Below are positions 1-51,782 of a stretch of DNA of 51,782 nucleotides, piece by piece (the stretch's first letter is position 1; each line of letters opens with the position of its first letter). Both the position numbers and the translations under genes were made by a program. The stretch is from assembly GCA_913060695.1 (NCBI GenBank), contig CAJXUA010000021.1, forward strand, positions 1 through 51,782, in the 5' to 3' direction. The notes under the pieces were generated by a model. It did no database searches. It had not been told where the DNA came from and saw only the letters and a program-made list of their open reading frames with translations. This DNA is from an uncultured Gammaproteobacteria bacterium. GTDB lineage: Bacteria > Pseudomonadota > Gammaproteobacteria > Pseudomonadales > Pseudohongiellaceae.

Positions 1-44
1 CACAGAGTAGATCGTCGGCAGCGTCAGATGTGTATAAGAGACAG
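1..44 (+). other. Nextera sequencing adapter (contig-end contamination)
   Basis: This is not genomic DNA. Positions 1-3 match the end of the P5 primer, 4-11 (AGAGTAGA) match the Nextera i5 index known as S504, 12-25 match the Nextera read-1 overhang, and 26-44 are the 19-bp Tn5 mosaic end. Reading through the mosaic end creates a false ATG at 28 and the spurious N-terminus MCIRDS on the first protein. The contig therefore begins on an untrimmed read end. Confidence 0.97.
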
Positions 45-720
45 CATAGACTCCTCTGACGTGAAGACGCAAGGCACTGGTATTTTGGAAGGCGTACACG
101 CCATCCTCGTACCTGGTGGCTTCGGCATCCGTGGCGTCGAAGGCAAGATCCGCACCGTGCAGTTTGCGCGTGAGAATAAGATCCCTTATCTCGGCATCTG
201 CCTCGGCATGCAAGTTGCGGTCATCGAGTACGCTCGCAATGTAGCCGGACTACCCGAGGCGCACAGCACGGAATTTAAAGCAGATTGTAAGGACCCCGTC
301 ATTGCCTTGATCAGCGAATGGATATCGGCCGATGGTAGCAAAGAGCTACGGGATGAGAACTCCGACCTCGGGGGCACCATGCGCCTAGGTGGACAGGAAT
401 GCCGCTTGGATCCGACTTCTAAGACATTCGAGTGCTACGGCAAGGAAGTGATCGTTGAGCGTCACAGGCACCGTTATGAGGTCAACAACACCTATGTCGA
501 AGCACTACAAAAAGCTGGCCTTAAAGTGGCCGGTCGTTCGATGGATGGTACGCTGGTAGAAGTCATAGAGGTGCCAGATCACCCATGGTTTGTTAGCTGC
601 CAGTTCCACCCGGAGTTTACGTCTACACCGAGAGACGGACATCCGTTGTTTACTGGGTTCATTAAGGCGGCGCTAGAGCATCAATCGACGCTAGCCCCTA
701 AAGAGACCACGGCCGAGTAA
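45..720 (+). CDS. pyrG: CTP synthase, C-terminal part (5'-truncated by contig end)
   Basis: This is the glutamine-amidotransferase half of CTP synthase, which makes CTP from UTP, ATP and glutamine in the cytosol. Visible class-I GATase features are the oxyanion-loop segment GGFGIRG, the nucleophile elbow GICLGMQ with the catalytic Cys, the CTP-synthase-specific HRHRYEVN segment, and the C-terminal catalytic His and Glu in [16 protein letters not shown]. The synthetase domain and true start lie beyond the contig edge; the apparent start at 28 is adapter. kdsA follows after 12 bases, and pyrG-kdsA-eno is a common gammaproteobacterial operon. Confidence 0.96.
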
Positions 721-1587
<867 letters not shown>

Positions 1588-1623
1588 TACAAAAAATAAA
1601 CAAACTTTGATTGGAGAGAATAG

Positions 1624-2931
<1,308 letters not shown>

Positions 2932-2971
2932 CGCAATGCCGACGCAGGCGCGTCGGCTAGGCGGGATCACT

Positions 2972-3244
2972 ATGAAAGTTCTTGTGAGCGTACTAGTGCT
3001 GTTGTTTCTGATTCTGCAGTTTAATCTGTGGGTTGGGGAGGGCAGTTTCTCGCAGCTGCGCGATCTCGATGCCCAGGTGCAAGGGCAGGAAGTGGAGAAC
3101 CTCAGCTTAGTGGAGCGCAATCAAGAGCTCGAAGGCGAGGTTGTCGATCTCAAGGAAGGCCAAGATGCGATCGAAGAGCGCGCGCGTAGCGAGTTTGGCA
3201 TGGTGAAAGAGGGCGAGACTCTCTACATTATCGTTGACGAATAA
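2972..3244 (+). CDS. ftsB: Cell division protein FtsB
   Basis: FtsB is a small bitopic divisome protein that pairs with FtsL and FtsQ at the septum. The 90-residue product has an N-terminal membrane segment (residues 3-20, VLVSVLVLLFLILQFNLWVG), then a heptad-rich coiled coil (about 28-68), and ends in the conserved FGMVKEGETLY segment. ATG 2972 was chosen because the in-frame ORF upstream (to 2876) overlaps the end of eno and reads as non-FtsB sequence; 2972 puts the membrane segment at the N-terminus as in the family. The eno-ftsB-ispD order is canonical. Confidence 0.92.
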   Translation: MKVLVSVLVLLFLILQFNLWVGEGSFSQLRDLDAQVQGQEVENLSLVERNQELEGEVVDLKEGQDAIEERARSEFGMVKEGETLYIIVDE

Positions 3245-3266
3245 AGACCCTTTCTAATTAAGTGTA

Positions 3267-3288
3267 GATGCCGGTGTAAGCCGGCATC
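3267..3288 (+). other. Hairpin between ftsB and ispD
   Basis: A perfect 8-bp inverted repeat (GATGCCGG and CCGGCATC) is separated by a 6-base loop in the 121-bp ftsB-ispD gap. There is no following T-run, so it is not a clear intrinsic terminator. It could be an attenuating or mRNA-stabilising structure. Confidence 0.4.
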
Positions 3289-3365
3289 GGTGCTTCTAGG
3301 CTAGTACAATCGAAGCTCCCCTTCGGCTGAGAACAGCCAAGAGTGCTTACTTACAGAGACAGTTT

Positions 3366-4079
3366 ATGGCGATTTGGGCAATAGTACCTGCAGCAGGCAT
3401 TGGGGCGCGCATGAATAGCGAGATGCCCAAGCAATACCTCGCCATCGATGGCCAGTCGGTGATTGCCCATACCCTACAACGCCTCGCCGGTTTGGCTGAC
3501 TTACGAGCAACCGTAATAGCCCTGCATCCACAAGATTCACTGTGGGCGCAGCACGGTGTGGCGCTGCACGAAGGACTGATGACTTGTAGCGGGGGTGAAC
3601 AGCGCTGTCAGTCGGTGCTCAATGGTTTGTATGCACTGGCAGGATTAGCGAATGACGACGATTGGGTACTAGTGCACGATGCGGTGCGACCCTGTGTGCG
3701 CCTCGAAGATATCGAAACGCTGCTGCGCGAAGTCGAGAATCATCCAGTCGGTGGTCTGTTAGGCATCCCGGTAAGCAGCACCTTGAAGCTGGCGAACGAG
3801 AGTGGCGACATAGTGGCCACGATGCCACGCGATGACATGTGGCAGGCCAGTACCCCACAAGCGTTTCGCTATGGGCAATTGCGCGAAGTATTGGAACAGT
3901 CTGTCGCGCAAGGCGATTTCGTAACTGACGAGGCTGCTGCGATGGAGAAGGCGGGCTATACGCCACGCTTAGTACGTGGTGGCGCCGATAATATCAAGAT
4001 TACCTATCCCGACGACCTGCGTATGGCCGGCGTGATATTGCAGGCGCAGGCGCAAAGCGCCACAAGCAAAGAGGCGTAG
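3366..4079 (+). CDS. ispD: 2-C-methyl-D-erythritol 4-phosphate cytidylyltransferase
   Basis: IspD joins CTP and MEP to form CDP-ME in the non-mevalonate (MEP) isoprenoid pathway. The 237-residue protein starts with the nucleotide-binding segment IVPAAGIGARM followed by MPKQYLAIDG with the conserved Lys. It also has VLVHDAVRPCV, DMWQASTPQAFR, VTDEAAAMEKAG and the C-terminal NIKITYPDDL. Its CTP substrate is produced by PyrG encoded upstream. Only 5 bp separate it from ispF, which catalyses a later step, so the two are almost certainly translated from one message. Confidence 0.97.
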   Translation: MAIWAIVPAAGIGARMNSEMPKQYLAIDGQSVIAHTLQRLAGLADLRATVIALHPQDSLWAQHGVALHEGLMTCSGGEQRCQSVLNGLYALAGLANDDDWVLVHDAVRPCVRLEDIETLLREVENHPVGGLLGIPVSSTLKLANESGDIVATMPRDDMWQASTPQAFRYGQLREVLEQSVAQGDFVTDEAAAMEKAGYTPRLVRGGADNIKITYPDDLRMAGVILQAQAQSATSKEA

Positions 4080-4084
4080 GGCGT

Positions 4085-4585
4085 ATGTGGGATCGAATTC
4101 GAACTGGGCACGGCTATGACGCACACCGTTTCGCCGCAGGCTTGTTGCCGAATAAGCCTTTTGTGCTAGGGGGCGTTAGCATCCCTCACGACAAGAGCCT
4201 GCTCGCCCATTCCGATGGTGATGCGGTAATCCACGCGCTCTGCGATGCCTTGCTGGGGGCAATTGGCCGCGGCGATATAGGACGGCACTTCCCAGATACC
4301 GACCCCGAGTTTAGCAACATCGATAGCGGGCTACTGCTACAGCGTGTGTGCGGGTTTTTACAAGATAGTGACTGGCTTGTCGGCAATGTCGACATCACGA
4401 TTCTCGCCCAGTCACCGCGAATGGCCCCGCATATCGACGCGATGTGCCAGCGCCTGTCGAGTCTTATGAATATTAGTGCGCAACAAGTGAATGTGAAAGC
4501 TTCCACAACCGAAGGCATGGGCTTCGTTGGTCGAAAAGAAGGGATCGAAACATATGCCGTGGTGCTGATCTATCGCGACAAATAA
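4085..4585 (+). CDS. ispF: 2-C-methyl-D-erythritol 2,4-cyclodiphosphate synthase
   Basis: IspF cyclises CDP-ME-2-phosphate to MEcPP with release of CMP. The 166 residues include the metal-binding N-terminus RTGHGYDAHRF (Asp and His ligands), LAHSDGDAVIHALCDALLGA with the third ligand His, GDIGRHFPDTDPEF, and the C-terminal KASTTEGMGFVGRKEGI loop. The start is the ATG at 4085, 5 bp after ispD. Family trimers bind one Zn per subunit; the ligands are intact here. Confidence 0.97.
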   Translation: MWDRIRTGHGYDAHRFAAGLLPNKPFVLGGVSIPHDKSLLAHSDGDAVIHALCDALLGAIGRGDIGRHFPDTDPEFSNIDSGLLLQRVCGFLQDSDWLVGNVDITILAQSPRMAPHIDAMCQRLSSLMNISAQQVNVKASTTEGMGFVGRKEGIETYAVVLIYRDK

Positions 4586-4629
4586 GTCTCATATGGGCGC
4601 ATCTGGCGCACCACAGGTAGGGCGGCAAG

Positions 4630-5712
4630 ATGAGTGAAGCGCAGGAAGCGTTCGGACGTTTAGGATTTGCTCTCGGGGCGCCGCAAGTGGCGGCGGTATT
4701 TAAGCAGTCGGCGCAAGATTTTAGAGTTAACGAAGACCTAGGATTCGAGCTAAGCGGGGAAGGCCAGCATCTATGCTTGTATATCCGTAAGACCGAAGTG
4801 AATACGCAGCATGTAGTAAGACATCTGGCTCGTCTTGCCAATGTCCGAGAGCGCGATATCGGCTATGCGGGCTTGAAGGATCATATGGGGGTGTGCGAGC
4901 AGTGGCTGAGTATCTACCAAGCAAAGGCGCAGGAGGTGGACCTTAGTAGCCTTGCGCAAATCGGGGTAGAGGTATTGAGCAGCGTCCGCAATAGCCGCAA
5001 GATTCGTCGCGGCAGTCATCGCAGCAACGGCTTCAGCATCGTCCTGCGTGACTTTGTCAGCACTGCAAAGGCCCCGCTAGCGGCTGAAGAGGTGCGCGAA
5101 GACATAGAGGCACGACTGAGCCAAATACGCGCCCTAGGTGTACCGAATTACTTCGGAGAGCAGCGCTTTGGGCACGCTCACAGCAATATCTTGATGGCGC
5201 AGCGACTGTTTAGTGGAGAGTTGCGTCTCAAGAAGGGCTTCAAGCGCGGCATGTTACTTTCGGCGGCGCGCTCTTTCGTCTTCAATGCTGTGCTAAGTGA
5301 ACGGGTAAAGCAGAACAATTGGGATCAACATCTGCTTGGCGATGTAATGAACCTTGCCGGCACTGGTAGTGTGTTCGAGGCACCCGAATGGGGCGAGACG
5401 CTCGCACGACGTTTGGACGTAAAAGATATACATCCAACGGGGCCGCTATGGGGCAAAGGGGCGCTGCGCTCAAGTGCCGAGGCAGCGGCGGTGGAGATGG
5501 CGGTGGCCACTGCACAAGCGGATCTGTGCAAGGGTTTGGAAGCCGCGGGCCTAGAGCAGGAGCGACGTAGCCTAAGGCTCATTGCGGCCGACCTGAATTG
5601 GAATTGGTTAGACGACGATAGTTTAGAATTGAGTTTCGCGCTGCCGCCGGGCACTTATGCCACGGCTGTACTGCGTGAACTGTGTGTGCTCAAAGAGGCA
5701 AAGAACGAGTGA
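4630..5712 (+). CDS. truD: tRNA pseudouridine(13) synthase TruD
   Basis: TruD converts U13 of tRNA(Glu) to pseudouridine. The 360-residue protein has the TruD-type N-terminus (DFRVNEDLGFELSGEG), VNTQHVVRHLAR, and the catalytic segment GYAGLKDHMG with the nucleophilic Asp at about residue 83. The family-specific insertion domain with VPNYFGEQRFG and the RSFVFNAVLSERV helix follow. The C-terminus has LPPGTYATAVLREL. It overlaps nothing and is followed after 5 bp by pcm; in most gammaproteobacteria surE would come in between. Confidence 0.95.
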   Translation: MSEAQEAFGRLGFALGAPQVAAVFKQSAQDFRVNEDLGFELSGEGQHLCLYIRKTEVNTQHVVRHLARLANVRERDIGYAGLKDHMGVCEQWLSIYQAKAQEVDLSSLAQIGVEVLSSVRNSRKIRRGSHRSNGFSIVLRDFVSTAKAPLAAEEVREDIEARLSQIRALGVPNYFGEQRFGHAHSNILMAQRLFSGELRLKKGFKRGMLLSAARSFVFNAVLSERVKQNNWDQHLLGDVMNLAGTGSVFEAPEWGETLARRLDVKDIHPTGPLWGKGALRSSAEAAAVEMAVATAQADLCKGLEAAGLEQERRSLRLIAADLNWNWLDDDSLELSFALPPGTYATAVLRELCVLKEAKNE

Positions 5713-5717
5713 CGACT

Positions 5718-6395
5718 ATGAATTTGGCTGGCATTGGTATGACATCCCAGAGGACGCGTGAGCGTCTGGTAGGGCGATTATTGGAGCAGGGAATAAAGCA
5801 TTGGGGGGTGTTGGATGTCGTGCGTAGTACGCCACGTCATATCTTCCTCGATGAGGCTCTCTCCCATCGCGCCTATGAAGATGTCGCATTACCCATCGGT
5901 TATAACCAGACCATCTCCCAACCCTATATCGTGGCCAAGATGACCGAGGCGGTTCTTAATAATCATCCGTCTTTGGACACTGGCAAGCTTAATAATGTGT
6001 TGGAGATCGGCACGGGTTGCGGCTACCAGACGGCGATTATCGCGCCACTGGCTCGCAAAGTGTATTCGGTGGAGCGCATCAAGCCCTTGCTGGAGAAGGC
6101 GCGTAAGAATATTCGAGTGCTCGGCCTAAACAATGTGCAGTTCAAGCACGACGATGGGAGCATGGGCTGGAAAGAGAAGGGGCCCTTCGACGCCATCATC
6201 GCCGCAGCCGCGCCGCGCCGAGTGCCTGAAGAGTTATTGGCACAGTTAGCAGAAGGCGGTCGTCTCATTATTCCCATTGGTGGCGAGGACGTGCAGGAGT
6301 TGCGTTTGATTACCCGGCAGGGCGATGAGTTTCATACCGAGGTAGTGGCGACAGTACGCTTCGTGCCACTTTTCATCGGCTCGATTCAGAACTAA
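5718..6395 (+). CDS. pcm: Protein-L-isoaspartate O-methyltransferase
   Basis: Pcm repairs isoaspartyl residues in aged proteins with S-adenosylmethionine. The 225-residue product contains SQRTRERLVGRL, DVVRSTPRHIFLDEALSHRAYEDVALPI, GYNQTISQPYIVAKM with the family's substrate-loop residues, and the Rossmann SAM-binding motif VLEIGTGCGYQTAI. It continues with VYSVERIKPL and the C-terminal RFVPLFI. ATG 5718 was chosen; an in-frame upstream start at 5682 would overlap truD and add non-family residues, and a GTG at 5709 is also possible. The next gene starts 18 bp downstream. Confidence 0.96.
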   Translation: MNLAGIGMTSQRTRERLVGRLLEQGIKHWGVLDVVRSTPRHIFLDEALSHRAYEDVALPIGYNQTISQPYIVAKMTEAVLNNHPSLDTGKLNNVLEIGTGCGYQTAIIAPLARKVYSVERIKPLLEKARKNIRVLGLNNVQFKHDDGSMGWKEKGPFDAIIAAAAPRRVPEELLAQLAEGGRLIIPIGGEDVQELRLITRQGDEFHTEVVATVRFVPLFIGSIQN

Positions 6396-6413
6396 GGGCT
6401 GCAGCGGAGTACT

Positions 6414-7334
6414 ATGGAAGTTTCTTCAGCTAAAACCTTGCGCGGCAGTTTGCTCCTGTTTGTCAAAGGCATGGCGATGGGCGTAGCGGATTCCGTGCCG
6501 GGTGTCTCCGGTGGCACTATCGCCGTGATGGCGGGCATATATGAGGAGTTGATTCACTCCCTCAAGAACCTCAACCCAGTGTCGTTATGGGAGTATCGTA
6601 AACTCGGGCTCGCGGGTTTTTGGCGCAGCATCAATGGCAACTTCTTATTGGTCCTGCTCCTAGGCATCGTCAGCGCACTCTATCTGAGTGCTAACACCGT
6701 TTTGTATTTGTTGGAGACTCACTACCCGCAGCTGATGGCATTTTTCTGCGGCTTAGTGCTTGGCTCGACGTTTTTCTTGCGTCGGCAAGTGCTTCGTTGG
6801 GGTGGCGTTGAGGGGTCCTTCCTGATCTTGGGAATCGGCATCACGCTCCTTATCGCGTTCATCAACCCACTGGCTGGCCAGAGCACTTATCTTTATTTAT
6901 TCCTGTGTGGGGCAATAGCCATTAGCGCAATGATCCTGCCCGGGATCTCCGGGGCGTTCATCCTGCTTCTACTGGGGGTCTACGACTATGTGTTGGCGGC
7001 ATTGCGAGCACTCGATGTTGGGGTTATCGTAGTCTTCGCTGCAGGCTGTGCCACGGGGCTGCTAAGCTTCTCCCATCTGCTGTCTTGGACATTTCGCCAC
7101 TACCGCGAGCAGACTTATGCGTTCCTGACTGGCATGTTGTTAGCCTCTATAGTGGTGCTGTGGCCTTGGAAACTGACACCCGAGCATGGCGCTATAGGCG
7201 CAAGCTATCTATCGCCAAGCGCCTACGCGGCCGCGACCGGAACCACGGTGAATGCGCTAACTGCTCTTGGCTTTTTTATACTAGGCTTTGCTTTAGTGAC
7301 TATTTTTGAAAGAATCAGTCGCAGGCGCTCCTGA
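6414..7334 (+). CDS. DUF368 membrane protein, probable undecaprenyl-phosphate transporter (PopT-type)
   Basis: This is a polytopic inner-membrane protein of 306 residues. It carries the DUF368 signature near the N-terminus (GMAMGVADSVPGVSGGTIAVMAGIYEEL) and a second, related segment in the middle (ISAMILPGISGAFILLLLGVYDYVL), giving an internal repeat. About eight hydrophobic stretches are visible. Members of this family have been shown to recycle the lipid carrier undecaprenyl phosphate across the inner membrane (the PopT proteins); the role here is by family. The gene lies between pcm and nlpD, so it is embedded in an envelope and stress block. Its 3' end overlaps the longer, less likely nlpD ORF. 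Confidence 0.88.
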   Translation: MEVSSAKTLRGSLLLFVKGMAMGVADSVPGVSGGTIAVMAGIYEELIHSLKNLNPVSLWEYRKLGLAGFWRSINGNFLLVLLLGIVSALYLSANTVLYLLETHYPQLMAFFCGLVLGSTFFLRRQVLRWGGVEGSFLILGIGITLLIAFINPLAGQSTYLYLFLCGAIAISAMILPGISGAFILLLLGVYDYVLAALRALDVGVIVVFAAGCATGLLSFSHLLSWTFRHYREQTYAFLTGMLLASIVVLWPWKLTPEHGAIGASYLSPSAYAAATGTTVNALTALGFFILGFALVTIFERISRRRS

Positions 7335-7371
7335 ACCAGGTGCGCTCTATGTACGAATCAATGGAAACCTT

Positions 7372-8472
7372 ATGTTGCTAGCAAAATTTACTATCTGCCT
7401 GCCTCGTCAAGTAACAATAGGGCGCAGCGCCGCGCTGTTGGCTGTGTTGCTGCTGCAGGCTTGCGGTGGTCGTTATCAGGCACCACTCGACGACCAGAGC
7501 CGCGTGCTGGAGAGACAAGCGCCTCCTATCTATTCCACCACTGGCACGACGAGCAATACAGCGCCTGCTCCAGCACCCGCCGTACGTAGTAGTGCCTCCA
7601 CTGTTGGGGCCGGAGTGCGAGTGCAGCCAGCTCCTGGCGTGAGTGTCAATGTGGCGAACGAGCCAGGCGCAATTCAGCGCAGTAGCATCGGTCGTGCGCC
7701 TATTGGCGCCGCTACCTCCTCAGGTTCTGCCGCTGTTAGCCCTGCGGCAAGCAACCCAGCAGCTTCCTCAAGCGCTCCTCTTGCGAACACAGCTCCCGTG
7801 TCGGCGGGCGTGCAGATGCATACGGTAGCGCGCGGAGACACTCTGTACTCAATCGCATGGCGCTATTCCGTGGACTATCGCGCATTGGCTGTGGCTAATA
7901 ATCTCGCGGCACCCTATACCATCTATCCTAATCAGCAGTTGAATGTGAATATCAGCAACGTCAGCAACAATGCCATAAGCAATGTGCCCACTATCCCAGT
8001 GGCGCCAGCCGGCGACCCCGCTGTAAATGTCGGTGAGCGTCCAGTTGCCGCTGTTGCGAATCGTAGAGTGGGCAGTGTAGCTACTAGGGTTGTAGAGGGT
8101 GTGCTTTGGCAGTGGCCTGTTGAGGGGCGCGTAGTGCGTGGTTATAGTGCGAGTGCCGAGAGCACGAGCAAAGGCATCGATATTGGCGGGCGCCGTGGCG
8201 AGCCCGTATATGCGGCAGCGGATGGCGACGTGGTTTATTCAGGTCGTGGCATTCAAGGGCAGGGCGATCTCATTATCATCCGCCACAACGCGCGTTTCCT
8301 CTCCGCATATTCTCACAACAGCAATATGCTAGTGACAGAGGGTGCACGCATTCGCGCCGGTGATAAAATTGCAGAGCTTGGCACCGACCCGCGCGGCGCC
8401 GAGCTTTTGCATTTCGAAGTACGGGTCGACGGCAAGCCAGCAGACCCTATCCAATACCTTCCTCCTCGCTAA
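7372..8472 (+). CDS. nlpD: Murein hydrolase activator NlpD (LysM and LytM lipoprotein)
   Basis: NlpD is an outer-membrane lipoprotein that activates the amidase AmiC during cell separation. From ATG 7372 the N-terminus is a signal peptide ending in the lipobox LQAC (Cys at about residue 31). Then come a Pro/Ala/Ser-rich linker, a LysM peptidoglycan-binding domain (HTVARGDTLYSIAWRYSVDY), and a C-terminal M23/LytM domain. That domain has KGIDIGGRRGEPVYAAADG and LHFEVRVDGKPADPIQYLP. The Zn-binding His-x3-Asp of active M23 peptidases is replaced by GIDIGG, so it should be an activator rather than an enzyme, as in NlpD generally. An in-frame TTG at 7306 would overlap the DUF368 gene and is less likely. 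Confidence 0.94.
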   Translation: MLLAKFTICLPRQVTIGRSAALLAVLLLQACGGRYQAPLDDQSRVLERQAPPIYSTTGTTSNTAPAPAPAVRSSASTVGAGVRVQPAPGVSVNVANEPGAIQRSSIGRAPIGAATSSGSAAVSPAASNPAASSSAPLANTAPVSAGVQMHTVARGDTLYSIAWRYSVDYRALAVANNLAAPYTIYPNQQLNVNISNVSNNAISNVPTIPVAPAGDPAVNVGERPVAAVANRRVGSVATRVVEGVLWQWPVEGRVVRGYSASAESTSKGIDIGGRRGEPVYAAADGDVVYSGRGIQGQGDLIIIRHNARFLSAYSHNSNMLVTEGARIRAGDKIAELGTDPRGAELLHFEVRVDGKPADPIQYLPPR

Positions 8473-8484
8473 GCGAACTCGATG

Positions 8485-8512
8485 CTGCCTGCGCCATATA
8501 GCGCGCAGGCAG
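8485..8512 (+). other. Hairpin downstream of nlpD
   Basis: A perfect 10-bp stem (CTGCCTGCGC with GCGCAGGCAG) and an 8-base loop lie 13 bp after the nlpD stop. There is no T-tract, so termination efficiency is uncertain. It could partly insulate rpoS from nlpD transcription. Confidence 0.45.
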
Positions 8513-8565
8513 TAAGTTCTAGACTATTCGATCTTTATCTTCCATTAAATTCGTGGGATTTTTAC

Positions 8566-8594
8566 TTGTCCCACAAATATGACGATGCTAGTAT
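8566..8594 (+). promoter_or_regulatory. Putative sigma-70 promoter for rpoS
   Basis: TTGTCC (8566-8571) and TAGTAT (8589-8594) are separated by exactly 17 bp, and a TGC immediately before the -10 element gives an extended -10. It lies 107 bp upstream of the rpoS ATG, in the intergenic region after the nlpD hairpin. In Escherichia coli the main rpoS promoter lies inside nlpD; whether that also holds here cannot be seen. Confidence 0.5.
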
Positions 8595-8700
8595 TTTCTT
8601 CACTGGAGATTCGGAACGAGCGTTGTAACAAAAATAATTCATGCATTTCTCCTCTCGGCTGCTCCGAATGTCCACAAAATAGCCGTGTGGGAGGGTGCTC

Positions 8701-9702
8701 ATGGAAGATAATTCTCAAGATGACAGGGAGCGCATCATGGAGCAATTAGCGAAGGAAGGGGGTTCGGACCTTGCGGGGTCGCAGCAGAACGAAGAAGAAA
8801 CGCATAATCGAGTTGCGATCAGCGAGCAGATTAAGAACTTCGATTTGAAGGCTGAAAAAGCCGCAGGAAATAGGCGCGAGGCCGATGTCACGAGACTCTA
8901 TCTCAATGAGATAGGGGGCGCGGATTTGCTTAGCGCGGACGACGAGGTGCATTTCGCTAGGCTCGCCCGTCGCGGCGACGCCGCTGGTCGCAAGCGTATG
9001 ATCGTGAGCAATCTGCGTTTGGTGGTGCGCATCGCGCGGCGTTATCTCAACCGAGGTTTAACACTTTTGGACCTCATTCAAGAGGGCAATCTTGGCCTTC
9101 TGCGAGCGGTAGAGAAGTTCGACCCCGAACGCGGTTTTCGATTCTCTACCTATTCCACATGGTGGATTCGACAGACCATCGAACGCGCCCTGATGAATCA
9201 GACGCGCACTATTCGCCTGCCCATTCATATCGTAAAGGAACTCAATAGTTATTTGCGTATCTCGCGCGAGTGTCTCAACGAAGACGATCGAGAGACCGTG
9301 CCTGAGCAGATAGCGAAGGCTTTGAATAAACCGCTGGCCGACGTGCAGCGCATACTGGCCTATAACGAGCGGGTTATATCCGCCGACAGTGCGTTGGTGC
9401 CGGGGCAGGATCAGACTATTGTCGAGACGATGCAGGCCTCGGAGCAGCACGCACCCAGCACCATGCTACAGAATCACGAGGTGCGCGAGGCAGTGTTGAG
9501 TTGGCTGCATATGCTCAACACCAAGCAATGCGACGTAATCGTGCGGCGCTTCGGATTTCATGGACATGATGCGGGTACGCTAGAGCAGGTAGGCCGGGAG
9601 ATTGGACTCACACGGGAACGTGTGCGGCAGATTCAACTAGAGGCATTGCAGCGGCTGCGGGAACTAGCGTCGGAGTCGGGTTTCGATGCTAGGAGTTGGT
9701 AA
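8701..9702 (+). CDS. rpoS: RNA polymerase sigma factor RpoS
   Basis: RpoS is the stationary-phase and general stress sigma factor. The protein (333 residues from ATG 8701) has region 1.2 ([32 protein letters not shown]) and region 2 with core-binding and -10 recognition (RNLxLV-type [47 protein letters not shown]). Regions 3 and 4 follow, the latter with the helix-turn-helix [30 protein letters not shown] at 8689-8694, about 6 bp upstream, favours ATG 8701 over the in-frame GTG at 8695. The context nlpD-rpoS-fdxA-mutS separates it from rpoD and rpoH paralogues. Confidence 0.96.
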
Positions 9703-9713
9703 CAGCCTATAAA

Positions 9714-9738
9714 GGAGCCTTCTAGGGTAGAAGGCTCC
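9714..9738. terminator. Hairpin between convergent rpoS and fdxA
   Basis: A perfect 11-bp inverted repeat (GGAGCCTTCTA / TAGAAGGCTCC) has a 3-base loop and begins 11 bp after the rpoS stop. It is symmetric and lies in the convergent rpoS-fdxA gap, so it can act on both strands. The T-run is weak, so the call rests on stem strength and position. Confidence 0.65.
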
Positions 9739-9742
9739 CAGG

Positions 9743-9776
9743 AGAAGCCGAAGTGGCGACTACTCGGCTTCTTTTA
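9743..9776 (+). terminator. Intrinsic terminator at the rpoS/fdxA boundary
   Basis: The 9-bp stem AGAAGCCGA / TCGGCTTCT has a 12-base loop and is followed by TTTA, giving a modest rho-independent terminator for rpoS. Its right arm overlaps the last codons of fdxA on the opposite strand. Confidence 0.55.
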
Positions 9777-10092
9777 TCAGGTGTTCGATCTTGCCGGGTA
9801 CACCCTTCCACTTCTCGGCATCTTCCAAGGCGGGTTTCATCTCGGTGATATTGGGCCATTTCTCCGCGAGTTCTGCATTGAGCACCAAGAACTGCTGCTG
9901 ATCCTCTGGCAACTCGTCTTCGGCATAGATTGCATCCACCGGGCACTCCGGCTCGCAAAGCGCGCAGTCGATACACTCGTCTGGATGGATGACTAGGAAA
10001 TTCGGGCCTTCATAGAAACAGTCCACGGGGCATACTTCCACACAGTCTGTGTGCTTACAAAGAATGCAGTTTTCGCCAACAACAAATGTCAT
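9760..10092 (-). CDS. fdxA: 7Fe ferredoxin (Azotobacter FdI type)
   Basis: This is a small soluble electron carrier with one 3Fe-4S and one 4Fe-4S cluster. The 110-residue protein has the pattern C9-x2-C12-x4-C17-x3-C21-P and C40-x2-C43-x2-C46-x3-C50-P. By comparison with Azotobacter FdI, C9, C17 and C50 would hold the 3Fe cluster and C21, C40, C43 and C46 the 4Fe cluster. The C-terminal extension of about 50 residues is typical. It lies downstream of mutS on the same strand and faces rpoS, as in Pseudomonas-like genomes. A second copy sits in the island at 25200. Confidence 0.95.
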
Positions 10093-10209
10093 GATCTCTC
10101 CATCTCACAGGGCCCGAGTAGTCGGGGGTCATTCAAAGGGGGCAATTATAAATAGGTTGCGCCGAACATGGAAAATTCTTTTTCCGATATCGCTTAGTTA
10201 ATTCGCCGT

Positions 10210-12816
10210 TCATAGGCTTTGTTTGAGCTTATAGAGCAATTCGAGGGCCTGCCGTGCCGACAAATCGTCTGGATTGAGACTCTTCAGCTCGAGTAACGCT
10301 GGGTGTTCTGCCTCAACGAACAGTTCGGTCTGCTGCGGTGCATGCTTAGTGCTGCTTGTCGGTGCCTGTGTCTGAGCTAGGCTATCGCGCTCTAACTGCT
10401 CTAGCTTGCTGCGTGCCTGCTTGATTACCGGCATGGGCACACCTGCCAACTGCGCCACTTGTAAGCCATAGCTCTGATTAGCCGGGCCGTCTTTAACGCT
10501 GTGCAGGAATACAATGCCGTCCTGATGCTCCGAGGCATCCAGATGGACATTGGCGATGCTGTTAAATTGCTCGGGCAGGGCGGTCAGCTCGAAATAATGA
10601 GTAGCGAACAGAGTATAGGCCTGCAGGCGCTCGGCTATATAGACGGCGCTGGCCCAGGCCAGAGAGAGGCCATCGAAGGTGCTTGTGCCCCTGCCTACCT
10701 CATCCATTAGCACCAAGCTCTGCTTTGTTGCGTTATGCAATATATTGGCGGTCTCCGTCATCTCCACCATGAAGGTCGAGCGGCCTCCAGCAAGGTCGTC
10801 GGAGGAGCCGATACGCGTGAAGATGCGGTCGATCGGGCCTATTCGTGCGCTGCGCGCGGGCACGAAGCTACCCGTGAACGCTAGCAGCACGATCAATGCA
10901 GTCTGGCGCATATAGGTCGACTTACCGCCCATATTCGGACCGGTGATGATCAACATCTGCCGCGTAGGGTCGAATCTCACATCGTTGGCCACGAACACGG
11001 CGTCACTGACTTGCTCCACCACCGGATGGCGGCCCTGTTCGATATGGATACCCGGTTCAGTACTTATCTGCGGCTGGCAGAAGTCCAGAGTGCGTGCACG
11101 CTCCGCGAAATTGTTCAGCACGTCTAATTCGGCCAGTGCGGCCGCACTAAGCAGTAAGGGATTGAGGTCTTCGGCGATGGTTTCAAGCAATTGTTCGTAG
11201 AGTGCTTTCTCACGGGTCAGCGCCTTGCTGTTGGCGCTGAGCACCTTATCTTCGAACTGCTTCAGCTCCGGAGTGATAAAGCGCTCCGCGTTCTTCAGGG
11301 TCTGGCGGCGGATATAGTCCGCTGGCATCTCGCCCGCCTGGCCCTTGCTCACCTCGATGTAATAGCCGTGTACGCGGTTATAGCCGACCTTGAGCGTGCT
11401 AAGGCCGGTACGGGCCTTCTCCTGTATCTCTAGGTCCACTAGGTATTGCCCCGCATTGCTGCTGAGATTGCGCAGCTCGTCGAGCTCCTCGTCATAACCC
11501 TCGGCGATTACGCCGCCCTCGCGAATAACAACGGGGGGGTTGTCTATGATCGCGCCTGTTAACAGCTGCGCAAGCTCGGGGTAGTCACTGATCTGGGTCT
11601 GCAATGCCGACAAACGCGGCGACTCGCTCTCGCCTATGATCTGCGCCAGTAGGCTGTGCAGCTGCGGCAATATTTGCAATGCATCACGAAGGCGAGCGAG
11701 ATCTCGTGGGCGTGCCGAACGAAGTCCGACCCGCGCCAGTATGCGCTCTATGTCGCCGATCTCATGGAGGAGTGGGTGTAGTTGTTCGAAGCGGTATTGC
11801 GCGATTAGGGTCGCCACCACGTGTTGACGAAACTCTAGAGTGACTCTGTCGCGTAGTGGGCGATGCAGCCAGCGACTGAGAAGGCGGCCTCCCATGGCCG
11901 TGGCCGTATTGTCGAGCACCGACATTAGGTTGTTGTCGCTGCCACCGGAGAGGTTGCGGTCGAGTTCCAGATTGCGGCGACTGGCTGCGTCTAGCAACAA
12001 CGCATCATTAGGCTGTTCTAGCTGTAGTGTCTGCACATGGGGCAGTTTCGAGCGCTGTGTCTCGCAGGCATAGGCGAACAGGCAGCCGGCCGCCTCCAAT
12101 GCTACGGTCAGTGTCTCGCAGCCAAAGCCCTGTAAGTCCTTGGTGCCGAAATGCTGAGTAAGGCTGCGGCGGCTACTCTCCAGGTCGAACTCCCAGAGTG
12201 GGCGACGCCTTGCGCCCTGGCGAGTCTCTAATTGCTCAAGCGCCTGCACGCTCTCGTTTAGTAGAATCTCTGCTGGGCGCACCCGCTCGATCTCGGCCAG
12301 CATGTCCTCGAAGGAGTGCACCTCACTCAAGACAAATCGACCGCTGCTGATATCGAGCCACGCCAATCCGAAGTGACCTTTCTCGCGCTCTCCGGTATGG
12401 ATACCCGTGATAGCCATAAGAATGCTGTCGCGGCGCTCGTTGAGTAGAGCCTCATCGCTCAGCGTTCCGGGCGTGATCACCCTCATTACGGCTCGCTCGA
12501 CTGGGCCCTTGCTCGTCGCCGGATCGCCGATCTGCTCGCAAACCGCCACGGATACTCCGGCCTCGACGAGCTTAGCTAAGTAGCGATCTGCCGCATGGAA
12601 GGGGATGCCACACATGGGGATGTCTTTGCCATCAGTCTTGCCGCGGGAGGTCAGCGTGATGTCGAGAATCTTCGACGCCTTGCGGGCATCGTCGAAGAAC
12701 AGCTCGTAGAAATCCCCCATGCGGTAGAACAGCAGGTCGTCAGGATGCTGCGCCTTGAGGCGCAAAAATTGCTGCATCATTGGTGTGTGTTGAGAAAAAT
12801 TAGTTTCAGAATTCAT
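10210..12816 (-). CDS. mutS: DNA mismatch repair protein MutS
   Basis: MutS recognises base mismatches and starts methyl-directed mismatch repair. The 868-residue length is usual. The N-terminus begins like E. coli MutS with [31 protein letters not shown], including the mismatch-intercalating Phe-x-Glu (FYELF). The C-terminal ATPase has the Walker [14 protein letters not shown] (about residue 625), Walker B/signature [18 protein letters not shown], and HYFELTAL. There is no good Shine-Dalgarno before ATG 12816. Its upstream region is apparently replaced by the island: the integrase gene begins 189 bp away, divergently, so its native promoter may have been lost. A TATAAT on this strand at 12853-12858 could substitute. 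Confidence 0.97.
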
Positions 12817-12869
12817 TGGGTTGTGTCATTTATATAGTTGATATTTATAGGTATTATAAATCTATTGAG

Positions 12870-12945
12870 TCTCATTGGATTTCACCGCGTGTCATTAGAT
12901 GTCGCTAAATCTTACAAATAAGTGTAGCAAAAAGTGTAGTATTTG
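12870..12945. other. Candidate left attachment region (attL) of the island
   Basis: The AT-rich gap between mutS and the integrase has short repeats of the kind integrases bind. TCATTGGAT and TCATTAGAT lie about 20 bp apart. GTGTAG occurs twice around an A-run (near 12921 and 12932). ACAAATA and TATTTGT form an inverted pair around those. No core duplicate was found elsewhere in the window, consistent with the right end lying outside it. Exact boundaries are not established. Confidence 0.35.
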
Positions 12946-13005
12946 TTATGGTGATATTAATTGAACTCACCAAGATTCAGCCTGCTCATTCATCGGAGCA
13001 TTACA

Positions 13006-14289
13006 ATGCCAACTCAGCAGAATAGCAAACCACTAACAACTAGAACAATTCAAAATCTGAAACCCGATGACAGTTTAACTAGAGATATAGGAGAGTATAG
13101 GGGGCTTCATCTTCGCTCAGGTAAGTCTGGTACGAAGACTTTCTTCTATAGGTATCGAAGTCCAATAAATAACAAGCTAACTCAAGTGAAAATAGGGAAT
13201 TTCCCTTCGATTTCATTAGTCGAGGCTAGAGCCGCCTTGCTTGATCTGAAATCCAAAAGAAGTGACGGGATTTGTCCAGCTACAGAGTTGAAAGATCTGA
13301 AACGAAAAAAGAAAGAGAGCGCTAGTCGAGAATCCAATAACGTCGATCAATTTACGGTAACTAGCCTTATAGAGTTTTATCTTCAAAATTATATCGAAGA
13401 TAGGAGGGCTCCAAACGGGAAAGTCATCGCAGGAGCTCGAAAGAAGAAAGGTCAAAATGAAACTAGGCGGACTCTTTATGCTGATGTAGTCGTGAAGTTG
13501 GGCGACAAGCTAGCAATGGAAATTACTAGACAAGATGTGGTTGATTTAGTGAGTGGAATCATTGAGCGAGGAGCGAAAGTCCAAGCCGGAAACGTACTTC
13601 GTGAATTTTCGTCCGCGTATGAATTTGCAATTGGCAATGGAAAGTTTTCCGATTCATTTGCGAACCCAGCCCTACTTGCCAAGGCCAGCTTAAGGCAAAC
13701 AAAGGTTAAATTAACTAGTAATAAAGGAAGGAGAGTGCTTTCCGATAATGAGCTCTCACAGTTTTTAGCTTGGTTACCCAATTCTGCTTTTCGGCCAAAA
13801 CATAAATCGATTCTAAGATTGACGCTGTGGACAGGATGTAGAACTGGGGAAATATGTGCGATCAAGATTAAAGATATAGATTTCAAGAACTCAACTTTAC
13901 GAATTAGTGAGTCCAAGACTGATGTGGAGCGCTATATTCAACTGCCGCGCCAAGCGATAGCGTATTTAGTCTCTATTAAACCAGAAAACGGGGAATATCT
14001 GTTTAGGTCCGGGTCTTCAAATTTTCATCTGACTCAGAAATCTTTGTCGGAGCATTCCTGGGTGCTACGAAAGTCAGGACAAATGTTAAATATCGATTCG
14101 TGGACGCCTCATGATTTAAGACGGTCCGTAAGGACGGGGCTTTCTAGATTGCAGTGCCCGAGCGAAGTCGCAGAGGCTGTACTTGGGCATGCTAGAAAAG
14201 GGATAGAAGGAACTTACGATTTGCACAGTTATGATCGAGAATGCCGTACATGGTTACAGATATGGGCTGATCATTTGGACACCTTGTAA
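13006..14289 (+). CDS. Tyrosine recombinase / P4-type integrase
   Basis: Site-specific integrase of the phage P4/Arm-DNA-binding (DUF4102) type, predicted to insert and excise the island. From ATG 13006 the product has 427 residues; an in-frame TTG at 12961 would add 15. The N-terminal arm domain includes GEYRGLHLRSGKSGTKTFFYRYR and KIGNFPSISLVEARAAL. The catalytic domain shows the Arg of TGCRTGEICAI, the HxxR of TPHDLRR, the LGHA box, and the nucleophilic Tyr in GTYDLH followed by the typical WLQIWADHL tail. All catalytic positions are present, so it may be active. It reads away from mutS into the island, as expected next to attL, and its codon use is more AT-rich than region 1. Confidence 0.92.
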   Translation: MPTQQNSKPLTTRTIQNLKPDDSLTRDIGEYRGLHLRSGKSGTKTFFYRYRSPINNKLTQVKIGNFPSISLVEARAALLDLKSKRSDGICPATELKDLKRKKKESASRESNNVDQFTVTSLIEFYLQNYIEDRRAPNGKVIAGARKKKGQNETRRTLYADVVVKLGDKLAMEITRQDVVDLVSGIIERGAKVQAGNVLREFSSAYEFAIGNGKFSDSFANPALLAKASLRQTKVKLTSNKGRRVLSDNELSQFLAWLPNSAFRPKHKSILRLTLWTGCRTGEICAIKIKDIDFKNSTLRISESKTDVERYIQLPRQAIAYLVSIKPENGEYLFRSGSSNFHLTQKSLSEHSWVLRKSGQMLNIDSWTPHDLRRSVRTGLSRLQCPSEVAEAVLGHARKGIEGTYDLHSYDRECRTWLQIWADHLDTL

Positions 14290-14525
14290 AAAATAGCGGA
14301 CTAACGTAAATAATAATCAAGGGTAAGGTTCTAGTTTTAAAAAATTTGTCCATTCGCTCGCTTTAGAGCCGTTTCCTAGGTGAGAGATTCACTTCATTGA
14401 GTGGGCAGCACGCGTAGTGCCAGTACCAATGAGAATTCTCCGGTAATTAGAAACTAACCATTGTTTTGGTGAATACCTATCAAGGTTTTTATATAGAGTG
14501 TCTGTGCTATTCAATTTTTTTTCAG

Positions 14526-14879
14526 TTACTCGACATGTAACTCCCCTTTATACATTTGCATCTGGCAATGAAAGGCGTACTTGCCAGGGGCAAGGGCAGG
14601 GATTGCGATGGGGACCTTCTCATTCAAGGCCAATGTTGCGCTGATCTCGAGATCGGGAAACTGTACAGTTTCGGCGCAGGGTGAAGGGTCCATTCGTTGA
14701 AAGTAGAGCGTCATGGGTGTATCTGCCGCTATTTTCAGGCGCGAGGGTTGGTACACCCCGTTTTCCACTTTGATCACTATATCGGAGTCTGTGAGAACAG
14801 CTTCCTTAGGCTTATAGAGCCAGAACCACCACACGATGAGTGCTATTAGGGCCAAGCCGGCAATATTGATAATCAGCAT
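14526..14879 (-). CDS. Membrane-anchored cupredoxin-domain protein
   Basis: The 117-residue protein has one N-terminal membrane anchor (IAGLALIALIVWWFWLY), then a single beta-sandwich cupredoxin-like domain facing the periplasm. DIVIKVENGVYQPSRLKI and TPMTLYFQRMDPSPCAETV carry the N-terminal strands. The C-terminal loop GKYAFHCQMQMYKGELHV holds Cys, His and Met residues suited to copper. The gene starts 13 bp after the copA ATPase on the same strand, so it is the third gene of the merR-copA operon. A role as periplasmic acceptor for copper exported by CopA is inferred from position and fold; it has not been shown for this protein. Confidence 0.82.
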   Translation of the reverse strand: MLIINIAGLALIALIVWWFWLYKPKEAVLTDSDIVIKVENGVYQPSRLKIAADTPMTLYFQRMDPSPCAETVQFPDLEISATLALNEKVPIAIPALAPGKYAFHCQMQMYKGELHVE

Positions 14880-14892
14880 AATCCAGTTCCCT

Positions 14893-17157
14893 TTAATGAG
14901 TGTTCGCTTTAAATAGTCTTAATCGATTGGCGTTGCTGACGACTGTCAAAGACGAGAAGGCCATCGCTGCGCCAGCGATCACTGGATTGAGCAGGACTCC
15001 AATCCAGGGGTAGAGCAAACCGGCCGCGATGGGCACGCCCGCAATGTTGTAGATAAAGGCGCCAAACAAATTCTGTTTGATATTGCGCAGTGTCGCCTTG
15101 CTTATGGCAATTGCATCGGCCAGGCCATGCAGGGAACCACGCATCAGCGTGACGTCGGCGCTTTCGATGGCGACATCGGTGCCGGTGCCGATGGCAAAGC
15201 CGACATTGGCCAGTGCGAGCGCAGGGGCATCATTGATGCCATCGCCACTCATGCCGACGATCTCGCCCCGTGCTTGTAGCTCCTTGATTTTTTCGGCTTT
15301 CTGCCCTGGCAGGACTTCGGCAAAAAAGTCTTCCACGCCCGCTAAGCGAGCCACTGCCTTAGCCGTATCGCGATTGTCGCCGGTCAACATAATGACCTTG
15401 ATCCCCTGCTGTCGCAGGCGCTTGATCGCGGCGATGGAGTCTTTCTTAATAGGGTCCGCCACAGCGATAATCGCCTGCAGTTTATTATCCACTGCGAAAT
15501 ACATCGGCGTCTTCGCCTGCGTTGCTAGGGCCTGAGCTTTATCGATATAGTCATCGATCGCAACCGCGTTTTCCTGCATGAGTGTTTGGTTGCCGAAAAG
15601 TAATTCCAAGCCATCTAGAGTCGCCTTGACGCCTTGCCCAGAGATAGCGTCAAAACCGCTTATCTTGGCCTGTTTGATGTCGCGTTTCTGTGCGGATTCG
15701 ACGATGGCCAGTGCGAGAGGGTGTTCGGAACCCGCCTCGAGGCTTGATGCAAGACGTAGTATTTCGTCCTCGTTTCTGTCCCCCGTCGTAATCACGTCGG
15801 TCACAGCCGGAACCCCTTCCGTGATCGTGCCTGTCTTGTCCAATACCATCGCGGTAATCTTGGACGCGGTCTGCAAGGCCTCGCCGTTGCGAATCAACAC
15901 GCCGGCCTCGGCGGCCTTGCCCACGCCGACCATTACCGACATCGGCGTTGCTAAGCCCAGTGCGCAGGGACAGGCGATAATCAATACGGTAGTGGCAGAG
16001 ATAATCGCAAAAGCGACCGTGGGCTCTGGTCCGAAGTTAAGCCACACGAGGGCACTGACCACTGCGATGATCATCACGACCGGGACGAAATAGGAGGAGA
16101 TGACATCGGCCATGCGCCCAATCGGGGGCTTGGAATTCTGTGCGCGCTTCACCATGCCAATGATCTGGGCTAACATCGTATCCTTGCCCACTTTCTCCGC
16201 TTTGAATAGGAATGACCCGCTTTTGTTTATGGTACCTGCGGACACCCTATCGCCAATTTTTTTCTCCACAGCCATAGGCTCTCCCGTCAACATCGATTCA
16301 TCGATTGTTGTGGTGCCTTCGGAGATTTCCCCGTCTACAGGTATCTTCTCGCCCGGCCGCACCCGCACGATTTCGTCTAGGCGTACGTCTTTAATATCGA
16401 TATCGACCTCTTTAGAGTCACGTACGACTCGAGCCGTCTTGGGTTGTAAGCCGATGAGTCGCTTTATCGCCTCGGACGTGCGTCCACGAGCTTTCAATTC
16501 CAATGCCAGTCCTAGGTTGATCAGTCCGATGATCATCGCAGTCGCTTCGAAGTAAACGTGCCGCGCCATCTCGGGGAATATTGCGGGTGCAGACACGACG
16601 GCCATGGAGTAGAGCCACGCCGTGCCTGTTCCCAATGCGATTAGCGTGTCCATATTGGCACTATGGTTTTTAAAGGAGTGCCAGGCGCCAACATAGAAAT
16701 GTTTGCCCGAAAATATCATTACCCCTAGGGTTAAGAGACCGATCGCGAGCCATGCTAAGCGCTCTAGACTCGTTTGCACGTTCATGTCGCCTGTAATGAG
16801 GCCGTAGAGCATAAGAGGGACGCCGAGCCCGAGGGCGATCGTCGTGTCGCGGATTAAGTGCTTGTAGTAGGCCTCGTCGCTGCGCTCTTTCTCCTCGAGT
16901 AGTTCGTCGTCATTCTCCGTGCTTGGTAGGCTCGCAGCATAGCCCGCGGCCTTCACCGCATCAATTAACGCAGCGGATTCGACAGAGCCGGTTATAGTTA
17001 CCGTTCTATCGGCAAAATTCATGCTGGCGTTTTCAACACCGCTCACAGCTTTCAGGCTGTTCTCGATCTTCATTACACAACTGGAACAGCTAGCACCATC
17101 GACCATTAAGGTTAGAGTTTGTGAATTTTCTTTTTTGTGTTTAGTTGCTTGCGTCAT
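14893..17157 (-). CDS. copA: Cu(I)-exporting P1B-type ATPase
   Basis: The pump moves Cu(I) or Ag(I) from cytosol to periplasm. The 754 residues carry one N-terminal heavy-metal domain with CSSC (residues 24-27). The transmembrane metal site CPC ([12 protein letters not shown], about 395), the phosphorylation motif DKTGT (about 440), [15 protein letters not shown] and [11 protein letters not shown] follow. The last helices contain YNIAG and [16 protein letters not shown], the subgroup 1B-1 pattern for monovalent copper. The 5' end overlaps the stop region of the upstream MerR-type gene by 17 bp, so both are co-transcribed from the MerR-type promoter at 17634-17664. A different copper protein also called CopA, the multicopper oxidase, is encoded at 27477. 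Confidence 0.96.
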
Positions 17158-17569
17158 GATTCAAACCCTCAGAAAAACTCTCTATCATGTGGCAGATCAT
17201 GTGTCCGTTAGGAGCGCGATCCGGAATATTTTCCCATTGCGCGATCGCCGCAGTCATGCGCGCACGTAACGCGATCAGGTTTTGAAACTGGCGCTCGGTT
17301 TCTTCCAAACGTTTTTCGATGATATGGCGCACTGTGGGGCAAGGCGACTCATGTTCATCTGCCTTAGCTATGATATTTTTGATATCCTCCACAGTGAAAC
17401 CTAGCGCACGTGATGCGACGATAAACTTCAAGTGCTCAACGTCTGCCTGAGTATATTCTTTGTAACTATTGTGGGGATTGGTTTGCGGATTCAACACCTG
17501 AATTCGGGTATAGAACCTAACGGTATCTGCAGTAACCCCCAAGTTTTTGGCAACTTCCTTCACACGCAT
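17141..17569 (-). CDS. MerR-family metal-responsive regulator (CueR/CadR-like) of the copA operon
   Basis: The 142-residue activator-repressor has the N-terminal MerR helix-turn-helix ([23 protein letters not shown]). A dimerisation helix (residues ~75-115) and a C-terminal metal-binding region follow. Metal ligands could be the Cys in [14 protein letters not shown], a position used in ZntR/CadR-type proteins, and the His/Cys/His in [10 protein letters not shown]. This differs from the CxxxxxxxC loop of classical CueR, so the inducer (copper or silver, or a divalent metal) is not certain; linkage to a 1B-1 ATPase favours Cu(I). It overlaps copA by 17 bp and is autoregulated if the promoter at 17634-17664 is its own. 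Confidence 0.88.
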
Positions 17570-17633
17570 CCTTATCTCTCCTTGCGGTAACTAAGCCTGA
17601 GCCTTTAGCCCGCTTTTCATACACTATGATGCA

Positions 17634-17664
17634 AGGCTACACCTATGTCTTAGACACAGGTCAA
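17634..17664 (-). promoter_or_regulatory. MerR-type promoter/operator of the merR-copA operon
   Basis: On the minus strand TTGACC (17659-17664) and TAGCCT (17634-17639) are separated by 19 bp, the long spacer typical of MerR-activated promoters. The spacer holds a near-perfect dyad (ACCTATGTCT and AGACACAGGT around a central T, one mismatch, 17641-17661). It lies 65 bp upstream of the regulator start and should control the regulator, copA and the cupredoxin gene. Confidence 0.85.
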
Positions 17665-17801
17665 TACTTCGCATGAAAAATTTTCAAATGTTGGTTCCAA
17701 GTCGTTTTTTAGGCATCAAGGCATAGTAATGTTAAGCAAGTATTCTGAAAGGACGCTGGTTAGCTTGTCAGTGATGTACCTGATTTTTGGATACCTAGTA
17801 C

Positions 17802-18269
17802 TTATGTCTCAGAAAACGATTCGCACTTGCAAATTTGCCTTTTAACTACCCATAGCACAAATGGAGGGATTACCAACCACTGAATGATTGGTGCAGCCCC
17901 TGTCCCAAGAAAAGGCAGAGTCGGCATTAAGTCGCCATACTCCCAACGATTTAGCGATCCGGTGGCAAGCTGTTCGGCCAGAATAGTAAATACCAGACCT
18001 GGTACTAGAAAAAGTACAATTCGGAATATACTCAAATGAAATATCCACTCTCTTGAATTAAGTAGGCCTGCAACTATCCAAAATGCGACAACAAGCATCA
18101 CAGCGTCTCCAGCCGATGCCTGAATGCAAGCGATGTTTACCCCCCAAAAGGTTGCCTCGGGGTAAGAACTAAAAAGTGGCATTTGAACTATTTCCCAAAT
18201 TAAGTTCGTTACGAAACCTAATAGTAGAAAATGGAATTCTTTATTCTCCAATACGGTTGTGTATTTCAT
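17802..18269 (-). CDS. Uncharacterised four-helix membrane protein
   Basis: I do not recognise a named family. The 155-residue protein has about four hydrophobic segments: FLLLGFVTNLIWEIVQMPLF, AVMLVVAFWIVAGLL, RIVLFLVPGLVFTILAEQLA and IIQWLVIPPFVLWVV. A polar loop reads RWEYGDLMPTLPFLGTG. The N-terminal WE and the loop WEY-x-MPTLP look like conserved-motif material, and there is no cleavable signal peptide. It sits alone on the minus strand between the copA operon and the amino-acid permease, with gaps of about 230 and 200 bp. An inner-membrane location is predicted; function is unknown. Confidence 0.7.
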   Translation of the reverse strand: MKYTTVLENKEFHFLLLGFVTNLIWEIVQMPLFSSYPEATFWGVNIACIQASAGDAVMLVVAFWIVAGLLNSREWIFHLSIFRIVLFLVPGLVFTILAEQLATGSLNRWEYGDLMPTLPFLGTGAAPIIQWLVIPPFVLWVVKRQICKCESFSET

Positions 18270-18471
18270 AGTGCAAATATTTCTATAGAGAGTGGCTTTA
18301 GGTGTGACTGGAATGTTGGTTTCCCGTCTCCGACTATAAATCGAAAAATTGGGTGCTTTACTTAGAGGCCGTGATATTCAAAGACGCATAAGCGCTAAGA
18401 AATAGACACCTAGATATACGGTGCAGCTGAGTGTTCAGGTAATTAGCTGCAGAGCATAAATTTCACTATTT

Positions 18472-19803
18472 TCAGTCGTGGTGGTGTTCCACCTGGATAG
18501 GGTTATATCGCAAGAAAAGGACTTCCACAGTTAGAATTACAACCATTACAATGCCAGCAATACTAATCACTAGTGGATCGTTTGCTAACTTAATCCACAC
18601 GAAACCAAGCAGAACGATTAAGTCTAGGGTAATTGCGGTGATTAGGATGAAGGGTTTTGCACCAACTTCGTGCCGAAGATAACGTAAGACCCCCAAATGT
18701 ACTGCAATATCCATTACCAAGTAGAAGATGATGCCCAAGGCCGCAATACGAGATAGATCGAAAAACATAGTCAACAACAAACCTAAAACGACTGTATAGA
18801 CCAGAGTATGCTTCTGAATGCTGCCGGGCATGCCGAAATGCCTATGGGGAACGAGTCTCATCTCAGTCAACATTGCCAACATCCGGGAAACCGCAAAGAT
18901 GCTAGCTATGATCCCGCCTGCTGTTGCTAGCATTGCTAGAACAACTGTAAACCAGACAGCATATTCACCCAGTGCTGGCCTTGCGGCCGCGGCAAGCGAA
19001 TAATTCCTAGTTTCAATGATCTCCTGAAGAGAAAGATTGCTTGCGACAGAAAATCCCACCAATGTGTAAATCACCACGCATAGAGCGATGGAGATTATGA
19101 TGGCTTTGCCAACATTGCGGTGTGGATTTTTCAATTCCGAACCACTGTTCGTAATCGTTGTGAAACCCTTGAAGGCAAGAATTCCGAGTGCAGTTGCGCC
19201 GAGAAAGCCTGTTAACGAGGCGTCAGGTGCGGAAGACGAGAAATTAACTTCCACCTTGTCGGCCACAACTACGCCGACAACGCCAAACATCACGATACCG
19301 CCAATCTTTATAAATCCAAGTACAGACGCTACACCTTCGATCATGCGGTTAGCGGATAGATTGATTAGAAATGCCATCAATAACAACCCTACACCCAGTG
19401 TCGGTACCAGCAAGCTAGAGTCGTCTATTTCAAATAATTGTAAGGTGTAAGCGCCGAATGTGCGTGCCAGAAAACTCTGGGCTATCACCATAGAAAAATA
19501 CATCAAAAGGGAATGGAAGGCCGTTGTCGCGGTACTGCCATAGGCCTTCTTAAGATACATGGCTATTCCGCCAGCAGAAGGATATGCATTCGACATTTTA
19601 ACGTAGGAGTAAGAGCTGATCGAGACAACCAGCGCAGCTGAAAGAAAGGCTAAGGGAAAAAGGGCGCCAGTCAACTGGGCCATTTGGCCTGTTAAGGCGA
19701 ATATGCCTGCCCCAATCATTACGCCGGTGCCGAGCGCAACCGCGCCGACCAATGTTAAGCTATCTTTTCGATAATGCGATGTTCTACTTTCATTAGAGTT
19801 CAT
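18472..19803 (-). CDS. APC-superfamily amino acid permease
   Basis: The 443-residue integral membrane protein has about 12 hydrophobic segments. The APC-type first helix GAVALGTGVMIGAGIFALTG has the unwound Gly motif that binds the substrate amino group. Next come YPSAGGIAMYLKKAYG and, in the sixth to eighth helices, GFLGATALGILAFKGFTTITNSGSELKNPHRN. The C-terminus has no extra domain. Substrate cannot be assigned. A decayed relative lies at 24386-25022 in the same orientation, so this gene type was present twice in the island. Why a permease travels with metal genes is not evident. Confidence 0.88.
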   Translation of the reverse strand: MNSNESRTSHYRKDSLTLVGAVALGTGVMIGAGIFALTGQMAQLTGALFPLAFLSAALVVSISSYSYVKMSNAYPSAGGIAMYLKKAYGSTATTAFHSLLMYFSMVIAQSFLARTFGAYTLQLFEIDDSSLLVPTLGVGLLLMAFLINLSANRMIEGVASVLGFIKIGGIVMFGVVGVVVADKVEVNFSSSAPDASLTGFLGATALGILAFKGFTTITNSGSELKNPHRNVGKAIIISIALCVVIYTLVGFSVASNLSLQEIIETRNYSLAAAARPALGEYAVWFTVVLAMLATAGGIIASIFAVSRMLAMLTEMRLVPHRHFGMPGSIQKHTLVYTVVLGLLLTMFFDLSRIAALGIIFYLVMDIAVHLGVLRYLRHEVGAKPFILITAITLDLIVLLGFVWIKLANDPLVISIAGIVMVVILTVEVLFLRYNPIQVEHHHD

Positions 19804-20080
19804 ATAGTAGATAAGACGTCGGAACGTTTAAAAGCGAGCGTTTAAGTGAAAAACTGCAAAAATTATAGTAACACCTATTCAGTGAAATTGCATCAGTGAG
19901 CTTAAGCGTTTTAAGTAATTTGTATGCTGAACAACAGACCTTGAAAACTGCTTGCGCGTAAAACGCCAACTTACTTAATGTGGAAAATATGGCGGCCTTT
20001 CCTGCTTAAACTGTTATGCACTTCAGAGTTTAATTTCCCTGACTTTTTACTGCTGTTAAATTGTATGTAGTAGGAGCCAG

Positions 20081-20335
20081 CTATAGCAATTTATTATATA
20101 TTGTTGCTAGTAACCAGGCTGTCACTCCCGATATTATTGACCATAAAAGTAAACCATAAAATATTCCTGAGAAGGACATTTCCCACTCCCAGTTAGCCAT
20201 GTTTGAATGAACCATATACCCACTTGCTTGCATGGACATTCCTGGCATTTGCATTACAACTAATGAACATACAACCCAGAATATGGAAAATGTTAATGCA
20301 GTAGAGATCGCAAACTTGTTAGCGTTTATATTCAT
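20081..20335 (-). CDS. Small membrane protein, DUF5676-like
   Basis: The 84-residue protein has two membrane segments (ISTALTFSIFWVVCSLVVMQMPG and FYGLLLWSIISGVTAWLLATIYNKL) joined by a Met/His-containing periplasmic loop (MSMQASGYMVHSNMANWEWEMS). The WVVCSLVV helix, the H-x-N-x-A/W loop and the terminal YNKL fit the DUF5676 family often found near copper and silver genes, by my recollection of the family. The Met and His residues could bind Cu(I), but this is inference. Confidence 0.7.
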   Translation of the reverse strand: MNINANKFAISTALTFSIFWVVCSLVVMQMPGMSMQASGYMVHSNMANWEWEMSFSGIFYGLLLWSIISGVTAWLLATIYNKLL

Positions 20336-20820
20336 TTAGCTATGTCCTTATTAGTGTCATTTTTTAGGCTTTGTCCACGCAAAGCGAAAGAGTATTATGC
20401 CGATTCATCTGAAAACGGGAACTTAGTATAGACAACCGTTCAAATATAGAGCCAGTTTTTATGTAAAGACTGAGAGCTAGGTTGGGCGCTATCTGGCACA
20501 ATAGCAAGAACTAAAACCGTTCTGCGGGTTATGTGGTCGATAGTTGATAGGGATCAATTTAATAGGTGATTGGGATTGATTCTTTGCATGTATCGCACTT
20601 AGCCTACGACCTACGCCCCTTTAGGGGAGCTCTGAATTCCTGAGTCCGTGCCCGAGCGCTTCGAGTGGTCGACTGAGTTTCTACAAGGGAGAGTGTGAGT
20701 CGTTCTACGCCGTATAAGTCCTAGCAAGGCTAAGAATTCAATTTTAGAATCTCGACCGATGCTCTGTTCTTAAGTGGTGCGTTAGTTCAGTAACTGGCAA
20801 TTTGTTTCAGGAGAGACGAT
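20336..20820. other. 485-bp intergenic region between divergent small membrane-protein genes
   Basis: No ORF with recognisable content was found. The region separates the leftward DUF5676-like gene from the rightward DUF2933 operon, so it must hold both promoters, but I cannot pick convincing -35/-10 pairs. A short CCCC-TTTA-GGGG hairpin lies near 20615. AGGAGAG just before 20821 is the ribosome binding site of the next gene. Confidence 0.5.
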
Positions 20821-21093
20821 ATGAAGGATAAACCGATATCATTTTGGTCAACGCCGAAAGGTTGGGCGGCGCTGGGGCTTATCGGCGCCGCGACTTATTT
20901 CCTGCTAATGGAGCATCGACAGCACGTTTGGCAATATCTACCTTTTCTAATCCTACTTGCGTGTCCTTTCATGCATATATTTATGCACGGCGGGCATAGT
21001 GGCCACGGCGAGAATAGAAGCAGTGAGAGGGCAGGCTCTAGTGGACGTTCGAATAAAGTCAGCGAAAGTTCTGAAAGCCAGCACCGTCAATAA
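20821..21093 (+). CDS. DUF2933-family small membrane protein
   Basis: The 90-residue protein starts with the DUF2933-like WSTPKGWAALGLIGAATYFLLMEH, then a second membrane segment (YLPFLILLACPFMHIFMHGG). A His/Gly/Ser-rich tail follows (HGGHSGHGENRSSERAG, then SESSESQHRQ). The CPFMHIFMHGGHSGHG stretch, with Cys, Met and five His, looks suited to metal binding. AGGAGAG lies 5-11 bp upstream of ATG 20821. It is the first gene of a probable three-gene operon with the methyltransferase-like and helical proteins downstream. Function is unknown. Confidence 0.82.
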   Translation: MKDKPISFWSTPKGWAALGLIGAATYFLLMEHRQHVWQYLPFLILLACPFMHIFMHGGHSGHGENRSSERAGSSGRSNKVSESSESQHRQ

Positions 21094-21121
21094 TTCTGAC
21101 TAAGAACAGGAGTTCCTCACA

Positions 21122-21775
21122 ATGCACGGTGATTCTAGTTACGGTCTTTGGCCGTTAGTAATTATTAACTCGGCAATATTTATCTTTTTTGCATTCAGTT
21201 TTGCTAGGCCGAAAACAAAGATGGACTGGAGAAGTTTTGGTGCTTTCTCGGCCTTTATAGTTGCCTTGTTTACAGAAATGTACGGGTTCCCTTTAACTAT
21301 ATACTTTTTCTCCGGATTTCTTGCAGAACGATATCCCGAAGTCGATTTTCTCGCTCATGAGAATGGACACCTATTACACACGGTTTTTGGCTTTGAAGGT
21401 AACCCACATTGGGATCCGTTTCATATCGCTAGTAACATACTAATCATCTTAGGATTCTTCCTACTGTCTTCGGCTTGGAGTGTTCTCCATAAGGCTCAAC
21501 AATCTCACTCTTTGGCCGTATCTGGGTGGTACGCGCGCTGTCGACACCCTCAATACATCGCCTTCATCATGATCATGTTCGGTTTTCTGTTACAGTGGCC
21601 CACACTTCCAACCTTAGTAATGTTTCCAATACTAGTAGCAGTGTATGTGCATTTGGCAAAGCGTGAAGAGGAAATGGCGATTGAGGATTTTGGGGGAAAG
21701 TATATTCAATACATGAAAACTACGCCTGCGTGGATACCGAAATTTAAAATCGGAGATAGTGCATATGCAAGTTGA
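21122..21775 (+). CDS. ICMT/PEMT-like membrane methyltransferase-family protein
   Basis: The 217-residue integral membrane protein has about five hydrophobic segments. Its C-terminal half carries the isoprenylcysteine/phospholipid methyltransferase signature: WYARCRHPQYIAFIMIMFGF with the RHPxY motif, and KREEEMAIEDFGGKYIQYM with the REEE and Y-x-x-Y elements that bind S-adenosylmethionine. The N-terminal half (MHGDSSYGLWPLVIINSAIF, with an ENGHLLHTVFG loop) is specific to the bacterial relatives linked to metal resistance. AGGAG lies 10 bp upstream. Its 3' end overlaps the next gene by 11 bp. The substrate is unknown: bacteria lack prenylated CaaX proteins, so a lipid or a metal compound are possible. 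Confidence 0.82.
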   Translation: MHGDSSYGLWPLVIINSAIFIFFAFSFARPKTKMDWRSFGAFSAFIVALFTEMYGFPLTIYFFSGFLAERYPEVDFLAHENGHLLHTVFGFEGNPHWDPFHIASNILIILGFFLLSSAWSVLHKAQQSHSLAVSGWYARCRHPQYIAFIMIMFGFLLQWPTLPTLVMFPILVAVYVHLAKREEEMAIEDFGGKYIQYMKTTPAWIPKFKIGDSAYAS

Positions 21776-22223
21776 AACTCTTAAAGACATTTTACATTGG
21801 ACCAAAATGTTTCACGAACAGCTTAGTCAGTGTTTATCACACTGTTCCGATGTGAATACCAGTGAGAGGGTGAGAATGATTCTAGTGTATCTTTCTGACC
21901 ATGAGGAAAAGCTCATGAAGGTGGTCAATAACTTCGAAGCATCAGGCGATGAGCACGCACTAAATACTTGGTCTTACGAGTATATTAATAAGCAGCCAAT
22001 AGTCCAACATGTCCACTGTGACTCGCCGTTCGCGAAGTTAGATTCTGCTCAAATTATGGATGTTATTGTCGAGCGGCACGAACAAGTTATTGAACTTTAC
22101 CGTTATCTTGCCGCTCAAGCACATATACCATCTTCTAAAGAATTGCTTGAGTCACTGCTTTCTCTGGAGGAGCATGAGACTATGCTCATGGTTCATGCAG
22201 CCAATCGCTTTGAGGACCTATAA
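21765..22223 (+). CDS. Helical-bundle (ferritin/hemerythrin-like) protein of unknown function
   Basis: The 152-residue soluble protein is predicted nearly all helical. It is rich in His and Glu in a spacing reminiscent of carboxylate-His metal sites: WTKMFHEQL, YLSDHEEKLMKV, IVERHEQVIELYRYLA and LLSLEEHETMLMVHA. The E-x-x-H / H-E-E pattern recurs in four helices, as in ferritin-like or hemerythrin-like bundles, but I cannot assign a family with certainty. ATG 21765 (or GTG 21759) overlaps the preceding gene by 11 bp, so the two are translationally coupled. Metal storage or sensing is inferred only from residues and context. Confidence 0.65.
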   Translation: MQVETLKDILHWTKMFHEQLSQCLSHCSDVNTSERVRMILVYLSDHEEKLMKVVNNFEASGDEHALNTWSYEYINKQPIVQHVHCDSPFAKLDSAQIMDVIVERHEQVIELYRYLAAQAHIPSSKELLESLLSLEEHETMLMVHAANRFEDL

Positions 22224-22457
22224 AGTGGGGGAGGCCTAAAACCGTAGGCATCGAGTGGTAAATGGATTCTACGAAACTGGATGTGCAACGAATACAGTGT
22301 ATGAAAATCTCCGTTTAGTTGGTAGCTGACCAGGCAATGTCTAACTCCTCTTTGGTTCAGCAAGACCGGTCGTTGGTTTCCGCAAGGGAGAATAGCCGCC
22401 GCTATATATCCAATGCACAGTCACCCGGAGACGATCGAGTTTGAATCAACTCTGGGA

Positions 22458-23306
22458 CTACGCAGCTTTGGTGCTGTTGTTTACGAATGAGACTAACGTG
22501 ATAGCAAGGATTACTAAAGAAACGCCTGCCCATTGTCTTATATTTAATATTTCATTGAAAAATACAAAACCGAACGCTAACCCAAATATCGGCGTTAAGA
22601 AACTAAAAACATTAAGCTGGTAGAGTGGGGCTTTGCTCATAAGCCAATACCAAATAACAAATGGTGCCGCTGTCCCGAATATGGATAGGGAGAACAGGGA
22701 AATTACGTATTCCCAATGCCAAATAACGGAACTTACATTATCTTGGCTGGAAGCGAGAATTCCTAGTGGAACAGATCCGATTAGTAATTGAAATCCCATT
22801 GCATACAAGGTGTCGATCCTATTTTCAATTTTCTTTAGTAGTATATTGCTAGTCGCAACGCCTGTTGCTGCCGCTAGGATATAGAAAATGCCAGTGATGA
22901 ACTGTCTCTCCCATACAATTAGGCTATCCAGACTAATGATTGCAATGCCTAGGAATCCTAATGAAATGCCAAAAAGAGATATTTTCCCCATGCGCTCTTT
23001 AAGAAAATACCAGCCTAGTATTCCCGCAATAATTGGTTGTGTATTCGTAATGACTGTAGCAAGGCCAGGGGAAAGAAGACTGCCAGCGTAGAACATACCC
23101 CAAAAACCTATGCTTGTAGCCGTAAATCCCACAGCGCAAATAAACGCCCATTCATTCCTAGCGCGGGGAAGGGGTCTTTTCAGAAAAAATGCAATCAATA
23201 TTAAAAAGGCGCCCGCACTGGCTGCTCGAGAAAAAGCAGTAAACATTATGGGTGCATACTGAATGCTTACACTTATCAAGGGATAACAAATCGCCCACAG
23301 TATCAT
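22458..23306 (-). CDS. EamA/DMT-superfamily transporter
   Basis: The 282-residue protein has about ten membrane segments in two homologous EamA halves, typical of drug/metabolite exporters (RhaT/YdcZ-like). The second half includes NVFSFLTPIFGLAFGFVFFNEIL. The reading frame stays open for about 100 bp before ATG 23306 and encodes ITPVSIGASVT directly joined to MILWAICYPLI, which looks like the normal start of helix 1, yet no ATG/GTG/TTG occurs there. Either translation begins at 23306 inside helix 1, or the native start has been lost. Substrate unknown. Confidence 0.82.
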   Translation of the reverse strand: MILWAICYPLISVSIQYAPIMFTAFSRAASAGAFLILIAFFLKRPLPRARNEWAFICAVGFTATSIGFWGMFYAGSLLSPGLATVITNTQPIIAGILGWYFLKERMGKISLFGISLGFLGIAIISLDSLIVWERQFITGIFYILAAATGVATSNILLKKIENRIDTLYAMGFQLLIGSVPLGILASSQDNVSSVIWHWEYVISLFSLSIFGTAAPFVIWYWLMSKAPLYQLNVFSFLTPIFGLAFGFVFFNEILNIRQWAGVSLVILAITLVSFVNNSTKAA

Positions 23307-23547
23307 TGTTACTGACGCGCCAATTGAAACGGGTGTTATTAGTGGTCTGTTTATAATATGAACACCTTGAATGTTTAGGAAATCTGTTTCAGAGTTTTAG
23401 GAAGAAACCGGGAGGCTCTAGATTAGAGTAGTCTCACTAATTGGAGAGCGGGAGATGGGAGAGGCAATTGAATAAAATGTAATGGTGCAAAAAAATATAG
23501 AATAAACGCATCCGTTAATGTCGTTGTAGTTACGTTATCCCTCCAAT

Positions 23548-24009
23548 TTAATTTCGACGACGACCAGACGTATGAGTGTGCACAATGCGCCACATCCCAT
23601 CCATCTTCTCAAGTACAGTGGTACCCCGACCTTCCATTTCAATATGGCCAGAATCGGTGTCTGCTGTCAGCTCGTAGCGCAACGCCACGAAAGCAAATTC
23701 GCCTTTCACAACAGGTTCGATTGCCAAATATTTATAAGTGAAATTCTTAAAAGCATCGAGTTCAGGGCCCAGATGATTGTCTCTGTAATCTTCCCAGCCG
23801 TGATTGACACCTGAACCCTCGATTATGTGAACTCCGCGTCCCGGGGCGTAAATCTTGCCCAGTGAAGCCATATCTCCTGCCTGCATATACGCTGCAACGG
23901 CTTCAAGCAAATCCTTAATAGCCTGAGCATCATCTGACTGTGCATTGGCAGTTGGCACGCTGAGAAGGATCATTAAGAATGCTGACGATACAGTTCTAGT
24001 GAAGTTCAT
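23548..24009 (-). CDS. Secreted SnoaL/NTF2-like (DUF4440-type) protein
   Basis: The 153-residue protein has a cleavable signal peptide (MNFTRTVSSAFLMILLSVPTANA|QSDD). An NTF2-like cone domain follows: AIKDLLEAVAAYMQAGDMASLGKIYAPG, WEDYRDNHLGPEL, FAFVALRYELTA, GRGTTVLEKMDGMWRIVHTHTS. This resembles the SnoaL-like/DUF4440 proteins common in copper and silver islands. No enzymatic residues can be assigned. It is a single gene on the minus strand; the WRIVHTHTSGRRR end is characteristic of the family. Confidence 0.82.
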   Translation of the reverse strand: MNFTRTVSSAFLMILLSVPTANAQSDDAQAIKDLLEAVAAYMQAGDMASLGKIYAPGRGVHIIEGSGVNHGWEDYRDNHLGPELDAFKNFTYKYLAIEPVVKGEFAFVALRYELTADTDSGHIEMEGRGTTVLEKMDGMWRIVHTHTSGRRRN

Positions 24010-24385
24010 TTGAAGACCTTCCTGAGTTAATTCTTGATCGGAAAATTAGATGTTCAGAGTAACCTAATCATATTGCGCATTCAACTTCGACGTGCCTAAT
24101 TCAGTCGAGCTTGAAACGAGTGGCCAGTAACCCTTGGACTCCTATGGATGGGAGCGGAGCAATTGTCCTAAAAGATCGAGGAGGCGTGTCGCGAGCACTG
24201 AATATCACTTGCCGCTTTCTATAACCGGAGGTTCAAATACTAGGGCATGGTGATCTCGGACGTTAAGGGCCCATCGAAACAGATGTAATATGTCGATTGT
24301 TCAATGTATGGATATTTGGGTAAGAGTTGAAAAGCGTTAATGTTAGTCTTGAGAGTCACGAGTTTTCAGGAACCAATACTCACCA
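24010..24385. other. 376-bp region without a supported gene
   Basis: No convincing ORF, RNA gene or repeat was seen. It lies between the SnoaL-like gene and the decayed permease. The last ~40 bases probably still belong to the pseudogene in a shifted frame, since ILGLLLILDGEYW resembles the segment after the last intact block. Confidence 0.4.
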
Positions 24386-25022
24386 TCAAGAATCAGTAAA
24401 AGACCAAGAATCGATGCGGCCAAGGTCGAAATACGCCGCGAATATGATTGTCAGCACCATGGTGTAAACCAGTGCGTGTTTCTGAATGTTGCTTGACATC
24501 CCAAAGTGGCTATGAGGCACCAACTTTATTTCAGTCAGCATGGTCAACATGCGCGAGACTGCGAACACACTCTCGATAAAGTTTTAAACCGTAGCAACAA
24601 TGGCGAATATTACGGTGGTCCGAAATCCTAGCTGTCCGTATGCTGGTCGTGAGGCTTCCGCTAACGAGTAGTCTCTCGCGGCTAAAATTTCACTAATGCT
24701 CAGATTTCCAGCGACAGCAAAAGATACTAGTAAATAGACTATCAACAAATAGCGAGCGAGATAATTATGGTGCGACCTACATTATTCTTCGGTTTTTAAT
24801 TTCAGACCCGCTGTTGGTAATAGTGGTAAACCCTTTGTAGGCGAGGATGCCCAGTGCGACGGCGCCGAGGAAGCTTGCGAGAGAGGCGTCCTCCTCGGGA
24901 GAAGCGATAGTCTCTTAAGTAAGTCCCGATACCCATAAATCCGCAACCGTAAGAAAGGCTAGGCCGTCAATTTTGACAAATGCCATAAAGAACGAGAAAG
25001 TCTAGATTGATTTGTTACCGAG
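24386..25022 (-). pseudogene. Decayed second APC amino-acid permease
   Basis: Fragments in several frames match the intact permease at 18472-19803 in the same order. These are LGNKSI-stop...FVKID (about 25020-24970), DASLASFLGAVALGILAYKGFTTI followed by TNSGSEIKNR (about 24900-24785), VSFAVAGNLSISEILAARDYSLAEASRPAYG (about 24730-24635), and MFAVSRMLTMLTEIKLVPHSHFGM (about 24568-24400). Frameshifts and at least two stops separate them, and the first ~150 codons are missing. The gene is dead. It sits directly upstream of the second ferredoxin. Confidence 0.85.
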
Positions 25023-25199
25023 TATGTTGACATAAAAGCGAACAAAAGCACTGCGCCCTAAAGTGCTAGGCTGTTTGAATGGTATTGCGCGCTGCGATCG
25101 TGCTCGGAATGATCTTGCATGCTTAGTCCCTTGCGCTATTTTGCTAACTGTGAAAAATAGAGTTGCATTCCGATTCATTGCTTATGACGGTAAATTAAC

Positions 25200-25529
25200 A
25201 TGACGTTCGTGGTTGGCGAAAACTGTATCCAATGTAAATACACTGATTGTGTAGATGTTTGCCCTGTGGACTGTTTCTACGAAGGCCCCAATATGTTGGT
25301 GATTCACCCAGACGAGTGTATCGATTGCGCACTTTGTGAGTCCGAATGCCCGGCAAATGCGATTTATGCAGAAGATGAGCTTCCGGTGATTCAATCTGAA
25401 TTTCTGTCCCTAAATCAGGAGCTTAGTCAGCTTTGGGGAAATATTACTGAAGTTCAATTACCACTGGCTGATGCTGATGAATGGAAAGATAAGCCTTGTA
25501 AGCGTGAACTGCTCAAGAAATTCTGGTGA
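25200..25529 (+). CDS. Second 7Fe ferredoxin (island-borne fdxA paralogue)
   Basis: The 109-residue ferredoxin is near-identical over its first 60 residues to the chromosomal FdxA encoded at 9760. All cluster cysteines are kept: C9, C12, C17, C21, C40, C43, C46 and C50 in the same pattern. The C-terminal half diverges ([24 protein letters not shown], ending RELLKKFW). The ribosome binding site is weak. Its stop codon directly abuts the stop codon of the convergent cytochrome c gene, with no base between. It may supply electrons to an island redox protein, but no partner is identified. Confidence 0.92.
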
Positions 25530-26063
25530 TTAATGTGTTTCCTCTGATTGCATAGGTGCCCTCGCGGTAAGGATTTGGTACTGAACAGGGTTTAAGTCAG
25601 GCAGTCTCTCAAGGAATGCGACCATATTCCATATCCGCTCGTCATCGTGACCCCTTCCCCACGCAGGCATACCCGACATTTTGACACCGTGTTTGATTAT
25701 CCAGAAACTGCGCGCTAGCGTCACGCTTGAGTCGAGTTCTACGTGCGCGTGGTTGGTCAGATTGGGCGGGGCAGGGTACAGGCCCATAGACAGATCGGAT
25801 GACTCTACTCCAGGACTAAGATGACATCCTGCACACATGTCATTGTAGTCAGCCCCTCCCGACAATAGGCGGTCAGCCGAATCGAGATCCGTTGGAGCTT
25901 TGATTTCTGACGACGCGCGGGCAATTGAACGTTCTCGCAGAATTTCTAGCGCCCACGTCGTGACGCGGAAATGTGGGGTATCTGCGCCCATCGGGTATAA
26001 CCCGGAGAAAATAAAGACACCCGTTGCGACGAATGCCAGTGCGATAAAAATTCCTGTGCGCAT
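25530..26063 (-). CDS. Class I c-type cytochrome, membrane-anchored
   Basis: The 177-residue protein has an N-terminal hydrophobic segment (FIALAFVATGVFIFSGLYPMG) acting as signal or anchor. It has one heme-binding motif CAGCH (about residue 78) and a downstream Met ligand candidate in HGVKMSGMPAWGRGHDD. The fold order heme motif - MGLYPAPPNL - GMPAWG - WNMVAFLERLP is typical of monoheme cytochromes in copper and silver operons. It is the last gene of the leftward cop cluster, 86 bp after the Met/His-rich gene. A role in passing electrons to or from the multicopper oxidase is plausible from context only. Confidence 0.85.
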   Translation of the reverse strand: MRTGIFIALAFVATGVFIFSGLYPMGADTPHFRVTTWALEILRERSIARASSEIKAPTDLDSADRLLSGGADYNDMCAGCHLSPGVESSDLSMGLYPAPPNLTNHAHVELDSSVTLARSFWIIKHGVKMSGMPAWGRGHDDERIWNMVAFLERLPDLNPVQYQILTARAPMQSEETH

Positions 26064-26149
26064 TTTTCAATTTCCTACTAGTGCAGATGTTAAATAGAAA
26101 AGGGCAATAGGTCTGCCCCTTTTAACGGAACGGATAGACTGCAGTTCTA

Positions 26150-26497
26150 TCAGTGTTGATGTACTTCCTCAACGACCGCGGCAGCCACTGGTGCGGCCGC
26201 TTCGTGATTATGCTCTGCATCACTATCAGTGCTTGCTGCTTCGTGAGCATGCTCCTGATGGGCATCACCGGTTGTAGCGACCTCACCGTGTGCATCGGAA
26301 GCCATACACTGCTTCATCATTGCGGCCATCACAGGATCATTCATGTCCATTTTTTCATGATCCATTTCAGCCATGGCAGCGCAATCTGGACTTTGCGCGT
26401 CCTTCATGTGCTCGCTCGCTTCGTGCGCGTTTGATGAAAGAGAGATTAATAACGTGGTAGCGCCTAAAGCAGTTGCGATTTTTGTGACTAAGTTCAT
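26150..26497 (-). CDS. Periplasmic Met/His-rich metal-binding protein
   Basis: The 115-residue protein has a signal peptide (MNLVTKIATALGATTLLISLSSNA|HEAS). The mature chain is very rich in His, Met, Asp and Glu: MAEMDHEKMDMNDP, MAAMMKQCMASDAHGE, HQEHAHEAAS, DAEHNHEAAA and EEVHQH at the end. Such low-complexity His/Met chains bind Cu or Ag in the periplasm. I do not recognise a named family. It lies 41 bp after copB and before the cytochrome c gene, so it is very probably part of the copAB transcript. Confidence 0.75.
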   Translation of the reverse strand: MNLVTKIATALGATTLLISLSSNAHEASEHMKDAQSPDCAAMAEMDHEKMDMNDPVMAAMMKQCMASDAHGEVATTGDAHQEHAHEAASTDSDAEHNHEAAAPVAAAVVEEVHQH

Positions 26498-26538
26498 TTT
26501 TGTATCCTCAATGTTGAAAGTTATGGAAGTTTTCGCAT

Positions 26539-27480
26539 CTAAAACCAGAACCTAACGCCTGCGAAGTAGCGTGTATCTTTCACCGATTCTCCGTTGCCGT
26601 TTAACAGGTCAGCGGTACTGCCGAAATTTTTCTCGGTCTCGACACCTATGAAAGGGGCGAACTGCCGCGAGATCTCATAGCGCAGTCGGAGACTGAGCGC
26701 GGCGTTAGCTAAACCGCTGCCTAGTAAGTTTTGGGGGTCGTCTTTACCGCGTACGGTGAATTCAGCGCGCGGCTGTAAAATTAGACGTTGTGTTATTAGC
26801 ATTTCGTACTCGGAATCGAACACAAACTCAGTTTGCCCTGCACTTCCCAGATAGGCCGTGGCATCAAGCTCGAACCAGTAGGGTGCTAGACCCTGAACGC
26901 CTGCTGCGAACCATTGTCGGTTTTTGCCTTCGCTGCGCGAGTCGACCCGTACGCCAAGTTGTGAGTCCCAGAAAGGTGCAAACGCGCGTCCCCAAAGAAG
27001 TTCGGTCTCGTTCTCGTACTCATCATTCTCTGTGAATGCACCGTCGGTTTTGATCACGAGTTTATTGAAAGAGGTGCCACGCCAGGCTTGCAACTCATAG
27101 TTTCCGGTTTTCGAATCCGGGGTATACTCCACGCCATTACCAAGCAGAGATGAAATAGAGTGTTCATCTGCTAGCACTAGACGTTGCGCGGGCGGCAATG
27201 TGTATGGGCCTGCCGCCTGAGTAAACCCTGCAGAGTAAGCGTGGGGATCACGCGTACCCTCAGGTGGCTCATCTGAATCCATCGCAATTGCGCTATGATC
27301 CATTGGCATTGCTGCTGTATTCTCCAGTTCCGCTACAACAGTGATAGAATGTTCGTGCGCCGTAGCATTTGCTGCAGGCGCAGTTTCTGGTGTTATAACC
27401 GGATTATGCACGTGATTATCTTGTGCAAAGGAGTCGTTGGCGAACAGCAAAACTATACTTAGGAGATAAAAATAATTCAT
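26539..27480 (-). CDS. copB: Outer-membrane copper resistance protein CopB
   Basis: CopB/PcoB is a beta-barrel outer-membrane protein that works with the multicopper oxidase CopA in periplasmic copper resistance. From ATG 27480 it has 313 residues with a signal peptide (MNYFYLLSIVLLFANDSFA|QDN). A His/Met-containing N-terminal segment follows (DNHVHNPV, HEHSI, MPMDHSAIAMDSDEPP). The CopB barrel includes YELQAWRGTSFNKLVIKTDGAF, ELLWGRAFAPFWDSQLGVR and a C-terminal aromatic strand ending in FAGVRFWF. The start overlaps the copA stop as ATGA (27477-27480), indicating coupling; the longer in-frame ORF up to 27546 lies inside copA. Confidence 0.93.
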   Translation of the reverse strand: MNYFYLLSIVLLFANDSFAQDNHVHNPVITPETAPAANATAHEHSITVVAELENTAAMPMDHSAIAMDSDEPPEGTRDPHAYSAGFTQAAGPYTLPPAQRLVLADEHSISSLLGNGVEYTPDSKTGNYELQAWRGTSFNKLVIKTDGAFTENDEYENETELLWGRAFAPFWDSQLGVRVDSRSEGKNRQWFAAGVQGLAPYWFELDATAYLGSAGQTEFVFDSEYEMLITQRLILQPRAEFTVRGKDDPQNLLGSGLANAALSLRLRYEISRQFAPFIGVETEKNFGSTADLLNGNGESVKDTRYFAGVRFWF

Positions 27481-29297
27481 GACACGATTACCTTGCGAAA
27501 CATGCCTGCGTCCATATGGAACAGCAGGTGGCAGTGCCAAGCCCATTGACCGGCATCTTTGGGCGTGGCAAGAAAACTGATGCGTTGCGCTGGATGCACC
27601 AGTATCGTGTGTTGGCGCGAGAGCAATTCTCCATCCTCTCGTTCAATATCACTCCACATGCCATGCAGGTGCATAGGGTGGGTCATCATAGTGTCGTTCT
27701 GAAGAATGACGCGAACACGCTCTCCTTTGCGCATATAAATCGGAGTGCTGTCGCCAAACTCCAAACCGTCGATCGACCAACTGTAGCGTTCCATATTGCC
27801 TGTGAGATGTAATTCAATCTCACGAGTAGGGACAGTGGGTTCTACAATGGGTTCGAGCGAACGCAGATCGTTTAGGGTAAGCACACGCCGACCATTGTCA
27901 CGTAGACCAATGCCAGGATCATCGAGGTTGGTGCGCGGGGTGTCTACGCGGGCATCGACTGTGGCGCCGTACTCTGTGCTTGCGTGCCGGACAGCTTTCG
28001 ATGGCAAGGACAGTGGATCTGCGGACATGTTGTGGCCGCTGTGACTGCTGTGGTCCACTACCGGTGCAGGCACGGTGTGACCGCTATGATCGGACGTGGA
28101 TGCCCCATTGTCGTGATTCATGCCTGCCATGCCCGCCATCGCTGTCATGTCGCCCATCATGTCCATCATGCTTAGTTGCTCGACCGCGTCTAAGGGAGGA
28201 ATGCTCGCTTCCAAGCCCCGCCGTACTGCTAATGTTCCACGCACGAAACCACTGCGGTCCATGCTTTGTGCGAATATGGTGTGCGCGTCTCCGGTCGGCT
28301 CGACAATCACGTCGTAAGTTTCACCTGGGCCGAACCTGAATTCGTCTACCTCTACCGGTTTTACATTTTGGCCGTCCGATTGAACTACTCGCATGGTGAG
28401 GCCTGGTATTCGCACATCAAAAAGGGTATTGCTAGAGGCGTTGACGATGCGCAAGCGAACACGCTCTCCCGGCTTGAAGATAGCGGTCCAGTTTGAATTA
28501 GCGGGGCTTCCGTTCATCAGATAGGTCAGAGTGGCCGTAGATAGATCAGCTAAATCCGTTGGATTCATGCGCATCTGATTCCACATGCGCCGCTTGTCCA
28601 AGGCAAGACCCAAGCCGCCATTGGCGATGTCACTGAAAAAATCACCCACAGTAGGTTGGTTGAAGTTGTACAGATCGCTCTGAATTTTCAGTTTGTTGAA
28701 CACTCGCATTGGATCTTCATCTGTCCAATCAGACAATTGAACAATGAAATCGCGGTCGACCGGATAAATCTCACCTTCCCGTGGCTCGATGATAAGAGCG
28801 CCATACATCCCAGTCATTTCCTGAAAACCGCTGTGAGAGTGGTACCAGTAGGTGCCACTCTGTTCGAGTTTGAACTGGTATGTAAAGGTTTCTCCAGGCG
28901 CTATCCCATCGAAGCTGATGCCTGGCACGCCATCCATTTGATAGGGAAGAATAATGCCGTGCCAGTGAATCGAAGTTGGCACTTTCAACTTGTTGGTCAC
29001 TCGAATTGTGACCTCGTCGCCTTCACGGAATTTGAGTGTGGGGGCCGGAATTGAGCCGTTGATCGTGGTGGCAATGCGCGATTCGCCGGTGAAGTTTACT
29101 TTTGACTCGGCCACTTCCAGCTCTACAACTGGGCCGCTTAGAATGGGAGGAGTTCCCCGTGTTGCTTGCGCGATGGTGTTAGACTGCGCACTTAGTGTCG
29201 CGGGTAGTGCGCTAGCGACACCCCCCAATACGAGGCCCTGTAGTAGTTGACGACGGGACTGAGACGAGAGTGCTTGTGATGTTTTATACTGTGGCAT
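27477..29297 (-). CDS. copA: Multicopper oxidase CopA/PcoA (periplasmic copper resistance)
   Basis: This periplasmic oxidase turns Cu(I) into less toxic Cu(II). The 606 residues start with a Tat signal (SRRQLLQG, residues 14-21, then VLGGVASALPATLSA), as expected for a protein that folds with copper before export. Cupredoxin copper ligands are visible in HWHGI, YWYHSHSGFQ, HPMHLHGMW and WAWHCHLLFHMDAGM. A Met/His-rich stretch at about residues 375-430 (MMDMMGDMTAMAGMAGMNHD and HSSHSGHNM) is typical of PcoA/CopA. It overlaps copB by four bases and is divergent from copR. It is unrelated to the ATPase of the same name at 14893. Confidence 0.95.
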   Translation of the reverse strand: MPQYKTSQALSSQSRRQLLQGLVLGGVASALPATLSAQSNTIAQATRGTPPILSGPVVELEVAESKVNFTGESRIATTINGSIPAPTLKFREGDEVTIRVTNKLKVPTSIHWHGIILPYQMDGVPGISFDGIAPGETFTYQFKLEQSGTYWYHSHSGFQEMTGMYGALIIEPREGEIYPVDRDFIVQLSDWTDEDPMRVFNKLKIQSDLYNFNQPTVGDFFSDIANGGLGLALDKRRMWNQMRMNPTDLADLSTATLTYLMNGSPANSNWTAIFKPGERVRLRIVNASSNTLFDVRIPGLTMRVVQSDGQNVKPVEVDEFRFGPGETYDVIVEPTGDAHTIFAQSMDRSGFVRGTLAVRRGLEASIPPLDAVEQLSMMDMMGDMTAMAGMAGMNHDNGASTSDHSGHTVPAPVVDHSSHSGHNMSADPLSLPSKAVRHASTEYGATVDARVDTPRTNLDDPGIGLRDNGRRVLTLNDLRSLEPIVEPTVPTREIELHLTGNMERYSWSIDGLEFGDSTPIYMRKGERVRVILQNDTMMTHPMHLHGMWSDIEREDGELLSRQHTILVHPAQRISFLATPKDAGQWAWHCHLLFHMDAGMFRKVIVS

Positions 29298-29358
29298 TAA
29301 TTTGACCCTTGGAATGCGAAGGTGATGGGTTACTCTAACTGAGCGAGGCTTTCACTCC

Positions 29359-29398
29359 GATGACAAGAAGATGATAAATTTGTAATCTTGATGTAATC
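29359..29398. promoter_or_regulatory. Putative CopR operator, four half-sites in the copA-copR intergenic region
   Basis: Four 7-base half-sites lie in a 40-bp block. GATGACA (29359-29365) and GATGATA (29370-29376) are direct repeats 11 bp apart. TGTAATC (29381-29387) and TGTAATC (29392-29398) are the opposite orientation, again 11 bp apart. The whole block is thus an inverted arrangement of GATNAYA pairs centred on AATT. An 11-bp phase is typical of tandem OmpR-family binding. The position between divergent copA and copR fits control of both. Confidence 0.65.
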
Positions 29399-29457
29399 CA
29401 ATTGTTAATATGGCCGCATTAGCCTCACCCCAACAGCGACTCGAGACTGAGAGAGAT

Positions 29458-30147
29458 ATGCGATTATTAGTGGTAGAGGACGAAATAAAGACCGCGGACT
29501 ACCTGCGCCAGGGCCTCACTGAGGCTGGTTTTCAGGTTAGCTTGGCCCGCAATGGTCTCGATGGTCATCATCTGGCCATGACCGAGAGCTTTGACCTCGT
29601 CATACTCGACGTCATGCTTCCCGATGTGGATGGCTGGCGTATCCTGCAGTCTTTGCGTGAGGCGAAGAATGCCACGCCTGTGCTTTTTCTTACGGCGCGC
29701 GACAGTGTCGATGATCGGGTTAAAGGTTTAGAGCTCGGTGCTGATGATTATCTCATCAAACCCTTCGCCTTCGTGGAGGTGCTGGCCCGAGTACGCAGTC
29801 TATTAAGACGCACGCAAGCACCTAGCACCCAAGAAGAGTTGCAGGTGGCCGATCTTGAGATCAACCTGCTCAAGCGCCGCGTCAGCAGAGCAGGCAAGCG
29901 CATCAACCTTAGTCACAAGGAATTTTGTCTGCTGGAATTGTTAATGCGGCACCAGGGTGAGGTGCTGCCGCGCTCGATAATCGCCTCGCAAGTGTGGGAC
30001 ATGATTTTCGACAGCGACACCAATGTCATCGATGTCGCCATCCGCCGCTTGCGCTCCAAGGTCGACGATGAGTTCGAACCGAAGCTCATTCATACCGTGC
30101 GCGGCATGGGTTACACGTTGGAGTGGGAGCAAGACCATGAATCCTAA
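29458..30147 (+). CDS. copR: Copper-responsive response regulator CopR/PcoR-type
   Basis: OmpR-family response regulator, 229 residues from ATG 29458 (GAGAGA just upstream; the ATG at 29410 would add 16 non-family residues). The receiver domain begins [20 protein letters not shown], with phosphoacceptor Asp in [16 protein letters not shown], Thr in VLFLTARD and Lys in [11 protein letters not shown]. The winged-helix domain ([33 protein letters not shown]...[15 protein letters not shown], ending [12 protein letters not shown]) binds DNA. It overlaps copS by 11 bp. Divergence from copAB and CopR-type sequence support control of the cop genes. Confidence 0.93.
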
Positions 30148-31531
30148 ACACATGCGTCCAATCTCTTTATCTCTGCGCGTAATGCTGTTTGTGATGCTCG
30201 CCATAGGGATGAGCCTTCTGTTGACTAGTCGATTGGTACTCAGCACGGTAGAGCATCATTTTATAGAGCAGGACGCGGATGAACTGCGCGTGATGGTGGG
30301 TGCCATAGAGCATGCCTTGACTCAAGAGAGCAGCGATTTGGTCGAGGCCCCCTCGAGCCTGTCATCGGCTATCTCTGGGCACCATGGTGTGTTCTATGAA
30401 ATCAAGGATGAGTCCGGGGCGGTGTTGTTTAGTTCTGCGGGTTTGGATTTTTCCGCTGCTGTCCCCAGCGTCTCGCCGGTTGTAGATGTCGATGCGACAA
30501 CAACCGAGCTCTGGACTATCGACAATAGGACCTATCGAGGCGTTGTTGTGCTCAGGTCAATCGATGCGAACCTCTACCAAATTACCAGCCTCATCGACAT
30601 GGAGTTTCACAGAAATTTTCTAAACTCATTTCAACGCAGTCTTTGGTTAATTCTACTAGGCGCCGGTGTGATTATCTTATTGGCCGCATGGATTGGCGTC
30701 TATCAAGGTCTGCGTCCCCTGCGCGGCATGAGTCACAGTGTGCGGACAATTCAGACCAATAAACTAGATACGCGCCTTGACCCTCTCACCGTGCCCATAG
30801 AGTTACAGAACCTTGTGCTGTCCTTTAATCAGATGATTGAACAACTAGAGGTGGGTTTCAGCAAACTCGCGCATTTCTCCGACGATATTGCCCACGAACT
30901 GCGCACGCCCTTGACGAATATGATTACCCAGACTCAAGTGAGTTTGTCCAAAGCCCGAAGCGATGCCGATTACCGTGAGCTGCTCTATTCAGTTTTGGAA
31001 GAGCAGGAGCGCTTGAACAAAATGGTGAACGACATGCTTTGGCTCGCCAAGAGCGAGAATGGCTTGCTAAAACTCAGCAGTACGCCAATCGATCTACAGG
31101 ACGAGTTCCAGGCACTTTTTGAGTTTTTCGATGCGTTTGCGGATGAGCGTGGCGTCTCACTAGCTGTCAATTCTAAGAGAGTGTTAGTGCAGGGCGATCG
31201 CGATTTGTTGCGCCGCGCTTTCACGAATATGCTTTCTAATGCAATCTACCATTCCCCGAATCAAGGTGTCGTGAATGTCACGTTGGCGCAGGATGGCGCA
31301 AACGCTTTGGTAACCATTGAGAACAATGGGCCCGAGATCGCTTCGATTCATCTAACCAGAATTTTTGATCGTTTCTACCGGATCGATCCGTCACGAGCGC
31401 GCAATAGTGAGGGGGCCGGGCTAGGGCTCGCAATCGTCAAGTCAGTTATCGAAGCCCACGAAGGCGAGGTCGAAGCACGCTCCAGTGCCATAAGCACTAA
31501 ATTCGTCGCACGCTTGCCGCTAAACTCCTAA
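30137..31531 (+). CDS. copS: Copper sensor histidine kinase CopS/PcoS-type
   Basis: Inner-membrane sensor kinase, 464 residues from ATG 30137, overlapping copR by 11 bp. The first membrane segment ([17 protein letters not shown]), a periplasmic sensor domain of about 150 residues and a second membrane segment ([24 protein letters not shown]) come first. A HAMP linker, the H-box with phosphorylated His in [16 protein letters not shown], the N-box ([13 protein letters not shown]) and [16 protein letters not shown] of the ATPase domain follow. The periplasmic domain is assumed to sense copper or silver by family (heavy-metal sensor kinase); no extra Met/His cluster stands out. Confidence 0.93.
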
Positions 31532-31712
31532 GGCCTTAGGCCGACGCTAGACCCACCACTGTGCCATGAATAGTCAGGGCTGCGCCCAGCGCCTGTTGGC
31601 GGACAATAGAGCTTTAAACTGAGACTCTCTACAAGCTGTAAAAATTGACATGAAAAATACCTATTGGACAATATAGTTCTGAAATAGACTGGCACATGGA
31701 GTATCACGGCAA

Positions 31713-31720
31713 GCAAATAG
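31713..31720 (+). repeat. 8-bp direct repeat GCAAATAG (left copy), target-site duplication
   Basis: Identical to the 8 bases at 40728-40735. IS66-family elements make 8-bp target duplications. The copy directly abuts the IS66-type end that starts at 31721. Confidence 0.85.
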
Positions 31721-31765
31721 GTAAGCGTCCGGCCATCACATCTTGATCTGAGGTGCGCCGGATTG
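31721..31765 (+). repeat. IS66-type terminal inverted repeat, left end of the chromate unit
   Basis: Read inwards from 31721, this 45-base stretch matches the complement of the IS66 right end at 40683-40727 at 38 of 45 positions, including 25 of the first 26. It begins GTAAGCGTCCGGCCATCA. No IS66 transposase gene follows it, so it is an orphan end. Confidence 0.85.
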
Positions 31766-31996
31766 TAACAGTACGGTCATAGCAACCTGTAAGCTGTTTA
31801 TGTGTGCCAATTAATGCGAAGAATCTTCGAGAGGCAGAGGATCTGCTATTACGCTTGGTTGTTGCCGATAGATACAGCCCCGTCATCCAAGTAGTGGGTC
31901 TGCGCGCCCAAAGTTTCAGTTGCGTCGCGTATTCATTTACCTATTCTTCCACACATATCTGAATGCGATAGTTTCGCACTCACGGCCCTGTGCGGA

Positions 31997-32018
31997 GGGT
32001 GGCGGATAACTGCCACCC
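31997..32018 (-). terminator. Weak hairpin downstream of chrA
   Basis: A 7-bp GC-rich stem (GGGTGGC / GCCACCC) with an 8-base loop lies about 20 bp after the chrA stop. There is no T-run on the minus strand, so it is only a possible terminator. Confidence 0.35.
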
Positions 32019-32038
32019 CTACCGAGGCCGCAATGACG

Positions 32039-33433
32039 TCATAAAGAATAGAAAGCCATCCCAACCAAAGCGCTAAGCCCGAGAACCTTTATCATCCCAA
32101 TCTTGAGGTAGAATACCGCCAGTAGCGCAGCGATAGTCATTAGTAAAGAGGGTATATCGATCGTGTTCAGCACAGGCACATCTACCGTCAACCCATAGGC
32201 ATAGATTTCACGCACTTCGAATAGCACGTGCATCGCGAACCAGAGTGCAAGATTAAGGATGACACCCGCCACTGCCGCCGTGATTGCCGCGAGGGCTGCT
32301 GAGAGTGCCTTATGGCCGCGTAAGGTTTCAATGAAGGGGGCGCCCAGAAAAATCCATAAGAAACAGGGCACAAATGTTACCCAGGTAGTAAGTACAGCGG
32401 CGAGTGTCGCAACTGTATAGGGGTTCATAGTCCCTGGATCCCGGAAAGCCGCCAAAAAACCGACAAACTGGACCACCTGAATCAGCGGTCCGGGGGTTGT
32501 TTCCGCCATGCCCAGACCGTCAAGCATCTCTTCTGGGGTCAGCCATCCAAAGTTTTCCACGGCCGCCTGGCTCACGTAAGCGAGAACAGCGTACGCGCCC
32601 CCAAAGGTCACCATCGCCATCTTGCTGAAGAATATGGCTATCTGGGAAAAGACATTTTCCATCCCCACCGTCTGGATTAATAACACAATCGGTCCGAACC
32701 ATAGAATCAGCAGAATCAGTGATATTCGGATGGACCAAGAGACGGTGGGTTTGGCATGCGCCGGTATGGTGGCGCCTAATGCTGAGTCCTCATCGGACAG
32801 ACCCTCTCCCTGCTTGCCATGGCTGGTATCAATGACAAAGGCAGGCATTCCGGTACGGCCACCGAAGTAACCTATTAGCGCTGCCGAGAGAATAATGAGT
32901 GGAAACGGTATGCCGAGGAAGAAAATAGCCACGAACGCGGCAGCTGCCAGACCCAGCATGACATTATTCTTCAGTGCACGGGAGCCGATTCGCACGACGG
33001 CCTGCAGTACAATGGCCAACACGGCGGTCTTGAGGCCAAAGAATAAGCCTTCAACTGCGCTGATGTTGCCATAGAGCACATAGATATAACTGAGCGCCAT
33101 AATTGAAAGGAATCCTGGCAGCACGAACAGAATGCCGGCAGCGAGCCCCCCTTTTGTCTTGTGCAGCAACCAGCCGATATATATCGCGAGCTGCTGCGCC
33201 TCTGGTCCCGGCAGGAGCATGCAGTAGTTCAGCGCATGCAGGAATCGGTTTTCGCCGATCCATTTTTTCTCCTCCACCAGAATCCGGTGCATCACGGCGA
33301 TCTGACCGGCGGGGCCGCCAAAGGACAGTGCAGCGACCCGCATCCAAACCCACAATGCTTCCGAAAAAGGTATGTTATGCCCGCCGGTTTCCGGAGCGTT
33401 ATCTTCGGCTTTCACGTTGCGAGTGTCCGTCAT
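32039..33433 (-). CDS. chrA: Chromate transporter ChrA (long-chain CHR family)
   Basis: The 464-residue inner-membrane protein exports chromate. It has two homologous CHR halves. The first starts FSEALWVWMRVAALSFGGPAGQIAVMHR and includes LPGPEAQQLAIYIGW. The second starts FFSKMAMVTFGGAYAVLAYVSQ with ETTPGPLIQVVQFVGF. About ten to twelve membrane segments are visible. The start overlaps the chrB stop as ATGA (33430-33433), so ChrA is translated with ChrB. A typical chromate operon; chrC and chrF are absent. Confidence 0.95.
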   Translation of the reverse strand: MTDTRNVKAEDNAPETGGHNIPFSEALWVWMRVAALSFGGPAGQIAVMHRILVEEKKWIGENRFLHALNYCMLLPGPEAQQLAIYIGWLLHKTKGGLAAGILFVLPGFLSIMALSYIYVLYGNISAVEGLFFGLKTAVLAIVLQAVVRIGSRALKNNVMLGLAAAAFVAIFFLGIPFPLIILSAALIGYFGGRTGMPAFVIDTSHGKQGEGLSDEDSALGATIPAHAKPTVSWSIRISLILLILWFGPIVLLIQTVGMENVFSQIAIFFSKMAMVTFGGAYAVLAYVSQAAVENFGWLTPEEMLDGLGMAETTPGPLIQVVQFVGFLAAFRDPGTMNPYTVATLAAVLTTWVTFVPCFLWIFLGAPFIETLRGHKALSAALAAITAAVAGVILNLALWFAMHVLFEVREIYAYGLTVDVPVLNTIDIPSLLMTIAALLAVFYLKIGMIKVLGLSALVGMAFYSL

Positions 33434-34425
33434 TGCAAACCCTTCCTTTTGAAATACCTATAGAGATCGGCGAACACGACTGAGCCCCGTCGAATACGCT
33501 CGTCGTCATCAGAAGTCGACAGGCAGATGCTGGTGATCAAGGTTCTTATGCCGGCGACTTCTTCTCGGGCGAACTTGCCGTCCTTAATGTCTATATCATG
33601 AACAATTTCAGCGATTTTCTGCAGGGCAGGCACCTCCAAGCCGGCTCGCAACAGGAGTACCTCAAATGTGCAGTTATCACCTTCATGAGTGAATTCGGCT
33701 TCAAACATATCGAATCGCAACTCGCCATCCTCAGGGATGTATCCTGTGGCCGCCACGAATTTGAGTTGCATCTCCGGATCGATAAAGCGTCGTATTAACC
33801 AAGCAGATGCAATTCGGTCTACATGTACGCCTTTGCGTGTCACCCAAACGCTACCTTGTGGAATGGCTGAAGACGCGGTTTTTTTAACCTCGTTATCTAC
33901 TTTCTCAGTGGCATTCTTGAGATTATCTTCGAGAGCCGAAAGCAACCCCTCGGCCGCTTCACGGCCATTTGCCCCAAAGAAGTCGATTGCCTCAATTTCT
34001 ATTAGTTTCTTGCGAAGGCGAACAATTTGATTGCGCACATCCCCCGTTTCCTGCTCTTTATCGTTCTTGATTGCTTCGTCAAGCGCGCGAGCCTCTGTTG
34101 CCACAGCGTCGTAGTCCGCATCTCTGGCCTGATCAAACAGTTGACGAACCTGGGCATCAGTCAAACCATCCACAAACTGCGTTTCACAAATCAGGCCTTC
34201 ACCGCTGCCTTCCTCGATCTCGCGCAGTAACCACTCATAGTCCTCCAAAGACTCTTCGTTCGCGGGCAGGGCATAGACGGAGCTTTTGACAGCAATCGCA
34301 CCTATGCCCTGCAGTCTTCGCCAGATTTTGACCCTCAAATAAGCCGGTTTCGAAGGTAGCTGGAATATCAATAAAAGCCATTTTTCACGGCTGGCCGCCT
34401 GATTTTCGGGGATTTTTTCGCTCAT
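33430..34425 (-). CDS. chrB: Chromate resistance regulator ChrB
   Basis: The 331-residue cytosolic protein has the N-terminal ChrB domain (KWLLLIFQLPSKPAYLRVKIWRRLQGIGAIAVKSSVYALP, about residues 15-150) and the C-terminal ChrB domain. The latter starts at WVTRKGVHVDRIASAWLIRRFIDPEMQLKFV (about 190) and includes FEAEFTHEGDNCTFEVL. ChrB proteins act as chromate-sensing regulators of chr operons in other bacteria. It overlaps chrA by four bases and is divergent from the DUF1259 gene (102-bp gap), where its operator would be expected. Confidence 0.92.
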   Translation of the reverse strand: MSEKIPENQAASREKWLLLIFQLPSKPAYLRVKIWRRLQGIGAIAVKSSVYALPANEESLEDYEWLLREIEEGSGEGLICETQFVDGLTDAQVRQLFDQARDADYDAVATEARALDEAIKNDKEQETGDVRNQIVRLRKKLIEIEAIDFFGANGREAAEGLLSALEDNLKNATEKVDNEVKKTASSAIPQGSVWVTRKGVHVDRIASAWLIRRFIDPEMQLKFVAATGYIPEDGELRFDMFEAEFTHEGDNCTFEVLLLRAGLEVPALQKIAEIVHDIDIKDGKFAREEVAGIRTLITSICLSTSDDDERIRRGSVVFADLYRYFKRKGLQ

Positions 34426-34527
34426 ATGTAGAATGTATCTTCAGTCATGGCCGTAAGCAACACTTGTATCATCGAAATGATGAGTTTATCCTCCAAGATC
34501 TCATAAGCATATGTAAGGAGCAATCCA

Positions 34528-35409
34528 ATGCGAACGCTATGCACTACAGCTCTCATTTCAGTTCTAGGACTTGCCACCAATCCTGCAAGCGCACAGGTTG
34601 ACTGGCCTGAGGTGGGCGAAATCTTGGCTCGGCCTGTGAGCGGCCAGGCTGGGGAAGTCCACCGTTTCGGTTTCCCACGCACGGATCTCGAGGTGGTTTT
34701 AGACGGCACTAATGTCATGCCGGGACTCGCACTGGGCACATGGCTCGCTTTCCACCCCACCGATGATGATCAGGTCATGGTGATGGGAGATCTTGTTCTG
34801 CTTGAGGAGGAGGTAAACCCTGTGATGAAGCGGCTCGCCGAAGGGGGGGTGGAAGTGACAGCTATCCATAACCATTTGCTGCGCGCCCAGCCATTCCCGA
34901 TGTACATGCATGTGGAGGCACATGGTGATCCCATAGAACTGGCCAAAACCTTCAGGGATGCCATTGCCCTTAGTGAAACGCCCATGAACAGTCCTACAGC
35001 AAACAGCGCAGAGCAAGGCCTGGATTTCAACAGCGAAATCATCGCACAGGTGCTGGAGCATGAAGGAAGTGCCGACGGCGGTGTTTATAAAGTCAGCATT
35101 CCCCGTGCAGCGCCTATCAGTGAGGATGGCATGGCCCTGCCCGCAGGAATGGGTGCTGAGATTGCTATAAATTTCCAGTCTGCCGGCGGCGACGAGGCTG
35201 CAACTACCGGCGACTTTGTTCTGACAGCGGACGAAGTCAATCCAGTTCTGCGAGCTTTGCGTGACAACGATATCGAGGTTACCGCGCTGCATAATCACAT
35301 GCTTGAGGAGGAACCCCGGCTGTTTTTTATGCATTTCTGGGGAGTGGGCGCACCGGAAGCGCTGGCAAGGGGGCTTAAGTCGGCCCTAGACCTGGTGAAT
35401 GTGCAGTAG
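34528..35409 (+). CDS. Secreted DUF1259 (LppY/LpqO-type) protein with duplicated domain
   Basis: The 293-residue protein has a signal peptide (MRTLCTTALISVLGLATNPASA|QVDW) and two similar DUF1259 halves. Both contain the pattern LxxxEVNPVxxxLxxxxxEVTAxHNHxL (EEEVNPVMKRLAEGG...TAIHNHLL in the first, TADEVNPVLRALRDN...TALHNHML in the second). An aromatic/His strand follows each: MYMHVEAHGDP and FFMHFWGVGAP. AAGGAG is 8 bp upstream of the ATG. It is divergent from chrB in the same mobile unit. The HNH-type residues could bind metal; function is unproven. Confidence 0.85.
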   Translation: MRTLCTTALISVLGLATNPASAQVDWPEVGEILARPVSGQAGEVHRFGFPRTDLEVVLDGTNVMPGLALGTWLAFHPTDDDQVMVMGDLVLLEEEVNPVMKRLAEGGVEVTAIHNHLLRAQPFPMYMHVEAHGDPIELAKTFRDAIALSETPMNSPTANSAEQGLDFNSEIIAQVLEHEGSADGGVYKVSIPRAAPISEDGMALPAGMGAEIAINFQSAGGDEAATTGDFVLTADEVNPVLRALRDNDIEVTALHNHMLEEEPRLFFMHFWGVGAPEALARGLKSALDLVNVQ

Positions 35410-35851
35410 CATGTGAAGATAAATGCTTGCATGCGGAGACGATCCCGAAGACCCAGTACAGCCCGAGATTCTACCATTGCCCTGTAGCTTTAGTGATCTG
35501 CCTCCTGTTTTCCACGGGGGTTGTTGCGACCGAAGAGATTCAAGGCGGAGTGCAATATGCGACGGATCTGCGCATCGACCTTTCGTCAAACAGCCGCCGC
35601 CCGGACCTTTAACTTCCAACTCCCAGCTATGGGGCGTGATACGAATGATCATTTGGCCGAAACGCAGTCTTCGATATATGGTATCGATGCCGAGAAGACA
35701 TGAAGAGAAATCTGACCTCCTGCGTGGAGCGTCGTGACCGCAATGTTCAGGCAAAAATCAGTATGGCGTATTAGGGGTCGTGTGCCAATAATATCTATGA
35801 TTCAATCTGGAAAAGTCTTACTTTAAACCTAACTCGTTACGAGGATTATGC
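35410..35851. other. 442-bp region with a possible gene remnant
   Basis: A TTG-started frame at 35427 encodes a plausible signal peptide (PVALVICLLFSTGVVA) followed by TEEIQGGVQYATDLRIDLSS, then stops at 35612. Frames continue on the same strand as NFQLPAMGRDTNDHLAETQS up to 35703. This looks like a frameshifted start of a secreted or outer-membrane protein, but no family is recognised. The rest is the leader of the quinoprotein gene. Confidence 0.35.
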
Positions 35852-38044
35852 ATGTTTAGATTATCAGCAGCGCTGCTTGTCAGCCTTATCGCGGTCAGCT
35901 CGGCTCAGGGACAGGATGGGAACGTCGAGCGTGGCCAAACAATATTCGAGTCGGAATGTTCCAGGTGCCATGTTCCCGCCGAGATGGATGGCCGGCTTCG
36001 AGCACGCTGGATAGGTCGTACGGGTGACGAGTTGTTCAATCAAATCCGAACGACCATGCCAGCAGAGACCCCGGGCTCATTGACCAATACTCAGTATCTT
36101 GATCTGACCGCATTTATTCTCCAGTCGGGCAATATCCAGATCCCTAATGGCCAGATTTCGGCCAATGCTCTAGCGGAACTTCGAATTAACCCTGGAGCGG
36201 CTGAGGTGGCTCAAACTGGCAGCCAGCCGTGGACTCATTACAATGGTGATGAACGCTCAATTCGCTACTCTCCGCTGGACCAGATTAACTCTTCCAATGT
36301 AGACTCATTGAAGATCGCGTGGACATTTGACACCGGTCCCTTCGGCCCACGGCCAGAGACAGTTAGTGTCACGACGCCGCTGATGGTTAATGGGACGCTT
36401 TACGCGACGGCAGGCGCAACTCGAAATGTGGTTGCGTTGGATGCAGGTTCCGGGCAAATCAAATGGACGTGGAATCCGCAGGAAGGACAACGCTTTGAAG
36501 ATGCTCCTCGCAAAGGGTCTGGCAAAGGTCTGACCTATTACAATAATAATGGCCAAGAAATTATTTTTACTATTACACCAGGGTATTTTCTTGTTGCTTT
36601 GGACGCTCAGACGGGCCGCCCAATAGAATCGTTCGGCTCCGATGGGTGGGTGGATTTGCAGCAGGGCCTGCGTCTTGGCCCAGGTCGTGACGATATAGAT
36701 ATCGGTATGTCCTTTATGCCACTGGCAATAGATGGGGTTGTGATCACTGGCGCAGCACATCTTGTGGGCATGCGCCCAATTGCCCGCGAGAACGTAAAGG
36801 GAGATATCCGTGGATTTGATGTCTCGACCGGGGAGCTTTTGTGGACATTCAAAACCATTCCCGAGCCTGGCGATATTGGCTATGAGTCCTGGATTTCCGG
36901 TGCAGATTTTACAGGTAACGCCGGAGTGTGGGCGCCCATGTCTGCCGATAAAGAGCTGGGGCTGGTCTACTTGCCCGTAGAATCTGCAACGGGCGATCGA
37001 TATGGCGGAGACCGGCCTGGCAATAATCTTTTCTCCAGCTCGACGGTCGCAGTAGATTACAAGACGGGCGAAATGAAGTGGTACTTCCAAACTACCCATC
37101 ACGACATCTGGGACTGGGATACGCCTTCGGCGCCACTGCTGGTCGATTTGCCGGATGGCACTCGCGCGGCAATCCAGACGCTAAAACAATCGCACCTGTT
37201 CATGTTCGATCGAAAAACCGGTGAGCCACTGTTTCCTGTCGAAGAGCGCCCAGTACCACAAACTGATGTGCCAGGCGAGTGGACCGCCGCAACACAGCCA
37301 TTCCCCTTACTTCCTGCTCCTTACGACCGTCAGGGCTTTCAAGAAGACGACCTTGTCGATTTCACCCCAGAGATACACGCGAAAGCGATGGAGATAGCGT
37401 CTGATTATCGAATGAGCGAGTCTCCATTCACGCCGCCCTCTGTTTTTAAAGGGCCAGATGGCACGCTTGGAACCTTGCTCCTGCCCTCTGCTACCGGGGG
37501 ATCGAATTGGGAGGGCGCTGCCTATGACCCAGATACGGGCATAATCTATGTTCCATCCAGAACGGCAACAAGCGTGATGGCACTGGTCAACGATCCTGCA
37601 GCCTCCAGCGTGGCGTATATCCATGGTGGTGGCACGCCCCCCAACGTCGAAGGAATCCCACTGGTGAAACCACCTTATGGGCGGATCACTGCAATTAATA
37701 TGGTCACGGGTGAACATGTTTGGCAGGTTGCGAATGGCGACACGCCAGATGAAATCGCAAATCATCCCTTGCTTCAAGGCATCGACATTGGACGTACCGG
37801 CAAACCCACCCGGTCAGGTCTGGTGTTGACCAAATCACTCTTGTTTGCCGGCGAAGGTGTAGGCGGGAGCCCGGTCCTTTGGGCGTTGGACAAAACTACG
37901 GGGTCTATTGTAGCCGAAATAGAAATGCCCGGCACCGTAACAGGTGTCCCTATGACGTACATGCACAATGGCAAGCAGTATCTGGTGATGGCTATTAGCA
38001 CGCCCGGCAGCTCATCCAGAATTGTTGCCTTAACTCTTGAATGA
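35852..38044 (+). CDS. PQQ-dependent (quinoprotein) dehydrogenase with N-terminal cytochrome c domain
   Basis: The 730-residue periplasmic oxidoreductase has a signal peptide (MFRLSAALLVSLIAVSSAQG|QDG) and an N-terminal cytochrome c domain with heme motif CSRCH (about residues 37-41). An eight-bladed quinoprotein propeller (about 120-725) follows. Propeller hallmarks include WTHYNGDERSIRYSPLDQIN, TTPLMVNGTLYATAGATRNVVALDAGSGQIKW, DRYGGDRPGNNLFSSSTVAVD, HHDIWDWDTPSAPLLVD and GGSNWEGAAYDP. The N-terminal heme domain differs from quinohemoprotein alcohol dehydrogenases, where it is C-terminal. Substrate unknown; no PQQ synthesis genes are in the window, so PQQ must come from elsewhere in the cell or medium. 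Confidence 0.9.
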   Translation: MFRLSAALLVSLIAVSSAQGQDGNVERGQTIFESECSRCHVPAEMDGRLRARWIGRTGDELFNQIRTTMPAETPGSLTNTQYLDLTAFILQSGNIQIPNGQISANALAELRINPGAAEVAQTGSQPWTHYNGDERSIRYSPLDQINSSNVDSLKIAWTFDTGPFGPRPETVSVTTPLMVNGTLYATAGATRNVVALDAGSGQIKWTWNPQEGQRFEDAPRKGSGKGLTYYNNNGQEIIFTITPGYFLVALDAQTGRPIESFGSDGWVDLQQGLRLGPGRDDIDIGMSFMPLAIDGVVITGAAHLVGMRPIARENVKGDIRGFDVSTGELLWTFKTIPEPGDIGYESWISGADFTGNAGVWAPMSADKELGLVYLPVESATGDRYGGDRPGNNLFSSSTVAVDYKTGEMKWYFQTTHHDIWDWDTPSAPLLVDLPDGTRAAIQTLKQSHLFMFDRKTGEPLFPVEERPVPQTDVPGEWTAATQPFPLLPAPYDRQGFQEDDLVDFTPEIHAKAMEIASDYRMSESPFTPPSVFKGPDGTLGTLLLPSATGGSNWEGAAYDPDTGIIYVPSRTATSVMALVNDPAASSVAYIHGGGTPPNVEGIPLVKPPYGRITAINMVTGEHVWQVANGDTPDEIANHPLLQGIDIGRTGKPTRSGLVLTKSLLFAGEGVGGSPVLWALDKTTGSIVAEIEMPGTVTGVPMTYMHNGKQYLVMAISTPGSSSRIVALTLE

Positions 38045-38240
38045 AAATCTCGTAAGGGTATTTATTTCCGGGGAATTGATATGGTAAGCAGGCAGGGTCG
38101 GAAGCGGTTAGGGTGTAGCTATGCGGACCTTCAACCAGATAAAGGATGTCTCCACGACCAACAATGAGCTTGTCAAGCACTTCCCTGGGCAACTCAATAC
38201 CCAACGAGCTACCGACGTGTGTCAATTTGACCTTAATCAT
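37995..38240 (-). pseudogene. AbrB/MazE-type antitoxin, 3'-truncated
   Basis: From ATG 38240 the first ~50 residues are a canonical AbrB/MazE swapped-hairpin domain (MIKVKLTHVGSSLGIELPRE, VLDKLIVGRGDILYLVEGPHSYTLTASDP). After ASDP the sequence (ACLPYQFPGNKYPYEIF...) no longer resembles an antitoxin and runs antisense into the 3' end of the quinoprotein gene, so the original C-terminus is lost at about 38085. No toxin gene follows. The inner IS66 end starts 13 bp upstream of the ATG, so its promoter is probably gone too. Confidence 0.75.
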
Positions 38241-38268
38241 GGAGTCCGTTTTCGTAACACTCCGGCCA

Positions 38269-39852
38269 TCAAAATTTAACAGCGGCTTCCGGCTGCCAGT
38301 TGTGTGGCAGTAGTTCACTAATGGCACTGGCCTTGTGTGTTGGCAGCCTGGCCAATACATCTTTGAGATAGGCGTACGGATCTTGCCCATTCAGTCTGGC
38401 TGATTGTATCAGGCTCATCACCGCAGCGGCGCGTCGCCCACTGCGAAGCGAGCCGGCAAACAGCCAGTTGCTGCGACCCAGCGCCCAGGGGCGGATCTGG
38501 TTCTCAACCTGATTGTTGTCAATGGGCACGGCCCCATCATCCAGATAACGGGTCAGCGCGCTCCAGCGTTTTAAACTGTAATCGATAGCTTTGGCTGTAG
38601 CAGTGCCGTCGGGCACTTTCTGCCGGTGGGCGATCAGCCAAGTGTGCAAGTCATCGGCCAGGGGTTTGCCTTTTTGTTGCCGTAGCAAGTGTCGCTGCTG
38701 CGGATCCAGGGCCTTGGCTTGGCGCTCGATCTCATAGAGCCTGCCGATCTGCTCCAGCGCTGTGGCTGCTAATGTACTTTTATTCGTTTCGTGCAGCTCA
38801 AAGAACTTGCGACGGGCATGGGCCATACAACCGATCTCGGTGATGCCCTGGCCAAAGCTGGCTTTGTAACCACTGTAGTCGTCGCAGATCAGTTTTCCTT
38901 GCCAGCCATCCAGGAAACGCCGGGCATGTTCACCGCCGCGTCCGGGCGCAAAGTCATAGACCACCGCTTTGGTATCAGCATAAGGGGTGGTGCAGTAGGC
39001 CCAGATGTACGCGCGGTGGGTCTTTTTCTTGCCCGGCTCCAGCATCGGCACCGGTGTTTCATCGGCGTGTACCACCGAGTGACTCAGGATGGTGTCTCGC
39101 AGTGCATCAGCCAACGGTTGTAAGGCCTGGCCGCAGCGGCCGACCCAGTCAGCCAATGTGGAACGAGCCAACGGGTAACCGGCCCGACCAAAGATCTGCT
39201 CCTGGCGGTACAGCGGCAGATGATCGGCGTACTTGGCTACCAGTACATGAGCCAGCAGGCCAGTGGTGGGCAGGCCTTTGTCGATCACATGCACCGGTAC
39301 CGCCGCCTGGGTCAGTGTTTCACACTCGGTGCACACCCACTTGCCACGGATGTGCTGCTCAACACTGAACACGCCCGGGGTGTAGTCCAGTTTCTCGCTG
39401 ACGTCTTCACCGATGCGCTTTAACTGGCAGCCGCACTGGCATTGGGTGTTGTCCGGTTCATGCCGTATCTTTGTACGAGGCAGCTCCGCCGGCAATGCCA
39501 CACGCTTGGGCTGCGCTTTGGGTTTGTTGCTGATGGGTTCATCTTCTATCTGATCAGCCCACTCCTGCTCGATGGCACTGGTATCGGCATCGATGATGTC
39601 TTCTAACAGGCTTTGCTGCAGAGGGCTGAGCTTCTCGCTGTGTTTGCCGAACTTCAAACGACGCAGCAGCAACAACTCGTGCGAGAGCTTGGCGTTGACC
39701 GCTTCCAGGTGTCGGTTGCGCTGCTCGGCGGTCACAGTGCGCTGCTGAAATGTCTGCAACTGCTGCTTCTGGTCCGCCGCACTGCCCATCAGTTGGGCAA
39801 CCAGGTTGCGCAGCTGTTCGGCATCGAGTTTGTTCAGATCAACTTGAGTCAT
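38269..39852 (-). CDS. tnpC: IS66-family transposase TnpC (DDE)
   Basis: The main transposase of the element has 527 residues from ATG 39852 (546 from 39909). It has the IS66 helix-turn-helix and leucine-rich N-terminus and the zinc-finger-like segment QCQCGCQLKRIGEDVSEKLDYTPGVF with WVCTECET. The DDE domain includes VVHADETPVPMLEPGKKKTHRAYIW (first Asp), LICDDYSGYKASF (second Asp) and VENQIRPWALGRSNWLFAGS (Glu). The IS66_C tail is LNGQDPYAYLKDVLARLP. It looks intact, so the element may be active. Confidence 0.94.
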   Translation of the reverse strand: MTQVDLNKLDAEQLRNLVAQLMGSAADQKQQLQTFQQRTVTAEQRNRHLEAVNAKLSHELLLLRRLKFGKHSEKLSPLQQSLLEDIIDADTSAIEQEWADQIEDEPISNKPKAQPKRVALPAELPRTKIRHEPDNTQCQCGCQLKRIGEDVSEKLDYTPGVFSVEQHIRGKWVCTECETLTQAAVPVHVIDKGLPTTGLLAHVLVAKYADHLPLYRQEQIFGRAGYPLARSTLADWVGRCGQALQPLADALRDTILSHSVVHADETPVPMLEPGKKKTHRAYIWAYCTTPYADTKAVVYDFAPGRGGEHARRFLDGWQGKLICDDYSGYKASFGQGITEIGCMAHARRKFFELHETNKSTLAATALEQIGRLYEIERQAKALDPQQRHLLRQQKGKPLADDLHTWLIAHRQKVPDGTATAKAIDYSLKRWSALTRYLDDGAVPIDNNQVENQIRPWALGRSNWLFAGSLRSGRRAAAVMSLIQSARLNGQDPYAYLKDVLARLPTHKASAISELLPHNWQPEAAVKF

Positions 39853-39937
39853 GCCGTCAGTATGCCACTGACCCGCGCTGACTTCGATACGCTTAATGGG
39901 TGATAGCATTTACCGCAAGGTTATGATTCGATACAAC

Positions 39938-40273
39938 TTACAGGAGACTGATGACGCCTGCTTCACCGACTCGCTGCCAGGGCAGACCCTGAACCAGCGC
40001 ACTGAGCTGCTCATCGCTGAGCGTCAGTTGCGGGGCGCGCCAGGATTCAGCCCAGTGAAACTTGCCGCGGTTGAGCCTGCGGGCACACAGCCAGATGCCA
40101 AGACCATCGTGGATCAACACCTTCATCCGGTTGGCGCGTTTGTTAGCGAAAAGATACGCACAATGCGGCCGGGCACTGCCAAACACCTGCACCACCCGGG
40201 CCAGCGCCGTGTCCGACCCGGCGCGCATATCCAGCGGCTCGGTGGCCAGCCAGATCTGATCGATGCGGATCAC
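39938..40273 (-). CDS. tnpB: IS66 accessory protein TnpB
   Basis: The 111-residue protein carries the IS66 Orf2 signature: LATEPLDMRAGSDTALARVVQVFG, HCAYLFANKRANRMKVLIHDGLGIWLCARRLNRGKF. It begins with GTG, overlapping the tnpA stop by one base (TAGTG), so it is translationally coupled. It is required with TnpA and TnpC for transposition of IS66-type elements; the biochemical role is not well known. Confidence 0.93.
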   Translation of the reverse strand: MIRIDQIWLATEPLDMRAGSDTALARVVQVFGSARPHCAYLFANKRANRMKVLIHDGLGIWLCARRLNRGKFHWAESWRAPQLTLSDEQLSALVQGLPWQRVGEAGVISLL

Positions 40274-40647
40274 TACAGAAGTTCTCGCAGCAGCGCCAGG
40301 CAGCGATCAGTTTGTGACACCGGGCAACTGATGTTGATGCTTTGCTGGCGATACGGGATTTCCACACGGATCGCCTCAGTATCAGCAGCGCGCTTTACTG
40401 GCGGCGCCGGTTGCACAGGGGCATTGGCATTTATCGGCAAAGCGACAAAGCCAGGTGCCTTGTGAGTACTTTTGCTCTGCGCCAGACGTATCCATTTACG
40501 CAGCATATTGGCGTTGAGTCCGTGCTCCAGCGCGATGCGGGCCACCGAGGCGCCAGGTTGCGCACAGGCGGTAATCACGTTGTGTTTAAAGGCCTTGGTG
40601 TAACGTTTGCGCTTCGGCGCCGGATTGACTACGCTTATTTCGTTCAT
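40273..40647 (-). CDS. tnpA: IS66 accessory protein TnpA
   Basis: The 124-residue protein has a helix-turn-helix of the IS66 Orf1/IS3-OrfA type (KRYTKAFKHNVITACAQPGASVARIALEHGLNANMLRKWIRLAQ, residues 13-55) and a C-terminal tail ending in CPVSQTDRCLALLRELL. It is the first gene of the element, starting about 80 bp inside the right terminal repeat. Intact. Confidence 0.92.
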   Translation of the reverse strand: MNEISVVNPAPKRKRYTKAFKHNVITACAQPGASVARIALEHGLNANMLRKWIRLAQSKSTHKAPGFVALPINANAPVQPAPPVKRAADTEAIRVEIPYRQQSINISCPVSQTDRCLALLRELL

Positions 40648-40727
40648 GATAGGTGTCCGCTTAAAAATAGGTGGACACTATCGAATCAGGAGCACATCGG
40701 TTCAAGATGTGATGGCCGGACGGTTAC

Positions 40728-40735
40728 GCAAATAG
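40728..40735 (+). repeat. 8-bp direct repeat GCAAATAG (right copy), target-site duplication
   Basis: Identical to 31713-31720 and directly abutting the right IS66 end at 40727. Confidence 0.85.
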
Positions 40736-40936
40736 CTGGAAAATAAAGATTTAAAATGAACATATAGTTAACAGTCCATCGGAAATTTTAGATTTAATCA
40801 ACAATCCTTTAATCTCACTCCCCTGAACTTTGTAACTTTTTGAACGCGCCGACGTATGAGGCTGCACTGTAGGTTATACAAGTGGAAGTTCACTCTCATC
40901 GAGGAAGTGGTACTAAGGCGGGGGAAAGGCCAGGGG

Positions 40937-41029
40937 TTCTACAATCCTCGACGCAATCATGGTGCAAACAACGGACTGTCTCCTGAAGAGATGGAAAAGC
41001 AGAATTTTAGGGAACTACCAGGTGTCTAA
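40937..41029 (+). pseudogene. IS3-family transposase C-terminal fragment
   Basis: A 30-codon piece ending in a stop reads FYNPRRNHGANNGLSPEEME and then KQNFRELPGV. This is the C-terminus of IS3-family (IS51-like) OrfB transposases, where a similar RRxHGxNNGLSPxExE end precedes the terminal repeat. The preceding 200 bp carry no continuous frame, so only a remnant remains. It lies downstream of merA and marks an older insertion next to the mer operon. Confidence 0.65.
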
Positions 41030-41081
41030 AAAACTGGGGCCTTACCACTCAACAGGTTCACTCGAAATGACTGACTTTGGT

Positions 41082-42743
<1,662 letters not shown>

Positions 42744-42768
42744 TCAATGTATATGCGTACTCTCGCAG

Positions 42769-42978
42769 TTAATCCGCTGGCCTTTTCCGGTATAATGCAT
42801 ACACGCATAGCCCGACAAAGAAAAACAAAGATGGCAATAGGACAAAGTCTAAATATCCAGTTAAAGCTGAAAGCCCTAACACTGACAGCAGGATGACCAG
42901 TACCGGTGTAAAGCAGCACAATGCGATTATTACAGTGCCGACGACACCCAGTCGCAATAGCTTCTTCTTACTATCCAT
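42769..42978 (-). CDS. merF: Mercury transporter MerF
   Basis: This small inner-membrane protein imports Hg(II) for reduction. The 69 residues have two membrane helices: VVGTVIIALCCFTPVLVILLSVLG with the Cys-Cys pair, and FVLLPSLFFFVGLCVYALY. The CCFTPVLVILL...LGLSALTGYLDFVLLP core is the MerF signature. Start 42978 lies six bases after the merP stop. Confidence 0.93.
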   Translation of the reverse strand: MDSKKKLLRLGVVGTVIIALCCFTPVLVILLSVLGLSALTGYLDFVLLPSLFFFVGLCVYALYRKRPAD

Positions 42979-42984
42979 TGTCGA

Positions 42985-43266
42985 TTACTCCACAATTTTA
43001 ATTGTGGATTTGAATCCAGCATTTGTTGTTGCGTGCACGAGCGCTAGCGCATCGGTCTTGGCGTCATCGAAGGTCACTACCGCACTCTTACTCTCCAAGC
43101 TCACGTCAGCCTCTATGACTCCGTCTACTTTATTCAATGCCATCTTCACAGTAACTGGGCACATCGCGCAGTCCATAGTAGGCAAATCTAGGGTAATGGT
43201 CTGTGGACTAGCCCAAACAATCGGGCTCATAATTGTCAGCAAAGTAGCAAATATAAATTTCTTCAT
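42985..43266 (-). CDS. merP: Periplasmic mercury-binding protein MerP
   Basis: MerP captures Hg(II) in the periplasm and hands it to MerT. The 93-residue protein has a signal peptide (MKKFIFATLLTIMSPIVWA|SPQT) and one heavy-metal domain with MDCAMC (both Cys retained). ALNKVDGVIEADVSLESKSAVVTFDD and TTNAGFKSTIK follow. Located between merT and merF. Confidence 0.95.
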   Translation of the reverse strand: MKKFIFATLLTIMSPIVWASPQTITLDLPTMDCAMCPVTVKMALNKVDGVIEADVSLESKSAVVTFDDAKTDALALVHATTNAGFKSTIKIVE

Positions 43267-43288
43267 CGAAATCTCCTCGTTGTAAAAT

Positions 43289-43672
43289 TTAAAGTAAAAA
43301 TAAGGGTAACCAATACGCGCTCGTCACCAGACAGAGCGCTATCGCCGAAACAAACCAGAACAAAACTTGACGACGGATTCGAGTTTGAGGGACTGCACAT
43401 ACAGATCCCGGTTCACATGATTCGATGGGCTTATACACTTTAAATCCAGCCCAGACGAGCATGCCGAGTACAAACACAATGAACAACGGTTGGTAGCGCT
43501 GAAAAGCCATTAGGTTGCTAATCCAAGATCCGCTGACCCCCATAAGCAGAAGTACGAAAGGCCCTATGCAACAGATACTACCGCCGACGGCTGCAAGAAT
43601 GCTGGCAGTCAGCGGTAGTTTAGTGCTTTGTGATGTTTTCTCGTTCATGGCTTTAAACAACTCCGTTTTCAT
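43289..43672 (-). CDS. merT: Mercuric ion transporter MerT
   Basis: Inner-membrane importer of Hg(II), 127 residues from 43672; ATG 43648 would give 119 and is also possible. The first helix has the Cys pair (AAVGGSICCIGPFVLLLMGVSGSW). FQRYQPLFIVFVLGMLVWAGFKVYKPIESCEPGSVCAVPQ carries the second cytosolic Cys pair, and the last helix is FWFVSAIALCLVTSAYWLPL. First structural gene after the mer promoter, co-directional with merR. Confidence 0.94.
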   Translation of the reverse strand: MKTELFKAMNEKTSQSTKLPLTASILAAVGGSICCIGPFVLLLMGVSGSWISNLMAFQRYQPLFIVFVLGMLVWAGFKVYKPIESCEPGSVCAVPQTRIRRQVLFWFVSAIALCLVTSAYWLPLFLL

Positions 43673-43683
43673 CTTAAGAGAAG

Positions 43684-43715
43684 ACTCTAGACTCCGTACC
43701 GAGGTACAGAGTCAA
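43684..43715 (-). promoter_or_regulatory. mer promoter/operator
   Basis: On the minus strand TTGACT (43710-43715) and TAGAGT (43684-43689) are 20 bp apart; a 19-bp spacing gives CTAGAG. The spacer carries the dyad ACTCCGTACC and GGTACAGAGT around GA, including GTAC-N4-GTAC (43696-43707) found in classical mer operators. It precedes merT. Unlike Tn501, merR lies upstream in the same direction, so merR needs its own promoter. Confidence 0.85.
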
Positions 43716-43734
43716 GCGCGAAATGAAAAATACT

Positions 43735-44142
43735 TTAAGAGTTTGGTAGCAATGCTTCCACGATCGGGCAACAAGCGCGCTCGGGATTACTTTGGCATTG
43801 AATAGTCAAATCCTCTAAAGTACTTTTTAAATTCTCTAGATCCGCAATTTTCAAACGAATAGTATTGAGCTTACTCTCGGCAATTTCCTGAATGCCTTCG
43901 CAGTGCGAATCCCCAAGTTGCAAAAGATTCTCTATTTCACTTAAGCTGAAGCCTAACTCCTTTGCTCTCTTGATAAACTGTAGCCGTTGAACAGTTTTAG
44001 TTGGATACACTCTATAGCCTTGCTTTGGCTTCTCAGGCTGCGCTATTAGGCCAAGCCTTTCGTAATAGCGAATCGTTTCGATATTCAAGGAGAGAGTTTT
44101 TGCCACACGACCAATCGTAGATGGAAGACTCATAAAGCGCAC
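43735..44142 (-). CDS. merR: Mercury-responsive regulator MerR
   Basis: Activator-repressor of merTPFA. The 135 residues have the MerR helix-turn-helix (IGRVAKTLSLNIETIRYYERLGLI). A long dimerisation helix (SKLNTIRLKIADLENLKSTLEDL) and the three Hg-binding cysteines follow: DSHCEGI, then IQC and the second Cys of ACCPIVEAL nine residues later, the Tn501 MerR spacing. It is co-directional with merT, with the operator in the 62-bp gap. Starts at 44142 or at the Met four codons in. Confidence 0.94.
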   Translation of the reverse strand: MRFMSLPSTIGRVAKTLSLNIETIRYYERLGLIAQPEKPKQGYRVYPTKTVQRLQFIKRAKELGFSLSEIENLLQLGDSHCEGIQEIAESKLNTIRLKIADLENLKSTLEDLTIQCQSNPERACCPIVEALLPNS

Positions 44143-44239
44143 TCACGTTAGTCCGAGTAGATCATTCATGATTAGCCAAACTGCAGATCGTGTACTTAGT
44201 CTATTCGATCTCTCGATGCAGGCTTGCTGATTGGACAGG

Positions 44240-44620
44240 CTAGGATTGGCATATCTTTGCTTGCCGCTTGTTCGCGAGAAAGCTAAGAACAGTCGAGATC
44301 AGTAGTCCGAATATACCGATATACATGAGCATCAATTGCCACCCCACATAAAAACCGTACAGAACAAGCAGCGCCGACCCGACCCCTAGAATCGTCGGCA
44401 TTAATTTCCTATGATTTCTATAGCTGAGCAACGTACCCACTAACGCTACGACTACAAATGGGGGGAAAACGTAGTCCATCATTATCCCCTCCCAAGGAGC
44501 CAGCACCCCTAAGCCTAATGCACTCCCCAACCCAGCGAATAAGGGCCAGCATACGGGACACGCCAACGCGGTAAGCAACATCCCCATGGAGCCTATTTTG
44601 TCTACAAATGTTAGCTTCAA
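44240..44620 (-). CDS. merC: MerC-family mercury transporter
   Basis: Four-helix inner-membrane protein, 126 residues. It has DKIGSMGMLLTALACPVCWPLFAGLGSALGLGVLAPWEG, the MerC signature with the CPVC pair in the first helix. Further helices are FPPFVVVALVGTLLSY, ILGVGSALLVLYGFYVGW and YIGIFGLLISTVLSFLA. TTG 44620 is preferred as start because AGGAG lies about 8 bp upstream; a GTG at 44635 overlaps that site. It is not part of merTPFA: it is divergent from a second MerR-type gene and has its own 19-bp-spacer promoter. Confidence 0.85.
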   Translation of the reverse strand: MKLTFVDKIGSMGMLLTALACPVCWPLFAGLGSALGLGVLAPWEGIMMDYVFPPFVVVALVGTLLSYRNHRKLMPTILGVGSALLVLYGFYVGWQLMLMYIGIFGLLISTVLSFLANKRQAKICQS

Positions 44621-44684
44621 TTCACAGCTCCTCACTCAACAATGTTTTAGTGTTCCATGCAGAGTTATTCGACCCTGTGCTAGC

Positions 44685-44715
44685 ATTATGCTACCTGTAG
44701 TTACTACAGGTGCAA
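44685..44715 (-). promoter_or_regulatory. MerR-type promoter/operator of the merC-like gene
   Basis: On the minus strand TTGCAC (44710-44715) and CATAAT (44685-44690) are exactly 19 bp apart. The spacer region holds a perfect dyad ACCTGTAG-TTA-CTACAGGT (44693-44711). It lies between the divergent merC-like gene and the MerR-type gene at 44744, so that protein is the likely regulator of both. Confidence 0.85.
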
Positions 44716-44743
44716 TAGCAACTGCTAATGTAAGGGAGAAAGA

Positions 44744-45148
44744 ATGAAAACAATGACCATTGGCGGGCTTTCCGAACGGACAGGCGTCCACATTGAGACC
44801 ATCCGGTTCTACGAAAAGAAAGAAATACTGCCAAATGCTGTTCGAAATAGGGGTGGTAGGCGGATATATGATGAATCCGACGTGAAACGACTCAATTTCG
44901 TGAATAAATGTCGTGGATTCGGGTTTTCACTGGCGGAAATCATGAGTCTACTCAGCCTCGTTGACACGAAAGAGTACACCTGTAGGCAGGTTCATGACTT
45001 AACGCTAGAGCACGCCAAGGAGGTGAATCGGAAAATCGTGAGCCTCAAACAAATGGAGCTCGTTCTATTGAATATGGCCGATCAATGCGGCCTCGGAAAT
45101 ATCCCGGAGTGCCCAATAATCGATAGCCTTTTCTCGACTAAGCTTTAA
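44744..45148 (+). CDS. Second MerR-family mercury-type regulator
   Basis: The 134-residue protein has the helix-turn-helix MTIGGLSERTGVHIETIRFYEKKEIL, RRIYDESDVKRLNFVNKCRGFGFSLAEI, and three Cys in MerR-like positions. These are EYTCRQVHD, DQC and PECPIIDSL, with eight residues between the last two, one fewer than in the MerR at 43735. Inducer probably Hg(II) or another thiophilic metal. Divergent from the merC-like gene across a shared operator. Confidence 0.88.
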   Translation: MKTMTIGGLSERTGVHIETIRFYEKKEILPNAVRNRGGRRIYDESDVKRLNFVNKCRGFGFSLAEIMSLLSLVDTKEYTCRQVHDLTLEHAKEVNRKIVSLKQMELVLLNMADQCGLGNIPECPIIDSLFSTKL

Positions 45149-45489
45149 ACATAATTCAAAATTAGGAGTCCTGCATGTTGCCTACAAACTAAGTTCTTCC
45201 CTTGCCATTTGGACGCTAATGCAAGTCCTTAGAAAGAACATAAGTTACCCAACAGCTCTCTTACAAGCTCAACCTGCCTCGTTCACATAACGTCAACTTC
45301 TTGTAAGAGTTAGGTACAAATACGCAGCCAGCGACGATATAGGGGGGCTAGCCCTGAGTTTCCGCATCTTTTTAGGAGAGCTAGCGAGGGGATGTTACTA
45401 ATCTGTTCAAACGCGTTGATATGGTGTAATCTAATTAACGGCTGAACTAACAGTTTTAATTGTGAAAACCCCAAAGTTTGCAAAAGTAA
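45149..45489. other. 341-bp leader region upstream of the cus operon
   Basis: No gene was found. A perfect 10-bp inverted pair lies 32 bp apart: CTCTTACAAG (45258-45267) and CTTGTAAGAG (45300-45309). A single TGTAATC (near 45430), like the half-sites proposed for CopR at 29381, lies upstream of the cus genes. The promoter of the cus operon should be here, but I cannot place it with confidence. Confidence 0.45.
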
Positions 45490-45987
45490 ATGACGAATAA
45501 AAGAATCCTTAGCGGACTACAAAAATGGATCGTTTTACTATCCTTTTTTGGCGTGTTGTTTAACGTCCAGGCCAGCTATGCGTGCGTGATGATGACGGAC
45601 ATGGATAGCAAGCAGAATGAATGCTGCTGCGGTTCGGTTCATCGTATGCAAGACGGAAAAGTTTCGAATCAAGAAGATAGTAAAAGTAACGGTGTTAACG
45701 AAGATCCTGATTGTGGTGACACCCTAAGAAATTGCTGCAAGGTCGAGGTCTCCCTAGATCTGGATGATGGGGCAGGCAATGAGCCTATCGTTAGCAATAG
45801 CACGATAATAAAGCTCCAGCTTTCCATAGTTAAAATCTTTGACGATCCTACGCTGTTCTGGGATCTCGCCCTCAGTAACGATATTGTTGTTCGCAACAAA
45901 TTCTATTACATCGATATTCCTTCCGATCCGGCAGTCCTTGTCGCGAATTCTCCGTTGTATCTGAAAACGGCACGTTTTCGGATTTAA
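45490..45987 (+). CDS. Secreted Cys-rich protein of unknown function at the head of the cus operon
   Basis: No family recognised. The 165-residue protein has a signal peptide (KWIVLLSFFGVLFNVQASYA|CVMM). The mature N-terminus is Cys-rich (CVMMTDMDSKQNECCCGSVH, then DCGDTLRNCCKVEV), with about nine Cys in 60 residues. A hydrophobic/beta-rich C-terminus follows. If the Cys after the signal (SYAC) were a lipobox, it could be a lipoprotein; SYAC fits poorly. It is 78 bp upstream of the TolC-like gene on the same strand. Thiol-based metal binding is inferred only from composition. Confidence 0.68.
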   Translation: MTNKRILSGLQKWIVLLSFFGVLFNVQASYACVMMTDMDSKQNECCCGSVHRMQDGKVSNQEDSKSNGVNEDPDCGDTLRNCCKVEVSLDLDDGAGNEPIVSNSTIIKLQLSIVKIFDDPTLFWDLALSNDIVVRNKFYYIDIPSDPAVLVANSPLYLKTARFRI

Positions 45988-46065
45988 ACCTCCCGCAAAT
46001 TAGTTCCACTTAGTGCGCTTTGCCTCGTTGGGTAATGGCGCCTGTTTACTAATGGGAGTATTGCT

Positions 46066-47367
46066 ATGTTCAATAGTTTTAAAGACCGCTCGCGTTGGGT
46101 ATGTTTGCTGATCTTGATCGGCATCAGCCTTGCCACTACGCAGCTAATGGCAGAAGAGAATCCAGTCCAGTCGTCCAATCTCGAAGTAATAGTCAATAGA
46201 CTATTGGCTCGGAACCCGAATTTATTATCCCAACGCATGCGAGCGAGTGCTAGTGAGGCGCTTATCAAGAGCGCAGGTTCACTCGAGGACCCTCGAGTGA
46301 CTTACTCTATCGCACCCTCATCATTTGGCGGCACGATTCCCAGTAGTTTCGGCAATGCTTTGGGGGTTCGGCAGAATTTGCAACTCAGTCAATCGATTCC
46401 TTGGCCTGGGAAACGTCAGCTACGTGTTGAGAAAATGCTAGCAGACACCTCAGCTCTGGATAGACGTTATGATGGTTCGCGCAATGCACTCATTATGCAA
46501 GTGCGCGCAGTTTGGGCTCAGTGGTGGTATGTCCACTCAGCGTTAGATAGTAATGATTCGCTTCGGCAACTTATTTCTGGGCAATCTGTTGTCGTCGAAA
46601 CACGCTATGCTAACGGACTCGGCCTGCAGCAAGATCTTCTAAAAATACAAACCTTCGACCTTAAGTTGCAACACCAACACCTCGTGTTGGAGCAAGAACG
46701 TGTGCAGCTACAGTCTCAGCTTAATTACCTGCTGGATCAATCCTCTTCAACGCCAATGCCAAGACCGGTTGCAGAGTTGGCGGGGCCGGAGCTAGTGTCA
46801 CGTTCGCAGCTGGAAGCGTGGTTGTTGGAGACCCAGCCGTCCTTGCTCGAGCTGCAAGCAAACGTTAAATCGGCTCAAATAGAGAAGCGATTGACTGAGA
46901 AAGACGACTACCCCGATATGCAGTTTAGCCTTGGTTACAATGAATTATGGAATGAATCTGCGCAAAGACTTCAGGTGGGCGTTAGTGTCAATATTCCATT
47001 GGACTTCGGAAAGCGAACAGCGCGCAAATCCGCTGCAGATTACACACTTCATAGCGTTAAGTTGGACGTTCAAAACAAACGTAACGAGCTTCTATCCCAA
47101 CTTTGGTCTCAGCTTTCGAGCTATGAGCAAACGGCGCACAAAATTCATCTCATTGAAACCGAACTTTTGCCAAGCGCTACCCGATTAATAGCGGCAAGCC
47201 TTGCTGACTACGAAGGCGGAGGGGGGGATTTCACTGAACTAGTGGATGCCCAAGAAGAATTACTCAATACGCAATTGCTTCTACGCAGCACTTATGCCGA
47301 GAAATTTATGGTCCTGGCACAAATCGACAAATTAACAGGTGGTCATCTCTGGCCAATTGGAGAGTAG
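46066..47367 (+). CDS. cusC: CusC/CzcC-type outer-membrane efflux protein (TolC family)
   Basis: Outer-membrane channel of a tripartite metal efflux pump. The 433 residues start with a signal peptide (VCLLILIGISLATTQLMA|EENP). Two TolC-type helical repeats follow: NLEVIVNRLLARNPNLLSQRMRASASEALIKSAG with QNLQLSQSIPWPGKRQLRVEKM, and AQIEKRLTEKDDYPDMQFSLGYNELW with VSVNIPLDFGKRTARKSAADY. The C-terminus has VDAQEELLNTQLLLRSTYAEKFM. There is no lipobox, unlike E. coli CusC. The cusB GTG follows 2 bp after the stop. Confidence 0.9.
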   Translation: MFNSFKDRSRWVCLLILIGISLATTQLMAEENPVQSSNLEVIVNRLLARNPNLLSQRMRASASEALIKSAGSLEDPRVTYSIAPSSFGGTIPSSFGNALGVRQNLQLSQSIPWPGKRQLRVEKMLADTSALDRRYDGSRNALIMQVRAVWAQWWYVHSALDSNDSLRQLISGQSVVVETRYANGLGLQQDLLKIQTFDLKLQHQHLVLEQERVQLQSQLNYLLDQSSSTPMPRPVAELAGPELVSRSQLEAWLLETQPSLLELQANVKSAQIEKRLTEKDDYPDMQFSLGYNELWNESAQRLQVGVSVNIPLDFGKRTARKSAADYTLHSVKLDVQNKRNELLSQLWSQLSSYEQTAHKIHLIETELLPSATRLIAASLADYEGGGGDFTELVDAQEELLNTQLLLRSTYAEKFMVLAQIDKLTGGHLWPIGE

Positions 47368-47369
47368 CA

Positions 47370-48872
47370 GTGAAAACTAAAATATTGTGGGCATTAGTGA
47401 TTCTCGCCGTTCTAGTTGTTTTACTCGGTCTCTGGTTTTCATCTAGGAATAGCATGGACATGGTGGCACCAGCTGTAACGGACGCGAGCGCTCGCAAGCC
47501 CCTTTACTGGGTCGCCCCGATGGATGCGAACTACAAGCGTGATGCGCCTGGTCTTTCGCCAATGGGAATGCCCCTAATTCCTGTTTATGAGTCTTCTGAC
47601 ACGATTACGGTGTCGCCCTCCATTCAGCAAAACTTAGGTTTACGTACGGACACGGTAGTGCGCGAGAATTTTGCGCCAGATATTCAAGCGGTGGGATATA
47701 CCAATTGGGATCAGTCCACTATCCAAGTACTACACACGCGCGCAGAAGGCTGGTTAGAGGTCTTTAATCTAGCTAGCGAGGGTGACTCTGTCTTCAACGG
47801 TGATGTGCTTTACGAATTGTTCTCGCCAGCGCTGGTGAGTGCACAACGTGAATATTTGTCCGCTATAGCCTCGAATAATGCATCTTTGGGGGCAGTGGCC
47901 AAAGACCGTTTACTGTCGCTCGGATTTACAAGCGAGCAAATATCGGCATTGGATGCAACGAGGCAAATGAGTAATCGTCTTTCTGTACGCGCCGTGAAAG
48001 ACGCTGTTGTTACAGGGATTAGCGTACGCGAGGGCAGCTATGTTAGCCCTGGCACAGTCTTAGCGACTTTCGCATCGCTGGATTCTGTGTGGGTTGAAGC
48101 CGAGGTATTCGAATCACTTGCCGGCTGGATCGCACCGGGCCAAACGGCCCAGATAACTTTCGCAGCCTTTCCAGGTGAGCGCTGGAATTCTACAGTCGAA
48201 TATATTTATCCAAGTCTGGACGCCACTTCTCGTAGTTTGCGGGTAAGGCTGATAGTCGAGAACAGCAATGGACGGCTTTTACCCGGGATGTTCGTGAAAG
48301 TCAGCATCGAGGGTGTGCCTAAGCTCGATGTCCTTACAGTGCCGCGCGAGGCAGTGATTCGGTCCGGCAACGGCGATCGCGTTATGCGAGCCTTAGGTGA
48401 AGGCCGTTTCAAGCCAGTTGTGGTGCGTACTGGTATATCCAACGGTACTCGACTGGAGATCGTCAGTGGCCTCGAGGAAGGGGACGTTGTCGTGACTTCT
48501 GGTCAATTTCTCCTGGACTCAGAGGCAAATGGGGAGCAGGCATTTGCGCGTCTTAACTCAACAGATTCGGACTCCTCAGCGATGTCTTCCAGTATGCCCA
48601 TGGCGAGCACGATGGCGTTGCCAACAGCAAACGCAGCACTTTTCGAAACCTCTGGAGAGATCACTCAAATTACAGCAGGTGTTTCAGTCACACTTTCTCA
48701 TCAAGCTGTAGAGGCGCTCTCTTGGCCGGCCATGACTATGAGTTTTCAACTCCCGTCGCAGACGACTAGTGGGCAATTGACTGTGGGGGACTTGGTCGAT
48801 TTCTCGTTTCGACGTACCGAGCAAGGCAGTTATGAAATAGTGAACATTGTTAAACAGGAAGCTAAACTATGA
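47370..48872 (+). CDS. cusB: CusB-type RND periplasmic adaptor with fused CusF-like domain
   Basis: Membrane-fusion protein linking pump and channel. The 500 residues have an N-terminal anchor (ILWALVILAVLVVLLGLWF) and a heavy-metal-binding segment (YWVAPMDANYKRDAPGLSPMGMPLIPVYE, Met kept, the Cys/His of the usual motif replaced). The lipoyl/barrel-sandwich and beta-barrel adaptor domains follow (TRAEGWLEVFNLASEGDSV, VTGISVREGSYVSPGTVLATFASLDSVWVEAEVFE). The C-terminal domain is CusF-like with Cu(I) ligands in SHQAVEALSWPAMTMSF (His, Trp, Met, Met). GTG start; the stop overlaps cusA as ATGA. Confidence 0.92.
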   Translation: MKTKILWALVILAVLVVLLGLWFSSRNSMDMVAPAVTDASARKPLYWVAPMDANYKRDAPGLSPMGMPLIPVYESSDTITVSPSIQQNLGLRTDTVVRENFAPDIQAVGYTNWDQSTIQVLHTRAEGWLEVFNLASEGDSVFNGDVLYELFSPALVSAQREYLSAIASNNASLGAVAKDRLLSLGFTSEQISALDATRQMSNRLSVRAVKDAVVTGISVREGSYVSPGTVLATFASLDSVWVEAEVFESLAGWIAPGQTAQITFAAFPGERWNSTVEYIYPSLDATSRSLRVRLIVENSNGRLLPGMFVKVSIEGVPKLDVLTVPREAVIRSGNGDRVMRALGEGRFKPVVVRTGISNGTRLEIVSGLEEGDVVVTSGQFLLDSEANGEQAFARLNSTDSDSSAMSSSMPMASTMALPTANAALFETSGEITQITAGVSVTLSHQAVEALSWPAMTMSFQLPSQTTSGQLTVGDLVDFSFRRTEQGSYEIVNIVKQEAKL

Positions 48873-51782
48873 TCGCTTTCATTATCAGGCTATCCATCGC
48901 CCAACGCGGGCTGGTCATATCGTTAGCGTTAATACTTGCCGTAATTGGGGTACAGAGTTTTCGTGATATGCCCGTCGATGCAATTCCCGATCTTTCCGAT
49001 GTGCAAGTGATCATTCGCACGCCATTTCCTGGACAGGCGCCACAAGTGGTGGAGGATCAAATTACCTACCCACTTACTACTGCCATGTTGTCGGTACCAG
49101 GTGCCGAGACAGTGCGTGGATATTCATTTTTCGGTGACTCCTATGTGTATATTATTTTTGCCGATGGCACAGATCAATATTGGGCGCGCAGCCGTGTGCT
49201 TGAGTATTTAAATCAGGTCAGCGCGTCGCTTCCTGCTAGCGTCACACCCGCGCTCGGTCCAGATGCGACAGGTGTGGGTTGGGTCTACGAATATGCACTC
49301 GTTGATCGCAGTGGACAGCATGACATCGCACAGCTGCGCTCAATTCAAGATTGGTTCTTGAAGTTTGAACTACAAACTGTAAGCGGTGTTTCGGAAGTCG
49401 CGAGCATTGGCGGCATGGTGAAGCAATATCAGGTAGTCGTGGACCCGGATCAGCTTCACGTGCTTGGCTTGACGTTGACACAGGTCGGAGAGGCAATTCG
49501 TCGTGGGAATCGAGAGGTGGGCGGTTCTGTGCTCGAGATGGCCGAGACCGAGTTCATGGTGCGTGCCACGGGTTACATCCAGAGTATTGACGATCTCAAG
49601 CAAATACCCATCAAAGTAAATGCACGCGGCACTCCTGTGCTCTTGGGTGACGTCGCAAATATCGTGCTCGGGCCACAATTGCGACGCGGCATCGCGGAGC
49701 TCAATGGGGAAGGGGAAGTGGTGGGCGGAGTTGTCATAATGCGTAGCGGGGAAAACCCCCTAGCTACTATCGCCGCAGTTGAAGAAAAGCTAGAACAACT
49801 ACGCAGTGGTTTGCCTGCAGGAGTGGAGGTCGTCACAACCTATGATCGCTCGTATTTAATTTATAGTGCGATAGACAATCTCTATGGCACTCTATTTGAG
49901 GAGTTCTTAATTGTAGCGTTGGTCTGTTTGCTATTCCTATTCCACATACGTTCGGCATTGGTTGTCGTTTTCATGCTACCTATCGGCATCATTGGAGCCT
50001 TGATAATAATGCGCTTCCAAGGTATTAACGCGAATATTATGTCACTTGGTGGAATCGCTATCGCTATTGGCGCGATGGTTGACGGGGCTATCGTGATGAT
50101 CGAGAATGTGCATAAGAAATTGGAGGAGAATCCTCCAAAGGATGATGCCGCGCGCTGGGTGCTTATTACGAAAGCATCTATACAAGTGGGCTCACCCTTA
50201 TTTTTCTCGTTGCTGATTATCACGCTTAGTTTTCTTCCTGTGTTCAGTCTGGAAGCACAGGAAGGCCGACTGTTCGCACCTCTAGCGTTCACAAAAACCT
50301 GGTCGATGGCGGTGGCGGCTTTTCTGTCAATAACGCTTGTACCTGTGCTAATGGGCTATCTAATTCGTGGCAGGATTGTCGCGGAGCAGCGTAACCCCCT
50401 CAATCGTTTCCTGAGTTGGTGTTATAGGCCAGCAATTCACTTTGTAACGCGACAGCCTTGGTTGGTGATTTGCTTGAGTTTGCTGGTGATGCTTTCGGCT
50501 GCTTGGCCCTTGTCCAGACTAGGGTCTGAGTTTATGCCCCCACTCGACGAGGGCGACTGGATGTATATGCCAACAATGCGCCCTGGCCTGCCTATAGGGG
50601 AGGCAAGTCAACTGCTCCAGCAAACCGATAGATTGATTAAATCAGTTCCTGAAGTGGCCACTGTATTCGGAAAAATTGGACGAGCAGAGACCGCTACAGA
50701 CCCGGCCCCACTCACGATGATTGAAACCTTAATTCATATGAAACCCGAGTCTGAGTGGCGTGATGGCATGACAACGCAATCGATTCGTGAAGAGATACAA
50801 CAGAAGGTGCAACTGCCTGGTGTTACGAATGTGTGGGTCATGCCGATAAAAACTCGTATCGATATGCTTGCCACTGGCATTAAGACTCCTGTAGGTATCA
50901 AGATAGGCGGCCCAGACCTCGAAAGGGTGCAGTCACTCGGTCGCGAAATTGAGACTCTTCTTACTGATTTTCCCAACACAGCAAGTGTTTACGCTGAGCG
51001 AGTGGTTGGAGGACGGTATGTTGTTGTTGATATTGACCGCCTTAGCGCCGCACGTTTTGGCCTCAATATCGATGATGTGCACGCAGTCGTTGCTGGCGCC
51101 ATTGGCGGACTCAATGTGGCAGAGACCATCGAAGGTCTGCAAAGGTTTCCGATTAACCTGCGCTACCCTCGATCAACACGCGACTCATTAGAGAGTATTC
51201 GAAGTCTTCCCGTTCTTACATCGGCTGGTGCTCGAATTGCACTAAGCGACGTCGCCAGCATCTCAGTCGAGGACGGGCCACCGATGATCAAGAGTGAGAA
51301 TGCGCGACCCACGGGTTGGGTATATGTGGATATTGAGGATATCGACGTTGGCACTTACGTAGCCAGCGCGCGTGATTTCCTTCGAGAGAATGTCACGTTA
51401 CCTGCTGGTTATACTTTGACATGGTCCGGTCAGTACGAATACATGGAACGTGCGATAGAGCGTCTGAAGATCGTGGTGCCACTAACCGTTGCGATCATAG
51501 CGTTTTTACTTTATCTGGCATTTAATCGAGTGGGCGAGGTGTTGATTGTTCTCGCGACGCTGCCGATGTCTATCGCCGGCAGTAGCTGGCTGCTCTGGTA
51601 CTTGGGTTTCAATCTGTCCGTTGCTGTCGCCGTAGGCCTAATCGCCCTTGCAGGGATCGCTGTAGAGATCGGGGTGATTATGTTGGTGTATCTCAAACAG
51701 CATCGGGATGACTACCTTGCGCGAGCGGGGCAGGAGGGAGGCCTCACCGCGACGGGATTGCGGCATGCGATCAGCGAGGGAG
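48869..51782 (+). CDS. cusA: CusA/CzcA-type RND metal efflux pump (3'-truncated by contig end)
   Basis: Inner-membrane proton-driven pump of the Cus family, with about 971 of ~1040 residues visible. The N-terminus is MIAFIIRLSIAQRGLVISLALILAVIG, then FRDMPVDAIPDLSDVQVIIRTPFPGQAPQVVEDQITYPL. The proton-relay helix reads GGIAIAIGAMVDGAIVMIENVHKK. Substrate-cleft Met candidates include GSEFMPPLDEGDWMYMPTM and TRIDMLATGIKTPVGIKIGG, the copper/silver (Cus) rather than zinc/cobalt (Czc) form. ATG 48869 overlaps the cusB stop by four bases. The reading frame is open to the last base; the end of helix 12 and the C-terminus are missing. Confidence 0.94.
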   Translation, partial: MIAFIIRLSIAQRGLVISLALILAVIGVQSFRDMPVDAIPDLSDVQVIIRTPFPGQAPQVVEDQITYPLTTAMLSVPGAETVRGYSFFGDSYVYIIFADGTDQYWARSRVLEYLNQVSASLPASVTPALGPDATGVGWVYEYALVDRSGQHDIAQLRSIQDWFLKFELQTVSGVSEVASIGGMVKQYQVVVDPDQLHVLGLTLTQVGEAIRRGNREVGGSVLEMAETEFMVRATGYIQSIDDLKQIPIKVNARGTPVLLGDVANIVLGPQLRRGIAELNGEGEVVGGVVIMRSGENPLATIAAVEEKLEQLRSGLPAGVEVVTTYDRSYLIYSAIDNLYGTLFEEFLIVALVCLLFLFHIRSALVVVFMLPIGIIGALIIMRFQGINANIMSLGGIAIAIGAMVDGAIVMIENVHKKLEENPPKDDAARWVLITKASIQVGSPLFFSLLIITLSFLPVFSLEAQEGRLFAPLAFTKTWSMAVAAFLSITLVPVLMGYLIRGRIVAEQRNPLNRFLSWCYRPAIHFVTRQPWLVICLSLLVMLSAAWPLSRLGSEFMPPLDEGDWMYMPTMRPGLPIGEASQLLQQTDRLIKSVPEVATVFGKIGRAETATDPAPLTMIETLIHMKPESEWRDGMTTQSIREEIQQKVQLPGVTNVWVMPIKTRIDMLATGIKTPVGIKIGGPDLERVQSLGREIETLLTDFPNTASVYAERVVGGRYVVVDIDRLSAARFGLNIDDVHAVVAGAIGGLNVAETIEGLQRFPINLRYPRSTRDSLESIRSLPVLTSAGARIALSDVASISVEDGPPMIKSENARPTGWVYVDIEDIDVGTYVASARDFLRENVTLPAGYTLTWSGQYEYMERAIERLKIVVPLTVAIIAFLLYLAFNRVGEVLIVLATLPMSIAGSSWLLWYLGFNLSVAVAVGLIALAGIAVEIGVIMLVYLKQHRDDYLARAGQEGGLTATGLRHAISEG

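Follow-up and report, generated by a model that had tools for sequence, protein, structure and literature searches.

The window analysed here, a stretch of 51,782 nucleotides from an uncultured gammaproteobacterium of the Pseudohongiellaceae, raises the question of how a block of chromate-type genes and a quinoprotein gene came to lie beside an IS66 element within a metal-resistance region, and whether it arrived there as one piece. The initial annotation had answered that the block is a single unit mobilised by IS66, and we examined this proposal through the ends of the segment, its relatives in other genomes, and the traces of its assembly.

Boundaries and contents of the segment

The segment spans 31721-40727 (9007 bp) and carries IS66-type ends with exact 8-bp flanks, GCAAATAG, on both sides, the left target-site duplication (31713-31720) agreeing with the right one (40728-40735) in 8/8 positions, just as the initial annotation had stated. 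The outer left transposon end (31721-31765, plus strand) starts with GTAAGCGTCCGG, or in a longer reading with GTAAGCGTCCGGCCATCACATCTTGA, and has 0/25 mismatches to the IS66 end consensus used for all mismatch counts (GTAANCGTCCGGCCATCACAYCTTG, 25 positions). It matches the complement of the right end, which starts from 40727 with GTAACCGTCCGGCCATCACATCTTGA, at 38/45 positions, the same figure as given earlier, and BLAST aligns it to the 2474-bp IS with E = 6e-11. The outer right end (40703-40727, minus strand), which is common to the unit and to the complete IS66, also has 0/25 mismatches to the consensus.

The complete IS66 occupies 38254-40727 and encodes, all on the minus strand, the IS66 DDE transposase gene tnpC (38269-39909; PF03050, E=9.5e-110; NF033517 above cut-off), tnpB (39938-40273; PF05717 and NF033819 above cut-off), and tnpA (40273-40647; NF047595 above cut-off). 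It had been noted that this element lacks a matching flank of its own on the left and that its inner left end pairs worse with the right end, and both observations hold, given that the left flank reads CCGTTTTC and that the inner end agrees with the right end at 16/18 of the first positions and 22/45 overall.

The cargo consists of chrA, a chromate efflux transporter gene (32039-33433, minus strand; PF02417, E=3.4e-70; TIGR00937 above cut-off), chrB, which is chromate-resistance regulator-like (33430-34425, minus strand; PF09828 and PF20229 above cut-off), a gene for a DUF1259 protein (34528-35409, plus strand; PF07485, E=7.7e-88), and a gene for a PQQ-type quinoprotein with an N-terminal cytochrome c-like domain (35852-38044, plus strand; PF01011, E=7e-172, above cut-off; PF13442 just under cut-off), for which no NCBIfam model reached its cut-off. 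Beside the inner IS66 end there is also a MazE/doc-partner-like antitoxin fragment (37995-38240, minus strand), matched by TIGR02609 over residues 5-49 below cut-off (E=4e-8) and weakly by PF04014. By their family matches, the ChrA transporter and ChrB make up a chrBA operon, and membership in these families suggests that the cargo would provide chromate efflux or resistance. Between the window and G034, one of the genomes that carry a further copy (see below), dN/dS is 0.05-0.17 for the cargo genes and 0.06 for tnpC, and as judged from this comparison the cargo is under purifying selection. In G001 (C19, 4678-9322), chrA (46% protein identity), chrB (30%), and the quinoprotein gene (74%) stand together in the same order, on a 14-kb stretch where neither the DUF1259 gene nor tnpABC has a tblastn match at 1e-8; from this co-location, ChrBA and the cargo quinoprotein may be functionally linked.

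The empty site and further copies

The search for an empty site covered 14 genomes of the genus, and an exact one, as the initial annotation had proposed to look for, was found in G011, on whose contig 67 the left flank of the window up to 31720 meets the right flank from 40728 with an 8-base overlap, that is, through a single GCAAATAG. The left flank there (29868-31720) is identical to the window at 1853/1853 positions, and the right flank (40728-50858) has 2 mismatches in 10131; extending it to 51780 gives 11054 aligned columns with 15 mismatches and a single gap. G011 has nothing that matches the unit's left end, and its only cargo matches are a 69% quinoprotein relative on another contig and a short 66% match. 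Among 137 family genomes, G011 was, besides the window, the sole near-identical match to the left flank of the window, with G002 and a second place in G000 matching at 77%. The pattern that would have spoken against a mobile unit, namely these genes always forming part of a longer conserved island without empty sites, was not seen.

A 320-bp query with the left end matched seven of the same 137 family genomes, at full length in G000, G039, and G034, over the first 88 bp in G044, and over 25-44 bp in G006, G032, and G035. G039 contains the full unit (C10:57016-66022) with the same 9007 bp and with 62 mismatches and no indel relative to the window, and G034 contains it (C9:7124-15998) as 8875 bp that are 5-6% different, with a 138-bp gap and a 6-bp insertion. 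These copies lie at two other loci in Pseudohongiella, and each has its own flanks, TGTTCGAC in G039 and GAATGTTG in G034, both duplicated at 8/8 positions, so that the suggested check for copies elsewhere with 8-bp flanks of their own came out in favour of the proposal. In G039 the target was an IS3-type transposase gene, which the copy splits, and G076 contains an uninterrupted relative of this target gene, to which the two G039 flanks, aligned separately, correspond at 1477-2275 (69.6%) and 2268-2396 (73.8%) of the extracted locus, the two alignments overlapping by 8 positions; unlike the near-identical empty site of G011, the G076 site is thus an uninterrupted relative. The left tnpC scrap described below, the junction between the antitoxin fragment and the inner end, and the divergent inner end are common to all three copies. 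Given the two further full copies with their own, different, exact 8-bp duplications, together with the unit-free site in G011, the structure goes beyond chance. We infer the movement itself from the sequences, which show that one pre-assembled unit was inserted on three separate occasions, each insertion extending between the outer left and the shared right end and bearing an 8-bp duplication. On the same sequence evidence the unit moved whole, and the G011 empty site and the two other loci with duplications of their own support the claim of a single IS66-mobilised unit.

Wider scans complete this picture. An exact pattern scan for the left end in genome contigs returned three contigs, those of G034, G039, and G044. 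The G044 locus (C51, 1-945) matches the initial 88 bp of the unit at 100%, with another flank, TGGCAACG, and then continues as transposase-like sequence until the contig stops; no chr cargo was found between the 88-bp match and that point. G035 has a contig-cut IS66 at 93%, with no chr match. In a 390-genome sample of the order, an exact match to the 17-bp end pattern is present in 30 genomes, and only G000 and G034 have a facing pair of such ends on one contig at a distance of 3-25 kb, the chromate unit in both cases, a count which is a lower bound given the strict pattern and the fragmented contigs. The unit was not found at near identity among 72,556 plasmid records, in which ten records matched, all at 60-80%, seven over the IS66 tnpC and three over chrA, none of them covering 80% of the query; the left-end pattern scan of viral contigs gave 0 matches.

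Relics in the segment and the probable origin of the unit

The most likely reading, with a probability of roughly 0.87, is that these 9007 bp make up an IS66 transposon with passenger genes, which arose as a composite of two IS66 relatives and has since been reduced. TnpA, TnpB, and TnpC of the complete IS66 would use 31721, the outer left end, and 40727, the shared right end, as their substrates and would insert the whole segment with duplication of 8 bp of the target, the moving presumably having been done by the unit's own transposase. Its origin would lie in two same-orientation IS66 relatives flanking the chrBA-DUF1259-quinoprotein genes. Of the left relative, decay has probably spared only the outer end and a tnpC scrap, and the right one has probably diverged at its inner left end, a change which may favour whole-unit movement.

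The decayed fragment of a second tnpC (31856-31916, minus strand) lies around the YLDDGAV..NNQ motif and is identical to 38510-38571 in 46/62 aligned columns with one gap (E = 4e-6), its translation reading THYLDDGAVSIGNNQ against TRYLDDGAVPIDNNQ in the intact tnpC. A separate local alignment to tnpC of the stretch beyond position 60 scored 73, the best of 200 shuffled versions reaching 52. This alignment and the translation indicate that part of a second IS66 relative sits between the outer left end and chrA. The scrap is 135 bp from the outer end, and the corresponding distance in the intact element is 256 bp, which means that the left remnant has lost sequence; what is left of the presumed left IS copy is the end and the 61-bp tnpC scrap, which may be the trace of the second IS copy that defines a composite transposon. 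The left remnant may itself be chimeric, since its terminal 45 bp are closer to the right end (38/45) than to the inner left end (22/45), and the scrap beside them is the 3' part of tnpC. These same two figures favour a different reading, which we find possible but doubtful, namely that the outer left end descends not from a full second IS66 but from a copied and displaced IS66 right end, or from a small non-autonomous derivative, which came to lie beside an older tnpC fragment; the orientation of the adjoining scrap, which is that expected for the left part of an IS66, argues against it, and the unit would move alike in either case.

Turning to the right copy of the proposed composite, its inner left end (38254-38278, plus strand) has 6/25 mismatches to the consensus, including positions 6-7, with 6 mismatches also in G039 and 7 in G034, and the window, G034, and G044 all match the consensus without mismatch at the outer left end. 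The left ends of eight other IS66-type elements have 0 mismatches of 25 in seven cases and 1 in the remaining one, a set that is biased because at least five of the loci (two in G427, two in G314, and one in G267) entered it by matching the unit's own left end; apart from this left end, the two G427 loci have no DNA match to the window. Elements found through the transposase body or the tnpC scrap have left ends with 0 mismatches (G044, G006, and G032) or 4 (the second IS66 of G034, and G416), and among IS66 ends flanked by duplications there are 5/25 mismatches in the G267 right end, 4 in the left ends of the second G034 IS66 and of G416, and 3 in the G006 right end. Among all ends seen, the inner one thus diverges most, though not by far, and its distinctive trait is the change at positions 6-7, where the other duplication-flanked ends compared have kept CG. 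Since up to 5/25 mismatches occur in the ends of IS66 elements that are mobile elsewhere, inactivity of the inner left end is only suggested. More tentatively still, and with the odds rather against it, the unit could be a fossil intermediate in which two IS66 copies trapped a cargo and the inner ends were then lost, one deleted and the other altered at positions 6-7 and beyond, so that the transposase became committed to the cargo, a co-mobilised chromate module in which the DUF1259 protein and the cytochrome-quinoprotein would act together with ChrBA.

It is very unlikely that a plain IS66 was first inserted at GCAAATAG and that the cargo entered later by homologous recombination or a second insertion. 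Sequence exchange among IS66 copies is indeed suggested by a patch of tnpC, 38321-39520, in which 44/62 of the differences between the window and G039 fall and which likely reflects local exchange with another IS66 copy, and cargo-free IS66 copies with 8-bp duplications do exist; but the same scrap, inner junction, and divergent inner end are present at three loci with three duplications, and the window copy has flanks that hardly differ from the G011 empty site, so the decay on the left side is older than the insertion in the window. Such stepwise filling of a resident IS66 was rejected, the same relics being found at three loci. Just as improbable is that G011 represents a product of precise excision or deletion instead of the original empty site: a deletion between the 8-bp repeats would, from general knowledge, yield an identical sequence, but G076 shows a relative of the G039 site in uninterrupted form too, and each of the three full copies lies between 8-bp duplications. 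Finally, true one-ended transposition, with the transposase using the right end alone and stopping on the left by chance, would account for the complete IS66 having no left duplication of its own, but we give it practically no credence and reject it: in place of the variable other boundary that marks this process, 3/3 full copies have one fixed left boundary, the first base of a full IS66-type end, and carry exact 8-bp duplications. Nor is the outer left end an orphan, as the initial annotation had imagined, both termini being full IS66 ends and the left one being followed by a decayed tnpC fragment of a second IS66.

Relation to other IS66 elements and to the host island

Ordinary IS66 elements in G006, G267, G416, G044, and G034 resemble the unit in their IS66 transposase genes, GTAA-type ends, and 8-bp duplications, but carry nothing of the chromate cargo in the interval from tnpC to the left end. 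Their own duplications are found on single contigs in G006 (GTTTGATC), G267 (AGCTAAAT), and G416 (AATCAATC), and with the flanks on different contigs in G044 (GAAGTAAC) and for the second G034 element (GAAACGAC and TTTTGATG). The closest to the IS66 of the unit is the G044 element, at 94% over 1580 bp and with a perfect left end. The second G034 IS66 is about 80% identical to that of the unit and has at least two insertions, on contigs 20, 14, 13, and 34; its ends begin with GTAAGCGTTCGCTCATC and GTATCCGTCC, one right end having GTAT in contrast to the GTAA-type ends elsewhere.

Passenger-carrying IS66 elements, or tIS66, are already in print, for example ISPa75 with fosZ downstream of tnpC, and 7/25 of the Pseudomonas IS66 members of ISfinder are counted as having passengers (PMC12888890), so such elements are less rare than the initial annotation supposed. 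On sequence grounds the unit belongs to this kind: it has IS66-type inverted ends at both outer boundaries, an 8-bp target duplication there in 3/3 full copies, the tnpA, tnpB, and tnpC genes, each passing at least one curated cut-off, and passengers inside the ends and downstream of tnpC (chrBA, DUF1259, and quinoprotein; 31721-38253). ISPa75-fosZ is alike in having tnpA, tnpB, and tnpC with a passenger that follows tnpC, termini similar to different IS66 elements and inferred in that paper to derive from two of them, and target duplications at several sites, but it is 2996 bp long with one passenger, as opposed to 9007 bp and four complete cargo genes, and it is the unit that has the recognisable divergent inner end and the scrap of a second tnpC (PMC12888890). 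Composite transposons and single-IS transposable modules are known for other IS families (PMC3281130). Like a composite transposon, the unit has IS66-type sequence at both outer ends with cargo between them and moves as one with a target duplication, but it has one complete IS copy only, the left copy being an end and about 200 bp. Like the TMos of Paracoccus, which belong to the IS1380 family, it would rely on one complete IS copy to mobilise adjacent DNA, but TMos are described as a single IS copy with adjacent fragments of various lengths, in contrast to the same IS66-type left boundary in three full copies of the unit (PMC3281130).

Among the papers found by searching, no title or opening abstract described a chromate-carrying IS66 unit. 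What is new is the 6.5-kb chrBA-DUF1259-quinoprotein cargo and, set against ISPa75, the relics. The unit offers a clean natural experiment, with one 9-kb metal-resistance transposon at three sites and a near-identical empty site, its relics suggest a route from an ordinary IS66 to a cargo carrier, and the locus illustrates the entry of a chromate module into a copper/mercury island that two species already had in common.

In the window, the insertion point lies between a CusS-type sensor gene, which ends at 31531, and a mercuric reductase gene (41082-42734), and the metal-resistance stretch around it (29868-31720 and 40728-50858) is near-unchanged in the other species, G011. Since the collection holds one genome per species, the island is present in two species of the genus, and the unit in only one of these genomes. 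An ORF at 12961-14289, between housekeeping-like and metal genes, has a start that resembles that of a tyrosine integrase, and may mark the entry point of the island. A run of 26 bases at the very start of the window's contig (20-45) recurs unchanged at the start of the G011 contig (1-26); in G011 it includes GATGTGTATAAGAGACAG, presumably a sequencing adapter, and this identity is probably an assembly artefact.
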